Positions 1 through 64,000 of a stretch of DNA of 64,000 bases are shown piece after piece; the stretch's first letter is position 1, and the number at the start of each line of letters is the position of its first letter. The position numbers and the translations under genes were made by a program. Source of the stretch: Desulfobacula sp. (GTDB lineage Bacteria; Desulfobacterota; Desulfobacteria; Desulfobacterales; Desulfobacteraceae); contig JAMPXP010000004.1 in assembly GCA_023701135.1 (NCBI GenBank), positions 1 through 64,000 on the forward strand, given 5' to 3'. A model generated the notes under the pieces. That model searched no databases, was not told the origin of the DNA, and was given only the letters and a program-made list of their open reading frames with translations.

Positions 1-126
1 AAGTATTTTTTCTAGAGAATTTTCGGAAATTTCAAACTGAAAAGCCGAAGGTTTTTTATTTCCCGAGCACAAAAAAATCAATTTCAAGTTTTTACTTGGT
101 AAAATTGCTACTCAACGATCCAATTT

Positions 127-840
127 TCATGTTTCATGAAATATCTGGGCTACGGCCTCATCAAAGGAATCGGGAACCGGGCCGGTCAGTTCATAAATGC
201 GTTGTGTATACCATTCATAGGTATTCACCTTATTAAAAGAAACGCAGGGCTGCATAATGTCGATGAGACTGAATCCTTTATGCTGTATGGCCTGCTGTAT
301 CAGATCACTCAGGTGCGGAATATTGCCGGCAAATCCCCGTGCGACAAAGCCTGCGCCAAGGGCAAGGGCCACCAGGGGTCCGTTAAACGAATCCGATATC
401 ACCCCCTGGGTCTGCATGGTGGTGATCATTCCGTAAGCGGATGTGGGGGAGGCCTGCCCCTTTGTCAGGCCGTATACCTGGTTGTTATGGACCAGAAGGG
501 TCAGATCGGTATTTCTGCGGATGGCGTGCATGAAATGATTGCCGCCCTCCCCATAACAATCTCCATCCCCGGAGTTGACCATGACCTTCAGATCATGGTT
601 TGCCGTTTTTGCACCCAGGGCCAGGGGAAGTGCCCGTCCATGAAGACCATGGAACATATTGCATTTCATAAAATGAGGCGTTTTGGCGGCCTGCCCGATG
701 CCTGAAACCATCAGAATCTGTTGAGGGGAAATTTTTTGGCGGGTCAGGGCGTCTTTCATGGCATTGAGGATGCCGAAATTCCCACAACCCGGACACCACT
801 GATTTGCATATTCTGAAAGATACTCGTCTTTTTTTTCCAT
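127..840 (-). CDS. korB: 2-oxoacid:ferredoxin oxidoreductase, beta subunit (KorB-like)
   Basis: Thiamine-diphosphate-binding beta subunit of a 2-oxoacid:acceptor oxidoreductase, which oxidatively decarboxylates a 2-oxoacid to acyl-CoA and reduces ferredoxin in the cytoplasm. Visible: the N-terminal WCPGCG with Cys16 and Cys19, likely iron-sulfur ligands; the TPP/Mg motif GDGDCYGEGG at about residues 91-100; and NNQVYGLTKGQ at about 119-129. At 237 residues it is shorter than many KorB proteins. It is abutted by the alpha subunit gene, whose stop is directly upstream, so the two are translated together. The substrate (2-oxoglutarate, pyruvate, branched or aromatic 2-oxoacid) cannot be read from the sequence; the KorB name is by overall resemblance. 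Confidence 0.9.
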   Translation of the reverse strand: MEKKDEYLSEYANQWCPGCGNFGILNAMKDALTRQKISPQQILMVSGIGQAAKTPHFMKCNMFHGLHGRALPLALGAKTANHDLKVMVNSGDGDCYGEGGNHFMHAIRRNTDLTLLVHNNQVYGLTKGQASPTSAYGMITTMQTQGVISDSFNGPLVALALGAGFVARGFAGNIPHLSDLIQQAIQHKGFSLIDIMQPCVSFNKVNTYEWYTQRIYELTGPVPDSFDEAVAQIFHET

Positions 841-2547
841 TCAATGGGTCTCCTGATTTTCAACTGCATCCACAATTTCCTGGGGATAAAAGGGTCTTCC
901 GTCATATTTCAGCAGACTATGGGTCCAGGCGACCCCGGTCTGTTGGCGAATCATACAACCCAACTGAGCGCTTGAGTTTTGCTCCACCATCCATACGGAT
1001 TTGGTTTTGACTGAAAAAAGCAGTTTGACTTTTTCCGCCGGGAAGGGCCACAGGTCTGTGAAAAGCATACATCCCACATCTTTTTTTTTCTCCCTGAGAA
1101 GGCGGACGGCTTCATGAATGGCCCCGGCCGTTGACCCCCATCCGATCAGCAGGGTTTCTGCCTCCGGATGCACAAGGGTTGGCAAGTTCATCTCCTCGGT
1201 CATGGCCGGTAGTTTTGCCTTGCGTTTATCCACCATGGCGTTTCGATGATTGCCATCCTCGGTCATGTGGCCGTCTTCCGTGTGCTCATCGCTTGAAACC
1301 ATTACCAGGGCCTCTCCGGCGCAGGGAATCGCCCTGGGTGAAACGCCTGATCCGGTCAGGGCAAACCGCTTATAGTCTTTTGGAACCGCCATGTCCTTAT
1401 CCGTGACAATAAAGCGTTCAATGATGTCCGGGGCCTTGAACGGTTTTTCAAGAACATAGAGTGAATCCGCCAGATATTGGTCAACCAGAACAATGGCCGG
1501 CACCTGGTATTTATCAGCCAGGTAAAAGGCTTTCTGTGTGAGGCTGAAACACTCTTCAGGAGAACCCGGCGCCAGAACGAATCTTGGAAAATCATCCTGA
1601 GACGCATGGATGACAAAATTCAGGTCCCCCTGGGCCGTCCGCGTGGGAAGCCCGGTCGCCGGGCCGGGCCGCTGGGCATCGATGATAACCACGGGCGTTT
1701 CGGAAATCGCTGCAAGCCCCAGTCCCTCGGTCATCAGGCAGAACCCGCCGCCGGATGTGGCGGTCATGGCGCGGACCCCGGCAAAAGAAGCGCCGATGGC
1801 CATATTGATGGCGGCAATCTCGTCTTCAGCCTGTTCCACCACCAGGGGCAGTTTTTGTGAAAATGTGTTCATCCAGGATAAAATACTTGTGGCCGGCGAC
1901 ATGGGGTAAAAGGATGCCATCCTGCAATCCGAAGCTGCGGCGCCAAGGGCCAGGGCTTTTGACCCCTCCATCAGCACCCCCTTTGGCGGCGCCGGCTCGG
2001 CCAGGGGCCTGGATACAAAATTGATGTCCGCCACGGCCCCATAACCCAATCGTGCAGCTTTAAGATTGCTTTCAATCACTTCCGGCGATTTGTGTTTAAA
2101 TTGCTGCAAGAGGATCTTTTCCGTCACATCCGGCGGCGCCCCTAAAAGGCAGAGGCAGCAGGCAGCAGCCACTGTATTGGAATAGATCTTATCTCCGGCC
2201 TGTTTCCCGAAGGCATTGAACGGAACCGCTATATATTTTTTATTCTTTTTGCCGGTTTCTCCCTCAATAATGGCCAGGCCCTTATCCTTCAATTCGTGTT
2301 TATGAAGATCAAAGGTATCCGGGTTGAGCCCGATGAGCAGGTCAAGCCGGCCGGCCGGTGCGTGAACCGGCCGGTCACTGATGCGGATCTGAAAAAAACT
2401 GTGTCCGCCCCTGATCCTGGATTCAAAATCATTGATCGCCATCATATAAAAACCGGACTCCCGGCAGACCAGTGCAATGAGATTCCCCACACTCTGAATC
2501 CCCTGACCTGCTTCACCTCCGATCTTGACGGATAAATCAATAGGCAT
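841..2547 (-). CDS. korA: 2-oxoacid:ferredoxin oxidoreductase, fused gamma-alpha subunit (KorA-like)
   Basis: Partner of the KorB-like beta subunit. Residues 1 to about 180 form the gamma domain (GGEAGQG near residue 10, SRIRGGHSFFQI). From about 195 onward comes the pyrimidine-binding alpha domain (FYPMSPAT, VEQAEDEIAAINMAIGAS, MTATSGGGFCLM, QRPGPATGLPTRTAQGDL), then the C-terminal domain. This gamma-alpha fusion is the standard KorA arrangement with a separate beta chain. No ferredoxin-like delta subunit is encoded next to it within the window. The ATG at 2547 lies inside the end of the preceding small gene (11 bp overlap), which points to translational coupling. Confidence 0.9.
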   Translation of the reverse strand: MPIDLSVKIGGEAGQGIQSVGNLIALVCRESGFYMMAINDFESRIRGGHSFFQIRISDRPVHAPAGRLDLLIGLNPDTFDLHKHELKDKGLAIIEGETGKKNKKYIAVPFNAFGKQAGDKIYSNTVAAACCLCLLGAPPDVTEKILLQQFKHKSPEVIESNLKAARLGYGAVADINFVSRPLAEPAPPKGVLMEGSKALALGAAASDCRMASFYPMSPATSILSWMNTFSQKLPLVVEQAEDEIAAINMAIGASFAGVRAMTATSGGGFCLMTEGLGLAAISETPVVIIDAQRPGPATGLPTRTAQGDLNFVIHASQDDFPRFVLAPGSPEECFSLTQKAFYLADKYQVPAIVLVDQYLADSLYVLEKPFKAPDIIERFIVTDKDMAVPKDYKRFALTGSGVSPRAIPCAGEALVMVSSDEHTEDGHMTEDGNHRNAMVDKRKAKLPAMTEEMNLPTLVHPEAETLLIGWGSTAGAIHEAVRLLREKKKDVGCMLFTDLWPFPAEKVKLLFSVKTKSVWMVEQNSSAQLGCMIRQQTGVAWTHSLLKYDGRPFYPQEIVDAVENQETH

Positions 2548-2809
2548 TTTGAAGATCTTCCAACGGCAGCCGGTCTATGCTGTCTTTCAACTGGTTGATC
2601 TCTATGGCCAGACTCAGGCATTGTTTGCCTTCCATGCACAATTCAGCATCACCGGGTTCCAGAAATGTTTTCAATTCTTTTTGATTTCGTTTAAGGCTGA
2701 TTTTCCAGCGATCTATTTCAACATCATAAACCGCATCCAGATCGATTCCGCACACGCCGATATCAGGATAAATCTCCCTGATCTTTTGGCATATCTCTTT
2801 TGCATTCAT
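2537..2809 (-). CDS. Small hypothetical protein leading the kor operon
   Basis: 90 residues, soluble, with no family I recognise. It has one Cys in the first half (VCGIDLD) and another in ELCMEGKQCLSLAIEI, plus a charged helical C-terminal half. The start is supported by AAGAAGG a few bases upstream. It overlaps korA by 11 bp, so it is almost certainly co-transcribed and may be an accessory protein of the oxidoreductase. That role is inferred from position only. Confidence 0.65.
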   Translation of the reverse strand: MNAKEICQKIREIYPDIGVCGIDLDAVYDVEIDRWKISLKRNQKELKTFLEPGDAELCMEGKQCLSLAIEINQLKDSIDRLPLEDLQNAY

Positions 2810-2886
2810 AATACCTTCTTAAAAATAATAGGTTGACGACTTGGTATCACAGCTTTGCAAATAGCCTGCCACAATTGGATATGCTC

Positions 2887-2929
2887 TTTCTGAATCCCGG
2901 CATTTTTTTGAAATGCCGGGATTCAGAAA
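2887..2929. repeat. Perfect 19-bp inverted repeat (hairpin) upstream of the kor operon
   Basis: Positions 2887-2905 and 2911-2929 are exact reverse complements with a 5-base loop; the core reads CCCGGCATTT. It lies about 80 bases upstream of the first kor-operon start codon. It could be a 5'-leader structure, a terminator of something upstream, or a repeated palindromic element. Confidence 0.8.
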
Positions 2930-2999
2930 CAAATCAAAGGCTTCATCAGGCATGGACCCATAGAATTTTATGTATAGAGCTGTCGAAAATAAAAAGGCG

Positions 3000-3039
3000 A
3001 AAAGGCCATATATGATCTAATGATCGTATATGGCCTTTT
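3000..3039. repeat. 18-bp inverted repeat, terminator-like hairpin
   Basis: Arms 3000-3017 and 3022-3039 are complementary except for one position and have a 4-base loop. The outer ends are AAAA and TTTT, so it could end transcription in either direction. No gene reads into it obviously from either side. Confidence 0.7.
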
Positions 3040-3315
3040 CCCGGCAGAAAAACGGTTAAAGCCAACCCGCCTTTGAGAGCAGGGTTAATTCCCCTTCCCG
3101 CTGACGGCGAACCCGCTGGGCGTAAGGCCGGTGGCGGACGGTGTCCCGGCGATATTGGAAAGATAGGCGCTGCCAAGGGTTTCAATATGGCCGTGGATAT
3201 GGGAAAGAATAACAAATATCTTGCAAAAACCCCAGGGTTGCGATAAAAAATAATTTCCCAAGCATGCGATACGATTACCGTATATGAAAAACTACCATTC
3301 AAGGAGAAGCCGGCC

Positions 3316-4452
3316 GTGATCAATAGATGCAGGCGAACATTATTTCCGGGGATATGGATCATAACAGGGCTTTTGATGGGGCTCTTATTTTCAGCCTGCG
3401 GGGACAAAGAGCCTCTGCTGATCGGTTTCTTGGGCGGCACCTCCGGCCGTGTGGCCGATCTGGGCATTTCCGGCCGGGATGCGGTCCAAATGGCCGTTGA
3501 CCAGTGCAACCGGGAAGGCGGCATTCACGGCCGTCAGGTTCAGCTTGTCATGAAAGACGATCAGCAGGACCCTGAAATCGCCCGGCAGGCGGTTCAGGAA
3601 ATGATCCGCAACGGCGTGGCCGCCGTCATCGGGCCCATGACCAGCGATATGAGCCTGGCCATCCTTCCCCTTCTGGATGAGGCCGGCATCCTTGCCGTAA
3701 GCCCCACAGGAACCTCCCAATTGCTTTCCGGGCGGGACGATTATTTCTTCAGGGTCTGCTCGACCACCCGGGAATTTGCAGTCAAGAGCGCCAACTATCA
3801 GATCCAGTCCGGGAACATGCGGCGGATCAGCGCCATCTATGACAAAAGCAATCTTTCTTTTTGCAAAAACTGGCTGGAAAATTTTACGGAAACCTTTACC
3901 GCCCTGGGGGGAGAGGTGATCCATACCCTGGAATTCCAAGCCGGGGAGGACCGTTCCTTTCTGGAACTCGGCCATGATGTGTTAAGGATGAACCCCGATG
4001 GAATCCTGATCATCGCCAATTCCATGGATTCGGCCATGTTATGCCAGCAGATCCGTAAACTTGATGCGGACATCGCCATCACCCTGGCGGACTGGGGAGG
4101 CACGGAACGGCTCCTGGAACTGGGCGGCAAGGCTGTAGAAGGTGTCACCGTGGTGCAGACCTTTAATCGCGACAATCCCAATCCCCGGTTCCAGGATTTC
4201 CGAAAAGAATACCTCGGCCGGTTTCACCGGGAGCCTGGGTTTCCCGGTGTCTATGCCCATGATGCCGTCCAGGTGGTACTCACCGCTCTGAAAAACCGAA
4301 AAAAAGATCAGAACCTCAAATCTACCGTGCTTTCCCTTAAAACATTCCAAGGCTTGCAGAACGATTTCAGCTTTGATGAGTTCGGCGATGTGGAACGTTT
4401 AAACGCATCCATCAGCATTGTCCAAAATCAAAAATTTGTTGTCGTGGACTAA
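3316..4452 (+). CDS. Periplasmic amino-acid-type solute-binding lipoprotein (LivJ family)
   Basis: 378 residues starting at GTG, with AAGGAG 9 bases upstream. The N-terminus is a lipoprotein signal (hydrophobic ITGLLMGLLFSAC, lipobox FSAC followed by Gly), so it is a membrane-anchored periplasmic protein. The mature part is a type-1 periplasmic binding fold like branched-chain amino acid receptors (LLIGFLGGTSGRVADLG, AVIGPMTSDMSLAILP, VSPTGTSQLLSG). No permease or ATPase gene is adjacent. The next gene, 4 bases on, is a membrane-bound hybrid histidine kinase, so the likely job is ligand capture for signalling. The ligand is unknown. Confidence 0.85.
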   Translation: MINRCRRTLFPGIWIITGLLMGLLFSACGDKEPLLIGFLGGTSGRVADLGISGRDAVQMAVDQCNREGGIHGRQVQLVMKDDQQDPEIARQAVQEMIRNGVAAVIGPMTSDMSLAILPLLDEAGILAVSPTGTSQLLSGRDDYFFRVCSTTREFAVKSANYQIQSGNMRRISAIYDKSNLSFCKNWLENFTETFTALGGEVIHTLEFQAGEDRSFLELGHDVLRMNPDGILIIANSMDSAMLCQQIRKLDADIAITLADWGGTERLLELGGKAVEGVTVVQTFNRDNPNPRFQDFRKEYLGRFHREPGFPGVYAHDAVQVVLTALKNRKKDQNLKSTVLSLKTFQGLQNDFSFDEFGDVERLNASISIVQNQKFVVVD

Positions 4453-4456
4453 TCCC

Positions 4457-7400
4457 ATGAAATCACCCATGTCCATCCGCCTCTATCTGTCCATCAAATT
4501 CGGCATTGTGGCCATAGTACCGGTTCTCATCATTGCCGTGGTCATCTGGCAGTTTCAAATCCCCCAGATGCGGACCCGGACGGAAATTCAGCAAAAGGGC
4601 ATGGCCCGGGCCATTGCCGGCCAGATATCGGCCCATCTCATGGGAGGTGAACGCCAATTGTCGGCTTTGGCTGATTATCTGAAACAGCAGGACGATTTCC
4701 AGCCCTCCCGGCTCTTTTCTCTGCTGGATTCACAATGCGGAGAGGGTAATCTCTTTGAGGCCATTTATATTACCGCTCCCCAGGGCAACGGCATCACCGC
4801 CATCGGCCTGTCCCGCAGTTGCCGTTCCAAGCGGGAGGACCTGCTGGGATTGGATCTGTCAGGCCGGAGCTTTATTCATCAGAGCCGGAGCCCGGAAACT
4901 CCCCTCTGGTCGGAAACCTTTCTGTCCACCACCACCAGCCGACTGGCCGTGGCCCTGGTCGTTCCGCTGGCCCACGACCTGATCATCGGTGAAATCACCC
5001 TGGACAAACTCTCCGAATTGATCCGTCTTTTGCCGGTGGAATCAGGGCTGACCGTCCTGGTGCTTGATGGGCAAAATCGTGTGGTGGCGGATTCACAACA
5101 GATCCGCTTGGGCCGGCAGGTAAATTTAATTCCCCAAAAGGATGCTGAAGGGGAAACCGAATTTGCCGCAGGCGCCTTCGATCTGGAGGGCAAGTCCTTT
5201 TTAGGAACGGTGGTGGATATTCAGGGGTTGGGCTGGAAAGTCCTGGTGGCCCAGCCCATTGAGGATGCCTATAAACCGATACGCTTTGCTTTTATCATGA
5301 GTGTTCTGGTATTGAGCGTGTCCCTGGCGCTGGCATTGGCGGCAGCCGCCTTCCAGGCCGGCAATCTTTCCAGACTTCTCCGGTTTTATACCCAGCAGGC
5401 CCAGGCCATTTCCCAGGGCAATTATAATTTGCAATGGCCCCCCTCTAAAACCGCCGAACTGATGAACCTGGGGCAAAGTTTTAAACGCATGGCCCAAGGA
5501 ATCAGCCATCGCGAAAAGGCCCTGGTTGAAAGTGAAACCCGTATGCGGATTACCCTGGATTCCATTGGGGATGCCGTTATTACAACCGATGATCACGGCC
5601 GTATCAACCGGATGAATCCCATGGCTGAAAAATTAACGGGCCGCTCATTGATCGAAGCTTCGGGCCTTCCCTTGCCCGAGGTGTTCCGGATCATCAACGC
5701 CCATACCCGGGAACCGGTTGCCAATCCGGTTACAAAAGTTCTGGCCGAGGGAAAAATTATCGGTCTTGCCAACCATACCCTCCTCCTCTCCAAAGACGGG
5801 CGCGAATACCAGATCGCCGACAGCGGAGCCCCCATACGGGATACGGACGGGCAAATCGTCGGTGTGGTCCTGGTCTTCCGGGATGTCACCGAAACCTATG
5901 CCAGGGAAGAAAAAATACGGGAGAATGAACGACTGCTGAAAAACATGACCGCCAATGTTCCGGGCGTTGTCTATCAAATGAGGGTTCAGACCGGTTCCAA
6001 GCCATCGCATACGGTGAATTATGTGAGCCCGAGGGCATTGGACATATTCGGCATTGAAGCCTGCCCGGAAACTTTCTTCAATGTCTTTCTCCAATGCCTA
6101 CCCCCCCCTGACAGGGAAGGTTTCCTCAGATCCGTCACCGTTGCGGTTGACGGCCTCAAGCCCTGGCGTTATGAAGGCCGGTTCGTTAAACCATCGGGAG
6201 AGCACCTGTGGTTCTCGGGCCATGCCGGTGTCCGAAAAACCGGGGAGGATGTGGTGTTCAACGGGGTCTTGATGGACATCACGGAACGCCGTCAGATGGA
6301 AGAGGATCTCCGCATGACCCGGTTCAGCTTTGAAAAGGCCTCCGTCGGTATCTACCGCATCGGATCCGATGCCCGGATCATGGACGCAAACGAGTCGGCG
6401 GCGCGGGTCCTGGGGTATACCCCGGAGGAGATGAAATCCCTGACCCTCTATGATATTGACCCCCTTCTTAAAACCGAAGACCTGCCCCTCATGTGGGAAA
6501 GGCTCTGCCATAATAAAATAGACCGGTTTGAAACCATTCACCGCAGAAAGAACGGGGAAGAGATACCGATGGAGATCACATCCAATCTGCTGGAATACGA
6601 CGGCCGGAAATTCTCGATTTCCTTTGCCCTGGACATTTCCCAGCGTCGGCAAGCGGAAAAGGAGGCCAAACGGTTGCAGGAGGCCCTGTCCCAGTCCCAG
6701 AAAATGGAAGCCGTGGGCACCCTGGCAGGCGGGATCGCCCATGATTTCAACAATATCCTTTCGGCCATGATCGGTTTTTCAGAGCTGTCCCTGGGCCGGA
6801 CAGAGGCAGGCTCCCCCGTCCATCGCCATTTACAAAAAATCCTCACGGCCGGGCTGCGGGCCAGGGATCTGGTCAGGCAAATCCTTATTTTCAGCCGCCA
6901 GGACGAACTCAAGCTGAGGCCTTTAGCGATCGGTCCCCTGGTTAAAGAAACCCTCAAACTGCTGCGCTCCACCATTCTTGCCACCATTGACATATCCCAT
7001 GACATCCGGGAAGATATGGACCCGGTCATGGCTGATCCAACCCAGATCCATCAAATCGTCATGAATCTTTGCACCAACGCGGCCCACAGCATGGAACCCC
7101 ATGGGGGCAGGTTAAACGTCACCCTGTCCCGGACAGCCCTCTCCCTGCAGGACAGCCGGCTGCATCCGGGGCTTGTGCCGGGCGATTATGCAAAACTCAC
7201 TGTCCAGGATACCGGCAAGGGGATTCCTCCGGAACTCATGGGAAAGATATTTGATCCCTATTTCACCACCAAGGAAAAGGGGAAAGGCACAGGGCTGGGC
7301 CTGGCCGTCGTGGACGGCATCGTCCGAAGCTATGGCGGGGCCGTTTATGTCTACAGCGAACCGGATATGGGAACAACCTTCAATGTCTTTTTTCCTACTG

Positions 7401-7831
7401 TAAAAACGAAAATCACCTTGGAAAAAAATGAAACCCTTGAACTGCCCAGAGGAGATGAGCATATTTTACTGGTAGATGACGAACCCGCACTGCTGGACGT
7501 GGGACAACAATTGCTGGAACAACTGGGTTACCGGGTCTCAACCGCCGTCAACGGAGAAACGGCATTGGATCTGTTTTGCAGCGCACCCCAGGCCGTCGAT
7601 CTGGTCATCACCGATATGATCATGCCTAAAATGACAGGGGATAGACTGGCTGTGGAACTCCTGAAGATCAGGCCGGGCCTGCCCATTGTTCTGAGCACGG
7701 GATACAGTATGGCCATATCCAAGGAAAGGGCTCTGGAAATCGGGGTCAAGGCCTTTATTTTTAAACCTGTTGTCGAGGCTGAATTGGCCGGAATCATCAG
7801 GGCCGTTCTGGATGAAGCCCGGCAGAAATAA
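4457..7831 (+). CDS. Membrane hybrid sensor histidine kinase with Cache, HAMP, three PAS domains and receiver
   Basis: About 1124 residues from the ATG at 4457; an earlier in-frame start would overlap the upstream gene by 35 bases and adds nothing membrane-like. Order: transmembrane helix 1 (FGIVAIVPVLIIAVVIW), a periplasmic Cache-like domain of roughly 250 residues, transmembrane helix 2 (MSVLVLSVSLALALAAAAF), HAMP, and three PAS domains, the first beginning near RITLDSIGDAVITTDDHG. Then come HisKA with the phospho-accepting His in GGIAHDFNNIL, HATPase (DTGKGIPPELMGKIF, GTGLGLAVV) and a C-terminal receiver (LLVDDEPALLD, VITDMIMPKM with the acceptor Asp). No response regulator with an output domain follows. 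Ligand input probably comes from the binding lipoprotein encoded 4 bases upstream. Confidence 0.92.
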   Translation: MKSPMSIRLYLSIKFGIVAIVPVLIIAVVIWQFQIPQMRTRTEIQQKGMARAIAGQISAHLMGGERQLSALADYLKQQDDFQPSRLFSLLDSQCGEGNLFEAIYITAPQGNGITAIGLSRSCRSKREDLLGLDLSGRSFIHQSRSPETPLWSETFLSTTTSRLAVALVVPLAHDLIIGEITLDKLSELIRLLPVESGLTVLVLDGQNRVVADSQQIRLGRQVNLIPQKDAEGETEFAAGAFDLEGKSFLGTVVDIQGLGWKVLVAQPIEDAYKPIRFAFIMSVLVLSVSLALALAAAAFQAGNLSRLLRFYTQQAQAISQGNYNLQWPPSKTAELMNLGQSFKRMAQGISHREKALVESETRMRITLDSIGDAVITTDDHGRINRMNPMAEKLTGRSLIEASGLPLPEVFRIINAHTREPVANPVTKVLAEGKIIGLANHTLLLSKDGREYQIADSGAPIRDTDGQIVGVVLVFRDVTETYAREEKIRENERLLKNMTANVPGVVYQMRVQTGSKPSHTVNYVSPRALDIFGIEACPETFFNVFLQCLPPPDREGFLRSVTVAVDGLKPWRYEGRFVKPSGEHLWFSGHAGVRKTGEDVVFNGVLMDITERRQMEEDLRMTRFSFEKASVGIYRIGSDARIMDANESAARVLGYTPEEMKSLTLYDIDPLLKTEDLPLMWERLCHNKIDRFETIHRRKNGEEIPMEITSNLLEYDGRKFSISFALDISQRRQAEKEAKRLQEALSQSQKMEAVGTLAGGIAHDFNNILSAMIGFSELSLGRTEAGSPVHRHLQKILTAGLRARDLVRQILIFSRQDELKLRPLAIGPLVKETLKLLRSTILATIDISHDIREDMDPVMADPTQIHQIVMNLCTNAAHSMEPHGGRLNVTLSRTALSLQDSRLHPGLVPGDYAKLTVQDTGKGIPPELMGKIFDPYFTTKEKGKGTGLGLAVVDGIVRSYGGAVYVYSEPDMGTTFNVFFPTVKTKITLEKNETLELPRGDEHILLVDDEPALLDVGQQLLEQLGYRVSTAVNGETALDLFCSAPQAVDLVITDMIMPKMTGDRLAVELLKIRPGLPIVLSTGYSMAISKERALEIGVKAFIFKPVVEAELAGIIRAVLDEARQK

Positions 7832-7875
7832 TCCCAGGCTCTCAACAGAGGCCTCAAGAAAATAGGGAGACCCGG

Positions 7876-8667
7876 ATGAACAAGATCATCCAGCAGGTTG
7901 ATATTGCACGGATCAAAAATAAGATAAGAATTCTGACCCGGGACAGTATCATTGACGAAGATATTCTGGAAATTCATATCAACGGGGAAAAAACATTTCA
8001 GATGGTGTTTTCCATGACCCATACCCGGGCCCTGGCCGCAGGATTTTTATTTACCCAGGGTATTGTCCGGGAAAAAGCCGACATTCTGGATCTGATTTTT
8101 GTTGAAGAGACAAAACAGTGCCGGGTCACTCTGGGAGATTCAGCCCTGAAACGCCTGGATGAATTCAAAACCATGGGTTCCATCCGGGGGTCTTCCGGAG
8201 GGGCATTGCTGCAGAATCCGGACCGGATACCCATACCGGACAGGGCCCGGGACTTTTCGATCACCTATGACCAGGTATCCGCACTGATCCAACTGCATGG
8301 GGACCATTCGGAACTGTTTCACCAAACCGGGGCCGTCCACAGCGCAGGGCTGTGTAACCCCTTCCATATCCTTGCCTATTATGAAGACATCGGACGGCAC
8401 AATGCTCTGGACAAACTGGCAGGAGATATCCTGTTAAGGGAAATTCCCGTTGGGGACAAGGTGGCCACCCTGAGCTGCCGAATGTCCCTTGAAATCATCG
8501 GGAAAATCATCCGGACCGGCATTCCCGTAGTGATTTCCAATGCGGCCCCCACCCTTTCCGCCGTCCGGATGGCCGACCGGGCCGGTCTGACCCTCATCGG
8601 ATTTGCCCGGGACAACCGCTTTAACATCTATACCCATGAAAAACGGATTGTTCCGGGCAAGGATTAA
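7876..8667 (+). CDS. fdhD: FdhD-family sulfurtransferase lacking the usual catalytic cysteine loop
   Basis: FdhD proteins pass sulfur to the molybdenum or tungsten bis-pterin cofactor of formate dehydrogenases. The family is shown by EDIGRHNALDKLAGD at about residues 170-184 and by SNAAPTLSAVRMA and LIGFARDNRFNIYT. GGGAGACCCGG precedes the ATG. Oddity: the loop that in E. coli FdhD carries the CxxC cysteines appears here as RGSSGG at about 104-109, with no Cys. The remaining cysteines are C82, C160 and C201; C201 is in SCRMS, where the family usually has SGR. It may be a divergent or inactive FdhD, or one using another cysteine. No formate dehydrogenase is in the window. Confidence 0.85.
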   Translation: MNKIIQQVDIARIKNKIRILTRDSIIDEDILEIHINGEKTFQMVFSMTHTRALAAGFLFTQGIVREKADILDLIFVEETKQCRVTLGDSALKRLDEFKTMGSIRGSSGGALLQNPDRIPIPDRARDFSITYDQVSALIQLHGDHSELFHQTGAVHSAGLCNPFHILAYYEDIGRHNALDKLAGDILLREIPVGDKVATLSCRMSLEIIGKIIRTGIPVVISNAAPTLSAVRMADRAGLTLIGFARDNRFNIYTHEKRIVPGKD

Positions 8668-8686
8668 CCCTTCAGTAGAAATTATC

Positions 8687-10255
8687 TCAGGCAGACAGGG
8701 CCTTCTGGTCTTCCAACTGCTTTAATTCAAATCGCTTGACCTTGCCGGTGGCGGTTTTGGGCAGTTCATCCACAAAATAAACCCATCTGGGGAATTTATA
8801 ATGGGCCAATTCCTTTTTAACATAGGCCTTGATTTCCTTTTCAAGCAGGTCCGATGGTGAATATCCCCTGTTCAGGACCACATAGGCGCAGGGTTTGACC
8901 AGGTCTTCCTCGTCCCGGCCCGGCACCACGGCGCATTCCAGCACAGCCGCGTGTCCGATGAGGCAGGCCTCCACCTCAATGGGAGACACCCAGATCCCGC
9001 CCACCTTGAGCATATCGTTGGATCGTCCCACATAATAGAAAAATCCTTCCTCATCCATAAAGAATTTATCATCCGTATTAAACCATTCGCCGATCATGGA
9101 CTGTTTGGTTTTGGCATGCTTGTTCCAGTAACAGGCCGCGATGCTGTCCCCCTTGATCCAGACCGTGCCGATCTCGCCCCGGGGAACCTCATTCAATTTG
9201 TCATCCACGATTTTCGCCTCATAACCGGGCACCAGTTTGCCTGTGCTGCCGGGCCGGATATCCTCCTGGCGGTTGGAAATATAAATATGGACGATTTCCG
9301 TGGACCCAATGCCGTCCAGGATATCCAGGTCAAACCGTTTTTTCCACCGGTGGAAAATATCGGCGGGCAGGGCTTCCCCTGCCGATACGCAGAGCCGGAC
9401 CCCGTCCATCCGCCCTTCATCGGCCGCCAGCATGGCGCCGTAAAGGGTGGGCACACCGAAATACAGGGTGGGCCGGTGCAGGGCAACGGTCCTGTAAACC
9501 GATTCCGGAGTCGGCCGTTCCGGCATCAGCACGGCGGTGGCGCCGACGCTGAAGGGAAAATACATTCCGTTGCCCAGGCCGTAGGCAAAAAAGAGTTTGG
9601 CTGCGGAGAAGCAGACATCCTCCTCCCGGACCTTCAACACCTGTTTCCCATAGGTTTCCGCACTGAACAGCATGTCGTGCTGCAAATGGACCGTGCCCTT
9701 GGGCTTGCCCGTGGACCCGGAGCTGTAGAGCCAGAAACAGGAGTCATCGGGGCTGGTGGGGGCCGGTTCAAGGCTGTCGGACGCGGTCGCGGTAAAATCC
9801 GCATAGGTCCTGGTTTCCGGCCGGGTTCCGTTGACCAGGACGATCTGCTCCAGGAATTTCAATTCATCTTTGATCTCCTCAATATTGGCATACAGGCTGT
9901 CATCCACCACCAGGAGCCTGGCCCGGCTGTCGTTCAGAAAATACAGGTAGTCCTTGGGCCGCATGAGGGTGTTCAGACAGATGGGAACGGCCCCGGCCTT
10001 GACGGAGCCGAAGAACACCACGGGATAATATTCCATGTCCGGCATGAGCATGGCCACCCGGTCCTCCATCCTCACCCCGGAAGACAGCAGGGCATTGCCG
10101 AACCGGTTCACCTCCTTGGCCAGTTTTCCATAGGTCATGTTCCGGTCCTCGCACAGGACGGCGACCTTGTTTTCCCGTCCCTCCCGGATATGGCGGTCCA
10201 CAAAATAGTCGGCGGCGTTAAAATATTCTGCTTCCATAATATCAAATTGCATCAT
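8687..10255 (-). CDS. Benzoate-CoA ligase family protein (aryl-acid:CoA ligase, AMP-forming)
   Basis: 522 residues of the ANL superfamily. It activates a carboxylic acid with ATP and CoA through an acyl-AMP intermediate. Visible: the P-loop-like LYSSGSTGKPKGTVH at about 177-190, a DGIGSTEIVHIYIS segment, the hinge region TGKLVPGYEAKIVD, and the C-terminal catalytic Lys in LPKTATGKVKR. The central region (AAKLFFAYGLGNGMYFPF) is typical of benzoate and hydroxybenzoate ligases rather than acetate or long-chain enzymes. AGGAG lies just upstream of two adjacent ATGs. It is the third gene of a minus-strand operon after a sodium symporter, so it probably activates the aromatic acid that the symporter imports. 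The exact substrate is unknown. Confidence 0.85.
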   Translation of the reverse strand: MMQFDIMEAEYFNAADYFVDRHIREGRENKVAVLCEDRNMTYGKLAKEVNRFGNALLSSGVRMEDRVAMLMPDMEYYPVVFFGSVKAGAVPICLNTLMRPKDYLYFLNDSRARLLVVDDSLYANIEEIKDELKFLEQIVLVNGTRPETRTYADFTATASDSLEPAPTSPDDSCFWLYSSGSTGKPKGTVHLQHDMLFSAETYGKQVLKVREEDVCFSAAKLFFAYGLGNGMYFPFSVGATAVLMPERPTPESVYRTVALHRPTLYFGVPTLYGAMLAADEGRMDGVRLCVSAGEALPADIFHRWKKRFDLDILDGIGSTEIVHIYISNRQEDIRPGSTGKLVPGYEAKIVDDKLNEVPRGEIGTVWIKGDSIAACYWNKHAKTKQSMIGEWFNTDDKFFMDEEGFFYYVGRSNDMLKVGGIWVSPIEVEACLIGHAAVLECAVVPGRDEEDLVKPCAYVVLNRGYSPSDLLEKEIKAYVKKELAHYKFPRWVYFVDELPKTATGKVKRFELKQLEDQKALSA

Positions 10256-10274
10256 TCATCTCCTGTTGATGGTT

Positions 10275-11768
10275 TTATTTGCTGAGAACCGGGTGAAAAA
10301 AGAACCCGAGACTCTTTTCTTCGGTTTTGCCGGGTGAGGTCAGGAATGACCCCACAAAAAACACGAGCCCGGCAAGGATAAACGAGGCCAGGAATCCGTT
10401 CAACTGAAACAGGGATGCCTGGGGAAAAAGGACCATATTTTTACCGCCTGCGACAAAGAAGGCGATATTCATGGAAACCCCCACCACCGTGGATAAAATA
10501 GCCCCGACGGCCGTGGCCCGTTTCCAGTAATAAGCCCCCCATAGGGCGAAAAATGTCACGGCAACGGTTCCAAAGGCAATGACGGAAAGTTCCGCCACAG
10601 GGGTCTTGGGATCCCAGGCAATGACCACGCAGACCGCCATGATCAGGGCCACCCAGATCCGGGCCAGAAAAATCAGATCCATGGGTTTGGTTTGGGGCCT
10701 CAGGGTTTTGATGATATCCACGGAAATATTGGTGGCGTTTCCGAAAACGAGACCGTTGACCGTGGACATGGCGGCGGTAAACCCGCCGGATACGGCCAGG
10801 GCCGCCAGCCAGTCCGGCATGGTGGCCGAAGCCACAAGCCCGAATATTTTATCCGCCTCCACCCCTTTCAGTCCGGGAACAATGAGGGTACCGGCAATGC
10901 CGATGATGGTGGGCAGGGTAATGACCACCAGGCAGATTCCGCCAAAGGAAAGGAACATGGCTTTCAGCCCGCGCACGGACCGGCTGGCATAGGCATGCAT
11001 ATAAGGCTGGGGAAAGCAGACACACCCGAGGCACATGGCCGAGGCCATGCCGAAAATCATGGGATAACTCCAGACCTTACCTCCTGACCAGCCGAGCTGG
11101 AACAGGTTGGGATGCTTTACCAGGACCTGGTCCATGGTGGCGGCAAAGCCGCCGTTCTTCATCATGACGAAAAAGAAGAGGACAAAGACCATGATGGAAA
11201 AAAAGACCCCCTGGGCTGCATTGACCCAGGCCGCCCCTTTCATCCCGCCCATCATCAGGTATAAGGCAATGAATAAGGGAACGAAAAACAGGCCCACATG
11301 ATAGGAAATCAAACCTTCGGTCATGGTTTCCAGCATGACCCCGATCCCCTGGATCTGGGCCACCAGATAGGGGATGGAGGAAACCAGGACCACCAGGACC
11401 AGGATGATTTTCATGGGGGTACCATAACGCTCGCCAAAAGGCGCACCCATGGACATCCATTTTCTGGCCCGACCCAGGAGAAAGGTCTTTTTGTGCATAT
11501 AATACCATAAAAACCCCAGGGGCACCAGGTTGGCCGTCAGCACATAGAGGCTGCCAAAGCCCAGGCGGTATCCGAACCCGGCCATGCCGAACATGGAAAA
11601 AGCGCTCAGGAAAGAGGCCAGGAGGCTGAAGATCAAAATAAAATAGCCGAGGCTGGAACCGGCCGTAAAATAATCATCCGCATTTTTTGTAAATCCCTTG
11701 CTAAAGGCCAGATAACTGATAAAAACCGATACCAGGCAGATCCCGGTAATAATGACGGCAGCCAGCAT
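10275..11768 (-). CDS. Sodium:solute symporter (SSS family)
   Basis: 497 residues with about 13 hydrophobic helices and a sodium/pantothenate-type symporter layout (DYFTAGSSLGYFILIFSLLA near the start, GGFTAAMSTVNGLVFGNATN in the core). It sits in the inner membrane and takes up a solute with Na+. AAGGAGGTGAATTAAT precedes the ATG, and the same bases contain the stop of the upstream 96-residue gene, so the two are coupled. The adjacent aryl-CoA ligase suggests an aromatic or other carboxylic acid as the solute; this is inference. Confidence 0.88.
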   Translation of the reverse strand: MLAAVIITGICLVSVFISYLAFSKGFTKNADDYFTAGSSLGYFILIFSLLASFLSAFSMFGMAGFGYRLGFGSLYVLTANLVPLGFLWYYMHKKTFLLGRARKWMSMGAPFGERYGTPMKIILVLVVLVSSIPYLVAQIQGIGVMLETMTEGLISYHVGLFFVPLFIALYLMMGGMKGAAWVNAAQGVFFSIMVFVLFFFVMMKNGGFAATMDQVLVKHPNLFQLGWSGGKVWSYPMIFGMASAMCLGCVCFPQPYMHAYASRSVRGLKAMFLSFGGICLVVITLPTIIGIAGTLIVPGLKGVEADKIFGLVASATMPDWLAALAVSGGFTAAMSTVNGLVFGNATNISVDIIKTLRPQTKPMDLIFLARIWVALIMAVCVVIAWDPKTPVAELSVIAFGTVAVTFFALWGAYYWKRATAVGAILSTVVGVSMNIAFFVAGGKNMVLFPQASLFQLNGFLASFILAGLVFFVGSFLTSPGKTEEKSLGFFFHPVLSK

Positions 11769-11769
11769 A

Positions 11770-12060
11770 TTAATTCACCTCCTTGATGGTTTCCTGCTCA
11801 ATTGTTTTTAAAAGTTCATTCATAATGGGTTCAAGGTCTTCATCATACAGCGCCAGGTCTGAAAAAAACAGAAACCCCCATTCAATTACGAAGAGAACAG
11901 CCCCTATCAGCAACAGGATAAAGGCCCAGGAGGGCATACTCATGATCAACCCGACTTCCCCATAGCTTCCATACCCGACAGGGGACCAGCACAACACAGT
12001 GAGAACCAGAAACACGAATAAAAACACCGCATTTTTCCTTTTGCTTGCATTCGACGCCAT
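11770..12060 (-). CDS. Small two-helix membrane protein, probable symporter subunit
   Basis: 96 residues with two hydrophobic segments (VFLFVFLVLTVLCWSPVGYG and WAFILLLIGAVLFVIEWGFLFF) and an acidic C-terminal tail. Short two-helix proteins commonly precede SSS symporters as small subunits. This one does not match the DUF4212 type as I know it, so I leave the family open. It is the first gene after the sigma-54 promoter. AAGGAGAAAG lies upstream of the ATG. Confidence 0.75.
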   Translation of the reverse strand: MASNASKRKNAVFLFVFLVLTVLCWSPVGYGSYGEVGLIMSMPSWAFILLLIGAVLFVIEWGFLFFSDLALYDEDLEPIMNELLKTIEQETIKEVN

Positions 12061-12145
12061 TCACTTTCTCCTTTTGTGTTAAAGAACCAAATTTACCGAC
12101 ACCCATGAAGCTTCTCTGGGCTTCCTTTTCCTGGGCTTCTTATAG

Positions 12146-12161
12146 AGCAATTCCCGTGCCG
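12146..12161 (-). promoter_or_regulatory. Sigma-54 (-24/-12) promoter for the symporter/aryl-CoA ligase operon
   Basis: On the minus strand the sequence reads CGGCACGGGAATTGCT. It matches TGGCACG-N4-TTGC(A/T) at every position but the first, with the required GG and GC dinucleotides at correct spacing. It lies about 85 bases upstream of the first start codon of the operon. An NtrC-type sigma-54 activator gene ends just upstream, which fits. Confidence 0.8.
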
Positions 12162-12225
12162 GGCGTCAAACAAGGTAAAATAACAGGGAGGGCTTAGGCG
12201 AATGCTGATGTTGAGATTTGAAAGA

Positions 12226-12266
12226 AAACAAAAAGAAAACAAACCGCCTGAAAGAATCTTTCAGGC
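12226..12266 (-). terminator. Intrinsic terminator after the histidine kinase/NtrC operon
   Basis: On the minus strand, GCCTGAAAGA pairs with TCTTTCAGGC across one base (12246-12266), followed by GG and a T-rich run. It begins 15 bases past the regulator stop codon. The perfect palindrome could also serve as an activator site upstream of the sigma-54 promoter. Confidence 0.7.
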
Positions 12267-12280
12267 ATGAAAAGATCCTT

Positions 12281-13630
12281 TCATTTTTCAGGCGGGGAAA
12301 GGTGATATTTCAGAATTTTTTTTCTCAGGGTGGGCAGGGAGATTTTTAAAATTTCCGCCGCCCTTGTCCGATTCCATTTCACCGATTCAAGAATATTGAA
12401 AATATGCCGGGTTTCAACCCCGGCAAGGGATCTGTCCTGGACAAGACCTTCGGTTTCAACCGGGTAAAGGGACAAGATGGATTCCAGGGTATCCAGATGA
12501 ATCATACTCCCCCGGGACCGGACGGCGGCGGCCACGATGATATTTTCCAGTTCCCTGACATTTCCTGTCCAGGGGTGGCGTTTGAGTCTTTCCAGGGCGC
12601 CCTCCTGGAGGGTCATCTGTTTAACCCCGAGATCATGGGCTGCCTTCCGGATAAAATGGGCGGTGAGATCATCAATGTCGGAGAGGCGCTGCCGCAGGGG
12701 CGGCATAAGGATAGTAACCACCTTGAGGCGGTAATACAGATCCGATCTAAAGGTTTTTTCCCTGACCATTTTGGCCAGATCCCGGTTGGTGGCGGCAATG
12801 ACCCGGCACCGGGACTGCTGAAGGGTTTCTCCACCCACCCGCATATACTGTTTCCGTTCCAGAAATCCCAGGAGTTTTCCCTGGAGATTCAGGGGCAATT
12901 CCCCGATCTCATCCAGAAAAAGGGTCCCGTCCCCGGCCAGTTCGATCTTGCCCGGCCGTGAACTGACGGCTCCGGTAAAGGCCCCCTTGGCATGGCCGAA
13001 CAGTTCGCTTTCAAGAAGGGTGTCCACCACGGCTGAACAATCAAAGGTGACAAAGGGTTTTTTACAGAAGGGGCTGCTCAGGTGGATGCGCCTTGCCGCC
13101 AGTTCCTTTCCGGTTCCGGTCTCGCCGGTAATCAATACGGCGGCCCTGTTCTGACAGACCATGCCGATCATTTTATAGATGTCTTTCATGGCCCGGCTTT
13201 TGCCCACAATCCCGCTGTCTGCAGGGGAAGGCCGGCCATGGTCCTTTTCCATGGCCCTGAAATCCTCATGAAAGCTTTCCACCGCGTCTGCCGTGGTTTT
13301 TTCAAGTTCATCCGCATCCAGGGGTTTATGAATATAATCATAGGCCCCTCTTTTCATGGCTTCAATGGTGGTTTCCATGTCCTGGAAGGCCGTGATCATG
13401 ATGATTTTGCTCAGGGGGTGAACCGACCGCATCTCGGCCAGGGCGTCCAGTCCGCTGCCGTCGGGAAGCCGGATATCCAGGATCACCACACAAGGCTTTA
13501 GTGATTCAAAAGCCGTGAGGGAGGCGGCGACGGTGCCGGCCGTGTGAACCCTGTGTCCTTTTTCCGACAGGAACATGGAAATGGACTCCCGGATGGCCTG
13601 TTCGTCATCCACCACCAGAATATCACCCAT
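12281..13630 (-). CDS. NtrC-family sigma-54-dependent response regulator
   Basis: 449 residues from the ATG at 13630, chosen because GGGAG lies 6 bases upstream and the reading begins MGDILVVDDE; a longer frame start exists at 13660. Receiver domain, about residues 1-115, with Asp52 in VVILDIRLP. AAA+ domain with Walker A GETGTGKE, the sigma-54 contact loop GAFTGA, and FLDEIGELP. C-terminal Fis-type helix-turn-helix (WNRTRAAEILKISLPTLRKK). It overlaps the upstream kinase gene by 8 bases and should be its cognate regulator. The sigma-54 promoter immediately downstream is the obvious candidate target. Confidence 0.93.
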   Translation of the reverse strand: MGDILVVDDEQAIRESISMFLSEKGHRVHTAGTVAASLTAFESLKPCVVILDIRLPDGSGLDALAEMRSVHPLSKIIMITAFQDMETTIEAMKRGAYDYIHKPLDADELEKTTADAVESFHEDFRAMEKDHGRPSPADSGIVGKSRAMKDIYKMIGMVCQNRAAVLITGETGTGKELAARRIHLSSPFCKKPFVTFDCSAVVDTLLESELFGHAKGAFTGAVSSRPGKIELAGDGTLFLDEIGELPLNLQGKLLGFLERKQYMRVGGETLQQSRCRVIAATNRDLAKMVREKTFRSDLYYRLKVVTILMPPLRQRLSDIDDLTAHFIRKAAHDLGVKQMTLQEGALERLKRHPWTGNVRELENIIVAAAVRSRGSMIHLDTLESILSLYPVETEGLVQDRSLAGVETRHIFNILESVKWNRTRAAEILKISLPTLRKKILKYHLSPPEK

Positions 13631-15170
13631 TGGATTCTCCCAGGGGCAAAAACACTTCAAAGGCTGCGCCTTTGTTTTTTGAATCCGCCACCCTTACGCT
13701 TCCACCGTGGGCCGTGGCGATCTGCTTCACATTGGAAAGCCCGAGGCCGGTGCCCGTTGTCTTGGTGGTATAAAAGGGTTCAAAAATCTGGGGCAGCAAT
13801 TCCTTTGAAATGCCTTTACCGTCATCCTCAACCCGGATCACGGCATATCTTCCCCCTTTCTGGCTTCTTTTTTTTGTTGAGATCCGGATATGGCCTTCGT
13901 CGTCAATGGAATCCAGGGCGTTCAGCAAAAGATTGATGACCACCTGTTCTATCTTTCCCTTGTCTGCCGGGAAACAGGGCAGGGTCTTATCCACATCAAT
14001 ATCGCATTGAATCTGCCGCTTGTTGAATTTAACTTCCAGAAGTTCGGCGCAGGAATAGATGATCTCGTTGAGGTCAATTCCGGAAAGCTGCAAAGACACC
14101 GGTTTTGCAAAATCCAGAAGTTCCTGGAGGATACCTTCCAGGCGTTTGATTTCCCTTTCCGAAATATCCAGGCGTTTTTTGTCGTTGCCCTGAAACCGGT
14201 TGTTCTTGCCCAGGATCTGGAGGTTCATTTTAACCGAAGACAGGGGGTTCCGGATCTCATGGGAAAGGGAGGCGGTCAATTTCCCGATATAGGCCATGCG
14301 CTCGATTTCCCGGCTCTTTTTTTCCATTTCCACCCGTTTGGTGATATCTCTGACAATACACAGATTATTCTCCCGGCCTTCAAACCGGGAGGGCCGGAAA
14401 TTAATCTCCGTGGGCAGGCGCTCTCCGGTCCGGGTCAACCGCAGATATTCAAAGGCTTCGGGCTCGGTTTCCTTTTCAATGGCCCGGGTGATGATGTTTC
14501 TGACCTTTTCCCTGTCTTCCTCAGCCACAAAAAACAAAAAAGAATTTGTGGGAACCTTTTCCAGATACCCGTGCATCCTGCAGAAGGCCGGGTTGATAAA
14601 AGAAATCTTATCCTGATACAAGACCAGATATCCGTCGCTGATGTCTTCCACCAGGGTCTTGTATTTGAGTTCCGATTCCTTGAGTTCCGCCGTTCTTTTC
14701 GCTACATCCTTTTCAAGCCGGCCTGCATATTCTTTCAGATATTGTTCATGCATTTGCTGGAAATGATAGCTGAACCGGTGAATGGTATAGGCCAGGCAGG
14801 TATTGAGGGCCTCGATATTCCTGCAAAGAAAATCTTTTGGTGATTCTCTCACCAGAATGGGGATGATGATCTGACGGTAAAGCTCAAAAGCCTTCTGGAC
14901 ATCCTGCAGGGCAAACCCTTCTTTGAGCCTTATCCTTGTTATTTCATTGATAAATTCATTAATGGGGGTATAGTCATTGGCGGCAATCATACGGCAAAAG
15001 GAGTCACAGGCCTCACCCGTGGTCATGGCCAGTTCTTCCGGTGGCCTGCGGGCATATTGCTCGGACACCTCCACCTTCAGCCTGTCCCGCCACTCGGAAA
15101 CGATCCCTTCCCGATGCCGGGCCAGGAAGGATTCCCAGTTAAAATTCGCCTCGGCCATGGCTGCAATCAA
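13623..15170 (-). CDS. PAS sensor histidine kinase, cognate to the NtrC-type regulator
   Basis: 515 residues with no transmembrane helix, so it is cytoplasmic. The N-terminal ~150 residues are helical and resemble RsbR/RsbT-co-antagonist N-terminal domains (EEFINEITRIRLKEGFALQDVQKAFELYR-like pattern). A short coiled segment leads to a PAS domain (YLVLYQDKISFINPAFCRMHGY). HisKA carries the His in SLSHEIRNPLSSVK, and HATPase has EDDGKGISKELLPQIF and GTGLGLSNVKQIA. The start overlaps the stop of the DJ-1 gene by 4 bases. It likely senses a cytoplasmic cue and phosphorylates the sigma-54 regulator. Confidence 0.9.
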   Translation of the reverse strand: MIAAMAEANFNWESFLARHREGIVSEWRDRLKVEVSEQYARRPPEELAMTTGEACDSFCRMIAANDYTPINEFINEITRIRLKEGFALQDVQKAFELYRQIIIPILVRESPKDFLCRNIEALNTCLAYTIHRFSYHFQQMHEQYLKEYAGRLEKDVAKRTAELKESELKYKTLVEDISDGYLVLYQDKISFINPAFCRMHGYLEKVPTNSFLFFVAEEDREKVRNIITRAIEKETEPEAFEYLRLTRTGERLPTEINFRPSRFEGRENNLCIVRDITKRVEMEKKSREIERMAYIGKLTASLSHEIRNPLSSVKMNLQILGKNNRFQGNDKKRLDISEREIKRLEGILQELLDFAKPVSLQLSGIDLNEIIYSCAELLEVKFNKRQIQCDIDVDKTLPCFPADKGKIEQVVINLLLNALDSIDDEGHIRISTKKRSQKGGRYAVIRVEDDGKGISKELLPQIFEPFYTTKTTGTGLGLSNVKQIATAHGGSVRVADSKNKGAAFEVFLPLGESNG

Positions 15171-15724
15171 CCCTGTGGCAGCGCAAGTCCCTGCATGACG
15201 TCTTGTTTCTTTTGTTCAGAATACAGAAGGGCCACCAGGCTTAAGGCGAATTCGCAGGCTGCACCGGCTCCCCGGCCGGTAATGCAGTTTTTGTCCACAA
15301 CCACGGGGGATGAAAGAACATTTCCCTGGTCTATCCGGTCCGCAAATCCGGGGTGGCAGGTGACCTTGCCCGGCGTAACCAGGCCGTAAGGATGAAGAAC
15401 CACTGCCGGCGAAGCACAGATGGCGGCATAATATTTTTTCTCTCGGGCCTGGCGTTTCAAAAGCATCTCAAGATCCTTGGAGGCCCTGAGGTTGTCCGCT
15501 CCCGGTATCCCGCCGGGCAGGACAATCAGATCAAAATCTTCATTCACACAATCTTTGATGAGCCGGTCCGCTTTAAATTCAAGACCCCGGGAGGCCTTGA
15601 TGGTCAATGTGTCCACCGATGCGATGATGACTTCGGCCCCGGCCCTTCGCAGAACATCAATGATGGTAACGGCTTCCATTTCCTCGGTGCCCTGGGCCAC
15701 GGGCACCAGAACTTTTTTTGTCAT
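15167..15724 (-). CDS. DJ-1/PfpI family protein
   Basis: 185 residues. DJ-1-type class I glutamine-amidotransferase-like fold, reported in this family as deglycase, glyoxalase or chaperone activities. The nucleophile Cys is in YAAICASPAVVL at about residue 106, with an acidic partner in AQGTEEMEAV near residue 15. Length is typical for bacterial DJ-1/ThiJ (YajL-like). AGAGGGGTG precedes the ATG. It is the first gene of the operon with the kinase and sigma-54 regulator, linked by an ATGA overlap; the functional connection is unclear. Confidence 0.9.
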   Translation of the reverse strand: MTKKVLVPVAQGTEEMEAVTIIDVLRRAGAEVIIASVDTLTIKASRGLEFKADRLIKDCVNEDFDLIVLPGGIPGADNLRASKDLEMLLKRQAREKKYYAAICASPAVVLHPYGLVTPGKVTCHPGFADRIDQGNVLSSPVVVDKNCITGRGAGAACEFALSLVALLYSEQKKQDVMQGLALPQG

Positions 15725-15900
15725 GGTTCACCCCTCTTGGTTACATATTTGCCTGAGACTACAACAGATCAGCCGGACTGGCAAATTAATTTTCACATAT
15801 TCTGATTCGCCCATACCGGCCGGGTCCTGATATAAATATGTAAAAAAAACAGCCAATGTGCTACCGTCCTGAAATCAATTCAACATGGAGGATGCCGTCA

Positions 15901-16344
15901 ATGAAACTGATATTGGTGTTAACCGCCCTTATGGCCGGAATGCTGGCCCCTCTTCAGGCCGGTCTGAACGGAAAAATGGGGCGGGCCGTTGGAGATCCTG
16001 TGTATGCGGCCCTGATCTCCTTTATCGTGGGAACCCTGGGCCTGTTTTTTTATGCCCTGGCCAGCCGGGTAAATTTTGCTGCCATCCGGGGAGCGTCCAC
16101 CATAAATTGGGCCGTATGGGGGGCCGGGCTCCTGGGCGCTTTTTATGTGACGGCCGTCATCATTATAACGCCCCGGCTCGGGGCCGCCCTCACCTTTGGC
16201 CTGGTGGTGGCGGGCCAGCTCATCATGGCGGTCTTTTTGGATCATTACGGCCTTTTGGGTGTCCAGGTGCAATCCTTTAACTGGCATCGCCTGGCCGGAA
16301 TCGCACTGATCACGGCCGGGGTGATCCTGTTCAGGAGATATTAA
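15901..16344 (+). CDS. DMT-type small membrane transporter (DUF606/YdcZ family)
   Basis: 147 residues from the ATG at 15901, picked because GGAGG lies 9 bases upstream; a frame start 45 bases earlier adds only hydrophilic residues. Four to five hydrophobic helices cover almost the whole protein (LILVLTALMAGMLAPLQAG, ISFIVGTLGLFFYALA, GLLGAFYVTAVIIITPRLG). It resembles one half of a drug/metabolite transporter. The substrate is unknown. It stands alone, converging on the Bat operon with its stop overlapping the end of the batD-like gene. Confidence 0.8.
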   Translation: MKLILVLTALMAGMLAPLQAGLNGKMGRAVGDPVYAALISFIVGTLGLFFYALASRVNFAAIRGASTINWAVWGAGLLGAFYVTAVIIITPRLGAALTFGLVVAGQLIMAVFLDHYGLLGVQVQSFNWHRLAGIALITAGVILFRRY

Positions 16345-18833
16345 ATCACAATCGCGTCCACTGTTTTCACCCAGCCGACCCGGTCCTTTGAAAACCGGAT
16401 TTTCAGATATTCCTCGCGCCGGTCTTCGACCCTTACCTTTGTCCCGGCATGGAGGCTGAACAAAATGGTGGCCGTGTCAGCGGTTCCTGCCCGGACGGCA
16501 ACCTCTTTTTGAACAATAACCGCATTGGGGCAAAAAGCCCTTTGATAATATTGAACCGCCGTCATCATGGTGATCAGGACAAACGCTACGCAAAGAACCG
16601 TGCCGGTTCCTGAAAAAATTTTCCTGTTTTGGATAACCCGGACCGAGGCCCAGGCAAAAAAAACAAAGGAGAAGAGAACGGCGGTAATTTGAAGGGTCCT
16701 TGCCGGGAAAAGCCTGTCCCAGAAAAACAGGATCTCTGAAATCTCCGGTGAGGATTCTGTTTTATCCTTTGCCTGGGCCATGGCATAATCCAGGTTAAAG
16801 GCCAGGTCCGGATCATTGGGAATAAGGATCTTTGCCCTTTCATACCATAAAACGGCCCGGCCCGGATCACCGGCTTTCAGATAGGCATTTCCGGTATTGT
16901 AATAAAGATAGGGATGTTTGACGGGGCCTGCGGCAAGGGATTCAAAGGCCTTTGCCGCCTCGGTGTAATTTTTGACCTTATACTGTCGGACGGCATCAAT
17001 GAATGTGGCGCCGGGATCGGCCGCCATGGCCCTTTGCCCGGAAAACGAAAACACCCCTAAACACAGAAAAACAAGAGAGAGTATCCGGATGACCCGTCCC
17101 ACGTCGGATAACAGGCTTTTCCCTTCCGCCGCATCTATCTTTTGTTTGCCGAACCGCGCAGATTCAATTTTCTCCAGAAGACCGGCCACTGCGTCCATAA
17201 GGTCCTTGTCCGCCCCGGTGTGCGTCAAAATGGCCCTGGCCTCTTCAAGGGTAAGGGTTTCCCCTTTTTTGCGGGCCTTGGCCAGGATACCGGCCACCAG
17301 GGACGAATAAAGCCGGCTTAAAAACACCTCATCGGTCACATCCAGTTTCCCGGCCTGGATCAAATGGCTCTTGGCCTTTTTCTGCATGATGGTTTCAATG
17401 GAATCCTCTTTTTTCCGGATACGGACAAAGGCAGTGACCCCGGAAAACAAAACGGCCGGGGCCAGTATCAGAATGACAAAGGCAAGGGGGCTCAGATCCT
17501 GATAGGGGGTTAAGACCTCAAGCCCTTCTTTGATATCAAAAATATCCTGATTAATCAGGCCCACCTCTTCTTTGGTCACAAAAAAGTTTCCGGACACTTT
17601 CGTCTCCGGGGTCTCAGCCGTATGAACCTCTCCGGACGGGGTAACCGTCAGGGGAATTTCCGGAGTTGAAACCTCTTTATAGGCTTGTTCCTCTGCATCA
17701 AAATAAACAAGGACAATGGACGGAATCGTATAATGGCCCGGATCCACCGGCACCAGGGCCTTCTTAAAAATTTTTTCACCCTCGTATCCTTTTTCCGTCA
17801 GGTTCAGGCTTTCCACCGGATTGTCATCATAGACCTTGAAATTCGGGTCTATATCCATGGCCGGGGGATTTGCATCCATGATATTGCCTGATCCGGATAG
17901 GGTGAGGGTCAGGGTGGCCGACTCCCCGGCCTTGAGACTTGTTTTATCCATGGCCGCCTCAATGTTGAACCTTCCCACAAGGCCCGAAAAAGGGTTCGTC
18001 CCCTGGTAGGCCGGCAGGGGCGCAACCTCAATGGTAACCGGGTTGGACCTCACCCGGACGGGCTTAAAGCTGTCCGACGAGAAAAAGGGATCATTGAAGA
18101 ACGAAGGCGTCCCGGAATTCCGGTTGGATTGGACCATGACATTGGCCACGAGCACGGCCGGATCAATGGTAAAGGTGCCGGGCTCCGTCGGAAAAAGGAC
18201 ATAATCCACCTGGGTCACCTGGAAGAGAATACCGTTCAGGGTCTGGGTATAGGTATTCTCTTTTTCAACGGGTTTTACGGAAAATCCCTTAAATCCGGGC
18301 GGACTGTCAAATCCAAGGCCGGACAGGCGTTTTGAGGTGAAAAATTTCAGGGAATAGACCCCCGGCTGACCCATGAAGAGCTTTTCGTTTGAAATTTCAG
18401 CCCGGGCAAAAAGGGCTTTCACCTCCCCCTGAACAGCCTGTTCTTCCGATACTGTGATGAAGATTTCTTGGGTAAAAGCAGTTTCCCCGTCCTGCACCAC
18501 CTTTATGGCAGGGATGCGAAGCTGCCCCTGTTTCAAGGGGGTCAGGATGAATTGATAGGAAGACGTGCTTTGGGATTTACCATTGATAAACTGATAGGAA
18601 GACGAGGTTCCCCGGGGGGTCACCTTGAAATCCGTGATCCCGGAAAGATCCGGATCAGCCTTGCCGCCGCTGATCTCGATCCGGAGCAGAACCGAATCCT
18701 CCGGTGTGACCCGATTCTTGTCCACCCGGGCTGTGACCTCGAAACAAAAGGCCTGGGCCGGTATGACCAACAGCAATGCCAGGGCTGCAAAAATAAGAGC
18801 CTTCAATTTCATGTCTCTACCAGTCTTTTTCAA
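16341..18833 (-). CDS. batD: BatD-BatE fusion: oxygen-tolerance protein with TPR and SH3 domains
   Basis: About 830 residues. The start may be TTG at 18833 (GGAGAATAGG just upstream) or ATG at 18812. A signal peptide (LIFAALALLLVIPAQAFCFE) is followed by a large periplasmic BatD-like region of beta domains (FSGLVGRFNIEAAMDKTSLKAG). Then come a transmembrane segment near LAFVILILAPAVLF, a short cytoplasmic helical part, another membrane segment, and TPRs (YYNTGNAYLKAGDPGRAVLWYERA). Further membrane helices and a C-terminal bacterial SH3 domain (VAVRAGTADTATILFSLHAG) follow. In other genomes BatD and BatE are separate; here they are one chain. Last gene of the Bat operon. Confidence 0.85.
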   Translation of the reverse strand: MKKTGRDMKLKALIFAALALLLVIPAQAFCFEVTARVDKNRVTPEDSVLLRIEISGGKADPDLSGITDFKVTPRGTSSSYQFINGKSQSTSSYQFILTPLKQGQLRIPAIKVVQDGETAFTQEIFITVSEEQAVQGEVKALFARAEISNEKLFMGQPGVYSLKFFTSKRLSGLGFDSPPGFKGFSVKPVEKENTYTQTLNGILFQVTQVDYVLFPTEPGTFTIDPAVLVANVMVQSNRNSGTPSFFNDPFFSSDSFKPVRVRSNPVTIEVAPLPAYQGTNPFSGLVGRFNIEAAMDKTSLKAGESATLTLTLSGSGNIMDANPPAMDIDPNFKVYDDNPVESLNLTEKGYEGEKIFKKALVPVDPGHYTIPSIVLVYFDAEEQAYKEVSTPEIPLTVTPSGEVHTAETPETKVSGNFFVTKEEVGLINQDIFDIKEGLEVLTPYQDLSPLAFVILILAPAVLFSGVTAFVRIRKKEDSIETIMQKKAKSHLIQAGKLDVTDEVFLSRLYSSLVAGILAKARKKGETLTLEEARAILTHTGADKDLMDAVAGLLEKIESARFGKQKIDAAEGKSLLSDVGRVIRILSLVFLCLGVFSFSGQRAMAADPGATFIDAVRQYKVKNYTEAAKAFESLAAGPVKHPYLYYNTGNAYLKAGDPGRAVLWYERAKILIPNDPDLAFNLDYAMAQAKDKTESSPEISEILFFWDRLFPARTLQITAVLFSFVFFAWASVRVIQNRKIFSGTGTVLCVAFVLITMMTAVQYYQRAFCPNAVIVQKEVAVRAGTADTATILFSLHAGTKVRVEDRREEYLKIRFSKDRVGWVKTVDAIVI

Positions 18834-20625
18834 TCCTATTCTCCTGCAAAAAAGGGATCATGGCGCCGCCCGGCTTATCTTCCAGCCGGTTCAGCATATT
18901 GTCAAGGCTTTCCCCGGCCTGCTGCTCCTGACCGGTCTGAAGTTCAGACCCTTCATTGTGCTGAGGGTTTTCCCTGCCCGGCTCAGGCGGGGTCTCCGGT
19001 TTTCCCTGGTCTTGACCCTTATCCTGTTGACCCTGTCTTTTATCCGTGTCCCTGCCCTGGTCTTTTCCGGAATCATTTTTCTGATCTTTGTCCCCTTGTT
19101 TTTCGTCCTGGGGGGCTGCATTCTCCTGATCCTTTGGCTTGTCCTTGTCCTGATCCTGTTTCTCTTTATCCTTATTTTCCCCGGATTCAGATTTTTCTTC
19201 CTGTTTTTTCTGCCGGGCCAGTTCCAGATTTTCCCTTGCCTCCCGGTCATCGGGGAATTCTTTTAAAACCGCTTCATATTCTTTGATGGCCCCATCCATA
19301 TTCCCCATCTGAAAATGGGTATTGCCGAGATTGAACCGGGCATTGTGGCGCAGGCCCGCGTCCTCTGCATCCAGGGCCTTTGCAAACAGGCCAAGGGCCT
19401 CCTCATATTCTTTGTTCATATAGGCGGCGGTCCCGATATTATAATAGAGCCGTTTGTCGTCGGGGTTTTCGATCTGGGCCTCAATAAACTGTTTTTTGGC
19501 TTCTGTATAGTCTTTTGCCTCATAGGCCGTGATGCCCTTTCCCACGGAAGAAGAAAAAATCCCGGCCTGGGCCGTTTCCGGGGAAAGGCCCCAAAGGGCC
19601 AGGCCCAGGGCCGGGATGATAAGGGTGGCGTTTATGGATCTCCTGCCCGGCGCCAGCATCGCTTCAGCCAGGAGCAGGACCAGGCCGGGAAATAAAAACC
19701 ATTGGAACCGGTTTTCCCAGACCTTCTGTTTTCCCGAGGTCAGGGTCTTGCCCTCCATTTGCCCCCGGATTTTGTCCCTATAAATCAGGTCCAGGTCCAT
19801 ATCCCCGGCCACGGACCGGACATAGGCTCCGTTTGTCAGGGTTGCCAGTTTTTCAAGGCCTTTTTCATCCACCCTCGAAAGGACGATATTGCCCGAGGCA
19901 TCTTTTTTAAAGCCACCGTTTTCATCGGGTATGGGAGCACCCTCGGACCCGCCCACACCGATACAGAAAATCCTGATGCCTTCCTTGGCCAAGGTTTTGG
20001 CCACCTCTTCGGCATCTCCCTCGGTATTTTCGCCGTCGGTGATGAGAATCACGGCTTTTTCCGTATCGGATTCTTTTTCAAAGCCATCGTAAGCCGTTTT
20101 CAGGGCTTCAGAAAGGTTAGTGCCGCCCACGGGTAGAAATCCCGGCGTCAATACCTTGAGAAAAAGATGAAAGGCCTCATGGTCCAGGGTCAGAGGGCAT
20201 TGGAGCATGGCTCTACCGGAAAAGGCAACCAGCCCTGCCCGGTCGGATTTCATCATCCTCAAAAGATCAACAATCTCCCGTTTGGCCCGTTCCAGCCGGT
20301 CGGGCTGGATATCCCCGGCCAGCATGCTTTTAGAGCAGTCCAGAGCGATCATGAGGTCCACCCCCTTTTCATTGACGGTCTCCCATCTGTACCCCCATTG
20401 GGGACCGGCCAGGGCCACCACCATGCACCCTGCAGCCAGGGTGATCAGGGCGGCCTTGATCCACCGTCGGCTGGAATCATATCCCGGAACGATCGCGGCC
20501 CACATCCCGGTTTGGGCAAACCGGGACAAAATTTTCTTTCGTTCCAGGATGCCGTAAGCCATGATGCCGAAAAAGGGGATCAGCGCCCATAAAAGATTCA
20601 AAAGATAGGGAAGGGTGAATTTCAT
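18817..20625 (-). CDS. batB: BatB-BatC fusion: von Willebrand A domain with TPR and charged tail
   Basis: 602 residues. Two N-terminal hydrophobic helices, then a VWA domain with the MIDAS motif DCSKS and a TDGENTEG segment. Another helix (FLFPGLVLLLAEAML) is followed by TPR repeats (RLYYNIGTAAYMNKEYEEAL, ARFNLGNTHFQMGNMDGA). The C-terminal tail is very rich in K, E, Q, D and G (many KDKE/QDKD repeats), likely disordered. BatB and BatC are usually separate proteins. The gene sits 1 base after batA and overlaps the next gene's start, so it is coupled on both sides. Confidence 0.87.
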   Translation of the reverse strand: MKFTLPYLLNLLWALIPFFGIMAYGILERKKILSRFAQTGMWAAIVPGYDSSRRWIKAALITLAAGCMVVALAGPQWGYRWETVNEKGVDLMIALDCSKSMLAGDIQPDRLERAKREIVDLLRMMKSDRAGLVAFSGRAMLQCPLTLDHEAFHLFLKVLTPGFLPVGGTNLSEALKTAYDGFEKESDTEKAVILITDGENTEGDAEEVAKTLAKEGIRIFCIGVGGSEGAPIPDENGGFKKDASGNIVLSRVDEKGLEKLATLTNGAYVRSVAGDMDLDLIYRDKIRGQMEGKTLTSGKQKVWENRFQWFLFPGLVLLLAEAMLAPGRRSINATLIIPALGLALWGLSPETAQAGIFSSSVGKGITAYEAKDYTEAKKQFIEAQIENPDDKRLYYNIGTAAYMNKEYEEALGLFAKALDAEDAGLRHNARFNLGNTHFQMGNMDGAIKEYEAVLKEFPDDREARENLELARQKKQEEKSESGENKDKEKQDQDKDKPKDQENAAPQDEKQGDKDQKNDSGKDQGRDTDKRQGQQDKGQDQGKPETPPEPGRENPQHNEGSELQTGQEQQAGESLDNMLNRLEDKPGGAMIPFLQENRIEKDW

Positions 20626-20626
20626 G

Positions 20627-21619
20627 TCAGGGTATCCTTAAAAATCTTGTATTGCTCAGAAGGATATGAAAAAAAAGAACGATCAAGCCGGTTGCCAGAA
20701 CCCCCGGATACAGTTCCTCGTATTCCACCCATTTTTCAACATCCACCTTTGTTTTTTCAAGGCTGTCGATCATGGCGTAGATTTTTTCAAGGGATTCCAG
20801 GTCTGCGGCTTCAAAAAAACTGCCCTTGGTTTCCCTGGCTATGGTTTTCAAAGCCTCCATATCCATTTCCACCCGCTTGTACACATAGCGTTTGCCGAAA
20901 AATCCATCCACCAGAAAGGGGGCCTCTCCGTCTGTTCCGATGCCGATGGTATGAATTTTTACTCCGCGGCCAGCCGCGATTTTGACGGCATCCTGCCAGG
21001 CCAGTTCCCCTGAATTGCTTTTCCCGTCCGTTAAAAGGATGATGAGATTGGATTTGCTTTCAATATCTTCCAGGCGTTTCAGGGAAATGCCGATGGCGTC
21101 CCCGATGGCGGTTCTGGGCCCGGCCGCCCCGATCTCCAGCCGGTCCAGGATAAAGGCGATGGTATGATAGTCCCGGGTCAGGGGCAACTGGGTAAAGGCG
21201 TTGGAGCCAAAGACCACCATACCGATCCTGTCTCCTTCCCGCTTCAGGATAAAATCCCGGACCACGGATTTCACAGCCTCCAGCCGGGTCACCAGTTTGC
21301 CGTCCTTTTTAAAATCCAGGGCACTCATGGATTCGGAAAGATCCAGGGCCAGAATGATGTTCACGCCTTCGGTGGTAACGTTGATTTTCCTGTCCCCCCA
21401 CTGGGGCCGGGCCAGGGCAAGAATCAGGAGGGCCAAGGCCAGGATTTTTAAAAGGGGCAAAAATTTAGAAATCCGAACCATGACGGATAGGGGAACCGTC
21501 TCCATCCCATCAAGGCTGGGCATCCGGATATGAGCCCCCTGCCTTTTTCTTCTGAAAAAAAGTATGAGAAACAGGGCCAAAAAAAAGACGAGGTATAAAG
21601 GAGAGGCAAATCTGAACAT
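20627..21619 (-). CDS. batA: BatA-type von Willebrand A domain membrane protein
   Basis: 330 residues: an N-terminal helix, a basic stretch, a second helix (PLLKILALALLILALARPQWG), a VWA domain with MIDAS DLSES (ILALDLSESMSALD) and TDGKSNSGE, and a C-terminal helix (VLATGLIVLFFHILLS). The layout and the PQWGDRKI motif are typical of BatA/BatB proteins in MoxR operons, linked in Bacteroides and others to aerotolerance or envelope complex assembly. The start overlaps the DUF4381 gene stop. Confidence 0.9.
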   Translation of the reverse strand: MFRFASPLYLVFFLALFLILFFRRKRQGAHIRMPSLDGMETVPLSVMVRISKFLPLLKILALALLILALARPQWGDRKINVTTEGVNIILALDLSESMSALDFKKDGKLVTRLEAVKSVVRDFILKREGDRIGMVVFGSNAFTQLPLTRDYHTIAFILDRLEIGAAGPRTAIGDAIGISLKRLEDIESKSNLIILLTDGKSNSGELAWQDAVKIAAGRGVKIHTIGIGTDGEAPFLVDGFFGKRYVYKRVEMDMEALKTIARETKGSFFEAADLESLEKIYAMIDSLEKTKVDVEKWVEYEELYPGVLATGLIVLFFHILLSNTRFLRIP

Positions 21620-22188
21620 TATGACCCCTCCTTTTCTTTCGTCTTTTCCGCTTCCCTTTTTTCTGCTTGCCTTTTTTTCGCAAGAATTTCTTCAATCGTT
21701 AAAAGAATCCCCCGGACCAGGTCCATATCTTTTTTCACCAGGGCCGTCTCAGGCAAAACCCCGGCATATTTATAGGGATCGGACAGGGCCTGGAACTGAG
21801 CGATCTCTTTTCTGACCTCGTGTTCAAGACGGAGCCGGGTCATTTCCCGGATCACTTCTTCGGACGTCATTTCCACGGCATTGAAGCCGAAGGTCCGGCC
21901 CATATACCGTCTGAGCACCAGGGTCAGATCAAAATAAAAAAGCCTTGGATCATCCATGGGCCTTTGCGCAAGGGAATCCAGTTCTTTTGCCGCCTCTTCA
22001 AAGGGGGAGAGCGGCAGGGCAACGGCCTGGATATCCTTTATCCCTTTTCTGTTTTTCCACCATTTCCGGATCAGAAAAAAAAGAATCCCGGCCAATAAAA
22101 GGACCCCCAAAAGGATCAGGAGAAGCTTGATCGTCATGGGGTCAAGCCCCACGGGAACCGGCGGCCTTATGTCGTGAAACCCCTGCAT
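21619..22188 (-). CDS. DUF4381-like single-helix membrane protein of the Bat operon
   Basis: 189 residues: a proline-rich periplasmic N-terminus (DIRPPVPVGLDP), one long helix (LLLILLGVLLLAGILFFLI), and a cytoplasmic helical part (LDSLAQRPMDDPRLFYFDLTLVLRRYM) with a Lys/Glu-rich tail. This is the layout of the DUF4381 proteins between DUF58 and BatA genes. Its place in the operon is standard. The molecular role is not known. Confidence 0.8.
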   Translation of the reverse strand: MQGFHDIRPPVPVGLDPMTIKLLLILLGVLLLAGILFFLIRKWWKNRKGIKDIQAVALPLSPFEEAAKELDSLAQRPMDDPRLFYFDLTLVLRRYMGRTFGFNAVEMTSEEVIREMTRLRLEHEVRKEIAQFQALSDPYKYAGVLPETALVKKDMDLVRGILLTIEEILAKKRQAEKREAEKTKEKEGS

Positions 22189-23067
22189 TTACCTGATCCG
22201 CCTCTCCCTTTGCCTGAAATAGCGTTGCAGGGTATCAGAAACCGAAGCCCCGGTTTCAAGTTCGATCATATCCGTTTTGGCCTGGTAAAAAAGATCCAGA
22301 GTCCTCCGGCGGCCGGCTTCGCTTGCCGCCCTGAACGCTTTTCTCGTTTCTCTGCTAAACCCGTCCAGCACCTTCTGCCGTGACGTTTCAAAATCAGACA
22401 GGGTCACCATGCCTTTAAACGGCAGCTCAAACCCGCCTTTGTCATAAATCATCACGCCGATGGGTTCATGGCGCCGCCGCACGGTCCGAAGGCTTTTCAG
22501 ATATCCCTGGTCCAGGAAATCCGACAGGATAAAGACAAAGGACCGTTTCTTGGAAATCTTCGCCAGATAATCCAGGGCCCCGCCGATATCCGTTCCCCTG
22601 CCCTGGGGCGAAAAGGTGAAGATTTCCTTGATCACCCGCCAGACATGGCTGCTGCCTTTTTTGGGGGGGATGTATTTTTCCACCTGGTCCGTAAAAAACA
22701 CAGCCCCGACCTTGTCATTATTTTTAACGGCGTTAAAGGCCAGGACCGATGCCGTTTCGGCCACCCGTTCAAGGGCCGGGCCGTGGAAGGTTCCGAATTT
22801 CAGGGAAGCGCTCATATCGATCAGGAGCATGACGATACTTTCCCGCTCTTCCCGGTAAAGCTTGACAAAAGGTTTTCCAAGCCTTGCCGATACCTTCCAG
22901 TCTATATTCTTGACCTCGTCGCCCGGCGAGTATTCCCGAACTTCTTCAAACTCGATGCCCGAGCCCCGGAATACGGACCGGTATTGTCCTGCCATGACCG
23001 TATTGACCGTGCGGCCGGATTTGATGTGAATCCGCCGGATCTTTTGGATGATATGGGCCGGAATCAT
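22189..23067 (-). CDS. DUF58 domain protein of the MoxR/Bat operon
   Basis: 292 residues, soluble. Shows the DUF58 core RSVFRGSGIEFEEVREYSPGDEVKNIDWKVSARLGKPF (in two parts: GSGIEFEEVREYSPGDEV, then NIDWKVSAR) and a VWA-like MIDAS segment LLIDMSASLKFG. DUF58 proteins are regular partners of MoxR ATPases. It lies 14 bases downstream of moxR and abuts the DUF4381 gene. Confidence 0.9.
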   Translation of the reverse strand: MIPAHIIQKIRRIHIKSGRTVNTVMAGQYRSVFRGSGIEFEEVREYSPGDEVKNIDWKVSARLGKPFVKLYREERESIVMLLIDMSASLKFGTFHGPALERVAETASVLAFNAVKNNDKVGAVFFTDQVEKYIPPKKGSSHVWRVIKEIFTFSPQGRGTDIGGALDYLAKISKKRSFVFILSDFLDQGYLKSLRTVRRRHEPIGVMIYDKGGFELPFKGMVTLSDFETSRQKVLDGFSRETRKAFRAASEAGRRRTLDLFYQAKTDMIELETGASVSDTLQRYFRQRERRIR

Positions 23068-23081
23068 CTCACACCTCTTCT

Positions 23082-24059
23082 CTAGGGTACTTCAACGGAA
23101 TCGAAAAGGGTGTGGATGATATCCTCGCAGGACACCTCTTCGGCCTCGGCCTCAAAGCTCAGAATGATCCGGTGCCTTAGTACGTCCGGCCCCACCTGCT
23201 TGATGTCCTGGGGGGTCACATAGCCCCGGCCCGACAGAAAGGCATTGACCCGGGCCGCCCTGGCCAGGAAGATGGAAGCCCTGGGCGAGGCCCCGTACTG
23301 AATATAACCGGCCGTGTCCATGCCGTAGGCTTTGGGGTCACGGGTGGCGGATACCAGGTTCACGATATATTCTTTTAATTTTTCATCCACATAAATCTCA
23401 TCCATGAGCCTGCCCATGGCCGAAAGCTCATCACAGGTGATGACCGGCCGGATGGGTTCGGGGTCTGAAAAACCAATTTTTTTCAGGATTTCCAGTTCCT
23501 GGGCCTTGTCCGGATAATCCACGAGAACCTTCAGCATGAACCGGTCCACCTGGGCCTCGGGAAGAGGATAGGTTCCTTCCTGCTCAATGGGATTCTGGGT
23601 GGCCAGGACCAGGAAGGGAGACGGCAGGGCAAAGGTTTCGTCCCCGATGGTGACCTGCTTTTCCTCCATGGCCTCAAGCAGTGCAGACTGGACCTTGGAA
23701 GGGGCCCGGTTGATTTCGTCGGCCAGGATGATATTATTGAATAAAGGGCCCTTCCGCGTGACAAAATCCCCGGTTTTAGGCCGGTAGATTTCCGTACCCG
23801 TGAGGTCGGCGGGCAGAAGATCCGGGGTGAACTGGATGCGCTTGAATTGGGCCTGGACCGCCGAGGCAAGGGCCTTCACCGCCCTTGTCTTGGCCAGCCC
23901 CGGCACCCCTTCGATGAGGACATGCCCCCCAGTCAAGAGCCCTGTCAAGAGGCTGTCGATCAATTTTTCCTGGCCCACAAGCTGTTTGGATATTTCTTTT
24001 CGAATGCTGCTGATGAGCAACTGATGCTGCTCAATGGCTTCTTTGATCTGTTCCGTCAT
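23082..24059 (-). CDS. moxR: MoxR-family AAA+ ATPase
   Basis: 325 residues from the ATG at 24059; an earlier frame start at 24122 would lie on the promoter -10 box and is therefore excluded. Walker A GVPGLAKT, Walker B NIILADEINRAPSKVQSALLEAMEE, sensor region LVLATQNPIEQEGTYPLPEAQVDRFMLK, and a C-terminal lid domain. MoxR ATPases act as chaperones that assemble or insert cofactors into partner complexes, working with VWA proteins such as BatA/B. First gene of the six-gene operon. Confidence 0.92.
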   Translation of the reverse strand: MTEQIKEAIEQHQLLISSIRKEISKQLVGQEKLIDSLLTGLLTGGHVLIEGVPGLAKTRAVKALASAVQAQFKRIQFTPDLLPADLTGTEIYRPKTGDFVTRKGPLFNNIILADEINRAPSKVQSALLEAMEEKQVTIGDETFALPSPFLVLATQNPIEQEGTYPLPEAQVDRFMLKVLVDYPDKAQELEILKKIGFSDPEPIRPVITCDELSAMGRLMDEIYVDEKLKEYIVNLVSATRDPKAYGMDTAGYIQYGASPRASIFLARAARVNAFLSGRGYVTPQDIKQVGPDVLRHRIILSFEAEAEEVSCEDIIHTLFDSVEVP

Positions 24060-24121
24060 GATATATGCCCGCCTCCTACCTTGATTCATGATGACACGAC
24101 TGGTCACAGGATTTTTGTACA

Positions 24122-24149
24122 ACTATAGTTAGGATTTTAAGCCTGTCAA
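24122..24149 (-). promoter_or_regulatory. Sigma-70-type promoter of the moxR-bat operon
   Basis: On the minus strand TTGACA (24144-24149) is separated by 16 bases from TATAGT (24122-24127), very close to consensus. The start codon of moxR is about 60 bases downstream, leaving a leader with AGGAGG. The upstream TetR gene ends 34 bases before the promoter. Confidence 0.75.
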
Positions 24150-24183
24150 GAAAGGATGCGGTAAAGGAAACTCCCTTTCTCCT

Positions 24184-24801
24184 TCAGGGCTTGATCAGTT
24201 GATCCGTATAAAGGCAAGAGGTCACTTTGACCAGTTTGTGAATATGATCCCGGACCGCTTTTTTATTTTTCAGGGGATAATTTCTAAAGGTCATCAATAT
24301 CCCGGCAAGGGAGGCGATGAAGGAGTGGGCGTAGAGCCTTACATTTTCCTGCTTCGCCCCGTTTTTGATGAGGAGCTGTTCAAAAAGATCGAAAAAGATC
24401 TTGGTCACGGAATCAAACCGGCCCATGACCGGATTTGTCAAATCGTTCTTGAGCATGAGATAGGTCATCATCTGGAAGGTGGATTCATTTTCAATGAGAA
24501 GATCCACAAAGGCCAGGGCAAACTCTTCAATATTGGCCGGTTCTTCCTTTTGGACCATGTCTTTGAAGGCTTTGCTGGCCCTGTCGATTTCCTGGATAAA
24601 GGCTTCATGGAACAATTCCGCCTGGCTTGCAAAATACCGGTAAATGGTTGCCGGTGAAATCCCGGCTTCTTCGGCAACCTCCCGCATACCCACCTCATAG
24701 AACGGTTTTTTGGCAAAAAGGGTCAGAGAAGAGTCAACAACGATCTGTTTTCTGGTTTCCTTCTCCTTTTCTTTCAACTCTGCAAATTTTGATTCGGCCA
24801 C
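24184..24801 (-). CDS. TetR-family transcriptional regulator
   Basis: 205 residues. N-terminal helix-turn-helix after a charged lead (FAKKPFYEVGMREVAEEAGISPATIYRYFASQAELFHEAF), then an all-helical ligand-binding domain. It lies just upstream of, and in the same direction as, the moxR-bat promoter, so it may regulate that operon; no operator was identified. A homologue with a different ligand domain occurs at 41.5 kb. Confidence 0.88.
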   Translation of the reverse strand: MAESKFAELKEKEKETRKQIVVDSSLTLFAKKPFYEVGMREVAEEAGISPATIYRYFASQAELFHEAFIQEIDRASKAFKDMVQKEEPANIEEFALAFVDLLIENESTFQMMTYLMLKNDLTNPVMGRFDSVTKIFFDLFEQLLIKNGAKQENVRLYAHSFIASLAGILMTFRNYPLKNKKAVRDHIHKLVKVTSCLYTDQLIKP

Positions 24802-24908
24802 GGTCTTCCACCCTTTCCTGTGCGTTTATGGGTCCAGTAAGATTCCTCCTGACTTATCATTTGTTTTTTCTTCTGACAAGGTAAAATATGACGCTGCACA
24901 GGAATCCG

Positions 24909-26630
24909 TCACACCTTAAAGGTGTGGACGATCCGTTTCAATTCCTCGGCCATGGAGCTCATCCGGCTGGCGCTCTGCATGACAAGACCGGAGCTTTGTT
25001 TCATCTGAACCGTGGCCGCATTGACCCCGCCGATTTCCCGGGTGATATTCCCTGCCGTCGCCGATCCCTGGCTGACGTTTTCATTGGCTTCCCGGATACC
25101 CTGGGAAAGGCTTGTGATATTGCTGACGATTTCCTGGGTGGCGACCGACTGCTGGGTCACGGCCGCAGCAATGGTGGAGACAATATCATTGACATCCCGG
25201 ATCACCCCGGAAACCTCTTTTATGGCCATCAGATTTGAATTGGTATTGTTTTGAACATTGTCGATCTGGCTTCGGATATCACTGGTGGCCCTGACGGTCT
25301 GGTTGGCCAGTTCCTTGATCTCGTTGGCAACCACGGCAAATCCTTTTCCGGCCGCCCCTGCCCTGGCCGCCTCTATGGTGGCATTCAAGGCCAGAAGGTT
25401 GGTCTGGTCGGAAATTTCCGCTATGGTATCCGTCACCCGTCCAATGGATTGGGCAGCCTTGTTTAAAACCGACATACCGGCTTCAACCTCGGACGTTCTG
25501 GCGGCGGCATTGCCGGAAATGACCCTTGCATTTTCAGCATTCTTGGCAATTTCATTGATGGTGGCATTCATTTCCTCGGCCGCAGAAGCCACCATATGGG
25601 CATTGGTTGAGGATTCCTCCATGGCTGCCGCAACGGAATTCAGATTCGAACTCATATCCTCGGCCGCGGCGGTCACTTTCCCGGCCATATCGGCTGTATC
25701 GTTGGCATTCCGGGTCATGTCCCCGGCAACGGAAACAAGCTCGTTTGAGCTCACATCAATATTCTGAGCATCCCCTGACAATTGCCGGATGATAGTCTGA
25801 ATTTTTTCCATGAACAGGTTAAACAATTCCCCCAGGGTGGCCAGTTCATCCTTTGACCGGATGCTGATCCGCTTGGTCAGGTCTCCCTCGCCCTTTGCCA
25901 CATCCTGGAAATTGACGATCATGGCCTTGAGGGAGGCGCCGATACCCCATACGATGATCAGACACAAACCTGCAATGGCGATGAAGATGAGCCCCGCGAT
26001 GATGACCATCCGGACAATGGACACTTTGACGTTCCTGTTGATTTCCGTTGTGATGGCCTTCTTTGTTGTTTCGATATTATCAATATATACGCCTGTACCG
26101 ATCCAGAAATCGGTTCCGGGAATCATTTCGGCATAGCTTAACTTGGGGGTATCCACAGTCCCCGGCTTTGGCCAGACATAGCTTACAAATCCGCCTCCTT
26201 TTTTGGCCTGATCCCTTAATTCCTTTACCAGGTAGACATTGTTCTTGTCTTTCATGTCCTGCAGATCTTTACCCTGCAATTCCTTTTTGGGAGGAAGGGC
26301 TATATTCGTCGTATCCCTGTAGACAAAATAATACCCGGATTTATCCTCCTCAAACCGGATATCGTCCACCCCCAGGCGGATCGCATTTATTTTTTCTTCT
26401 TCATCCTGAATTTTTTCAATACTCCTGCCGATGGCCAGGGCTATGGAATGGGTGGCCACCCTGATTTTGTCTTTCTGGTCCTCCAGCATAACCCGGCCGG
26501 TTTCTTGAATGGCCAGGTCCCTGGCCCTCCGGCTGCCGTCAAAGGCAAACCAGATCATGATCAGGAAAAGCACCAGGGTGGAAACAATGATCAGATACAT
26601 TCTTCCTTTAATGCTGAAACGGTTTAGCAT
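24909..26630 (-). CDS. Methyl-accepting chemotaxis protein with sCache sensor
   Basis: 573 residues. Transmembrane helix 1 ([19 protein letters not shown]), a periplasmic single-Cache domain (residues ~40-200; [27 protein letters not shown]), transmembrane helix 2 ([21 protein letters not shown]), HAMP, and a signalling domain with the conserved hairpin [20 protein letters not shown]. No C-terminal CheR-tether pentapeptide is seen. AGGAGG lies 5 bases before the ATG. Cache domains of this class often bind small organic acids; the ligand is unknown. Transcribed alone. Confidence 0.93.
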
Positions 26631-26776
26631 GGGAACCTCCTGTATTTGGATGGGAAAATGAATTTGGACTTTATCTTTGCATATCCAAGGGAAAAATCAA
26701 GAATAAATCCTGATATTGACGATTCCGGATCAAATTGATATATAGGTCGGCATATCGGATAAAAAAAAGGTATGTT

Positions 26777-26962
26777 ATGGAAACAATTGTAAACAGAGAT
26801 AAATTTGATTTTGAAATCGGCTATCTGACCAAAAGCCCCTGCCTGAGCTGCAAGAGCAGGTCCCAGCTTCCCATCTGCCATTCCGAATGCCTGATTCTGG
26901 ACAAAATCCAGACCCTGCTGGCCCGGGGAATTTCCTCCCAGGCCTCTTCCTATGAGAGTTAA
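26777..26962 (+). CDS. Cys4 mini-protein upstream of the phosphagen kinase
   Basis: 61 residues from the ATG at 26777, preceded by AAAAAAGGTATGTT. Four cysteines in two pairs (CLSC and CHSEC, separated by about 10 residues) suggest a small zinc or iron-sulfur binding knuckle. Its stop is 6 bases before the phosphagen kinase start, so the two are almost certainly one transcript with coupled translation. I do not recognise the family. Confidence 0.65.
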   Translation: METIVNRDKFDFEIGYLTKSPCLSCKSRSQLPICHSECLILDKIQTLLARGISSQASSYES

Positions 26963-26968
26963 CGGGTT

Positions 26969-27988
26969 TTGACGGCTGCTCTTTTTTCTGAGACTTCCCC
27001 GGCCCTTGTCAAAAAACACCTGAGCCCGGATCTTTATCAGCAGCTCCGGCATCTTAAAACCCGTTCCGGTTTTACCCTTGAAAAGGCCATCCGTTCAGGT
27101 ATCCGGAATCCGGACAGCAGCATCGGCATCTATGCCGGGGATGCCGAGTCCTACCAGGTCTTTTCGCCGGTCTTTGATCCCATTATTCGCGAATATCACC
27201 ATTTCCCCAAGGGCACCGCCCATGTATCGGATTTCACAGCGCCGGATCTGCCCCCGGCGGACCCGGACGGGAAATACATCCTTTCCACCCGGATCAGGGT
27301 GGCCCGGAATCTGAAAGGTTACGAATTTTCCCCCCAAATCTCCCTGTCGCACCGAAAGGAGATGGAAGAAACCGTCATAAAGGCCATGGCCACTTTGAAA
27401 GGGGACCTTGGCGGGGAATATATGAGCTTGAAAAATATGGAAAATCCGGCCCAACCGGTCAATAGCGATATTCTTGTCTTTACAAAGGGGGACCGGTTCC
27501 AGGATGCCGCCGGAATCAATTCCGGTTTTCCGGAAGGCCGGGGCGTTTTTTATTCCCTGGACCGGCGGCTCATGGTATGGGTCAACGAAGAAGACCATTT
27601 AAGAATCATGAGTCTTGAAAAAACATCGGACCTTTCCGCCGCATTTAAACGGCTTGGCCGGGCCCTCCGGTCACTGGAGACCCGGTTGGATTTTGCCTGG
27701 GACAAAACCTACGGTTACCTCACCTCCTGCCCCACCAATCTCGGCACGGCCATGAGGGCCGGGGTCCATATCCGGCTCGGAAAACTGGACCGGAACAGGG
27801 AAATCCTCAACAGGCTGGCCCGGGAATACCATCTCCAGATCCGGGGAACCCGGGGTGAAAAAACAAAAGTCCAAGAGGCCGTCTTTGACATCAGCAACGC
27901 CCAAAGACTCGGCATCACCGAAACAGCCATCCTCCAAAACCTTCACAAAGGGATTGCAGCCCTTATCAAAGCCGAAGAACATCTTTAA
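26969..27988 (+). CDS. Bacterial phosphagen (arginine-type) kinase
   Basis: 339 residues, starting at TTG 26969 with only a weak upstream GAGAG; no in-frame ATG is available, and coupling to the Cys4 gene is likely. ATP:guanidino phosphotransferase: reversible transfer of phosphate between ATP and a guanidino compound as an energy buffer. The full N-terminal guanidino-kinase domain is present (TRSGFTLEKAIRSG, IGIYAGDAESYQVF), which separates it from the protein-arginine kinase McsB. Catalytic-domain motifs: STRIRVARN (106-114), NEEDH (206-210), the active-site Cys254 in CPTNLGT, and the mobile loop RGTRGE (292-297). Such kinases are mainly animal and protist enzymes and are scattered in bacteria, so lateral origin is likely. 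Confidence 0.93.
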   Translation: MTAALFSETSPALVKKHLSPDLYQQLRHLKTRSGFTLEKAIRSGIRNPDSSIGIYAGDAESYQVFSPVFDPIIREYHHFPKGTAHVSDFTAPDLPPADPDGKYILSTRIRVARNLKGYEFSPQISLSHRKEMEETVIKAMATLKGDLGGEYMSLKNMENPAQPVNSDILVFTKGDRFQDAAGINSGFPEGRGVFYSLDRRLMVWVNEEDHLRIMSLEKTSDLSAAFKRLGRALRSLETRLDFAWDKTYGYLTSCPTNLGTAMRAGVHIRLGKLDRNREILNRLAREYHLQIRGTRGEKTKVQEAVFDISNAQRLGITETAILQNLHKGIAALIKAEEHL

Positions 27989-28002
27989 CAGAACCGTTGA
28001 AT

Positions 28003-28020
28003 CCCGGCTTCTCAGCCGGG
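28003..28020. repeat. Short GC hairpin between convergent genes
   Basis: CCCGGCT pairs with AGCCGGG across a 4-base loop, in the 51-base gap between the phosphagen kinase and efpL stops. No T-run follows on either strand, so it is at best a weak terminator. Confidence 0.45.
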
Positions 28021-28039
28021 AAAGGCAGGAAGGCGGAAA

Positions 28040-28606
28040 TCAGGCCCTGGACATGTATTTTCTTGTTTCGGTATTGACCTTGACCATTTCCCCGGTTTCC
28101 AGATATTCCGGGATCTGGATTTCCACCCCGTTGGAAAGGATGGCAGGCTTGGTCCTGGCCGTGGCGCTGGCCGTTTTGACACCAGGGGCCGTTTCCCGGA
28201 TTTCAAACACAAGGGTGGTCGGAATTTCAAGGGCCACCATATTGTCGTCGATGAAGAGGCCCACAAGGCCTTCCATGCCGTCCGTGAGCCAGACCAGGTC
28301 GTCTTCGATGATATCGCCCGAGATCATATACTGGGCATATTCCATGCCGTCCATGAAAACATGGAAATCCCCGTCCGGGTATAGATACTGGACAGGCTTT
28401 CGCTGCAGAACCACCTCGTTTAAAGGATCATTCCCCTTGTAGGTGTCTTCATATTTCTGCTTGGTCCGGATATGGGTGAACCTGACCTTGTATAAGGTGA
28501 CCGCTCCCCTTGCCGAAGGGCTTCTGACATCAATATGTTTCACCACGTATACCTCGTTGTTGATTTCAACAACATTCCCTTTTTTTAAATCACAGGCCTT
28601 CAGCAT
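28040..28606 (-). CDS. efpL: Elongation factor P-like protein EfpL (YeiP)
   Basis: 188 residues, the EF-P length, with KOW-like, OB and C-terminal OB domains. EF-P family proteins bind the ribosome and relieve stalling at proline and related motifs. The functional loop at about residues 28-36 reads SPSARGAVT with Arg instead of the modified Lys of canonical EF-P, which is the EfpL/YeiP signature. The C-terminus (ILSNGVEIQIPEYLETGEMVKVNTET) is typical. Single gene, convergent with the phosphagen kinase. Confidence 0.88.
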   Translation of the reverse strand: MLKACDLKKGNVVEINNEVYVVKHIDVRSPSARGAVTLYKVRFTHIRTKQKYEDTYKGNDPLNEVVLQRKPVQYLYPDGDFHVFMDGMEYAQYMISGDIIEDDLVWLTDGMEGLVGLFIDDNMVALEIPTTLVFEIRETAPGVKTASATARTKPAILSNGVEIQIPEYLETGEMVKVNTETRKYMSRA

Positions 28607-28691
28607 ATTCTTTCAAACTCCTGAACATCAAATGTTTTATTCCAAAAAGACAAGGCCTTCATATCATTTAAAAAGGAAATTTGAAAGCCCC

Positions 28692-28747
28692 TTTCCCGGA
28701 ATCGACTAACAGGACGTTACCCGGTAAATCTTTCCTATTCCGGGAAA
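28692..28747 (-). repeat. 11-bp inverted repeat downstream of a hypothetical gene
   Basis: TTTCCCGGAAT (28692-28702) pairs perfectly with ATTCCGGGAAA (28737-28747) across about 34 bases. It begins 4 bases past the stop of the minus-strand gene at 28751, so it may help end that transcript, or it could be an operator in front of efpL. Confidence 0.45.
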
Positions 28748-28750
28748 AAT

Positions 28751-29257
28751 TTACTCTTCTTCGTTCTCCTGTCTTTTTGCGGATAATTCAGTGGTTTCGG
28801 ATTCATGTAGCTCCAATATGGAAACAGGACATATCGGCATCATCATCTCTTCCAGCTTGGGGCTTCCAGCCTTGTCGTCTTCCTTATTGCCCATCATGGC
28901 CTCGGCCGCCATCCGTTTTTGAATTTCCTCGGCTATGGCTTTTTCAATCGCCGCCCTCTGTTCAGGAGACATTTTCCCAAGATCTTCCTCGGTCAGGCCC
29001 ATGGATGCCAGGATTTCCTCCCTCAGCCTCTTTTCGTGGAGTTCCATGATATAGGCCACCAGCCCCTTCTTTTTAATGGATGCAATATCACCGGTAACCG
29101 GTTCTTCTTCCCGGCCCAGACCCGCAAGAATGCCTTCAATCCTGGCTGTTTCTTCTTCCAGATACCCGGAGAAGGACCCGTCCGTTAAATCATTATCGGG
29201 TTTAAATGCCGGGGCACTGCCCAATAAACCTACCATCATAGTGTCTTCAATTTTCAT
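28751..29257 (-). CDS. Hypothetical acidic helical protein
   Basis: 168 residues from the ATG at 29257, chosen because AAGGAGG is 9 bases upstream; an upstream frame start lacks such a site. Rich in Glu, Lys and Met, mostly helical. A central segment (ILASMGLTEEDLGKMSPEQRAAIEKAIAEEI, given in two parts: ASMGLTEEDLGKMSPEQ and AAIEKAIAEEI) resembles a motif that recurs in uncharacterised proteobacterial proteins. One Cys (ICPVS). No enzyme motif or signal peptide. Function unknown. Confidence 0.7.
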   Translation of the reverse strand: MKIEDTMMVGLLGSAPAFKPDNDLTDGSFSGYLEEETARIEGILAGLGREEEPVTGDIASIKKKGLVAYIMELHEKRLREEILASMGLTEEDLGKMSPEQRAAIEKAIAEEIQKRMAAEAMMGNKEDDKAGSPKLEEMMMPICPVSILELHESETTELSAKRQENEEE

Positions 29258-29305
29258 CTCTCTCCCCTCCTTTGAATCGGATTTCCAATCAGGAGAAAGC
29301 AAAAA

Positions 29306-29635
29306 TCAATCCACAATCAAGAGTTTTACCCCTTCTTTTGTATGGGACCTGTGGGCATCGGTATTATCCGCCACCAGATAGCACATTCCCGGCTTTAAGG
29401 TAAATTTTCGTCCGTCCCTGAGTTCGGATTCAAATTCCCCTTTTAGCACAAACACGGCATGGCCTTTTTCGCACCAGTGATCCGCCAGATATCCGGGTGT
29501 ATAGTCCACAATCCTGATCCGGACGTTTCCCCGGCTGACGGTTTTCCAGAAGGCCTTCCCCGTAACGCCGGGATGTTCCTCGGCCGCCATGTTCTCCAGA
29601 TCAAAGACCTGAAAGGGTATTTCTTTTATCTCCAT
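29306..29635 (-). CDS. DHCW-motif cupin-fold protein
   Basis: 109 residues, a single cupin barrel. Contains the family motif DHWCEKGH at about residues 51-58 and the second cupin half KPGMCYLVADNTDAHRS with His for metal binding. Members of this small family have no well-established function. AAGGAG precedes the ATG. Next to a GNAT and a GIY-YIG gene on the same strand, but with a 58-base gap. Confidence 0.85.
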   Translation of the reverse strand: MEIKEIPFQVFDLENMAAEEHPGVTGKAFWKTVSRGNVRIRIVDYTPGYLADHWCEKGHAVFVLKGEFESELRDGRKFTLKPGMCYLVADNTDAHRSHTKEGVKLLIVD

Positions 29636-29693
29636 TTTATTCTCCTTGGCTCAGGGCGGACCTTGCATTCCATCCTCATTCATCATTTCAGAT

Positions 29694-30149
29694 CTACAGT
29701 TCCAGTTCCATAAACAGGCTGTTGGGGTCTTCCTTGTATGTGGAAAACGGCTTGCAGGGTTTAAACCCGAGCTTTTTATACAAGGCGTGGGCCGGTGCAA
29801 AAAAGGCCATGGAACCGGTCTCCACGCTTAAACGCCCATACCCCCTCTGTCGGGCCTCCGCCAATATATGGTGCAGCAGCCTTGATGCGACCCCTTTTCC
29901 CCTGCAGGAGGGTGAGGTGCGCATGGATTTGATCTCGGCATGGGTCCCATTCAATTCCTTCAATGCCCCGCAACCGGCTAATTCACCCTGATCCCACACC
30001 GTCCAGAAGGTAATTTCAGGTTTTCTCAACCCCTCTAAATCCAGGGCATGCTTGCTCTCAGGCGGTGAAGCCGATTTCATATCTTTGATATGCTCGTCCA
30101 GAAATGCGGCAATCTCCGGCCCGGACAAATCATCTATTGTGATTTCCAT
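29694..30149 (-). CDS. GNAT-family N-acetyltransferase
   Basis: 151 residues. Acetyl-CoA binding motif A is visible as RTSPSCRGKGVASRLLHHILAEA (SCRGKGVASRLL being the pyrophosphate loop), followed by LSVETGSMAFFAPAHALYKKLGFKPC. The acceptor is unknown; small-molecule GNATs of this type are widespread. The start overlaps the end of the GIY-YIG gene by 16 bases, so they are one transcript. Confidence 0.88.
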   Translation of the reverse strand: MEITIDDLSGPEIAAFLDEHIKDMKSASPPESKHALDLEGLRKPEITFWTVWDQGELAGCGALKELNGTHAEIKSMRTSPSCRGKGVASRLLHHILAEARQRGYGRLSVETGSMAFFAPAHALYKKLGFKPCKPFSTYKEDPNSLFMELEL

Positions 30150-30505
30150 TTGTTTCCCGGCAGTTTATTATATCCTTTTTCTTCAAATGGCTTCAGCTTT
30201 TCAACCCACAGCTCTTCAAGCACCTGAAGGTCTTCGGCAGGGTCATATGCCGGATCATCCTCGGGTTCAAGAATTTCGAGTTCTTTAAACTCAAAGGCTT
30301 CGGAACCGAATTCTTTCCATTCGCTTTGCAACGCGACATTACGGCAGCCGCCCGTCTTCAACTCGGATTGATAACGATTCAATATGGCCGGCAGGTTGAC
30401 GCTTGATCCGATCAGCACCTTTCCATTCAGCCTGTTTTTGATCTGATAAACCCCCATCAAACGGGGGGTTTTCTTATATTCTCTGATCTTTGCTTTCCTG
30501 TCCAT
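30134..30505 (-). CDS. GIY-YIG nuclease-fold protein
   Basis: 123 residues. A minimal GIY-YIG domain: GVYQIKNRLNGKVLIGSS carries degenerate versions of the two beta-strand motifs (GVY and LIG), followed by an Arg-containing helix (LNRYQSEL) and a downstream Glu. Stand-alone proteins of this kind are common near integrated elements. Base composition starts to become AT-richer here. GAGGTGG precedes the ATG. Confidence 0.75.
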   Translation of the reverse strand: MDRKAKIREYKKTPRLMGVYQIKNRLNGKVLIGSSVNLPAILNRYQSELKTGGCRNVALQSEWKEFGSEAFEFKELEILEPEDDPAYDPAEDLQVLEELWVEKLKPFEEKGYNKLPGNKWKSQ

Positions 30506-30610
30506 TTTTCCACCTCAGACACCTATGGCATGGCCGACTGCCGTGATTTAAAAGGCGGCAATTGCCAAAAAAAATTAATTTAATGATCTCCGGGATTTGT
30601 TTCATGGACC

Positions 30611-30637
30611 ATATTTTCCTTGATCAAAGGAAAATAT
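30611..30637. repeat. Inverted repeat plus a third direct copy of AAAGGAAAATATC
   Basis: ATATTTTCCTT (30611-30621) is mirrored by AAGGAAAATAT (30627-30637) with a 5-base loop, and AAAGGAAAATATC recurs at 30659-30671 on the same strand. It lies in the 178-base gap between the DUF2442 stop and the GIY-YIG start, so it may be an operator for the latter. Nothing else is seen in that gap. Confidence 0.5.
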
Positions 30638-30683
30638 CAATCATTATTTGTCTTAAAGAAAGGAAAATATCGAAATTTGGCTG

Positions 30684-30971
30684 TTAACCGATATATCCCC
30701 ATTTTTTAAATTGCCCGTTTAACCTTGAATCATCTTTAAAGGATTGGAAGTACAGATACTCAGGGGCTATGTCCAGCTCATTCGGCCAGATCAAGGTATC
30801 ACATTCCACTTTGAAATTTTTAAACAGGTTGATATCCTTGAGCTGATTAAAAATCGGCCTGTGGTCGCCGGTAATGGTTTCTTTCAAATCAACCTCTCCT
30901 ATTCTTCCATCATTAAATTCAATTTTGATTTTATAGTCTCGAAGATGTTTAGCGTTTATGATGCTGATCAT
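30684..30971 (-). CDS. DUF2442 domain protein
   Basis: 95 residues with the DUF2442 pattern: KIKIEFNDGRIGEVDLKETI in the first half and VECDTLIWPNELDIAPEYLY near the end. DUF2442 genes normally pair with DUF4160 genes as small accessory or toxin-antitoxin-like modules. A broken DUF4160 gene lies 10 bases upstream. GAGGTCAAA precedes the ATG. Confidence 0.85.
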   Translation of the reverse strand: MISIINAKHLRDYKIKIEFNDGRIGEVDLKETITGDHRPIFNQLKDINLFKNFKVECDTLIWPNELDIAPEYLYFQSFKDDSRLNGQFKKWGYIG

Positions 30972-30980
30972 TTTGACCTC

Positions 30981-31178
30981 TTACACCAAAGGTTTTACTT
31001 TTTCATATGTTCCCTTCAATTTCAGGGTGTTCCAGTTATCCAGCCATTCCTGCTGGTGATCTTGAGCCCATTCTACCACAAGGCTGAAAACTTATGAAGG
31101 CAATTTGCCCTCAATCATACCAAGCGTCTCAATGGCTATGGAGGCTTTATGCTCGTTATAGGCTGAATGAAAATTTTG
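30981..31178 (-). pseudogene. Truncated DUF4160 gene with an in-frame stop
   Basis: Reading the minus strand in one frame gives a peptide matching the C-terminal two thirds of DUF4160 proteins: NFHSAYNEHKASIAIETLG, then MIEGKLPS, a TAA stop at 31092-31094, then VFSLVVEWAQDHQQEWLDNW and a natural TAA at 30981. The first ~25 residues of the domain are missing; a promoter-like AT-rich stretch and the toxin gene take their place. The loss looks recent, because the remaining frame is intact except for one codon. Confidence 0.75.
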
Positions 31179-31217
31179 TAAATTGATTTGTACGCTGAAT
31201 TAACGTATATATAAAAT

Positions 31218-31490
31218 ATGAATCAGGTCCGGTTAAGCCGAAAAGTGCAAAAGCAACTTAAAAAAGTGCCTGTTTTTATAGCAGTGAACTTGCAGACCTG
31301 GGTGGAGCAGGTTGAAATGTTTGGAATCTCTCAAGTTCGAAGAATACCAGGCTATCATGACGAGCCCTTGCATGGAGAAAGGCTTGGGCAGAGGTCCATC
31401 CGCCTGTCAAAAGCATACAGGGCTTTTTATACTGAAGATGATGACCATATTATCATTGACGTCATGGAGGTGAACAAGCATGAATACTGA
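31218..31490 (+). CDS. RelE/HigB-like toxin
   Basis: 90 residues, the size and pattern of RelE-superfamily mRNA interferases (RLSRKVQKQLKKVP at the start; GISQVRRIPGYHDEPLHGER and QRSIRLSKAYRAFYTEDDDH later, ending VMEVNKHEY). No ribosome binding site is visible; a TATAAA box ends only about 4 bases before the ATG, so the message may be leaderless. It overlaps the antitoxin gene by 11 bases. Toxin first, antitoxin second is the HigBA order. Confidence 0.85.
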   Translation: MNQVRLSRKVQKQLKKVPVFIAVNLQTWVEQVEMFGISQVRRIPGYHDEPLHGERLGQRSIRLSKAYRAFYTEDDDHIIIDVMEVNKHEY

Positions 31491-31782
31491 AGAAGAATAT
31501 GGATCAAAAGAACTGGAAAGGGATCTTGGACCGCTTACTTTTGGGAAAGCGCTCTGGGCTCATAGAAAATGCCGGGAAATATCACAGGCTGATTTTGCCC
31601 GCTTTCTGGGGATATCCTCCCAAAGCCTCTGTGATATAGAAAAAGGCCGCTCCATCCCATCTCCCAGAAGGGCGGCGAAAATAGCCAATAAAATAGATCA
31701 GCCTGAAGTTTTCTGGATTCGCCTTGCCCTGCAGGATATGCTCAGGAAAGAAAGTCTTGATTACACTGTTTCAGTGGCATAA
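31480..31782 (+). CDS. HigA-like XRE-family antitoxin
   Basis: 100 residues with a central helix-turn-helix (ISQADFARFLGISSQSLCDIEKGRSIPSP) typical of Cro/CI-type antitoxins that bind the RelE/HigB partner and repress the operon. GGAGG lies 9 bases before the ATG, a much better site than that of the toxin, which would favour antitoxin synthesis. A T-run follows the stop. Confidence 0.85.
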   Translation: MNTEEEYGSKELERDLGPLTFGKALWAHRKCREISQADFARFLGISSQSLCDIEKGRSIPSPRRAAKIANKIDQPEVFWIRLALQDMLRKESLDYTVSVA

Positions 31783-32056
31783 TTTTTTTTTATTACGCTC
31801 TATCTTATGATTTTTATCCTTTAAGCCCACGCTTTGATACCTTCAGAAAGATAGACTCTCCCTTCGTCTCGTGCCACCAGCAATCACGACCGGTGTAAAG
31901 AAATATTCAGTTGCGCAAAACAGACGCCTGGGTCTACGAAAAAAAACATGGACAGGTTGATGGCGGCAAAGGCGGACAGCAGGATGGAAAAATGATACAA
32001 AAGCCTGATCCGTTTATGGTCCGGGGTCAGGCGCCGGGAACGGATGCTCGCCTGTA
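31783..32056. other. Gap between the toxin-antitoxin pair and the Sco gene
   Basis: About 270 bases. On the minus strand, frame-shifted relative to the Sco stop, roughly 60 codons read through a hydrophobic segment (LLYHFSILLSAFAAINL) without a plausible start. It may be the remnant of a membrane-protein gene. No other structure was seen. Confidence 0.35.
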
Positions 32057-32956
32057 TCAGGAGCCGGGGGTGTCTTCATCTTTTCTTTTTGAAGGAGACA
32101 AGAGAAAGATCATATACCCGGCAAGGCCGATCAGGGCAAGGGTCCCGGTAATCCGGAAGAGTCTGAAGCCATAGGTTTTTTTGACCGGATCATACCCATA
32201 ACAAAAGGACAGTGCCCTTCTTTTCATGGAGGATTTTCCCGGTTCGGCTTCACTGAGGGCCATTCCCAGATCAAAGGGAGGGAAATTCGGGCCATGGAGG
32301 TATCGGATGATCTTGCCGTCCCGGGCCAGCACCACCAGGGCCGACGGATGTTCATAGAGGTGCTCCGCCTTTTTGATAAAATAATATCCCAGGGAGCTGG
32401 TGACCTTTAAAATATTTTCCCGGTCTCCGGTCAGATAGGACCATTTTTCCGGGGAAAATTCCCGTTTGACAAGGTTGGCATAATTCTGTTTGGCTGCTGC
32501 CGCATCAATCTCGTTTTCATTCTCGTCAAAGCTCAGGGTGATGATGTTAAAATCTTTGCCCGGCTCCTGATCCACCTCGTTCAATGCCTTGACCAGGGCT
32601 GCCTGGAGATAACTGCACACGGCAGTGCACGAAAAAGAGACCGGCAACAGGACCACGGGTTTGTCAAACAGGGAGGCCAGCCGTATTTCCATGCCGGTCT
32701 CATCCCTGAAGACGCCATCCAGGGCGGCCACACTTCCCAGTTGCTCGTCGATTCGGACCTGGCCTGCCAGGTCATTGTCGGAAAGGGTTTCGGTCGTGAT
32801 CCCGGGGTTGTGATCCGGATTGCCTTGGTTTTTTTGTGCCGGCGCCGCATCCTTCGGACCTTGTTCCGTCTTTGTTTCAGCCCAACTGGATGAGATAAAA
32901 ACAAGGGCGGCCAGCATCACAAAAACGGCATATTCAAGCCTGCTCAGGCGTTTCAT
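32057..32956 (-). CDS. Sco1/SenC-like copper/thiol protein with C-terminal membrane anchor
   Basis: 299 residues. A signal peptide (FVMLAALVFISSSWA), a thioredoxin-fold Sco domain with the metal-binding pair in SCTAVC and a distal His in EHLYEHPSAL, then a C-terminal transmembrane helix (GTLALIGLAGYMIFLLS) and a charged tail. Sco proteins deliver copper to, or reduce thiols of, cytochrome oxidase CuA sites. No oxidase is encoded in the window, which is odd for an anaerobe. Starts by a 4-base overlap with the DOMON gene. Confidence 0.85.
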   Translation of the reverse strand: MKRLSRLEYAVFVMLAALVFISSSWAETKTEQGPKDAAPAQKNQGNPDHNPGITTETLSDNDLAGQVRIDEQLGSVAALDGVFRDETGMEIRLASLFDKPVVLLPVSFSCTAVCSYLQAALVKALNEVDQEPGKDFNIITLSFDENENEIDAAAAKQNYANLVKREFSPEKWSYLTGDRENILKVTSSLGYYFIKKAEHLYEHPSALVVLARDGKIIRYLHGPNFPPFDLGMALSEAEPGKSSMKRRALSFCYGYDPVKKTYGFRLFRITGTLALIGLAGYMIFLLSPSKRKDEDTPGS

Positions 32957-33501
32957 TCCTGGATCTTTTTGCTTTCACCGGTCTTATAATTGATTTCATA
33001 CAACACCGTATACGGATGGCGGTTTTTGAATGAATCCTTGCCGGCCCCATAGGCCAGCATGACGTTGCCTGTCCCGCCGGCGGGAATGGGCTTGTCATAT
33101 TTGTCCCCGCTATTGAGCGGGAGGGTAAAGGAAATGGTGGTGACTCCGTTTTCCTCTGTTCCGGCAGGGTTCTGAACATCATTTTTGCCGCCCAGATCTT
33201 CATCGGCGGCATGTCCTTTTTTTCGATCCCCGTAATGATCCTGAATTTTGACCTGGCCGTCCGTTACCATTCCGATGATAATATCGGCCCCGGCCATGAC
33301 ATCCTCAGGATCAAAGCCGACGGCTACCCAGCCTTCGGTCCTGGCAGACAGCCGGGCATGGATCTGATCCCCTTCAATGGTCCAGGAGAATGTGATGTCC
33401 TTGGCTTCAATTTTATGCTGATAGTCCATGGCCCACGCGGTCAAGGGAAGGATGAGAAACAGGATTGCTAGAAAAGCCGTTGCCCTGATATTTTTTTTCA
33501 T
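32953..33501 (-). CDS. Secreted DOMON-domain protein
   Basis: 182 residues with a signal peptide (ATAFLAILFLILPLTAWA) and one DOMON-like beta-sandwich (ITFSWTIEGDQIHARLSART, GWVAVGFDPEDVMAGADIIIG, VMLAYGAG near the end). DOMON domains bind heme or sugars and often work with membrane redox proteins. Operonic with the Sco gene (overlap) and probably with the membrane protein upstream. AAGGAG precedes the ATG. Confidence 0.85.
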   Translation of the reverse strand: MKKNIRATAFLAILFLILPLTAWAMDYQHKIEAKDITFSWTIEGDQIHARLSARTEGWVAVGFDPEDVMAGADIIIGMVTDGQVKIQDHYGDRKKGHAADEDLGGKNDVQNPAGTEENGVTTISFTLPLNSGDKYDKPIPAGGTGNVMLAYGAGKDSFKNRHPYTVLYEINYKTGESKKIQE

Positions 33502-33534
33502 CTGTATTTTCTCCTTTTTTGATTCATGCCCCGT

Positions 33535-33972
33535 TTATACCGGCATGGAGGGGTACCGGAGTTCTCCGCCTGAGAATCCAAGTCCCATGGCCAGAAGGAC
33601 CGCCAGAAAATAGAATAGGGTTACCCGGTCAAATTTCGGGATTTCAGGATCATCCATATAGAGGATAACGGCCAACAGAGCGGTAAACAATGTGGCCAGG
33701 ACCATTTTTAAAATGATCAGGAATTCCCATTCTCCCCCAAAGGAGTGCTGCCAGTCCAGATACCCGGCAAAAACCGTGGGGAATACGCCCAGAAGGCCCA
33801 GAACAATGCAGTGATATCCTGTCCTTGCTAAAAACCTCAGACTGGGAATAAAGGATACCATCCTGAATATGACAGCGCCCATGACCATCCCCATGGGGAT
33901 ATGGGTTAGAGCGGGGTGTACGGGGTGGTGGAATCCGATTTTGCTGAGAAACTCAAAAATTGCTTCTGTCAT
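33535..33972 (-). CDS. DUF2231-like four-helix membrane protein
   Basis: 145 residues from the ATG at 33972, preceded by AAGGTGA; a GTG three codons earlier is the alternative. Four hydrophobic helices, with histidines at the start of the first (GFHHPVHPALTHIPMG), a pattern found in DUF2231 and cytochrome-b-like small membrane proteins. With the DOMON and Sco genes downstream, it may form part of a membrane redox module. Heme binding is possible but unproven. Confidence 0.7.
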   Translation of the reverse strand: MTEAIFEFLSKIGFHHPVHPALTHIPMGMVMGAVIFRMVSFIPSLRFLARTGYHCIVLGLLGVFPTVFAGYLDWQHSFGGEWEFLIILKMVLATLFTALLAVILYMDDPEIPKFDRVTLFYFLAVLLAMGLGFSGGELRYPSMPV

Positions 33973-34204
33973 TTTGATCACCTTTTATTTTATGTTTTCT
34001 ACCATCAGGCAGAGTAAATCCTGTGCCTGAAGTTTATTTTATCCACTGTTATCATCTTGCAGACAAGCCTTTGCGCAGATTGATCTGCTGTTCATAGATA
34101 CGTTTAAGGCTTGAACAAGTCAAGGAAATTAACATCCTGGCCCATGAAGAAACAAAGGGTTTTTCACATCTTTGCATAAAAGTTAGGTTTATAAAACTTT
34201 TTTC

Positions 34205-34233
34205 TTGACAACTTATGCGAGCATGCTCATCAT
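34205..34233 (+). promoter_or_regulatory. Promoter with internal palindrome upstream of the 47-residue peptide gene
   Basis: A perfect -35 TTGACA (34205-34210), a 17-base spacer and CATCAT (34228-34233), which matches the -10 consensus at 4 of 6 positions. The spacer contains the 10-base perfect palindrome GAGCATGCTC (34219-34228), a plausible repressor site. It gives a leader of about 50 bases before the ATG at 34292. The rest of the 320-base gap from 33973 holds no gene; a short inverted repeat (AAAGTT/AAACTTT) lies just upstream of the -35 box. Confidence 0.55.
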
Positions 34234-34291
34234 ATGCCTAACAGAAAGGAAGTAGTGGTTTGAATGAATATCAACAGTGAAGGAGAATCCC

Positions 34292-34435
34292 ATGACGAAT
34301 CATAGAAGAGAAGAAAACTATATTGAAAGCGAAGAAGAAAGAGAAGCAGGTCATGTTGATACCAGAGCTGCAAATTTTGAATGCGAAACCTTTGACTCCA
34401 TCGGGTGCGACACCGGAGTTGATGTAGCAGGATAA
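34292..34435 (+). CDS. 47-residue two-cysteine acidic peptide, unknown (possible modified-peptide precursor)
   Basis: A small gene with every signal of real expression: promoter at 34205-34233, AAGGAG before the ATG, and an intrinsic terminator 40 bases after the stop. The N-terminal half is very charged (RREENYIESEEEREAG). The C-terminal half carries two cysteines eight residues apart with Ser, Thr and Asp around them (FECETFDSIGCDTG) and ends in VAG. No signal peptide or membrane segment. An acidic leader plus a short Cys/Ser/Thr core is the look of a ribosomally made, post-translationally modified peptide, but no modifying enzyme is adjacent. I do not recognise a family. Confidence 0.6.
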   Translation: MTNHRREENYIESEEEREAGHVDTRAANFECETFDSIGCDTGVDVAG

Positions 34436-34472
34436 GACCGGCCTTTTAACCTTATTATTTATTTTGCCTCCT

Positions 34473-34517
34473 AAAACAGGCAGTCACCTTACGGCGGCTG
34501 CCTGTTTTATTATTTTT
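34473..34517 (+). terminator. Intrinsic terminator of the small peptide gene
   Basis: AAAACAGGCAG (34473-34483) pairs with CTGCCTGTTTT (34498-34508), followed by a T-rich run. It closes the single-gene transcript of the 47-residue peptide before yqeC. Confidence 0.85.
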
Positions 34518-34626
34518 AAAGCTTGAATTAATCAAAAACTGTGGAATAATTGTTCACGGATTTATAAAGATCGAACAATCAAATGGATGAACCCGGACAA
34601 GGACCTGAGATTTTTTATTTCATACT

Positions 34627-35409
34627 ATGGCCCCTTCACTGATCAACAGCCTGTGTTCAACCCCTGAGGGCCTCATCTCTATTATCGGCGCAGGCGGGAA
34701 AACCAGCCTGATGTTCTGCCTGGCAAAGGAAATTTCAAGGGACGGGGGGACGGTATTGACCACCACCACCACCAAAATTTTCTTTCCGGACAAGGCCCTT
34801 TCTCCTGAAACCGTCACGGCCTCCTCGGCCCAAGACCTCATGGAAAAATCCAGGGACGGCCTGAAACGGCATCCCCATTTTTCAGCCGGACGGCATCATG
34901 ACCTGTCCTCCGGCAAGCTGGAAGGCTTTTCCCCGGATATCATCGACGCCCTGTGGCGGGCCGGACTTTTTGACTGGGTTTTGGTGGAGGCCGACGGGTC
35001 CCGGCAAAAACCCCTGAAGGCCACGGATGTTCACGAACCGGTCATCCCTTCGTCAACCACCTGCCTTGTCCTGGTGGCCGGGCTGGACAGCCTGGGACTT
35101 CCCCTGGATGAGGCCCATGTCCACCGGGCCTCCATTTTTTCAAAAAATACGGGCCTGGGCCTGGGGCAAATCGTGACTGAGGCTGCCATGGCAACCTCCA
35201 TTGCCCTGGAATTGCAAAAGGCCGCCGGGTTCTGCACGGCCCTGGATCAGGTCCTTGTTCTCAACAAAGCCGACACCCCCGGCAGAATCGAATCCGGCCT
35301 TCGTATTGCCGGACTTCTCAAGGCCAATCCCGGCCTGACCCGGGTCCTCATCACCTCCCTCAGGGACGGGCCCTGCATCAAAAAAACAATTCTTCCGAAT
35401 CACCCATAG
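34627..35409 (+). CDS. yqeC: YqeC-type selenium/molybdenum cofactor protein
   Basis: 260 residues with an N-terminal P-loop (ISIIGAGGKTSLMFCLAKE) and a TTTTTKIFFP segment typical of YqeC. The family is associated with selenium-dependent molybdenum hydroxylases; the biochemical step is not settled. First of a three-gene set with xdhC and mocA-like genes (13 and -4 base spacings). No ribosome binding site is obvious close to the ATG. Confidence 0.85.
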   Translation: MAPSLINSLCSTPEGLISIIGAGGKTSLMFCLAKEISRDGGTVLTTTTTKIFFPDKALSPETVTASSAQDLMEKSRDGLKRHPHFSAGRHHDLSSGKLEGFSPDIIDALWRAGLFDWVLVEADGSRQKPLKATDVHEPVIPSSTTCLVLVAGLDSLGLPLDEAHVHRASIFSKNTGLGLGQIVTEAAMATSIALELQKAAGFCTALDQVLVLNKADTPGRIESGLRIAGLLKANPGLTRVLITSLRDGPCIKKTILPNHP

Positions 35410-35422
35410 AAAAGGAATTTCC

Positions 35423-36487
35423 ATGAAAAAAAACATATACCAGACGGCCTGTGAATTGCTCCTGTCGGGGCAGCGGATCATTCTTGCCAAAACCATCCGG
35501 CGTTCCGGGTCAACCCCCAGGGACGTGGGCTCCATGTGCATCATCACGGAAACCGGGGAACTTTTCGGAACCGTTGGCGGCGGCCTCCTGGAATACCAGG
35601 TCCAGACCCGGGCCGGGGAGCTGTTCAAGGAAAAAATGTCCTGCCTCTATCCCTTCCGCCTGACGGGCCGGGGAGCGGCCGAGGCCGGCATGATCTGCGG
35701 CGGCGAGGTGGATCTGTATCTGGACCCGCTTTTCCCGGAAAACCAGGAAACCCTGGCCCTCTTCCAGGCCCTTGCCGCTGAGATGACAGCCAACCGGACG
35801 GTGCGGCTCGTAACCCGCATTCAAGACAAGGCCCCGGCCCTTGAAACCGTGACAAGGATGCTGGTCAGGGAGGATGGAACCGTCATGGGAGGCATGGCCG
35901 GTCTTGCCCCTGAAGATTTACCGGATATGGGCAAGGCCTCTTTTGAGCTGGTTTCCCCTGATCCGGCAAAGCCCGGCTTTTTTGTGGAAAAGATCCGGCT
36001 GAACCCCAGGGTCTTTCTCTTCGGGGCAGGCCATGTCTCGGTTTTTGTGGCGCAACTGGCAAGGCTGGTGGGCTTTGACCTGACCGTCATCGATGACCGG
36101 CCCGAGTTTGCAAGCCCTGAACGGTTCCCCGAGGCCGACGACCTCATTGTCTCGGATTTCAGACAGGTGTTCGACACCCTGGATATTTCCAAAAACGCCT
36201 ATATCCTCATCATCACCCGGGGTCACCTTCACGACAAGACGGTTCTTGAAAAAGCCCTTTCCACCCCTGCCGCCTATATCGGCATGATCGGCAGCGTCCG
36301 GAAAAGGAACCTGATTTATAAGGATCTCATGGATGAAGGGATTCCAAAGGAACGGCTTGAGTCGGTATATTCCCCCGTGGGCCTGGACATCCATGCCGAA
36401 ACCCCGGAGGAGATCGCCGTCTCCATTGTGGCGGAACTGATCAAGGCCAGGAATCCCGGAAAAAAATCCAGGAGCCTCCTTTCGTGA
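35423..36487 (+). CDS. xdhC: XdhC/CoxI-family molybdenum hydroxylase maturation protein
   Basis: 354 residues. N-terminal XdhC_CoxI domain (RRSGSTPRDVGSMCIITETG, LFGTVGGGLLEYQVQ) and a C-terminal Rossmann domain (VFLFGAGHVSVFVAQLARLVG, TVIDDRPEFASPERFP). XdhC binds molybdenum cofactor and supports its sulfuration and insertion into xanthine dehydrogenase-type enzymes. AAGGAA lies upstream of the ATG. No such hydroxylase is within the window. Confidence 0.9.
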   Translation: MKKNIYQTACELLLSGQRIILAKTIRRSGSTPRDVGSMCIITETGELFGTVGGGLLEYQVQTRAGELFKEKMSCLYPFRLTGRGAAEAGMICGGEVDLYLDPLFPENQETLALFQALAAEMTANRTVRLVTRIQDKAPALETVTRMLVREDGTVMGGMAGLAPEDLPDMGKASFELVSPDPAKPGFFVEKIRLNPRVFLFGAGHVSVFVAQLARLVGFDLTVIDDRPEFASPERFPEADDLIVSDFRQVFDTLDISKNAYILIITRGHLHDKTVLEKALSTPAAYIGMIGSVRKRNLIYKDLMDEGIPKERLESVYSPVGLDIHAETPEEIAVSIVAELIKARNPGKKSRSLLS

Positions 36488-37143
36488 TGGCTCCGGGCAT
36501 CACGGTTTCGGACATGGGGGCTCCGGACATGACGGCTCCTACAAAAAGGATTGCCGGCGTCCTCCTTGCCGCGGGCACGGCCAGCCGCCTGGGGAAAACC
36601 AAACAGCTCCTGCCCTTCCGGGGCTCCACCCTCCTGGGCCGGGTCATGGAGAATGCGGCGGCCTCGGACCTGGATGAACTGGTTGTCGTGTTGGGCCATG
36701 ATGCCGACAGGATCATGCAATCCCTTGATTTTTCCGGCATGAAAACCGTCATCAACCCGGATTATTCAAAGGGCCAGGGCACCTCCCTTGCCAAGGGTCT
36801 GGAGGCTGTTTCCCCTTCCTGTGACGGGGTCCTGTTTCTCCTGGCGGACCAGCCCCTGGTCACCCCGGACATGATCAATCGCCTGATCCGGGCCTTTCAG
36901 GATTCCGGGGCCCCCCTTGTCATCCCCTTTTACCGGGGGAGCCGAGGCAACCCGGTCCTAGTTGCCCGGTCCTTGTTTCCAAGACTTTTATCTCTGTCCG
37001 CCGACACCGGGGCCAGGGCCCTCTTTGACGAATACAAGGCCTCCATCCTCCGGGTGGAGGTTGACACCGACGCCGTCCTGGTGGATGTGGACACGGCCCG
37101 GGACTATGAGGCTCTCTTGTCCCGGCCCTTTCCTGAACCCTGA
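36484..37143 (+). CDS. mocA: MocA-like molybdenum cofactor nucleotidyltransferase
   Basis: About 219 residues. Nucleotidyltransferase fold with AGVLLAAGTASRLGKTKQLLP near residue 20 and LLADQPLVTPDMINRLI in the middle, as in MocA, which transfers CMP to molybdopterin. The start is uncertain (GTG 36484, ATG 36487 or ATG 36529), because the first 15 codons consist of a near-repeated GGCTCCGG(G/A)CAT unit and may not be translated. Overlaps the xdhC stop by 4 bases if started at 36484. Confidence 0.85.
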   Translation: MMAPGITVSDMGAPDMTAPTKRIAGVLLAAGTASRLGKTKQLLPFRGSTLLGRVMENAAASDLDELVVVLGHDADRIMQSLDFSGMKTVINPDYSKGQGTSLAKGLEAVSPSCDGVLFLLADQPLVTPDMINRLIRAFQDSGAPLVIPFYRGSRGNPVLVARSLFPRLLSLSADTGARALFDEYKASILRVEVDTDAVLVDVDTARDYEALLSRPFPEP

Positions 37144-37220
37144 TAACACATTAAAATAATACAAAAAAAGATTCCCTTCTCCGGTTTTTAATGCTATAAG
37201 GGTTTAGTTTTTTTTAACCG

Positions 37221-37247
37221 CCACAGGATGTATTCCTGTGGTTTTTT
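37221..37247 (+). terminator. Intrinsic terminator after the yqeC-xdhC-mocA operon
   Basis: CCACAGGA (37221-37228) pairs with TCCTGTGG (37234-37241), followed by six T. It lies 27 bases before the ABC-F start codon, so it might also act as an attenuator for that gene. Confidence 0.8.
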
Positions 37248-37273
37248 ATTGATTCAATGAAGGAAAGCAGCAC

Positions 37274-38899
37274 ATGATTTGGGCAAACGATATCACCCTG
37301 GCCTACGGCAAACGGATTCTGTTTAAAAACGTCAATATTAAATTCGCACCGGGAAACTGCTATGGGCTCATCGGAGCCAACGGCGCGGGAAAATCCACCT
37401 TTCTGAAAATCCTTGCCAGGGATATGGAGGCCGATTCCGGTGAAGTCCTGGTGGGCCCCGAGGAAAGAATCGCCGTCCTTAGGCAGGACCATTTTGCCTT
37501 TGATGAGGAAACCGTCATGGACACGGTCATCATGGGCCATGAACGATTGTACCGGGTCATGCGGCAACGGGATGAAATCTATGCCAAGCCGGATTTCTCC
37601 GAAGAAGACGGTATCCGGTCCGGCGCCCTTGAGATCGAATTTGCCGAGATGAACGGCTATGAGGCCGAGGCGGAAGCCTCCGTCCTCCTGAACAGTCTCG
37701 GCATTTCCGAAGAAAAACTCCATCTTCGGATGAAGGAACTGGACGGCGGGGAAAAGGTCCGGGTCCTCCTGGCCCAGGCCCTGTTCGGAAACCCTGATGT
37801 CCTGCTCCTGGATGAGCCCACCAACAACCTGGACATCAAATCCATTGCCTGGCTTGAGGACTTCCTCGGAAGATTCCAGAACACCGTCATCGTGGTGTCC
37901 CATGACCGGCATTTCATGAACCAGGTCTGCACCCATATTGCCGACATCGATTTCAGCAAGATCTCCGTCTATGTGGGAAATTACGATTTCTGGTACCAGG
38001 CCAGCCAGTTGAACCTGAAGCAAAAATTATCGGAAAACAAAAAGGTGACGGAAAGGGCCAATGAACTCAAGGCCTTTATCCAGAGGTTCAGTTCCAATGC
38101 CTCTAAATCCAAGCAGGCCACTTCCCGAAAAAAACTCCTGGAAAAGCTGACCATCGAGGATATCCCCGTTTCCACCAGGCGGTACCCCTTTATCTCCTTT
38201 AAGCCGGAACGGCCCTGCGGCAATGTCATCCTGGAGGTCAAAAACCTGTCCAAGACCATTGACGGTGAAAAACTGCTGAACGATATCAGTTTTACGGTGA
38301 ACGCCAAGGATAAGATCGCCTTTGTGGGCAAGAACAGCCAGGCCAAAACCGCCCTTTTCCAGATCCTTGCGGGCGAAATGGAGCCGGACTCCGGTTCCGT
38401 CACCTTCGGCATCACCATTACCCGGTCCTATTTCCCCAAGGAGCACGGGAGCTTTTTCACCAAGGACCTGAGCCTGATCAACTGGCTCCTGCAATTCGCC
38501 CCTCCCAAGGAAGGGGAAAGCTTTGCCCGGACCTTTCTCGGGCGCATGCTCTTTTCCGGGGATGAGGCCACCAAGAAAATCAATGTGCTCTCCGGCGGTG
38601 AAAGGGTCCGGTGCATGTTATCCAAAATGATGCTGGCCGAATCCAATGTCCTGATCCTGGACGAGCCCACCAACCATCTGGACCTGGAATCCATCACCGC
38701 CCTGAATGAGGGCCTCATCAAATTTCCCGAGATCATCCTCTTTGCCTCCCATGACCATGAATTCGTCAACACCCTGGCCAACCGGATCATTGAAATTACA
38801 CCCGCGGGCATCATGGACCGGCTCATGACCTTTGACGACTATATCGAATTCACAAAGGCCACAGACATCAAACCCGTCATGGCCGGAAAAACAGCCTGA
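37274..38899 (+). CDS. ABC-F family ATPase (YbiT-like)
   Basis: 541 residues, two ABC domains and no membrane segment, with the linker of ribosome-associated ABC-F proteins. First domain: Walker A GANGAGKST, signature LDGGEK, Walker B LLLDEPTNNLD. Second domain: Walker A region VGKNSQAKTAL, in which the last Gly of GxxxxGK(S/T) is Ala; signature LSGGERVRC; Walker B LILDEPTNHLD. The overall pattern, including ITPAGIMDRL near the end, resembles YbiT. It probably modulates translating ribosomes. AAGGAAAGCAG precedes the ATG. Confidence 0.9.
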   Translation: MIWANDITLAYGKRILFKNVNIKFAPGNCYGLIGANGAGKSTFLKILARDMEADSGEVLVGPEERIAVLRQDHFAFDEETVMDTVIMGHERLYRVMRQRDEIYAKPDFSEEDGIRSGALEIEFAEMNGYEAEAEASVLLNSLGISEEKLHLRMKELDGGEKVRVLLAQALFGNPDVLLLDEPTNNLDIKSIAWLEDFLGRFQNTVIVVSHDRHFMNQVCTHIADIDFSKISVYVGNYDFWYQASQLNLKQKLSENKKVTERANELKAFIQRFSSNASKSKQATSRKKLLEKLTIEDIPVSTRRYPFISFKPERPCGNVILEVKNLSKTIDGEKLLNDISFTVNAKDKIAFVGKNSQAKTALFQILAGEMEPDSGSVTFGITITRSYFPKEHGSFFTKDLSLINWLLQFAPPKEGESFARTFLGRMLFSGDEATKKINVLSGGERVRCMLSKMMLAESNVLILDEPTNHLDLESITALNEGLIKFPEIILFASHDHEFVNTLANRIIEITPAGIMDRLMTFDDYIEFTKATDIKPVMAGKTA

Positions 38900-38902
38900 C
38901 GG

Positions 38903-39499
38903 TCAAAGGGGAAACCGGCCGGCAGGAAGCAGAAACGGAGTCACGCTGCTCCTGCCGGAGCTGCGGCGGGGATAGGCCTGCCCCCGGTTTCTGTCTCTAT
39001 CCCGGTCATCATCATATCTCCAATCATCCCGTCTCGGCCTGTCCTCCGGACCGCCGATCATGGCGTCTGCAACTCTTTTCTGCTCATCGGACAAAAGGCT
39101 GTAAAATGCCTGAAAAGGCGGCAAAAGCCGGTTCAGTTGATCTAAACGGATTTCAGTTGCCCGGGCATATACCCTCATCTGCTCCACAAGGGTCGGGGGA
39201 TTCCTGTCTCTTGCTGTTTTTCTGTCAAAAGCATCCGTTTCTTCTGCATTCTGCCGCATCACCAGGACCACATCATACCATAGTTCTCTCTGGGATTCGG
39301 TGATCATCAATTCCTTCTGGAGAAATTTGATCTGATCTTCGGCATGCTCTACAGCGGTGCCTCTCTCCATTCCATAGGATGTGGTTCTGCCGTCGCCCGC
39401 ACCGGCAGAATTTTCACCGGCCATACAGAAGGCAAAAAAAAGCGCCGTCATGGCAATGAGCCGGGGCACCGGAAAATAAAGTGGCTTATTTTGTTTCAT
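38903..39499 (-). CDS. Spy/CpxP-like periplasmic helical protein
   Basis: 198 residues: a signal peptide (LIAMTALFFAFCMAG), a helical region with an LTxxQ-like motif (LMITESQRELWYDVVLVMRQNA and LLSDEQKRVADAMIGG), and a C-terminal tail of Arg/Asp repeats (DDDRDRDRNRG). This resembles the Spy/CpxP chaperone or metal-sensing family, with an unusual basic-acidic tail. Converges on the ABC-F gene with only 3 bases between stops. Confidence 0.7.
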   Translation of the reverse strand: MKQNKPLYFPVPRLIAMTALFFAFCMAGENSAGAGDGRTTSYGMERGTAVEHAEDQIKFLQKELMITESQRELWYDVVLVMRQNAEETDAFDRKTARDRNPPTLVEQMRVYARATEIRLDQLNRLLPPFQAFYSLLSDEQKRVADAMIGGPEDRPRRDDWRYDDDRDRDRNRGQAYPRRSSGRSSVTPFLLPAGRFPL

Positions 39500-39744
39500 G
39501 ATCTTTCTCCATTTAAATCATACGCCCGGATTCGCCGGACCTTCAAGATGTTGATTCAGCAATTTTTGTGCCGGGGTTCTGTTTTTTCCCACTAGTCTAT
39601 CCCTTTTCAGATCCTATGAACAGCTTCATTTAAATTCATCCCTCAGACTGTTCGAATCCGAAACAGTGCTTAATTTCTTGATATTAACCTGTGAAATGCG
39701 GGCATGACCTCGGGAAAAGAGGCCATCCGAAAGTGAGGGCTGCC
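39500..39744. other. Divergent promoter region, Spy-like gene and selO
   Basis: 245 bases between opposite starts. It includes the imperfect palindrome CTGTT-CGAATCCGA-AACAG at about 39650-39668, a possible operator. No gene seen. Confidence 0.35.
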
Positions 39745-41397
39745 ATGCTGATGAAAGCGGAAACCGATTCCCATACCGTTCATGATATAAAATTTGACAA
39801 CCGGTTTGTCCGGGACCTGCCCGGAGATCCAAACCCTGAAAACAACCGCCGCCAGGTCCTTGGGGCGGCCTGGTCCAGGGTCGCGCCGAAAAAAGTGTCT
39901 TCACCGGCGCTTATTGCCTATTCACGGGAGGTTAGCGACATCCTCGGGTTCACCCGGGCCTTCTGCGAATCCCCGGCCTTTCCAAAGGTCTTTTCCGGAA
40001 ATCTTCTCCTGCCGGGCATGGACCCCCACGCGGCCTGCTACGGGGGCCACCAGTTTGGCAACTGGGCGGGCCAGCTCGGGGACGGGCGGGCCATCAACCT
40101 GGGGGAAATTGTAAACAAAGCCTCGGGCCGCTGGGTTTTACAGCTCAAAGGCGCAGGCCCCACACCCTATTCCCGGAATGCCGACGGCCTGGCCGTGCTC
40201 CGGTCCTCCATCCGAGAATTTCTGTGCAGCGAGGCCATGTTTCACCTCGGGGCGCCCACCACCCGGGCCCTGAGCCTTGTCCTCACCGGCGATAAAGTCG
40301 AGCGGGACATGTTCTACGACGGCCGGCCGAAACTGGAGCCCGGCGCCGTGGTCTGCAGGGTGGCCCCCACCTTTACCCGGTTCGGCAATTTCGAGATCTT
40401 TGCCGCCCGAGGGGAAAATGCGCTCCTCAAACAGTTGGCCGATTATACCCTCCGAACGGATTTCCCCCACCTGGGAGACCCCTGCCCCGAGGTTTATGCC
40501 GCCTGGTTTGACGATGTCTGCCGCCTCACCGCCGACATGATCGTCCACTGGATGCGGGTGGGCTTTGTCCATGGGGTCATGAACACGGACAATATGTCCA
40601 TTACCGGGCTCACCCTGGATTACGGCCCCTATGGCTGGCTGGAGGATTACAACCCCGGCTGGACCCCCAACACCACCGATGCCGCAGGCCGGCGCTACTG
40701 CTTCGGGAACCAGCCCGGAATCGCCCAGTGGAATCTGGCCCAACTGGCCAATGCCCTGTATCCCCTCATCGGCAAGGTAGAGCCGCTTCAGGCTGCCGTC
40801 GATTCCTTCGGACCCTATTACCAGGCGGCCTGGCAGGATATGATGGCTCAAAAACTCGGCCTCAGATCCTTTCAGCCTGAAACGGATGCCCCGCTGGTCA
40901 AAGACCTGATCGAGATCCTGACCCTGGCGGAAACCGATATGACCATCTTTTTCCGGAACCTGGCCCAACTGGATACGGACCAAGAGGCGATCCCAAAGAC
41001 AACCCGGGATGGGGAAAGCCTTCCCATAAATATGAAACCCCTGCCCGGGCCCTTAGCGGAGGCCTTCTATGTTCCCTCCCAGATCACGGACGGCTATCTC
41101 CACCGCCTTCATGCCTGGATCGATGCCTATATGCGGCGGCTCAAACAAGACAACCGGCCTTTTGCGGAAAAGCAAAGCCAGATGAACCGGGTCAACCCCA
41201 GATATGTATTCAGAAATTACCTGGCCCAACTGGCCATTGACAAGGCGGAACAGGGGGACTACGCCATGATCCATGACCTGCTGGAGGTCCTGCGGCATCC
41301 CTATGAAGACCAGCCCGGAAAAGAAGCATTTGCGGAAAAGCGGCCGGACTGGGCCCGCAGCAAACCCGGCTGTTCCATGCTGTCATGCAGCTCATGA
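39745..41397 (+). CDS. selO: SelO (YdiU) protein adenylyltransferase
   Basis: About 550 residues from the ATG at 39745 (GAGGG 5 bases upstream); a GTG 54 bases earlier is unlikely. SelO is a pseudokinase-fold enzyme that transfers AMP to proteins. Visible: GGHQFGNWAGQLGDGRAINLG, LQLKGAGPTPYSRNADGLAV, REFLCSEAMFHLGAPTTRAL, MNTDNMSITGLTLDYGPYG and QWNLAQLANAL. The C-terminus ends CSMLSCSS; the Cys there stands where some homologues carry selenocysteine. Somewhat longer than E. coli YdiU. Monocistronic. Confidence 0.93.
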   Translation: MLMKAETDSHTVHDIKFDNRFVRDLPGDPNPENNRRQVLGAAWSRVAPKKVSSPALIAYSREVSDILGFTRAFCESPAFPKVFSGNLLLPGMDPHAACYGGHQFGNWAGQLGDGRAINLGEIVNKASGRWVLQLKGAGPTPYSRNADGLAVLRSSIREFLCSEAMFHLGAPTTRALSLVLTGDKVERDMFYDGRPKLEPGAVVCRVAPTFTRFGNFEIFAARGENALLKQLADYTLRTDFPHLGDPCPEVYAAWFDDVCRLTADMIVHWMRVGFVHGVMNTDNMSITGLTLDYGPYGWLEDYNPGWTPNTTDAAGRRYCFGNQPGIAQWNLAQLANALYPLIGKVEPLQAAVDSFGPYYQAAWQDMMAQKLGLRSFQPETDAPLVKDLIEILTLAETDMTIFFRNLAQLDTDQEAIPKTTRDGESLPINMKPLPGPLAEAFYVPSQITDGYLHRLHAWIDAYMRRLKQDNRPFAEKQSQMNRVNPRYVFRNYLAQLAIDKAEQGDYAMIHDLLEVLRHPYEDQPGKEAFAEKRPDWARSKPGCSMLSCSS

Positions 41398-41417
41398 TAC
41401 ATTTTTTTATTTAACCG

Positions 41418-41444
41418 TTGACTTCGGGGAAAAACCAATATAAA
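41418..41444 (+). promoter_or_regulatory. Possible promoter of the TetR/DUF3795 operon
   Basis: TTGACT (41418-41423) and TATAAA (41439-41444) with a 15-base spacer, shorter than ideal. AACCAATAT and a downstream CCGGTTGGTAT form an interrupted inverted repeat that could be the TetR operator. Confidence 0.35.
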
Positions 41445-41484
41445 TAAAAAAGACCGGTTGGTATATTTTATCCCTGGAGGAGAC

Positions 41485-42081
41485 ATGGGCGGCAAAGGCC
41501 TTGAAACAAAAGAAAGCGTTATTCTCACAGCCCTGGACCTGTTTTCAGTCAAAGGCTATTACCACACCTCCATCCAGGATATTCTGGAAGCCACGGATCT
41601 GACCAAGGGGGGACTCTACGGTCATTTCGAGAGCAAGACCGAAATCTGGGAGCAGGCCTATGAAAAGGCCGTCTCCATCTGGAAGGAAATCGTATTTAAA
41701 GACACCCGGGATATCGGCGACCCCCTGAAAAGGATACAAAAGGCTCTGGACAACGACCTTCGGAATTACCTGGGAGGCGATGTGTTCAAGGGAGGCTGTT
41801 TTTTCCTGAACATGCTGGTCGAACTGTCGGGCCAGTCCGAAACCATGAGCCGCCGGGTCTTAAACGGGATGATGGGCTTTTCAGAGGTGATCCGGGGCTG
41901 GCTGGAAGAGGCCAAGGAAAAGGGCATGATCCGAAAAGACATCGACACCCGGGAAACCGCCCGGTTCATTGTGGTGTCCATCAGCGGATGTTCTGCGCTC
42001 TATGCCTCATCCCGGGACCCCGGCATATGGAAAACAACACTCACCCAACTTCATCAATTTATGGAAGGATTAAAACCATGA
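41485..42081 (+). CDS. TetR-family transcriptional regulator
   Basis: 198 residues from the ATG at 41485 (GGAGGAGAC directly upstream). N-terminal helix-turn-helix (GYYHTSIQDILEATDLTKGGLYGHFESKTEIW), then a ligand domain of the TetR_C_6/YxaF-like kind (GGCFFLNMLVELSGQSETM). The stop overlaps the DUF3795 gene start by 4 bases. A promoter and inverted repeat lie just upstream, so autoregulation is likely. Confidence 0.88.
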   Translation: MGGKGLETKESVILTALDLFSVKGYYHTSIQDILEATDLTKGGLYGHFESKTEIWEQAYEKAVSIWKEIVFKDTRDIGDPLKRIQKALDNDLRNYLGGDVFKGGCFFLNMLVELSGQSETMSRRVLNGMMGFSEVIRGWLEEAKEKGMIRKDIDTRETARFIVVSISGCSALYASSRDPGIWKTTLTQLHQFMEGLKP

Positions 42082-42572
42082 CACCCATTAACCCGGATTT
42101 CATTTCCCCCTGCGGACTTTACTGCGGCGTGTGCGCCATCCGCCTGGCCCATGAAGACAACAATCAAAAGCTCAAGGAAAAACTGCTCAACCTTTACAAA
42201 GGCGGAACCGCCGGCAAAGGCGCCCTTCCCAACAGCGACGGCCTTTCAACGGAGGATATCCGGTGCGGCGGCTGCCTGTCCCAGGACCTGTTCATGCATT
42301 GCCGGCAGTGCGACATCCGGAAATGCACAACCGCCCGGGGCTATGCCGGTTGCCATGAATGCAACGATTTTCCCTGTTCTTATATCGAGAATTTTCCCAT
42401 GGCCGTCGGAAAAAAAGTCATCCTGAGGTCCGTCCCCTTTCGCCGGCAATTCGGCACGGAAAAATGGGTTGAAGCTGAAGAAGCCCGGTACCACTGTCCC
42501 CAGTGCGGGACCAAACTGTTCCGGGGGGCCATGAGATGCAATCAGTGCAGGGCGGAGCTGTCTCTGGACTAG
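42078..42572 (+). CDS. DUF3795 Cys-rich protein with C-terminal zinc ribbon
   Basis: 164 residues from the ATG at 42078 (ATGA overlap with TetR). The DUF3795 part starts ISPCGLYCGVCAIRLAHED and continues RCGGCLSQD, HCRQCDIRKC and GCHECNDFPC: many paired cysteines for metal or Fe-S binding. The last 35 residues add a zinc ribbon (YHCPQCGTKLF and CNQCRAEL). Function unknown. Confidence 0.85.
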   Translation: MTPINPDFISPCGLYCGVCAIRLAHEDNNQKLKEKLLNLYKGGTAGKGALPNSDGLSTEDIRCGGCLSQDLFMHCRQCDIRKCTTARGYAGCHECNDFPCSYIENFPMAVGKKVILRSVPFRRQFGTEKWVEAEEARYHCPQCGTKLFRGAMRCNQCRAELSLD

Positions 42573-42775
42573 AAATTTTCCTTTCAGGTTTCCCTGACCG
42601 CCATGATGGAATCCGTTCAAAATTTATCGCTTGACTTGACCTTCAGATTCCCATAAAGAAATTGAATCAGAGTCAGACCTGTTCAATATGACGGAATTGC
42701 CGGGTTCAATGCGCCCGGTACATATATTCTAATGAGTTTACCTGTAAAGTAACCATTCATGAACAAGGAGGGCCT

Positions 42776-44155
42776 ATGAGAGCAAAAAAATACGTTTTAA
42801 CCGAACAGGAAATGCCGCGGCAATGGTATAATATCATGGCGGATATGCCGACTCCCATGGAGCCCCCGCTTCACCCCGGAACCGGACAGCCCTGCGGCCC
42901 CCAGGACCTGGCCCCCATCTTTCCCATGAACCTCATCGAACAGGAGGTCAGCACCCAGAGATGGATTGATATCCCAGAGGAAGTCCTGGATAAATATGCC
43001 ATCTGGCGGCCTTCTCCCCTTTATCGGGCCCACAACCTGGAAAAGGCCCTGGACACACCGGCCCGGATCTATTTCAAAAACGAGGGGGTGAGCCCGGCCG
43101 GGTCCCACAAGCCCAATACCGCCATTGCCCAGGCCTATTATAATAAGGTGGCGGGCACCAAACGCATCACCACGGAAACCGGGGCAGGCCAGTGGGGCAG
43201 CGCCCTTTCCATGTGCTGCGCCTTTTTCGGCATTGAATGCAAGGTCTTCATGGTCAAGATTTCCTATAACCAGAAACCCTACCGCCGCCTCATGATGGAA
43301 ACCTGGGGAGCCAACTGTGTGGCCAGCCCCAGCAATGAAACCAGGGCCGGGCGGTCCATCCTGGAAAAAACCCCGGATTCGCCGGGCAGCCTGGGCATTG
43401 CCATCAGTGAAGCCGTGGAGCAGGCCGTGGCCGACGACAATACCAAATATGCCCTGGGCAGCGTGCTGAACCATGTCATGATCCACCAGAGCATCATCGG
43501 CCTGGAGGCTCAAAAACAGATGCAGATGACCGGGGATTACCCAGACGTCATCATCGGCAGCGCCGGCGGGGGCAGCAATTTCGCAGGCCTTTCCATGCCC
43601 TTTGCACGGGACAAGATCAACGGGAAGAACATTGATATCATCGCGGTGGAACCCGCCTCCTGCCCCACCCTGACCCGGGGACCCTTTGCCTATGATTTCG
43701 GGGATACGGTCCAGATGACGCCCCTTTTGCCCATGCACACCCTGGGACATAATTTCATTCCCGAACCCATCCATGCCGGGGGCCTCAGATACCACGGCAT
43801 GGCCCCCATTGTGAGCCAGCTCGTCCTGGACGGCATTGTCCGGGCCGAGGCGGTCCAGCAGATGGAAACCTTTAAGGCCGGCGTCACTTTTGCCCGGTCC
43901 GAAGGGTTCATCAGCGCGCCGGAATGCAACCACGCCGTTGCCATGACCATTAAAGAAGCCCTCAAGGCCAAGGCCGAAGGCAAGGAAAAGGTCATCCTCT
44001 TTAACTGGAGCGGCCACGGCCTGGTGGATCTCGGGGCCTATGAATCCTATATGAGAGGCAAATTATCCGACCATGATCTGCCCCAGTCCGTCATTGATAC
44101 TGCTCTCAAGGATATCGCATCTCTGCCCAAACCCAGGCAGGCTCGAAGAGCATAA
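42776..44155 (+). CDS. trpB: TrpB2-type tryptophan synthase beta chain, copy 1
   Basis: 459 residues, the longer TrpB2 form, PLP-dependent. TrpB joins indole with a beta-replaceable serine derivative to make tryptophan. The PLP lysine is in [19 protein letters not shown], the phosphate loop in [11 protein letters not shown], and ETGAGQWGS and ECNHAVAMT are conserved. AAGGAGG lies 5 bases upstream of the ATG. No trpA or other trp gene is adjacent. About nine in ten residues match copy 2 at 47.6 kb, by eye. A possible promoter (TTGACT, 17 bases, TAAAGA) lies about 120 bases upstream. Confidence 0.9.
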
Positions 44156-44169
44156 AGGAATAAAAGGGA

Positions 44170-44204
44170 TTTTTGCCGTCCTCCCCCTGTGAGGACGGCA
44201 AAAA
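44170..44204. repeat. Perfect 14-bp hairpin after trpB2 copy 1
   Basis: TTTTTGCCGTCCTC (44170-44183) and GAGGACGGCAAAAA (44191-44204) with a 7-base loop, 15 bases after the trpB2 stop. It is a likely transcription end or RNA-stabilising element, although no T-run follows on the plus strand. Confidence 0.7.
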
Positions 44205-44234
44205 TTCTGTCTAAGAAAGGAGGCCGATTCCATT

Positions 44235-44531
44235 ATGAATACAAAGAACAATCGCCTGACCGCCGACCCCCCCAAGGAAGACGTTCTGATACGCTGCCCG
44301 AGACTCGGGCACGAGATCTATTTCAATTATTGCCGCGTTGAAAACAACGGCCTTCCCTGTTTTAAAACCCTGGATTGCTGGTTCAATTATTTTGATGTGC
44401 AGGCCCATCTCAAGGAGAAAATGACTGTGGAAGATTTTGAAAAGGTCTTTTTGAATGTCGCAAGACCAAAAATCCATGCCCTCTTCGATCTGATCCAAAA
44501 GACCAAAGACCAGGAAGGAAGCAGAGAGTGA
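44235..44531 (+). CDS. Cys-rich 98-residue hypothetical protein
   Basis: 98 residues. Cysteines cluster in the centre: IRCPRLGHEIYFNYCR followed by GLPCFKTLDCWF, four in all, suggesting a metal site. The C-terminal half is a plain helix. I have seen similar small proteins in other Desulfobacterota but know of no function. AAAGGAGG precedes the ATG. Its stop overlaps the ATPase GTG start (GTGA). Confidence 0.75.
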   Translation: MNTKNNRLTADPPKEDVLIRCPRLGHEIYFNYCRVENNGLPCFKTLDCWFNYFDVQAHLKEKMTVEDFEKVFLNVARPKIHALFDLIQKTKDQEGSRE

Positions 44532-45250
44532 TCTATTTAAACCGGGTAAACATTCTTTCCGAGAAATTCCCTGTCCTGGATCATTATCCCTTTAATATGA
44601 AGATATTCCAGGACACGGGGGTGGTTTCCTTTACAACGCCCATCACGTTTTTCATGGGAGAGAACGGGACCGGAAAATCAACCCTGCTGAAAGCCCTGGC
44701 CCATCGCTGCGGCATCCATATCTGGGAAAGCGAATCCAATTTGAGGTATCAGCCCAATCCCCATGAAAACAATCTTTACAAGGCTGTCTGTGTTGAATGG
44801 GCAGACGGGCCCGTACCCGGTTCCTATTTCGGGTCCCAGATTTTTTCCCATTTTGCAAAAAACCTTGAGGAATGGGCCGTCAATGATGGGGAAATGCTCA
44901 ATTATTTCGGCGGGAAATCCCTCATCACCCAATCCCACGGCCAGTCCCTCATGTCCTATTTTTCATCCCGGTACAGGATCAAAGGGCTGTATTTACTGGA
45001 TGAGCCGGAAACAGCCCTGTCTCCTTCCTCCCTGATTGAACTCTTAAACCTGTTGATCCGCACGGCCCGAGCCGGCCATGCCCAGTTCATCATCGCCACC
45101 CATTCCCCCTTGCTGCTGGCCTGTCCCGGCGCCCTGATCTACAGCTTTGACCGCCCGGTCATCGAACCCGTTCGTTATGAGGACACTGCCTATTACCATC
45201 TCTATAAAAATTTTATGAACCACCCTGAAAAATTCATCAACAATGGATAA
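44528..45250 (+). CDS. ABC-like AAA ATPase
   Basis: 240 residues from GTG. Walker A MGENGTGKSTLLKALAHRCG at about 40-55, Walker B LYLLDEPETALSPSSL, and the following His in ATHSPLLLACPGA. It lacks membrane segments and resembles the predicted soluble ATPases of the COG3910 type, whose role is unknown. Coupled to the gene on each side by overlaps of 4 and 8 bases. Confidence 0.88.
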   Translation: MIYLNRVNILSEKFPVLDHYPFNMKIFQDTGVVSFTTPITFFMGENGTGKSTLLKALAHRCGIHIWESESNLRYQPNPHENNLYKAVCVEWADGPVPGSYFGSQIFSHFAKNLEEWAVNDGEMLNYFGGKSLITQSHGQSLMSYFSSRYRIKGLYLLDEPETALSPSSLIELLNLLIRTARAGHAQFIIATHSPLLLACPGALIYSFDRPVIEPVRYEDTAYYHLYKNFMNHPEKFINNG

Positions 45251-46487
45251 CCCCCAGGACAAGGCTTTAAATACGGTCAGTGTGCCGGAGGAACTCCACC
45301 CGGTCTTTTTAAAGGCCCAGGACTATGTCCGGGAGTATTTTTCCGAAGTTCAGAGTGATCCTGAAAAAGGGGTGATCAAATATTCCGGGGAGCGGTATAT
45401 CCTGGTCCGGGCCTCGGCCATGTCCAAGGAATTGTTTGACATGATGGCCCTCATGTACTCGGACCGGGGCAAACAGGAAGCCAGGGACCTTTCCTTTAAT
45501 TTTCTCTTTGATATTGCCCATTCCATCGGTAAAGCCGATGCCAGAAGCTTTTTCTTAAAAATGGGGGTCAAGGACCCCATTGAAAAACTTTCCGCCGGGC
45601 CCATTCATTTTGCCTATACCGGATGGGCCTCGGTCAAAATTCATCCTTTGTCCAACCCCAGGCCCGATGATCATTATTATCTCATCTATGACCATCCCTA
45701 TTCCTTTGAAGCCCAGGCCTGGATGGAAAAAGGAGAAACCACGGATTTCCCGGTCTGTGTCATGAACGCCGGGTATTCCTCGGGATGGTGCGAGGAAAGC
45801 TTCGGCATCCCCCTGGTAACGGCGGAAGTCGAATGCCGGGCCAAGGGAGACCGCCACTGTAGATTTATCATGGCGCCGCCGTCAAAAATCAAGGACCATA
45901 TCGCCAAATACAGCAAAAGAGCCTATATCAAATACGAACACTATAATAAAATCGACATCCCTGAATTTTTCAAACGCAAGCGCCTGGAAGACGACCTGAG
46001 AAGCCGCAAAGATCAACTGGAGGAACTGGTTCAAAAACGAACGGACAAACTGACCAAGGCCAACCGGGCGCTTGAAGAAGCCAATATTGCCATGAAAGTC
46101 ATGCTCAAACAACTGGAACAGAAAGAACAGGCCGACAAGGAAAATTTTCTGACCAATATCAAGCATTCCATCCTGCCCTACCTGAACGAGCTGTCCGGAA
46201 CGGGTCTGACCCCGGAGCAGAAAATCCTCCTGGCCCAGCTTGAAAAAAATGTCGGCAAGATCACTTCCCCCCTCATCGGCAAACTTTCATCCAAATATCT
46301 GAACCTGACCCCCATGGAGATCAAAGTGGCGGGCCTGGTCAGGGACGGGGTTCCCAATAAGGAAATCGCCGAAACCCTGAATGTCTCGTTGAATACCATC
46401 ACCTCCCACCGCTATAAAATCAGGACCAAGCTGGGGCTGAAAAATAAAGACTCAAACCTGCGCTCCTACCTCCTGTCCCTGGAATAA
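45243..46487 (+). CDS. XylR-N/V4R sensor fused to a LuxR-type DNA-binding domain
   Basis: 414 residues. An XylR_N-like N-terminal domain is followed by a V4R ligand-binding domain (GYSSGWCEESFGI, VECRAKGDRHCRFIMAPP with three conserved Cys). Then come a long coiled coil (~residues 240-310) and a C-terminal LuxR/GerE helix-turn-helix (LTPMEIKVAGLVRDGVPNKEIAETL, SLNTITSHRYKIRTKLGL). V4R sensors of the XylR/DmpR type normally drive a sigma-54 AAA+ domain; here the output is LuxR. It likely responds to a small hydrophobic or aromatic ligand and controls nearby genes. Overlaps the ATPase gene by 8 bases. Confidence 0.88.
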   Translation: MDNPQDKALNTVSVPEELHPVFLKAQDYVREYFSEVQSDPEKGVIKYSGERYILVRASAMSKELFDMMALMYSDRGKQEARDLSFNFLFDIAHSIGKADARSFFLKMGVKDPIEKLSAGPIHFAYTGWASVKIHPLSNPRPDDHYYLIYDHPYSFEAQAWMEKGETTDFPVCVMNAGYSSGWCEESFGIPLVTAEVECRAKGDRHCRFIMAPPSKIKDHIAKYSKRAYIKYEHYNKIDIPEFFKRKRLEDDLRSRKDQLEELVQKRTDKLTKANRALEEANIAMKVMLKQLEQKEQADKENFLTNIKHSILPYLNELSGTGLTPEQKILLAQLEKNVGKITSPLIGKLSSKYLNLTPMEIKVAGLVRDGVPNKEIAETLNVSLNTITSHRYKIRTKLGLKNKDSNLRSYLLSLE

Positions 46488-46611
46488 TGGTGGTTTTTGA
46501 TCACCATTCTCTCACTGTTTTTACAGGCTTGACCCCTAGTTTCTAATTTTCATATACAAACTGACTATGATTTATTTTTTTATTAATTTTTATTAATAAA
46601 GGAGACCCATC

Positions 46612-47559
46612 ATGAAAGTGCTTGTCAGCGATCCCCTCTCGGATGTCGGCATTGAAATCTTCAAAAACACCCCCGGCATAGAGGTCGACATCAAAACCGA
46701 TCTCTCTCCAACGGAGCTTGAAGATATCATCGGCGTGTATCACGGTTTATCCATCCGCAGCAAGACCCGGGTGACGGAAACGCTGATCGCCAAGGCAAAA
46801 AACCTGAAAGTGGTGGGCAGGGCAGGCATCGGCCTGGACAATGTGGATATTCCGGCCGCCACCCGGGCCAATATTGCCGTCATGAACACCCCCCACGGCA
46901 ATGCCATCACCACGGCGGAACATGCCATTGCCATGATCATGGCCCTTTCCCGCCATATCCCCAAGGCCACGGCCAGCCTCAAGGACGGCCAGTGGATGAA
47001 AAAAGCCCTCAAGGGTCGGGAAATTTACAACAAGACCCTGGGGCTGGTGGGCATCGGCAATATCGGCAGTATCGTAGCGGACCGGGCCATGGGGCTGCGC
47101 ATGAAGGTCATGGGCTGTGATCCGTATAAAAGCCGTGAGGCCATTCAGAATCTCGGCATCCGTCCGGCAACCTTTGACGAGATCCTGGCCGAGGCGGACT
47201 ATATCTCCATCCATACGCCCAAAACCCCTGAAACCACCAATCTGTTCAACAAGGAGACCCTTGCCCGTATGAAACCGGGCGCCATGCTCATCAATTGCGC
47301 CCGGGGCGGCATCGTCAACGAGGATGATCTCCATGAGGCCCTGAGTTCGGGCCATCTGGGCGGAGCGGCCCTGGATGTTTTTGCCACGGAACCGCCGGGC
47401 AAGATCTGCCTCATGGATCTTGACAATTTTATCTGCACCTGCCATCTTGGTGCCTCCACCCTTGAAGCCCAGGAAAACGTCGCACGGGATGTGGCCCTTC
47501 AGATGGTGGATTATCTGTTAACCGGAAAGGCCCCCAATATCGTCAACCTGAAAAAATGA
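46612..47559 (+). CDS. serA: D-3-phosphoglycerate dehydrogenase (short form)
   Basis: 315 residues with no ACT domain. NAD-binding motif GLVGIGNIGSIVADRA, substrate and catalytic segments NCARGGIVNEDDL and TCHLGASTLEAQENVA. First step of serine synthesis, 3-phosphoglycerate to 3-phosphohydroxypyruvate. Serine feedback through an ACT domain is absent. GGAGACCCATC precedes the ATG. The next gene, trpB2 copy 2, starts 50 bases on, followed by serC. Confidence 0.85.
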   Translation: MKVLVSDPLSDVGIEIFKNTPGIEVDIKTDLSPTELEDIIGVYHGLSIRSKTRVTETLIAKAKNLKVVGRAGIGLDNVDIPAATRANIAVMNTPHGNAITTAEHAIAMIMALSRHIPKATASLKDGQWMKKALKGREIYNKTLGLVGIGNIGSIVADRAMGLRMKVMGCDPYKSREAIQNLGIRPATFDEILAEADYISIHTPKTPETTNLFNKETLARMKPGAMLINCARGGIVNEDDLHEALSSGHLGGAALDVFATEPPGKICLMDLDNFICTCHLGASTLEAQENVARDVALQMVDYLLTGKAPNIVNLKK

Positions 47560-47609
47560 CGTATCCTTTAAATCCGTCATTTTATTTAACCCCAACAAAA
47601 GGAGAAGTT

Positions 47610-48986
47610 ATGAGGACCAAAAAGTATGTGTTAACCGAAAAGGATATGCCAAGACAGTGGTACAACATCATGGCCGACATGCCCAACGGTATGGAACCTC
47701 CCCTGCACCCGGGCACAGGCCAGCCCTGCGGACCCCAGGATCTGGAACCGATTTTCCCCATGAACCTCATCGAACAGGAAGTCAGCACCCAGAGATGGAT
47801 CGACATCCCCGAAGAAGTCCTGGACAAACTGGCCATCTGGCGTCCTTCTCCTCTTTTCAGGGCCTATGGCCTGGAAAAAGCCCTGGGAACCCCGGCCAGA
47901 ATCTATTATAAAAATGAAGGGGTTTCGCCGGCCGGTTCTCATAAGCCCAATACCGCCATTGCCCAAGCCTATTACAACAAGGTAGCCGGCACCAAGCGCA
48001 TCACCACGGAAACCGGCGCAGGCCAGTGGGGTTCCAGCCTTGCCATGTGCTGCGCCTTTTTCGGTATTGAATGCAAGGTGTTCATGGTCAAGATCTCCTA
48101 CAACCAGAAGCCCTATCGCCGTCTCATGATGGAGACCTGGGGCGCCAAATGTACGGCCAGCCCCAGCAATGAAACAGCAGCAGGCCGGTCCATCCTGGAA
48201 AAAACCCCGGATTCTCCGGGCAGCCTGGGCATGGCCATCAGCGAAGCCGTTGAAGTGGCGGTCAGCGATAAAGACACCAAATACGCCCTGGGCTCCGTGC
48301 TCAACCATGTCATGATCCATCAGAGCATCATCGGCCTTGAGGCCCAGAAACAGATGCAGATGGCCGGGGACTACCCCGACGTCATCATCGGCAGCGCCGG
48401 CGGCGGCAGCAATTTCGCCGGCCTTGCCATGCCCTTTGCCCGGGATAAGATAGAAGGCAAACAGATTGATATTATAGCGGTGGAACCCACCTCCTGCCCC
48501 ACCCTGACCCGGGGGCCCTTTGCCTATGATTTCGGCGACACCGTCCAGATGACGCCCCTTCTGCCCATGCATTCCCTGGGCCATAATTTCGTACCGGCCC
48601 CCATCCACGCCGGCGGCCTCCGGTATCACGGCATGGCGCCCATTGTGAGCCAGTTGGTTCTCGACGGCATCATCCGGCCCATGGCCGTGCATCAGATGGA
48701 AACCTTTAACGCCGGCGTCACCTTTGCCCGGTCCGAAGGCTATATCTCGGCCCCGGAATGCAACCATGCCGTGGCTGCCACCATCCGTGAGGCCCTCAAA
48801 GCCAAGGAAGAAGGAAAAGAAAAGGTCATCCTCTTCAACTGGAGCGGACACGGCCTCGTGGACCTGGGCGCCTATGAGAATTTCTTCAGGGGCAAGCTGT
48901 CTGACCATGAGCTGCCCCAGTCGGAGATTGATGCCGCTTTGAAGGATCTTGAGTCCCTGCCCAAGCCCAGACAAGCGAAAAAATAA
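47610..48986 (+). CDS. trpB: TrpB2-type tryptophan synthase beta chain, copy 2
   Basis: 458 residues from the ATG at 47610 (AAAGGAGAAG just upstream); the longer frame begins inside serA and is not credible. Same motifs as copy 1: SHKPNTA with the PLP lysine, [20 protein letters not shown]. It sits between serA and serC. TrpB2 of Sulfolobus is known to use O-phosphoserine, the product of SerA plus SerC, which makes the same substrate likely here. No trpA nearby. Confidence 0.9.
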   Translation: MRTKKYVLTEKDMPRQWYNIMADMPNGMEPPLHPGTGQPCGPQDLEPIFPMNLIEQEVSTQRWIDIPEEVLDKLAIWRPSPLFRAYGLEKALGTPARIYYKNEGVSPAGSHKPNTAIAQAYYNKVAGTKRITTETGAGQWGSSLAMCCAFFGIECKVFMVKISYNQKPYRRLMMETWGAKCTASPSNETAAGRSILEKTPDSPGSLGMAISEAVEVAVSDKDTKYALGSVLNHVMIHQSIIGLEAQKQMQMAGDYPDVIIGSAGGGSNFAGLAMPFARDKIEGKQIDIIAVEPTSCPTLTRGPFAYDFGDTVQMTPLLPMHSLGHNFVPAPIHAGGLRYHGMAPIVSQLVLDGIIRPMAVHQMETFNAGVTFARSEGYISAPECNHAVAATIREALKAKEEGKEKVILFNWSGHGLVDLGAYENFFRGKLSDHELPQSEIDAALKDLESLPKPRQAKK

Positions 48987-49000
48987 ACCCGTGCAAACAG

Positions 49001-49047
49001 CCCGGAATCTGCCGACAACATGCGCGGCCGGTTCCGGGTTTCTTTTT
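49001..49047 (+). terminator. Intrinsic terminator or attenuator between trpB2 copy 2 and serC
   Basis: CCCGGAA (49001-49007) pairs with TTCCGGG (49032-49038), with an inner GCCG/CGGC pair, then TTTCTTTTT. It may end the serA-trpB2 transcript or reduce read-through into serC. Confidence 0.7.
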
Positions 49048-49080
49048 CAACCCTACAATTCAGCAGTAAGGAAAATATCC

Positions 49081-50163
49081 ATGGAAAATAGAATTCATAA
49101 TTTTAATGCCGGACCTGCCGCCCTGCCCTTGCCTGTTCTTGAAGAAATCCGGAACTCGTTCTTAAATTTCAACGGCAGCGGCATGTCCATCACGGAAATC
49201 AGCCACCGGTCCAAAGGGTTTGAAGCGGTTTTAAACGATGCCGTTACGCGGACCAAAAGGCTTTTAAAACTCAACGACCAATACGAGGTCCTCTTTCTCC
49301 AGGGCGGGGCCAGTCTCCAGTTCTGCATGATCCCCTTGAATTTCCTTTCCCAAGGCGGAAGTGCGGATTATGTCAATACCGGCACCTGGGCGGCCAAGGC
49401 CCTGAAAGAAGCCCAGATCCAGAACAAGCCCGTCAAGGTGGCGGCCTCTTCCGAAGACCGGAATTTCTGCTATATCCCGCAGAATATAGCCTTTAACAAG
49501 GAGGCGGTCTATGTGCACCTGACCTCCAACAACACCATCAAAGGCACCCAGTGGGCCTCCCTTCCCGATACGGGCAAGATCCCCATGGTCATTGACATGA
49601 GTTCGGACATCATGTCCCGGCCCGTGGATATGGAGCATATCGGCATGATCTATGCCGGGGCCCAGAAAAATATCGGCCCGGCCGGCGCCTGCATGGTCAT
49701 TATCCGCAAAGACCTCCTGGACCTCTGCCCGGGGAATATCCCCACCATGCTCAACTACAGGACCTTTGCCGAGAAGAATTCCATGTACAATACCCCGCCC
49801 TGTTTCGGTATCTATACCATTTCGCTGGTCCTGAAATGGCTGGAGGAAACCGTTGGCGGCCTTGAAAAAATGGATGCCCTGAACCGGCAGAAGGCGGACC
49901 TGCTCTATTCGTTCATGGACAATTCAGGCTTTTACAAAGCCACGGCGGATAAAGGCTCCCGGTCCCTCATGAATGTGACCTTCCGGCTGCCTTCCGAAGA
50001 CCTTGAAAAAAGGTTTATCGCCAAGGCTGCAGAGAATCACCTGGGCGGTCTGAAAGGACACCGCAGCGTCGGCGGGTGCCGGGCCTCCATTTACAATGCC
50101 ACGGGCCTCAATGCTGTCAGCGATCTTGTCGCCTTTATGAAGGAGTTTCAAAGTCAGGCCTGA
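49081..50163 (+). CDS. serC: Phosphoserine aminotransferase
   Basis: 360 residues from the ATG at 49081 (AAGGAAAATATCC before it). Class V PLP aminotransferase: FNAGPAALPLPVLEEI at the start, the PLP lysine in IYAGAQKNIGPAGACMVIIR, and the C-terminal HRSVGGCRASIYNA. Converts 3-phosphohydroxypyruvate to O-phosphoserine. No serB is seen here, so O-phosphoserine may have another use, as suggested by trpB2 next door. Confidence 0.93.
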   Translation: MENRIHNFNAGPAALPLPVLEEIRNSFLNFNGSGMSITEISHRSKGFEAVLNDAVTRTKRLLKLNDQYEVLFLQGGASLQFCMIPLNFLSQGGSADYVNTGTWAAKALKEAQIQNKPVKVAASSEDRNFCYIPQNIAFNKEAVYVHLTSNNTIKGTQWASLPDTGKIPMVIDMSSDIMSRPVDMEHIGMIYAGAQKNIGPAGACMVIIRKDLLDLCPGNIPTMLNYRTFAEKNSMYNTPPCFGIYTISLVLKWLEETVGGLEKMDALNRQKADLLYSFMDNSGFYKATADKGSRSLMNVTFRLPSEDLEKRFIAKAAENHLGGLKGHRSVGGCRASIYNATGLNAVSDLVAFMKEFQSQA

Positions 50164-50206
50164 TTGTGCCGACTCGCCTGGGACCTTTTATTCCATACCG
50201 GAGGCC

Positions 50207-52174
50207 ATGATGTCCATACATGATATCCAGAAAGACCCAGATATTATCACTGAACTGGGTGGTGTAAATACAGAAGATAAAGCCATGACCGTTTTCCGGC
50301 AATATCTGGATGACGTTCAGATCTCAAGGATTTCCAGAATCAAACACCCTGAGGTCTTAAAAAAAATTGCCAATGCCATCCTGCTTTGCCGTCCCGAAAG
50401 GGTATTCATCCATACCGGATCTCCTGCAGACAGGGACTTTATCCGGTTTTTGGCCCTCACCAAAAAAGAAGAGCAGATCCTTGCCATGGAGGGACATACC
50501 GTCCATTTTGACCTGCCCGGAGAACAGGGCCGCATTGTGGACCGAACCTATTATATCGCCGATCCGTCGGATCTTGTATCCTCCCTGGCCAACCGCATGG
50601 ACAGACCCGGTGCCCTGGAAGAGGTGAAATCCAACATGAAAGACATCATGGCAGGCAAAACCATGGTGGTGGGGTTTTATATCCGGGGTCCGGTGGGATC
50701 ACCCGTATCCAACCCGGCTCTGGAAATCACCAGCTCCGCCTATGTGGCCCACAGTGCAGACCTGCTGTACCGGAACGCCTTTGAAGATTTTGAACGGGAA
50801 ATCGAGCGCCTGGGCCATTTTTTCACCAATATCCACAGCGAAGGCCTGAACCGCCCGGAAGACCTCCCCCAGGCAAGGGTGTTCATGGACCGGAAATATC
50901 AAACCACCTACAGTTTCAAATGCACCTATGCCGGCAACACCCTGCTCCTGAAAAAAGGAAATCACCGGTTTGCCGTGGATAAGGCGGTATATGAAAATCC
51001 GGGAAAGGAGCTGGCCGAGCACATGTTTATCACCGGCATCCATGGACCCGGGGGCCGGGTGACCTGGTTTGTCGGGGCCGCGCCCAGCGGATGCGGGAAA
51101 ACCACAACAGCCATGGCCGGCAATGAATTCATCGGGGATGACCTGGCCCAGATGTGGATCAGTCAGGACGGCAGTATCCGCTCCGTCAATCCCGAATGCG
51201 GCATCTTCGGGATTGTGGAAGATGTGAATATGGAGGGAGATCCCCTTTTGATGAAAATTCTGAGACAGCCCGGTCATGAAGTGATCTGGTCCAATGTCCT
51301 GATCGATGAACACAAGATCCCCCACTGGGTGGGGAACAATGAACCCCATCCGGATAACGGATTTAATTTCCAGGGAGACTGGCACAAGGGGAAAACCGAC
51401 GCCAACGGAAAGCCCGTTCCCCTCTCCCATCCCAATTCCCGCTGCACCTTGAATTCCGCCTGTTTTGAAACCTATTCAAAGGAAGCGGAAAACCCGGAAG
51501 GCGCCCTGACACGGGTGTTTACTTACAGCGGCCGGGACAGCGACACAATGCCCCCGGTCCGGGTGGCCAGAAATTCCGACGAAGGCGTGGTCATCGGCGC
51601 CTGTATCGTATCGGCCGCCACGGCCACGGAGGTGGGGGCAAGCGGGGTGAAACGGGCTCCCTGGGCCAATGCGCCCTTTATCCCCGGCGCCCTGGGCCAT
51701 TATATGGAGGCCCAGTTTCAATTCTTTGGCAGCAACCGCATAAAAAATGAATACCGGCCCGTCATGGCAGGTCTCAATTATTTTCTGACCGACCAGGCAA
51801 GGGGCGGAACCTCATCCGGGCTGATCGGAGAAAAACGGGATGTCAAAGTCTGGCTGGCCTGGCTTGAACGATACTGCCACAATGAAGTCGGCCATATATC
51901 AACCCCCATCGGGAATCTTCCCCTTTATGAGGATTTAACCCGCTTATTCAAAGAGATCATTGATAAAGCCTATTCAAAAGAGGTTTATATCAAACAGTTT
52001 TCCCTGTACATTGATCCCATCATCAAGCGGATTGACATACAGCAGGAGGCCTATTCAAAGGAAAAAGGAATCCCTTCCATCCTGTTCCATATCCTGGACC
52101 GGCAGAAGCATGAACTTCTCTCATTAAAGGGAATTCACGGCAGCATTGTCTCCCCCGGCCAACTGGCCGGCTAA
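50207..52174 (+). CDS. pckG: Phosphoenolpyruvate carboxykinase (GTP)
   Basis: 655 residues. GTP-type PEPCK: FVGAAPSGCGKTTTAMAG is the P-loop (kinase-1a) and contains the hyperreactive Cys, the R-loop and kinase-2 region follows (GDDLAQMWI), and SNVLIDEHKIPHWVGN and NSRCTLNSACFE are typical. Interconverts oxaloacetate and PEP with GTP, anaplerotic or gluconeogenic. GGAGGCC precedes two adjacent ATGs. It lies 43 bases after serC and may be in the same transcript, feeding PEP and 3-phosphoglycerate toward serine. Confidence 0.9.
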   Translation: MMSIHDIQKDPDIITELGGVNTEDKAMTVFRQYLDDVQISRISRIKHPEVLKKIANAILLCRPERVFIHTGSPADRDFIRFLALTKKEEQILAMEGHTVHFDLPGEQGRIVDRTYYIADPSDLVSSLANRMDRPGALEEVKSNMKDIMAGKTMVVGFYIRGPVGSPVSNPALEITSSAYVAHSADLLYRNAFEDFEREIERLGHFFTNIHSEGLNRPEDLPQARVFMDRKYQTTYSFKCTYAGNTLLLKKGNHRFAVDKAVYENPGKELAEHMFITGIHGPGGRVTWFVGAAPSGCGKTTTAMAGNEFIGDDLAQMWISQDGSIRSVNPECGIFGIVEDVNMEGDPLLMKILRQPGHEVIWSNVLIDEHKIPHWVGNNEPHPDNGFNFQGDWHKGKTDANGKPVPLSHPNSRCTLNSACFETYSKEAENPEGALTRVFTYSGRDSDTMPPVRVARNSDEGVVIGACIVSAATATEVGASGVKRAPWANAPFIPGALGHYMEAQFQFFGSNRIKNEYRPVMAGLNYFLTDQARGGTSSGLIGEKRDVKVWLAWLERYCHNEVGHISTPIGNLPLYEDLTRLFKEIIDKAYSKEVYIKQFSLYIDPIIKRIDIQQEAYSKEKGIPSILFHILDRQKHELLSLKGIHGSIVSPGQLAG

Positions 52175-52179
52175 GATGC

Positions 52180-52207
52180 CTGCCGCCGGGGCTTTCCCCG
52201 GCGGCAG
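52180..52207. terminator. Perfect GC-rich hairpin between convergent genes
   Basis: CTGCCGCCGGGG (52180-52191) and CCCCGGCGGCAG (52196-52207) with a 4-base loop, directly after the PEPCK stop and just before the stop of the minus-strand aminotransferase. A bidirectional terminator by position, though T-runs are short. Confidence 0.7.
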
Positions 52208-52216
52208 AGGGGAAAT

Positions 52217-53389
52217 TTAGTTTACGCTGTCCAGGGCTTTTTTAAAGCCGTCCAGGGACCCGGCAATGGTTTTATCCGGCACGGCATAGGAAAGCCTGAA
52301 ATGGCCGGGACCACCGAATCCGGTGCCGGGAACGGCCAGGATCTTGTTTTCCTGCAGGATTTTGACAAATTTGAAATCATCCTGGATAGGGCTTTTGGGA
52401 AAGAGATAGAAAGCCCCATCCGGCACGTCAAAGGCATAGCCCGCGGCCCGGAGACCCTCGCAGAACATATCCCGGCGTCTCTTGTAAATCCCGATATCCA
52501 CGGTAACGCCCTGGAGTTCCCCCACCACCTGCTGGAAAAGGGCCGGGGCATTGACATACATCATGGTATTGGTGACTCCGGCGGCGCCGGCGATAACGGC
52601 GGCATCCTCGGCCTTGGGATGAACGGCCAGGTATCCGATTCTTTCCCCGGCCAGGGACAATTCCTTGGAATAGGAGGTCAGCACAATGGTATGGGGATAG
52701 ACATCAAACATGCAGGGCACGTCCACCCCATAGGCGATCTTCCGGTAAGGTTCATCGGAAACAAGATAGATGCGTTTACCGAATTTTTGGCTGGCCCGGT
52801 CCAACAGGGCCCCGAGTTCCATGAGTTCTTTTTTATGATAGACCACGCCCGTTGGGTTATTGGGAGAATTGATGAGCATGACCCGGGTATTGGGGGTGAT
52901 GGCCTTTTCAAGGGCCCCAAGATCCAGGTGAAAATCCGGAAAAGAGCCCACCGGCTTCAGGTTGGCTCCGGCCACAAAGGCATACTGGTGGTATCCGACA
53001 AAATAAGGGGCCGGCACCAGAATGTCCTCCCCAGGATTCATCAAGGCCCGCAGGATATCATTCAGGGCCCCGGCTGCACCGGCCGTCATGACAATGAGGT
53101 CCTGGGTCAGGCCCACCTTGTATTCTTTGTTCAGGTAGTCGGCCACGGCCTTTCTCACATGGGGATACCCGGTATTGGGCATATACCCGTGGGAGGTGGC
53201 CGGGTTGTTGATCAATTTGATGAGGGTGTCGTTTACCACGGCCGGCGGCGGAACATCGGGATTTCCCAGGGAAAAGTCAAATACCTGATCTGCTCCGTAT
53301 TTCTCCTTCATCCGGATTCCCTCTTCAAACATTTTGCGGATCATGGATGCGGATTCCACCATTTTTACCATTTTATCTGCTATGGGCAT
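52217..53389 (-). CDS. Class I/II PLP-dependent aminotransferase
   Basis: 390 residues, AspC/AatA-like fold type I. Motifs: DFSLGNPDVPPPAVV, INSPNNPTGVVYHKKEL, LVSDEPYRKIAYG, and the PLP lysine in LTSYSKELSLAGERIGYLA. The N-terminus (PIADKMVKMVESASMIRKMFEEG) is characteristic of a group in anaerobes usually annotated only as aminotransferase. The amino donor and acceptor are not evident. AAGGAAA precedes the ATG. Single gene. Confidence 0.9.
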   Translation of the reverse strand: MPIADKMVKMVESASMIRKMFEEGIRMKEKYGADQVFDFSLGNPDVPPPAVVNDTLIKLINNPATSHGYMPNTGYPHVRKAVADYLNKEYKVGLTQDLIVMTAGAAGALNDILRALMNPGEDILVPAPYFVGYHQYAFVAGANLKPVGSFPDFHLDLGALEKAITPNTRVMLINSPNNPTGVVYHKKELMELGALLDRASQKFGKRIYLVSDEPYRKIAYGVDVPCMFDVYPHTIVLTSYSKELSLAGERIGYLAVHPKAEDAAVIAGAAGVTNTMMYVNAPALFQQVVGELQGVTVDIGIYKRRRDMFCEGLRAAGYAFDVPDGAFYLFPKSPIQDDFKFVKILQENKILAVPGTGFGGPGHFRLSYAVPDKTIAGSLDGFKKALDSVN

Positions 53390-53441
53390 GGAATTTTCCT
53401 TTCAATATGAGGATTAAAAATCTTACCATACAATAAAATTT

Positions 53442-54023
53442 TCACGATGCAAACACTCCTTTAAAAAACCGGTTGCCGCTTTTCATGATCCGGCCTTTCA
53501 TGTCCCGGACATAGGTCGGCCTGATGCCGTCCTTCCACCGGGGATAGCCCCCCTGCCAGACATAACGGATCAGGTCGTGAAAAACCGGCGTTGAGAATTC
53601 ATAGGGCCCCATCCAGACCCTTCCATCCCGGTTAAACACAAGGGACATGGCTGCCGCCCTTGAAAACCGCTCTATCTCTTTTTCGACAATCTTCTGGGTC
53701 CGGAATCCCTCCGGATTCTGTTTAAACCCTTTTGGATCACGGGGAAAGGGAAAAAGTTCATAGGTCCTCCCGATGAAGCCCGTGAACCGGATGCCGTGGA
53801 TGGCCCCCATGAGGTCCCCGATATCCTCGGGCCTATCAATCACACGGACCTCCTGTTCAAAGGGGACGGATTCCAGGTCTTTTTTCTCAGAAAGTTCTCC
53901 AATCCACCCGCAGAACCGGTCGGCAAAAAAGAAATGATTTTCCAGGAGCAGCATATCGGATTCAACGTTAAAAAATCCAAAAGCGATATTTCCGTGATTT
54001 TCAGACCTGAAAGACAAGGGCAT
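53442..54023 (-). CDS. Hypothetical protein preceding no known domain
   Basis: 193 residues, soluble, with aromatic-rich patches (LLLENHFFFADRFCGWIGE, TYELFPFPRDPKG, IRYVWQGGYPRWKDG). I recognise no family. GGAGAAACCC precedes the ATG, 15 bases after the stop of the upstream hybrid kinase, so it is likely co-transcribed with it and could be part of the signalling pathway or its target. Confidence 0.65.
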   Translation of the reverse strand: MPLSFRSENHGNIAFGFFNVESDMLLLENHFFFADRFCGWIGELSEKKDLESVPFEQEVRVIDRPEDIGDLMGAIHGIRFTGFIGRTYELFPFPRDPKGFKQNPEGFRTQKIVEKEIERFSRAAAMSLVFNRDGRVWMGPYEFSTPVFHDLIRYVWQGGYPRWKDGIRPTYVRDMKGRIMKSGNRFFKGVFAS

Positions 54024-54038
54024 AGGGTTTCTCCATGA

Positions 54039-56348
54039 TCAATGAGGAAGGGCTTTTCGGATTTCCATAGCCAGGGTGAACGCATCCAGCGGTTTAATCA
54101 AAAAGGACTGGACACCTGCTTTTTTGGCGGCGGCCCGCATTTTTTCCTCGGTACTGCCCGTGCACAGAATCACGGGCAGGTCAGGCCGAAGGCGCCGCAT
54201 GGCCTGAACCAGGTCAAATCCGTTCCGGTTCGGCATGATACAGTCGCTGATCAGAAGATCAACCTCCTGGGGAGCCCGGGAAAAGATGTCCAGGGCCTTT
54301 TCACTGTCAACAAAGGCTTGAACCGAATAGCCGAGGCCGGTTAAAAAATCCGTCATAAAACTGATGATCCCGGTCTCATCATCCACTACAAAAAGGCGCT
54401 CATTCCCTCCGGGAAGGGCATCACGGGCCACCGGAATCTCTTTTATGGGGCTTTGGGCCGCCGGCAGCAGGATCCGGACAAGGGTGCCGGAGCCCAGGCT
54501 GCTGGATATCTCTATGGTTCCGCCCATGGCTTTCACAATGCCGTGTACCACCCATAGACCGAGGCCGGTCCCGATTTCCCTGGGCTTTGTCGTATAAAAG
54601 GGTTCAAACACCCGTTCCAGAACCTCCCTGTCCATTCCAGGACCTGTATCGTGAACCGTCAATTCAATGAAAGACGGATCTGAACCCGGAAAATCCGCAG
54701 GAGGGGAACAGGGGTTAAGGGAAATACAGAGTTCGCCGCCGGTTTCCTTCATGGCGTAGAGAGCATTGGCGCACAGATTCATGATCACCTGGTGGATTTC
54801 AGTGGGATCTGCACAAACAGACAGCGCATCGGCACAAAGACAGGTCTGTATCGTGATGGTATTCGGCACAGAGGGCTTTAAAAGCTTGACGATTTCTTTG
54901 ACGATAATATGAATATACAAGGGCTGCCTTGTCTTTTCCTCATGACGGCTGAAGCTCAGGATCTGCCGGACAAGATCAGCGGCCCTTTCACCGGCCTTTA
55001 CGACCATTGACAATTTTTTATATATCCGGCTCTGGGGATCAAGATCCTTCAGAACCAGGTTGGTATTTCCCAGAACCACGCTCAGAATATTGTTAAAATC
55101 ATGGGAAATCCCGCCGGCCAGTGTTCCGATGGCTTCCATCTTCTGGGCCTGGCGGAGTTGCCGCTCAAGCTTTTCCCTTTCTCCTTCCGCATGGACCCGC
55201 TCCGTGATATCGCGGGTAACCCCGTAAATTTCAAGCCGGCCTGTGGATGGATTGCGTCTGAAGCTCCCTGTGGCTTCCGTCCAGATCCATGACCCGTTTT
55301 TGTGGGGTTGTTTCATCTGCTCCGTATAATAGACGGTCTGATCCAATTGCTCTTCACCCTTTTCAAGGGCGGCCCTATGTCCGGCAATGAGCCTTCGGAC
55401 ATAATCCGCACCTGCCTTATCCAGGGCCTCATCCAGAGGCTGGGCCATGATTTCTTCGGGAGTAAAGCCCCTCTGCCGCACAGCGGAAGGATTGACATAG
55501 GTAAATCTCAAGGTCTCAACATCAAGAATCCAGACGACATCCTTGGTGTTCTCCGTCAGAAAACGGAACCGCTCTTCATTCTCCGCCTGTTTTCTTTCAG
55601 CCTCTTTGCGAGCTGTGACATCCCTGACAATGGCCTGGAGAAAAGATGAACGACCCACCTGAATCGCATTCAGGCTGACTTCGGCATCAAATTTTGTTCC
55701 GTCAAAGCGGGCATGGGTCCATTGGAAGAACTGGGGCTGTCCGGCAAGGGCCGCCTCAATGTACTGAAGGGCCTTCTTTTCTGAAGCGCATCCATCGGGC
55801 TGAACCAAGGGTGAAAACCGGAAAGGAGACTGCCCGATCACGTCACGGCGGGAACAGGCAAAAATCTCAAGAGCCTTGTCATTACAGTCCGAAAAGCGAA
55901 TCCCATCCATGATCAGGATTGCATCCCCTGCATTTTCAAAAAGGGTGCGGTACCGGGTCTCGCTCTCCTTCAGGGAGATTTCAGCCTGCCGCAGTTCCGT
56001 AATGTCACGGCCTTCGGGAACCAAGAAAGAAATCCGGCCGTTTTCATCGGGCAAGGGCCTGATGGAAAAATCGATCACGCGGATATGGCCGTCCGCATCC
56101 GGATGCGTTGTTTCAAAACAGATGGTTTCTCCGCAGGCGGCCTGCTTAACAGCTTCCCGGACCCGTGTTCTCTGCTCCGGATCATGGGACCAGAAAGGGG
56201 TGTCCCAGAAAGGCTGGTTTCGAATCTGATCTTCCGTGACGCCGGCAAAGGTCAAAGCCGACTGGTTCGCCCGCAGCACAAGGCCGTCGGCATCCAACAG
56301 CCCGATGAGGTGTAAGGAGTGATCAAAAAGTTTGCCCACCGGATCCAT
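54039..56348 (-). CDS. Cytoplasmic multi-PAS hybrid histidine kinase with receiver
   Basis: 769 residues with no transmembrane helix. Three PAS domains (LIGLLDADGLVLRANQSALT, ILIMDGIRFSDCNDKALEIF, VWILDVETLRFTYVNPSAV). HisKA with the His in GGISHDFNNILSVVLG, HATPase (HDTGPGMDREVLERVFEP, GTGLGLWVVHGIVKA), and a C-terminal receiver (LFVVDDETGIISF, LLISDCIMPNRNGFDL with the acceptor Asp). Same architecture class as the kinase at 4.5 kb but soluble. AGGGAGACG precedes the ATG. No DNA-binding partner nearby. Confidence 0.92.
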   Translation of the reverse strand: MDPVGKLFDHSLHLIGLLDADGLVLRANQSALTFAGVTEDQIRNQPFWDTPFWSHDPEQRTRVREAVKQAACGETICFETTHPDADGHIRVIDFSIRPLPDENGRISFLVPEGRDITELRQAEISLKESETRYRTLFENAGDAILIMDGIRFSDCNDKALEIFACSRRDVIGQSPFRFSPLVQPDGCASEKKALQYIEAALAGQPQFFQWTHARFDGTKFDAEVSLNAIQVGRSSFLQAIVRDVTARKEAERKQAENEERFRFLTENTKDVVWILDVETLRFTYVNPSAVRQRGFTPEEIMAQPLDEALDKAGADYVRRLIAGHRAALEKGEEQLDQTVYYTEQMKQPHKNGSWIWTEATGSFRRNPSTGRLEIYGVTRDITERVHAEGEREKLERQLRQAQKMEAIGTLAGGISHDFNNILSVVLGNTNLVLKDLDPQSRIYKKLSMVVKAGERAADLVRQILSFSRHEEKTRQPLYIHIIVKEIVKLLKPSVPNTITIQTCLCADALSVCADPTEIHQVIMNLCANALYAMKETGGELCISLNPCSPPADFPGSDPSFIELTVHDTGPGMDREVLERVFEPFYTTKPREIGTGLGLWVVHGIVKAMGGTIEISSSLGSGTLVRILLPAAQSPIKEIPVARDALPGGNERLFVVDDETGIISFMTDFLTGLGYSVQAFVDSEKALDIFSRAPQEVDLLISDCIMPNRNGFDLVQAMRRLRPDLPVILCTGSTEEKMRAAAKKAGVQSFLIKPLDAFTLAMEIRKALPH

Positions 56349-56489
56349 CCGTAGTCGTCTCCCTTTCTTTTCCAGGCCCCCAGGCTTTAAAAGCGTAGAT
56401 GAATCCGGTGTTCTTTGTCAAGGAAAAGTATCCCGACGCTTTGACCTGGTCCACATCCGCAGCATAATGCCTGCCGGCCTGATATTTTC

Positions 56490-58364
56490 TTATAAATTCA
56501 ATACATCTGCGGCATACTCCAGATTCAAGGATTTTAATGTTGCCCGTGTTGGTGATCCCGTCTTCACATCCCAGCCTCTTGCGATATAGTATTCATCCAG
56601 CATGAGTTTCAATTCTTCCCTGCTGATAAAATGGCCTTTGGAAACCCCTCCGGGTATGGGCTCGGTCATCAGCCGTTCAGGGAGCGTATCGTCGGCGCGG
56701 GTGAATCCCTCTCTGACATTAAACGCCCTGGCCAGGTTATTAATCCTTTCACCGACGGAAAGAATTTCATCAGGGGTATAGGAGATCCCGGTAATCGCCT
56801 CCATGAGATCCGCCGTATTCCGGGTGGCTATCCCCACCACTGCCATATCCAGAAGAAATCCGCACATGGTTGGGGCATCCGTGGTTGCGGTGCGGATATC
56901 CTGGTTCCATTTGGTCAGCGCCCCCTTGCCCTCGGCCGTAAACCGGTCCACTTCTTTTGGAACCGGGATTCCAAATATTTCCTGAAACGCATATCCGCGG
57001 CAATGATCCGCGCCGGTAAAGGACGTTGCAAAATTAAGCCCATGGGATTTGGCCCCCCTGACATCATAGGCCGGAAGCTCCAGCCCCTTGACATGCATGG
57101 CAAATTTTTCCGATCCTTTTCCGATTTTTTCAGCGGCAATTTTAGCGCCGTCGGCAAGAAGGCCGCCAAGCCCTTCACGGTAGGACATCTGCCTGAGGAC
57201 GGCCATCATGGCCGTATCATTGCCAAACCTCAATTCCAGGCCGCCGGTGTCTTCCTTTGTCAGAATTCCCTTTTCATAAAGTTCCATTGCAAAGGCAATG
57301 GATACGCCGGAAGAGATCGTATCAAATCCCATTTCATCGGCCAGACGGTCTGCTGCAATGATGGCGTCAATATTTTCAACGCCGGTGGCACCGCCGAAAG
57401 AATACATGGTCTCAAACTCCGGCCCTTCGGTCATGATCCCGGCATATTCGCCGGTCTTGGCCAGTTTCACCTGGCTGCAGCCGACAGGGCAACCGTAACA
57501 ATGCTCTTTTCCGGCATTCCGGGTGGCCTGGACTGCCGTACCAATTTGTTCGATGGGGTCATAGGCCCCTGTTCCCAGAAAATTTTTTGTGGGGAAAATA
57601 CCCATATGGCACAAATGGTCCACCACCATGGGAGTGCCAAGATTTGCAAATGCAGGATAGAGAACAGGGCTGTCCTTCATCGCTTTTGTGAACACCTTCC
57701 TGGCTTCTTTGAGTTTGTCTTTGTCATTGACCTTAACTTTCTCACCGCCTCTGACGGCAATGGCTTTAAGATTTTTTGAACCCATTACGGCGCCGAGCCC
57801 TTTTCTCCCCACCGCCCGCCATTCATTGATAATGGATGCAATTTTGATCTGGTTTTCTCCGGCCGGCCCGATGCACGCAATTCTGACATTCTGATCATTG
57901 AGTTCATTTTTGATGATTTGCTGGGTATCCGTTGTTTTCATTCCCCAGAGGGTTTTTGCACTGCGAAATTTTACCTCACCATCTTTTATCCAGACATAAA
58001 CCGGTTCCTTTGACCGCCCTTCGACAATGAGTGCATCATAGCCCGCAAATTTCAATTCAACGGGGAAATGCCCTCCGGACAGGCCCATGCCCACAGCGCC
58101 GGTCAAAGGGGATTTGGCTGTGACGGCCATCCTGCTGGCACAGGGGACATTGGTCCCGGATAAGGGGCCCGGGGCAAAAATGAGCTTGTTATCAGGACCC
58201 AAGGCATCTGAATTTGCCGGGACTTCATCAAACAAATACTTAATGCCGAAACCGGCTCCCCCGATAAAATCCTTTGCCGTCTGAAAGGGAAGCGCCTCTT
58301 CTTTTACACTGTGATCCGTTAAGTTGATTCTTAAAATTTTCCCTGTATAACCGCCTTTGTACAT
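56490..58364 (-). CDS. aor: Tungsten-containing aldehyde:ferredoxin oxidoreductase (AOR)
   Basis: 624 residues, AOR family. Iron-sulfur ligands C289, C292 and C296 in EHCYGCPVGC, and a fourth Cys in APTMCGFLLD. Pterin-binding regions GPLSGTNVPCASRMAVT, GMGLSGGHFP and VMGSKNLKAIAV are present. Oxidises aldehydes to acids, or reduces acids, with ferredoxin in the cytoplasm. AAGGAG is 7 bases before the ATG. A MoaD/ThiS-like gene lies upstream on the same strand, as is common for AORs, but a terminator-like hairpin separates the two. Confidence 0.93.
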   Translation of the reverse strand: MYKGGYTGKILRINLTDHSVKEEALPFQTAKDFIGGAGFGIKYLFDEVPANSDALGPDNKLIFAPGPLSGTNVPCASRMAVTAKSPLTGAVGMGLSGGHFPVELKFAGYDALIVEGRSKEPVYVWIKDGEVKFRSAKTLWGMKTTDTQQIIKNELNDQNVRIACIGPAGENQIKIASIINEWRAVGRKGLGAVMGSKNLKAIAVRGGEKVKVNDKDKLKEARKVFTKAMKDSPVLYPAFANLGTPMVVDHLCHMGIFPTKNFLGTGAYDPIEQIGTAVQATRNAGKEHCYGCPVGCSQVKLAKTGEYAGIMTEGPEFETMYSFGGATGVENIDAIIAADRLADEMGFDTISSGVSIAFAMELYEKGILTKEDTGGLELRFGNDTAMMAVLRQMSYREGLGGLLADGAKIAAEKIGKGSEKFAMHVKGLELPAYDVRGAKSHGLNFATSFTGADHCRGYAFQEIFGIPVPKEVDRFTAEGKGALTKWNQDIRTATTDAPTMCGFLLDMAVVGIATRNTADLMEAITGISYTPDEILSVGERINNLARAFNVREGFTRADDTLPERLMTEPIPGGVSKGHFISREELKLMLDEYYIARGWDVKTGSPTRATLKSLNLEYAADVLNL

Positions 58365-58389
58365 TGCTCGTCTCCTTGGCTATTGAGTT

Positions 58390-58433
58390 AAAATTTAAGA
58401 TAAAAAGCCCATTCCCGACCCAGGAACGGGCTT
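58390..58433 (-). terminator. Terminator or attenuator between the MoaD-like gene and AOR
   Basis: On the minus strand AAGCCCGTTCC and GGAATGGGCTT (58405-58433) form an 11-bp stem with one G-U pair and a 7-base loop, followed by a T-rich run. It would limit read-through from the MoaD-like gene into aor, giving more MoaD than AOR unless aor has its own promoter. Confidence 0.7.
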
Positions 58434-58447
58434 GTGTTTTTTTTCGA

Positions 58448-58738
58448 TCAACCGCCGCCGGCAGGTAAAAGTATCGTTATCTCATCATTATCCTGAAGGA
58501 CTGTTTTCTCTTTATTTAAAAATCTGATATTTCTGCCGTTGACCATGAACATGATATGGGAGGCCAAGGTTTTTCCATCCGTTTCAAACAGATAAGGCTT
58601 GAGTTCGTCTCCATGGGTCTGTGTTAATTGGTTCAGCAGATCTCCGAATGTACTGGTTTGGGGAAGAGATACCTGAAACTTCCAGTTACCCAATATTTCA
58701 CTCAGCGCCATACTCGTTCTGACATTAATGGTTATCAA
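58448..58738 (-). CDS. MoaD/ThiS-family sulfur carrier partnered with AOR
   Basis: 96 residues starting at TTG 58738, supported by AAGGAGG 9 bases upstream. Ubiquitin-like fold; the required Gly-Gly C-terminus is present (ITILLPAGGG). Such proteins supply sulfur for the pterin dithiolene and commonly sit beside AOR genes, suggesting a dedicated tungstopterin pathway. No activating MoeB/ThiF-type gene is next to it. Confidence 0.88.
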   Translation of the reverse strand: MITINVRTSMALSEILGNWKFQVSLPQTSTFGDLLNQLTQTHGDELKPYLFETDGKTLASHIMFMVNGRNIRFLNKEKTVLQDNDEITILLPAGGG

Positions 58739-58845
58739 AAAGAGTATCCTCCTTTATATTTCGTCTGCCATGGCCGACCAGTTCATTCCATATCAAGGCT
58801 GGTTTCCGTTGTAAAGAAATATCGGGTGGCCATCAACACCTTCTC

Positions 58846-59019
58846 TCATGCTTCCTGCGAAAAAAGGCCGAGCAGGTGGCGCTCCGTGTGAACGGTCAAA
58901 TCACCCCTGCACCGGATCAGGTCAACATAGGCCCCGGCCTCGCTTTCATAACCCGACGGGTCTGCCAGAAGGTCTTCGGTCCATGCCGGCTCGTTGTATG
59001 CGATCCATGATGACGCCAT
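58846..59019 (-). pseudogene. Remnant of a SAM-dependent methyltransferase N-terminus
   Basis: 57 codons from an ATG at 59019 (AAGGGA upstream) to TGA at 58846. The first ~35 residues (IAYNEPAWTEDLLADPSGYE, EAGAYVDLI) resemble the N-termini of class I methyltransferases that continue with a LLHLGCGAGG SAM motif. Here the SAM motif is missing and the frame ends within 20 residues. Either a truncated gene or a small protein derived from one. Confidence 0.5.
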
Positions 59020-59083
59020 GAGTTATTCCCTTGATGGTGACCCGGGTGCCGGATCATCTGTCGGCAGCCGACAAAGTGTTTAT

Positions 59084-60205
59084 TCATACTGCCATAAACA
59101 AAGATAGCTGATATAAAACCAAAATAGCTATGGTACTTGATTTTATATTAAAATCATCTTTCCTTGCTTCTCCATGAGCAATAGAGTGACGTCCTATGTC
59201 AGGGCTTGTCCCAGGTGAAAAATTGGCAAAATAAATATTTTCTAAATAATTCTGGAATTTGTCTGGTAGTAATAATGATTGATATATTCTACGTTTCTGG
59301 TGGTGTGTAATTACAGTTTTCGTGAGATTTTTCGAACTTGGTTTTGATTTATACCCTTCGGTTTTGTGGAAAGACCTCATTATCCCTTCAATCCTTGGGT
59401 AGAGTATTGATGTGCAGCTTATATAATCAGCTTCAGAATATCGCTCTATTGCTTTATCTATAATTTCTTTATGTTCTTCAAAACATTTTGCTGACTTTCC
59501 GCTTAAGGGAGCTTTTTCTAAAAGGCTGATAACATCCTTATGTATCTCAGGCAATAAATCATCTATTTCCCATCCTTCTTTAGCATGGGAAACCATTTTC
59601 TTAATCAACTTGTTATCCAAATGTGAAAATGGAAACCATTTTTGTGAAAAAATTGTATCCCAAGTCTGATTATCTATTTTAAAACGTTCCTGAAATAATA
59701 AATAGGTAAAACAGCTTCCCAATGCTTCTTCAATATCGTAATTCCTCTTTTTACTCTGATGCAATGGTTCTAAATCATAGATATATCCTTGACGCCAGCC
59801 CACAGAAAATACATAAATAAAACCCGCATCTATAGGGATGGTTGCATTACTAAATTTCATTTTACCAATATCGAGAATACGATTTGCGGTTATTCCTTCA
59901 CCTTTTGCGACAGCTCCTTTTACCCTAATCTCACCAATCACTTGAGCATCGTTTAGATAGATTCTTGCCTTTTTATCTTTTGGTATAACAACTAACAAAG
60001 TGTCTATGTAGGAAGGTTTCAAGGGAACTTCTGAAGGCATCAATTTCAAAAAATAATCTGGCCAACCTTCCAGCCTATTTATAAGTTCCTCACCATCTTC
60101 CGACGAATAAAAGCCTTTTTGAGAAACTTTGATCATCCCGCCACCACGTGATGATGACTCAGAGTATCCCGCAGGCAATTCGGTGAGTTCAATTTCAACT
60201 GGCAT
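59084..60205 (-). CDS. Unknown protein with C-terminal HEPN-type RX4H motif
   Basis: 373 residues, in AT-rich sequence unlike its neighbours. The first ~180 residues are mixed alpha/beta with no recognised domain (LEGWPDYFLKLMPSEVPLKP, IDAGFIYVFSVGWRQGYIY). The C-terminal ~130 are helical and end with GRHSIAHGEA, giving R339 and H344 in an RX4H arrangement as in HEPN ribonucleases. A preceding helix (YISCTSILYPRIEGIMRSF) fits the same fold. HEPN proteins are frequent toxins or defence effectors. No partner gene is adjacent. Confidence 0.7.
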   Translation of the reverse strand: MPVEIELTELPAGYSESSSRGGGMIKVSQKGFYSSEDGEELINRLEGWPDYFLKLMPSEVPLKPSYIDTLLVVIPKDKKARIYLNDAQVIGEIRVKGAVAKGEGITANRILDIGKMKFSNATIPIDAGFIYVFSVGWRQGYIYDLEPLHQSKKRNYDIEEALGSCFTYLLFQERFKIDNQTWDTIFSQKWFPFSHLDNKLIKKMVSHAKEGWEIDDLLPEIHKDVISLLEKAPLSGKSAKCFEEHKEIIDKAIERYSEADYISCTSILYPRIEGIMRSFHKTEGYKSKPSSKNLTKTVITHHQKRRIYQSLLLPDKFQNYLENIYFANFSPGTSPDIGRHSIAHGEARKDDFNIKSSTIAILVLYQLSLFMAV

Positions 60206-60560
60206 TTATCATTCCTTCTATATCGAATCGCGGTGCTGACCGACTTCACGAGCCGTGCAAGCAAACGCAGTTTGATTGTGCAGTGAGTGATATCCTACCA
60301 AATCAATCATAAAAATACATTCTGGAAATCCATATCAATATCGCTGAACCCTGTAAAGCCAATTCAAAAATTATGCTTTCATGGAATATAATTTCTTCGG
60401 CAAGGCTCCCTCAAAATAACCCGGGTTGGAAACAAAACGCCTTTCCCGGAATTCAGCCGGGGGCCTCTTTGCCATATTTTCATTGACAAAAACACGTTTT
60501 CCGGCCTAATTCTAGCCAGAGCGGCTGTCATGGGCGCCCGGAAAAGGAAGGATATCCGTA
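60206..60560. other. Intergenic region between the HEPN-motif gene and the SpoIIE phosphatase gene
   Basis: 355 bases between divergent genes. The left part is AT-rich like the HEPN-motif gene, the right part matches the host composition, so one boundary of the acquired segment probably lies here. A TTGACA at 60483-60488 is a possible -35 box for the downstream gene without a convincing -10. CCCGG/CCGGG pairing at about 60445-60460 is weak. Confidence 0.45.
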
Positions 60561-61781
60561 ATGAAAATTGATGTTAACGCGTTGAAAGATTCAAACGAAT
60601 TTTTAAATCTGTTGCTGGCCAATATCGACACGGCTGTGTTTATTGCAGATGAAAACCTGAAGATATACCAGTTTAACGACAGTTTCCTGCACCTGTTCAG
60701 ACGGTCCGACGAAATCATGGCGGAAATGACCTTCGGCGCGGCCTCGGGGTGCATCAATGCCGTCCGGGAAAACAAACCCTGCGGGGAAACCTCCGCATGC
60801 CAATACTGTATCCTGAAACAATCCCTCATCGACAGCCTGTCCATCCGGGAACCCCATGAAAAAAAATCCCTGGAACGGGTGTTTTACATCCATGGGCAGC
60901 CCGTCAAAAAATACCTGGAATTCACTTCCCGGCCCATCGTGTTTCAGAGCCGGCGGATGATCCTGGTCTTTATCTATGACGTCACAAAAATCGAACTGAA
61001 AAAAATCGAGCTGAAAAAAAAGCAGCGACAGATTGATCTGGACCTTGAAAAAGCAGCGGAAGTCCAAAAGAACCTTCTGCCCCAAAGCCTTCCCGAGATC
61101 CCGTCCATCTCCATTCACTGGTTTTTTGAACCCTGCCGCATGGTGGGCGGAGATATCTTTCATATTTACAAGGAAGACGACCGGCACATCAGCGCCTATA
61201 TCCTGGATGTCTGCGGACACGGCGTATCCGCCGCCCTCATTGCCGTCACGGTCAAGCAGTTCATGGACCAGCTCCACGCCCAGGGCCTGTCCCGGGGAGA
61301 ACCCTTCCCGCCTGAAAAAATACTGAACCGCCTGGAGGCTGAATTTCCCTTTGAGCGCTTTGACTGCTATTTCACCATTGTTCATGTCCTGCTGGACCTT
61401 CGGACCGGAACCCTTCTGTACGGGTGCGCCGGCCATGTCCCGCCCGTGGTGGCCGGCCCAAACCACAGGTTTAAAATCCTGGACCGGCACGGCACCATCA
61501 TCGGACTGGGCCGGGACCCGTCGCAAGAACAGTATGAAACAACATTGATACCGGGTGACAAATTGATTTTATATACGGACGGGCTGATTGATTATTTCGG
61601 CCCCAAAGGGAAGAGCGGCAACAAGAACGAGTTTTACAACCTCCTTAAAACCATATCGGAAAAGCCATGTAAGGAGATCGTAAACGAGGTTGTGGAGGCC
61701 CTGAAAAAAAACCGGGGTCAAAAACCAATCGATGATGATATCAGCCTTCTGGCCATTGAATACAATGGATACCAGGTCTGA
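60561..61781 (+). CDS. PAS-SpoIIE (RsbU-type) serine phosphatase
   Basis: 406 residues: an N-terminal PAS-like domain with several Cys (ASGCINAVRENKPCGETSACQYC), a short coiled coil rich in Lys/Glu (IELKKIELKKKQ), then a PP2C/SpoIIE domain with the metal-binding Asp/Gly pairs in GGDIFHIYK, ILDVCGHGVSAALIA, LILYTDGLIDYFG and DDISLLAIEY. It would dephosphorylate an anti-sigma-factor antagonist or similar partner. No STAS or anti-sigma gene is adjacent. AAGGAAGG precedes the ATG. Confidence 0.9.
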   Translation: MKIDVNALKDSNEFLNLLLANIDTAVFIADENLKIYQFNDSFLHLFRRSDEIMAEMTFGAASGCINAVRENKPCGETSACQYCILKQSLIDSLSIREPHEKKSLERVFYIHGQPVKKYLEFTSRPIVFQSRRMILVFIYDVTKIELKKIELKKKQRQIDLDLEKAAEVQKNLLPQSLPEIPSISIHWFFEPCRMVGGDIFHIYKEDDRHISAYILDVCGHGVSAALIAVTVKQFMDQLHAQGLSRGEPFPPEKILNRLEAEFPFERFDCYFTIVHVLLDLRTGTLLYGCAGHVPPVVAGPNHRFKILDRHGTIIGLGRDPSQEQYETTLIPGDKLILYTDGLIDYFGPKGKSGNKNEFYNLLKTISEKPCKEIVNEVVEALKKNRGQKPIDDDISLLAIEYNGYQV

Positions 61782-61814
61782 CCCTATCAGATTTTGGATG
61801 AAAAGGGATGATAG

Positions 61815-63404
61815 ATGAACCCGAAACTTCAAGGATCACATCCCGTGCCGGACCCTCCATGGCTGTTTCCGGACAATCCCTTTGATTATGTCTCGCTGAT
61901 CCGTCACCCCCAAGGCATCGGAAAAATTCCGGAAAATAAGACCGGAACCAGAATCGCCGTTATCGGGGCAGGCTGTGCAGGCCTGTGTGCGGCATGGGAG
62001 CTGATGAAGATCGGACTTCACCCGGTGATTTACGAAGCCGGTCAAAATCCCGACGGCAGCCCCAGGATCGGGGGGAGGGCCTATACCTACCGGTTTCCCG
62101 GAGATCCCAAAGCCCTGGCCGAGCTGGGCGCCATGCGGATTCCCCCTGTCCATGGGACCGTCTGCCAATATATGGAGCAATTCGGCATTGATTATGGAAC
62201 CCCTTTCCCGGACCCGCTCGTTGTTCCCACCACCCTGTATGTCAAAGGGAAAAAATATTTTATCCCTTTGGGCGGCCCCTTGCCCGGCCCCATCCAAAAA
62301 GCAAGCAATGCATGGAAAAAATTGATCGATCCCCTGGTGGAAACATGGGCCTCATCCCGGCCGGACCTGCGGGCCCGCCAATGGCAGGACTATGTGGAAC
62401 GGTTTAAGGATATCAGTTTCTATGAAATCCTTAACCGGCAAGGGCTTTCAAAAACAGACATTGATCTGTTCGGTTCCCTCGGCATTGGCACGGGCGGATT
62501 TGATTCCATGTTTCCCATCAGTTTTCTTGAAATTTTCAGGCTGGCGGCATTGAGATGGGAAACCGGCCAGCGCCTGGTCAAGGGCGGGGTCGGGCAGATT
62601 CCTGAAGGCTTCTGGCATACCCCTTGCCCATGCCGCCATTTCGGAAATACAAGCCTAAAAGACCTTAACAAGGGGCAGCCCCTTGGTGCGGTAACGCAGA
62701 TCCAGACCCGGCCCGGAGAAAAGATCGCCGTCACGGATATCAAAGGCCGGACGGAAACCTATGAGGCCGTGATCCTCACCTGTTCCCACAGGGCCCTGGA
62801 AACCGGGATCAAAATCAGCCGGAACACCTTTTCCGACGAGGTCTGGACCGCCATACAGAATATCCATATGACCCGGTCCGGAAAAATTTTCATCCGGACC
62901 CGCGAGGCCTTCTGGAAAGGCCATCCCCCGGAAACCACCCTGAACTGCACCATTACCGACGAAGCCGTCCGGGGCACCTATCTCTTTGATTTTGAGGATA
63001 CCGCATCCGGGGTCATCTGCCTGAGCTATACCTGGGAGGATGCCGCCACAAAATTACACGGGCTGGAGGAACAGGAACTTTTAGACAAAAGCCTGGATAT
63101 CCTGAAAACCATTTATGGCCGGGACCTGATCTCAGACCAGGTTGAAGAGGTCAAGACCATTTTCTGGGAGCATCAGAAAGGCTACCACGGGGCCTTCAAG
63201 CTCAATTACCCGGGTCAGTATGAAGATCAGAAGGCCTTGTTCCTGCAATCCCGGCCGGAATCCGATGAAAATGCCAACGGTGTTTTTTTGAGCGGGGAAT
63301 CCACCTCCTTTGCCGGGGGCTGGATTGAAGGCGCCCTGCAATCCGGACTGGATGCGGCCATGGCCGTGGTCCGAAAGCTGGGCGGGAAAATTTTTACACC
63401 CTGA
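61815..63404 (+). CDS. Flavin-containing amine oxidase/L-amino-acid oxidase-like protein
   Basis: 529 residues. FAD-binding Rossmann motif IAVIGAGCAGLCAAWELMK starting near residue 48, with a GGRAYTYRFPGDPKALAELGAMR segment and the C-terminal FAD contact LSGESTSFAGGWIEGALQSG. This is the monoamine oxidase fold of bacterial L-amino-acid or tryptophan oxidases. The substrate is unknown; with two trpB2 genes in the same window a link to tryptophan is conceivable, but they are 13 kb apart. AAGGGATG precedes the ATG. Confidence 0.87.
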   Translation: MNPKLQGSHPVPDPPWLFPDNPFDYVSLIRHPQGIGKIPENKTGTRIAVIGAGCAGLCAAWELMKIGLHPVIYEAGQNPDGSPRIGGRAYTYRFPGDPKALAELGAMRIPPVHGTVCQYMEQFGIDYGTPFPDPLVVPTTLYVKGKKYFIPLGGPLPGPIQKASNAWKKLIDPLVETWASSRPDLRARQWQDYVERFKDISFYEILNRQGLSKTDIDLFGSLGIGTGGFDSMFPISFLEIFRLAALRWETGQRLVKGGVGQIPEGFWHTPCPCRHFGNTSLKDLNKGQPLGAVTQIQTRPGEKIAVTDIKGRTETYEAVILTCSHRALETGIKISRNTFSDEVWTAIQNIHMTRSGKIFIRTREAFWKGHPPETTLNCTITDEAVRGTYLFDFEDTASGVICLSYTWEDAATKLHGLEEQELLDKSLDILKTIYGRDLISDQVEEVKTIFWEHQKGYHGAFKLNYPGQYEDQKALFLQSRPESDENANGVFLSGESTSFAGGWIEGALQSGLDAAMAVVRKLGGKIFTP

Positions 63405-63454
63405 GACCTGCCCGCCGGACAGGGCCAAAAAAGAACCTCCAAAAAAAGGACCCT

Positions 63455-64000
63455 ATGAAAAAGAAAATTCTCATCACCCGGAAATACCCCGAGGCCGGGA
63501 TCAGTCTTTTGAGGGAACAGGGTTTTGACCTGACCCTCTGGGAAAAGGACAGGCCCATGACCCCCATGGAACTGGCGGACCTGGCCAAGGATCACCAGGC
63601 CCTGGTCTGCACCCTGACCGACCGGATCGACCGGGACTTCCTGGGAAAATGCCCCCATCTGGACATCATTTCCCAGTTTGCCGTGGGCTATGACAATATC
63701 GATATTGCCTCTGCCACACGCCTTCGCATTCCCGTGGGATATACGCCGGGGGCCATGACCGAGGCCACGGCAGACATCGCCTTCGGCCTCATGATTGCCG
63801 TGGCCAGAAAAATGTTTTTCATGCACAAGACCATTATCTCGGGCCAATGGGGATATTTCAATCCCACGGGTCACCTCGGCATGGAACTGACGGGCAAAAC
63901 CCTGGGGATATTCGGCCTGGGCCGCATCGGTTTCAGCCTGGCAAGACGCTGCAAGGCCGCCTATGGCATGAAGATCCTCTATCACAACCGGACCCGGAAC
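63455..64000 (+). CDS. D-2-hydroxyacid dehydrogenase (glycerate dehydrogenase/glyoxylate reductase type), cut by window end
   Basis: The first 182 codons are present and open to the window edge. Start ATG 63455 with AAAGGA before it. Begins KKKILITRKYPEAGISLLRE, continues ISQFAVGYDNIDIASATRL and TEATADIAFGLMIAVARK, and reaches the NAD motif GIFGLGRIGFSLARRCK, as in GyaR/GhrB-like enzymes. It is 50 bases after the amine oxidase gene and likely co-transcribed. Confidence 0.88.
   Translation, partial: MKKKILITRKYPEAGISLLREQGFDLTLWEKDRPMTPMELADLAKDHQALVCTLTDRIDRDFLGKCPHLDIISQFAVGYDNIDIASATRLRIPVGYTPGAMTEATADIAFGLMIAVARKMFFMHKTIISGQWGYFNPTGHLGMELTGKTLGIFGLGRIGFSLARRCKAAYGMKILYHNRTRN

Follow-up and report, generated by a model that had tools for sequence, protein, structure and literature searches.

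A serA–trpB2–serC cluster of Desulfobacula, linked in relatives with indoleacetate-type genes, as a proposed loading module for anaerobic indole catabolism

Introduction

The TrpB2-type tryptophan synthase of Sulfolobus solfataricus (PDB chains 4qys, 6hte and 6hul) uses O-phosphoserine (OPS). The use of OPS by TrpB2 enzymes has already been published (Busch 2014, as cited in a passage of PMC11917138) and is therefore, by itself, not new. With regard to catabolism, the sections of PMC8360864 that deal with the iaa operon describe it in Aromatoleum aromaticum, predict it in Desulfatiglans, other sulfate reducers and Ferroglobus, list IaaF for NaphS2, and give a GGG motif as the mark of the IaaF subclass. 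The mechanism of anaerobic indole degradation has been called a black box in a passage of a 2018 review (PMC6221969).

Here, we analyse 64,000 nucleotides from Desulfobacula sp. (GCA_023701135.1, JAMPXP010000004.1, positions 1-64,000, forward strand), hereafter the window, which lies on contig C8 of its genome. The serA–trpB2 grouping found there goes with indoleacetate-degradation genes in relatives, which suggests that indole is first converted into tryptophan for anaerobic breakdown. At a probability of about 0.6, the cluster is a substrate-loading module bringing free indole into anaerobic indoleacetate catabolism.

Genomes and counting rules

Linkage, defined as a gene within 8 kb of trpB2, was counted in 71 genomes out of 241 sampled, 32 of them iaa+ and 39 iaa-. 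A genome was called iaa+ when it held, among the matches listed, one of at least 61% to the window genome's hydantoinase A; these calls include partial matches (G007, G121, G086 and G128) and a 79-residue fragment in G230. The 32 come from at least 35 iaa+ genomes, as G102 and G230 are without TrpB2 of the window kind and G085 has a partial TrpB2 only. Eleven of the 32 iaa+ loci were added once iaa status was known; the window is one of the remaining 21. Selection of the 39 iaa- loci was by TrpB2 score and hence non-random. Seventeen loci of the same family (L033-L049, with serA in L034, L042 and L048) were left out of the count because their iaa status was untested.

The local cluster

The genes of interest in the window are the following.

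34627-37143, + strand: yqeC, xdhC and mocA, molybdenum-hydroxylase maturation genes, which adjoin trpB2_A in several relatives
42776-44155, + strand: trpB2_A, first TrpB2-type PLP enzyme, 459 aa (TIGR01415, 649 bits)
44235-44531, + strand: orf98, small Cys-rich protein, near-constant neighbour of trpB2
44528-45250, + strand: AAA_21-type ATPase (domain match), overlapping orf98 by 4 bp
45243-46487, + strand: regulator with V4R domain and LuxR-type HTH (XylR_N match slightly below cut-off), proposed inducer sensor
46612-47559, + strand: serA, 315-aa phosphoglycerate dehydrogenase (PGDH) without intervening and ACT domains (TIGR01327, domain matches)
47610-48986, + strand: trpB2_B, second TrpB2-type PLP enzyme, 458 aa (PRK12391/TIGR01415)
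49081-50163, + strand: serC, phosphoserine aminotransferase, 360 aa, ATG at 49081 (TIGR01364)
50207-52174, + strand: GTP-type PEP carboxykinase (PEPCK; profile match), directly after serC
52217-53389, - strand: class I aminotransferase (PRK06836), convergent neighbour, putatively a Trp:2-oxoglutarate aminotransferase
53442-54023, - strand: orf193, a homologue of which comes after serC in L032

The order serA–trpB2_B–serC, on which the initial annotation was built, holds: the ORFs lie where it had placed them, serA and serC match their families, and trpB2_B scores far over the TrpB2 cut-offs. As a description of the locus it had overlooked the second TrpB2 (42776-44155), the V4R–LuxR regulator, the two small genes between them and the PEPCK. 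The gaps are short, with 50 bp between serA and trpB2, 94 bp between trpB2 and serC, and 43 bp between serC and the PEPCK gene, and five ORFs separate yqeC–xdhC–mocA from trpB2_A.

Homologues of the AAA_21-type ATPase are found at 22 of the clustered loci, those of the class I aminotransferase at 17 (the window counted in both cases) and those of orf193, which has no Pfam match, at 12 loci (clusters 2, 3 and 5, respectively). The V4R–LuxR homologues sit ahead of serA in L032 and L094, and relatives of this regulator carry family names from phenol and other aromatics. A PEPCK gene follows serC in L034 and does not in L019, L042 and L093; a second PEPCK, 78% identical, is encoded near serB on contig C15 (locus L015). 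The product of orf98 gave no Pfam or NCBIfam match and has one match within its own genome. This gene was once considered a key to the linkage; being found no more than 8 kb from trpB2 in 67/71 genomes, irrespective of iaa genes, orf98 was dropped as evidence specific to it.

TrpB2 identity and active site

Both copies, which are 89% identical, exceed the cut-offs of TIGR01415/PRK12391 and fall far under that of TrpB1. For trpB2_B the scores are 734 bits with PRK12391 and 639 bits with TIGR01415, both far above cut-off, and 145 against a cut-off of 392 with the TrpB1 profile TIGR00263; trpB2_A holds the active-site Lys, Glu and Arg338. This arginine, in the GGLRYHG motif, is found in 69/69 TrpB2 and in both S. 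solfataricus chains aligned, while the TrpB1 of the window's genome has an Asp (Asp305 in Salmonella numbering).

Likewise, 69/69 TrpB2 have the Lys and the glutamate of ETGAGQ, an invariance that argues against TrpB2 acting as an OPS or serine deaminase, or coupling OPS to a nucleophile other than indole, in an unrelated pathway. A role as serine deaminase was once proposed for TrpB2, and the same portion of the source reports this activity as poor (PMC1854888). The phenol and other aromatic family names among the regulator's relatives would fit a different nucleophile, but genes of indolepyruvate and indoleacetate type keep company with TrpB2, and we regard this reading as very unlikely.

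Neither trpA nor any other trp gene lies beside trpB2 among the window genes scanned, as had been stated for trpA; the genome has ordinary TrpA and TrpB1, with trpA beside trpB1 on contig C38.

An extra SerA–SerC pair

The SerA of the cluster contains the catalytic and NAD-binding domains of its family, and scores 411.8 bits with TIGR01327 (below the full-family cut-off of 454), aligning to profile positions 1-312 of 525, with the C-terminal part unmatched; the domain scan revealed no ACT or PGDH_inter domain. PGDHs without such regulatory domains are known, so that their absence bears on regulation and not on activity. The protein is 68%, 66%, 61% and 58% identical to the trpB2-linked SerA of L032, L085, L088 and L083, respectively, and 58% identical to the housekeeping SerA of its own genome. 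The latter, encoded on contig C10, is full length and has a second serC copy beside it, and the cluster pair is therefore extra. The cluster SerC scores 481 bits with TIGR01364 (cut-off 443.6). In G160, G058, G080, G035, G250 and G121, the trpB2-linked serA is the sole strong PGDH match (G058 has a second match of equal score), and hence there is no dedicated extra serA in these genomes.

It had also been noted that no serB lies nearby, and indeed SerB has no match on contig C8 at E <= 0.001. Two SerB over cut-off, with ACT-type N-termini, are encoded on contigs C11 and C15, which rules out serB loss as an explanation of the cluster.

OPS is the likely donor for the cluster TrpB2, judging from sequence features. 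The OPS chemistry proposed in the initial annotation finds support because SerA and SerC are extra, SerA is devoid of regulatory domains, the linkage recurs in seven families and Arg338 is present; the part that loses weight is its novelty.

Linkage with indoleacetate-type genes

The gene order recurs in other genomes, for which a survey had been suggested. Among the matches listed, by which iaa status was assigned, serA is linked to trpB2 in 14/32 iaa+ genomes (seven families of the order, the window's genome counted) and in 0/39 iaa- genomes (p 2e-6, optimistic because the genomes share kinship). On the same basis, the alpha subunit gene of indolepyruvate oxidoreductase (IOR) is linked in 11/32 versus 0/39, and a HACD–ECH fusion in 13/32 versus 0/39. 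When only loci chosen before iaa was looked at are counted, and the window is excluded, the figures are 7/20 versus 0/39 for serA (p 2e-4, similarly optimistic) and 6/20 versus 0/39 for IORA. Hydantoinase occurs, among the matches listed, in 19/21 genomes with window-type TrpB2 (at least 74% identity), G003 and G031 being the two without it, versus 16/220 others (p 1e-16, with the same reservation on kinship).

The arrangements differ among loci. The order trpB2–orf98–serA–iorA–iorB is found in L208, L209, L210 and L083, and V4R–LuxR–serA–trpB2–orf98–iorA–iorB in L032 (followed by serC) and L094; in f57 and f58, ACAD–ETF–CoA-transferase and HACD–ECH genes adjoin trpB2. In 11/32 iaa+ genomes, none of serA, IORA, HACD–ECH or iaa genes lies within 8 kb of trpB2, two of them having a SerC-like neighbour, and NaphS2, where iaa-type genes are present, has no serA or IOR at the trpB2 locus examined. 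In the tree of TrpB2 (L050/L051, L075, L092 and L214 not included), iaa-linked enzymes occupy at least two distinct positions, with the window clades standing apart from the f8/f28/f30 clade. A count of three lineages was lowered to at least two, as under some rootings the long-branched pair L083/L088 may group with the window clades.

Chance would account for the gene order most easily within the window's own family, where the serA–trpB2–serC block is present in part of the genomes only; linkage in seven families, with differing gene orders and at least two TrpB2 lineages, makes this barely credible. Linkage outside Desulfobacterota-like genomes was also considered: among 80 named loci, many from other phyla, a close serA was found only in L093 and L094 and a close IOR only in L094 and L095 (seven loci unlabelled, many short), together with IOR-like proteins at 29-42% in L109 and L155 and a 33% dehydrogenase in L132.

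TrpB2 exceeds its cut-off in at least 191/241 genomes of the order, and the iaa-type hydantoinase is found in at least 35; TrpB2 as such must therefore have another common role. These numbers favour anabolic indole salvage, in which TrpB2 and local OPS make tryptophan for protein from indole of external origin or leaked by TrpA, the cluster is biosynthetic, and IOR with a CoA ligase makes aryl amino acids from arylacetates. In the relevant parts of PMC2700814, TrpB2 is termed an indole-scavenging protein, trpB2 of Geobacter stands in a predicted trp operon, and an iorAB–paaK unit is listed under tryptophan. Nevertheless, two TrpB2, an additional PEPCK and an additional SerA and SerC devoid of regulatory domains are a large outlay for the supply of a minor amino acid in a genome with TrpB1/TrpA; the serA linkage is absent from all 39 iaa-less genomes (by the matches listed), and the genes adjoining trpB2 in relatives are of catabolic type (IaaF-type ACAD, HACD–ECH and ETF). 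We consider salvage unlikely. The plain reading of a TrpB2 placed between SerA and SerC for tryptophan synthesis, as first annotated, has accordingly been lowered and is probably wrong or incomplete, given the full TrpA/TrpB1 and a linkage confined, among the 71 genomes, to iaa+ ones. Entry of indole into catabolism is the likely role of the cluster.

The iaa-type operon of the window's genome

Contig C8 carries, at about 172-195 kb, an operon of the order IORA–IORB–CoAT3–GntR–MeaB–B12-mutase–HydA–HydB–ligase–Mo-hydroxylase–TRAP. It contains the CoA-transferase, B12-dependent mutase pair and CoA ligase of an iaa operon at the level of protein families. The IOR genes lie about 125 kb from the cluster and, in this genome, do not adjoin trpB2. 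A close IaaF was not found here or in G219, where the best-scoring matches reach 32% and 36%. Of two acyl-CoA dehydrogenases (ACADs) inspected in the window's genome, the best-scoring match and one about 25 kb from the operon, the nearest noted, both have YEG in place of GGG, and a motif search retrieved nothing in six loci of this genome and one of G219 (the pattern required an upstream RD, and variants would escape it). The GGG motif is present in ACADs of G111, G128, G088, G058, G160, G008 and NaphS2, and thus in the dehydrogenases of iaa clusters linked to trpB2 in relatives, which supports the loading model.

An operon headed by IOR would degrade tryptophan without TrpB2, and the grouping may thus serve tryptophan and indoleacetate catabolism, with TrpB2, SerA and SerC merely recapturing by-product indole that is not a growth substrate. 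This reading is favoured by tryptophanase homologues, all below the curated cut-off, in 5/12 genomes tested; there is, though, no tryptophanase match in the window's genome or G219, and net OPS synthesis in the cluster would imply net indole consumption. Recapture thus appears quite unlikely.

Proposed indole loading

According to the loading model, PEPCK would provide a gluconeogenic supply of PEP, and thus of 3-phosphoglycerate, which an unregulated SerA together with SerC would convert into OPS. The two TrpB2 would then join OPS and indole, yielding tryptophan and phosphate. An aminotransferase, perhaps that at 52217-53389, would form indolepyruvate, and the glutamate produced could return to SerC. 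Indolepyruvate:ferredoxin oxidoreductase would yield indoleacetyl-CoA, the earliest CoA-bound intermediate when indoleacetate is broken down anaerobically, to be degraded by the adjoining iaa-type operon (CoA-transferase, B12 mutase, hydantoinase and Mo-hydroxylase). The inducer is probably sensed by the V4R–LuxR protein. Our observations comprise the gene order, the additional gene copies, the absence of regulatory domains from SerA, the TrpB2 active-site signature and the co-occurrence and linkage with iaa and IOR genes; substrates, direction, regulation, the identity of the aminotransferase and indole as the degraded compound are what we infer from them.

More tentatively, strict anaerobes might degrade indole via a recyclable C3 carrier, a biosynthetic enzyme being the first catabolic enzyme and phosphoserine its co-substrate. 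Acetyl-CoA and CO2 would lead through pyruvate, PEP and 3-phosphoglycerate to OPS, and the iaa pathway would regenerate acetyl-CoA and CO2. Desulfobacterium indolicum is reported, in a passage of PMC6221969, to form oxindole, isatin and anthranilate, metabolites that point to another route and thus speak against the indole-loading model.

If correct, the model would assign genes and an initial enzyme to anaerobic indole degradation, predict intermediates that can be tested, and give a physiological reason for OPS use by bacterial TrpB2. It would also exemplify the catabolic recruitment of biosynthetic SerA, SerC and tryptophan synthase, in two or more TrpB2 lineages, and make serA–trpB2–ior linkage a marker by which sediment sulfate reducers that use indole could be predicted.

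Comparison with known systems

As in Geobacter, TrpB2 and IOR genes occur here in anaerobic bacteria; there, trpB2 lies inside a predicted trp operon, and a link to serA/serC or iaa genes is unmentioned in the relevant parts of the source (PMC2700814). The iaa operon of A. aromaticum shares with the present one the CoA-transferase, the B12-dependent mutase pair and the CoA ligase, and several relatives also have a GGG-type acyl-CoA dehydrogenase and ETF. The published route, as given in sections of PMC8360864, begins at indoleacetate via the CoA ligase IaaB, whereas here IOR heads the operon; TrpB2/SerA are additions in relatives, and the window's genome differs in the close IaaF not found. 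The window enzymes belong to the same family as S. solfataricus TrpB2 (phmmer E 1e-122 to 1e-115), with Lys112, Glu134, Trp140 and Arg338 common to 4qys and 6hul. Unlike that enzyme, they are bacterial, present in two copies and linked to serA and serC, with a Cys-rich ORF as near-constant neighbour, and relatives of the window link TrpB2 to catabolic genes of indoleacetate type.

The gene block in the window

The gene order serA-trpB2-serC claimed in the initial annotation was confirmed, and the gene next to serC encodes a GTP-type PEP carboxykinase (PEPCK). The full block, which extends beyond what that annotation describes and has a convergent class I aminotransferase gene, reads as follows:

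42776-44155, trpB2_A
44235-44531, orf98 (small ORF)
next, AAA ATPase
next, V4R/LuxR regulator
46612-47559, serA
47610-48986, trpB2_B
49081-50163, serC
50207-52174, PEPCK

Both TrpB2 copies are 89% identical in protein and 83% in DNA, and the closest match among named records is found in a Desulfobacula MAG (L097; 98% identity to trpB2_A). The functions of the aminotransferase and the regulator are guesses from family and position. The product of orf98, small, Cys-rich and without a family match, is encoded adjoining trpB2 in 67 of 71 genomes, and may be an unrecognised TrpB2 partner, both within Desulfobacterota and in a handful of further phyla (for example, locus L118, labelled Aminicenantes). 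A few kb from the cluster, an aldehyde:ferredoxin oxidoreductase-like protein is encoded (56490-58364), which could use indoleacetaldehyde as substrate; the small ORF beside it (58448-58738) has a MoaD-type look, judged by eye only.

Extra copies of the serine pathway genes

The window SerA and SerC are extra copies in this genome: contig C10 bears another such pair of adjacent genes, whose SerA is full-length (526 aa ORF). A second PEPCK copy is located on contig C15 near serB, and there are two SerB genes (C11 and C15). Two SerA-SerC pairs are also present in genomes G219 and G277. The window SerA (315 aa) stops after the catalytic part and a domain scan found no PGDH_inter or ACT domains in it, and it should therefore escape feedback via those domains. 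Its identity to the housekeeping SerA is 58%, versus 68%, 66%, 61% and 58% to the trpB2-linked SerA of loci L032, L085, L088 and L083, the first two values suggesting that serA and trpB2 travel together. The window SerC is 71% identical to the housekeeping SerC versus 66% to that of L032.

A dedicated copy of serA is not general, because six genomes (G160, G058, G080, G035, G250 and G121) give no strong PGDH match besides the serA linked to trpB2, with the exception of G058, which shows a second match of equal score. In this single-contig genome, the equal-scoring short SerA matches lie at C1:1659424 and C1:3904022, and this doublet reflects either gene duplication in the recent past or an artefact of assembly.

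TrpB2 active site

Residues Lys112, Glu134, Trp140 and Arg338 occur in every TrpB2 used for the tree (69 of 69) as well as in the two S. solfataricus chains aligned, whereas TrpB1 of the window genome holds His and Asp in the places of Trp140 and Arg338, respectively. This Asp, Asp305 in Salmonella numbering, contacts the serine hydroxyl. The replacement of Asp by Arg would fit a phosphate leaving group. The proposal that TrpB2 is fed with O-phosphoserine (OPS) gains support from Arg338 and the extra SerA and SerC, but OPS use itself is not new: since the OPS dependence of TrpB2 has already been published (Busch 2014, as cited in PMC11917138), its use by the window TrpB2 would follow known biology.

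Neighbourhoods of trpB2 in relatives

A profile search placed TrpB2 above the cut-off in at least 191 of 241 genomes of the order. Beside trpB2, the fetched loci encode SerA, indolepyruvate:ferredoxin oxidoreductase (IOR), a 3-hydroxyacyl-CoA dehydrogenase/enoyl-CoA hydratase fusion (HACD-ECH), acyl-CoA dehydrogenase (ACAD), ETF, CoA-transferase and CoA-ligase, as identified with Pfam/NCBIfam run on example loci.

Gene orders at fetched trpB2 loci
L032: V4R-LuxR, serA, trpB2, orf98, iorA, iorB, serC
L094 (Desulfobacteraceae MAG): V4R-LuxR, serA, trpB2, orf98, iorA, iorB
L208, L209, L210: divergent HACD-ECH, then trpB2, orf98, serA, iorA, iorB
L083: as L208, plus an opposite-strand small ORF between serA and iorA

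A trpB2-linked serA was found in families f1, f8, f28, f29, f30, f35 and f58. The NaphS2 trpB2 locus holds orf98, and neither serA nor IOR was found there; such surroundings are also absent at most named TrpB2 loci, many of them in other phyla.

Other arrangements were observed. In f35 (L071, L085), serA-trpB2 is followed by genes for a SIS/CBS protein and a phosphofructokinase, perhaps an alternative supply of 3-phosphoglycerate (3PG). In two f28 genomes (L205 10665, L211 1), a divergent SerC-like protein (44%) adjoins trpB2, and in f53 and similar families (loci L073-L091), a ~66%-type trpB2 comes after a conserved run of ORFs of ~150, 370, 220, 404 and 157 aa.

Link with indoleacetate-type degradation

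At ~172-195 kb of the same contig lies an operon resembling those for indoleacetate degradation (iaa), with the order IORA, IORB, CoA-transferase III, GntR, MeaB, B12-binding protein, mutase, hydantoinase A, hydantoinase B, PaaK-like ligase, three-subunit Mo-hydroxylase, TRAP transporter and second Mo-hydroxylase; a broadly similar gene set was found again in other families. The second Mo-hydroxylase, also of three subunits, occupies ~191-195 kb (L193 9387-13202); a need is evident for just one such enzyme.

Among the matches listed, hydantoinase appears in 19 of 21 genomes with window-type TrpB2 (at least 74% identity) versus 16 of the remaining 220. In the same listed matches, six of the eight same-genus genomes hold both genes (G000, which is the window genome, G152, G183, G207, G219 and G237), single-contig G190 holds neither, and G230 has a hydantoinase fragment without window-type TrpB2; G003 and G031 show the converse, window-type TrpB2 without hydantoinase. 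Linkage, defined as lying within 8 kb of trpB2, was compared between genomes with (iaa+) and without (iaa-) a listed match to the hydantoinase A of the window genome.

Genes linked to trpB2 (iaa+; iaa-)
serA: 14/32; 0/39
serC: 5/32; 0/39
IORA: 11/32; 0/39
HACD-ECH: 13/32; 0/39
other iaa genes: 7/32; 0/39
any of serA, IORA, HACD-ECH, iaa genes: 21/32; 0/39
orf98: 31/32; 36/39

Loci picked before iaa was considered, the window left aside, gave 7/20 for serA and 6/20 for IORA, versus 0/39. None of the linked genes lies within 8 kb of trpB2 in 11 of the 32 iaa+ genomes, two of which have a SerC-like neighbour instead. When mapped onto the tree of TrpB2, iaa status requires 5 changes, versus a mean of 23 after shuffling. 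It marks 20 of 24 rows in the window clades, the f8/f28/f30 clade of eight rows, two single rows and the distant pair L083/L088; depending on where the root is placed, this pair may group with the window clades.

What is new is this recurrent link of SerA-TrpB2-IOR to anaerobic indoleacetate-type degradation, and not the possible use of OPS by TrpB2; the observation of the initial annotation stands, while its interpretation is supported in part only.

Proposed route from indole

PEPCK would convert OAA into PEP, leading to 3PG, which SerA would oxidize to phosphohydroxypyruvate, and SerC, with Glu, would yield OPS. TrpB2 would then join OPS and indole into Trp, releasing Pi, the aminotransferase would convert Trp and 2-oxoglutarate into indolepyruvate and Glu, and IOR, with CoA and Fd, would produce indoleacetyl-CoA and CO2, followed by the iaa steps. 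Amino groups would shuttle between both transaminases. The 3PG carbon would come back in the form of CO2 and acetyl-CoA, which pyruvate synthase could recombine into a C3 unit; because this carbon is returned and can be remade, the C3 unit would act as a carrier, its price being PEP formation. If TrpB2 carried a flux on a catabolic scale, this would account for the two trpB2 genes, the unregulated SerA and PEPCK. Several observations weigh against the route: no close IaaF was found in the window genome, 11 of the 32 iaa+ genomes show none of the linked genes near trpB2, G003 and G031 combine window-type TrpB2 with no listed hydantoinase, and the NaphS2 locus and most named TrpB2 loci have other surroundings. 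Desulfobacterium indolicum is reported to produce oxindole, isatin and anthranilate (PMC6221969), which would be another route. No proposal of this route was found in titles and abstract openings on TrpB2, OPS, anaerobic indole and iaa, a scope with subscription journals mostly outside it.

Comparison with the Aromatoleum iaa operon

The Aromatoleum pathway also includes a hydantoinase and a Mo-hydroxylase. According to PMC8360864, where the term hydantoinase is absent, its iaa operon encodes the CoA ligase IaaB, the CoA-transferase IaaL, the mutase IaaGH and the dehydrogenase IaaF, the first CoA intermediate is indoleacetyl-CoA, and the operons predicted for sulfate reducers additionally encode an ETF. 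IaaF is marked by GGG in place of YEG. This GGG is present in all iaa-cluster dehydrogenases aligned (genomes G111, G128, G088, G058, G008 and G160) and in the NaphS2 orthologue, while the seven other ACADs aligned show YEG (five), GEG (one, from NaphS2) or GGG (one, a further G058 paralogue, 34% identical). A search of the window genome did not find a close IaaF. The likeness of the operon on the window contig to that of Aromatoleum is drawn at the level of gene families.
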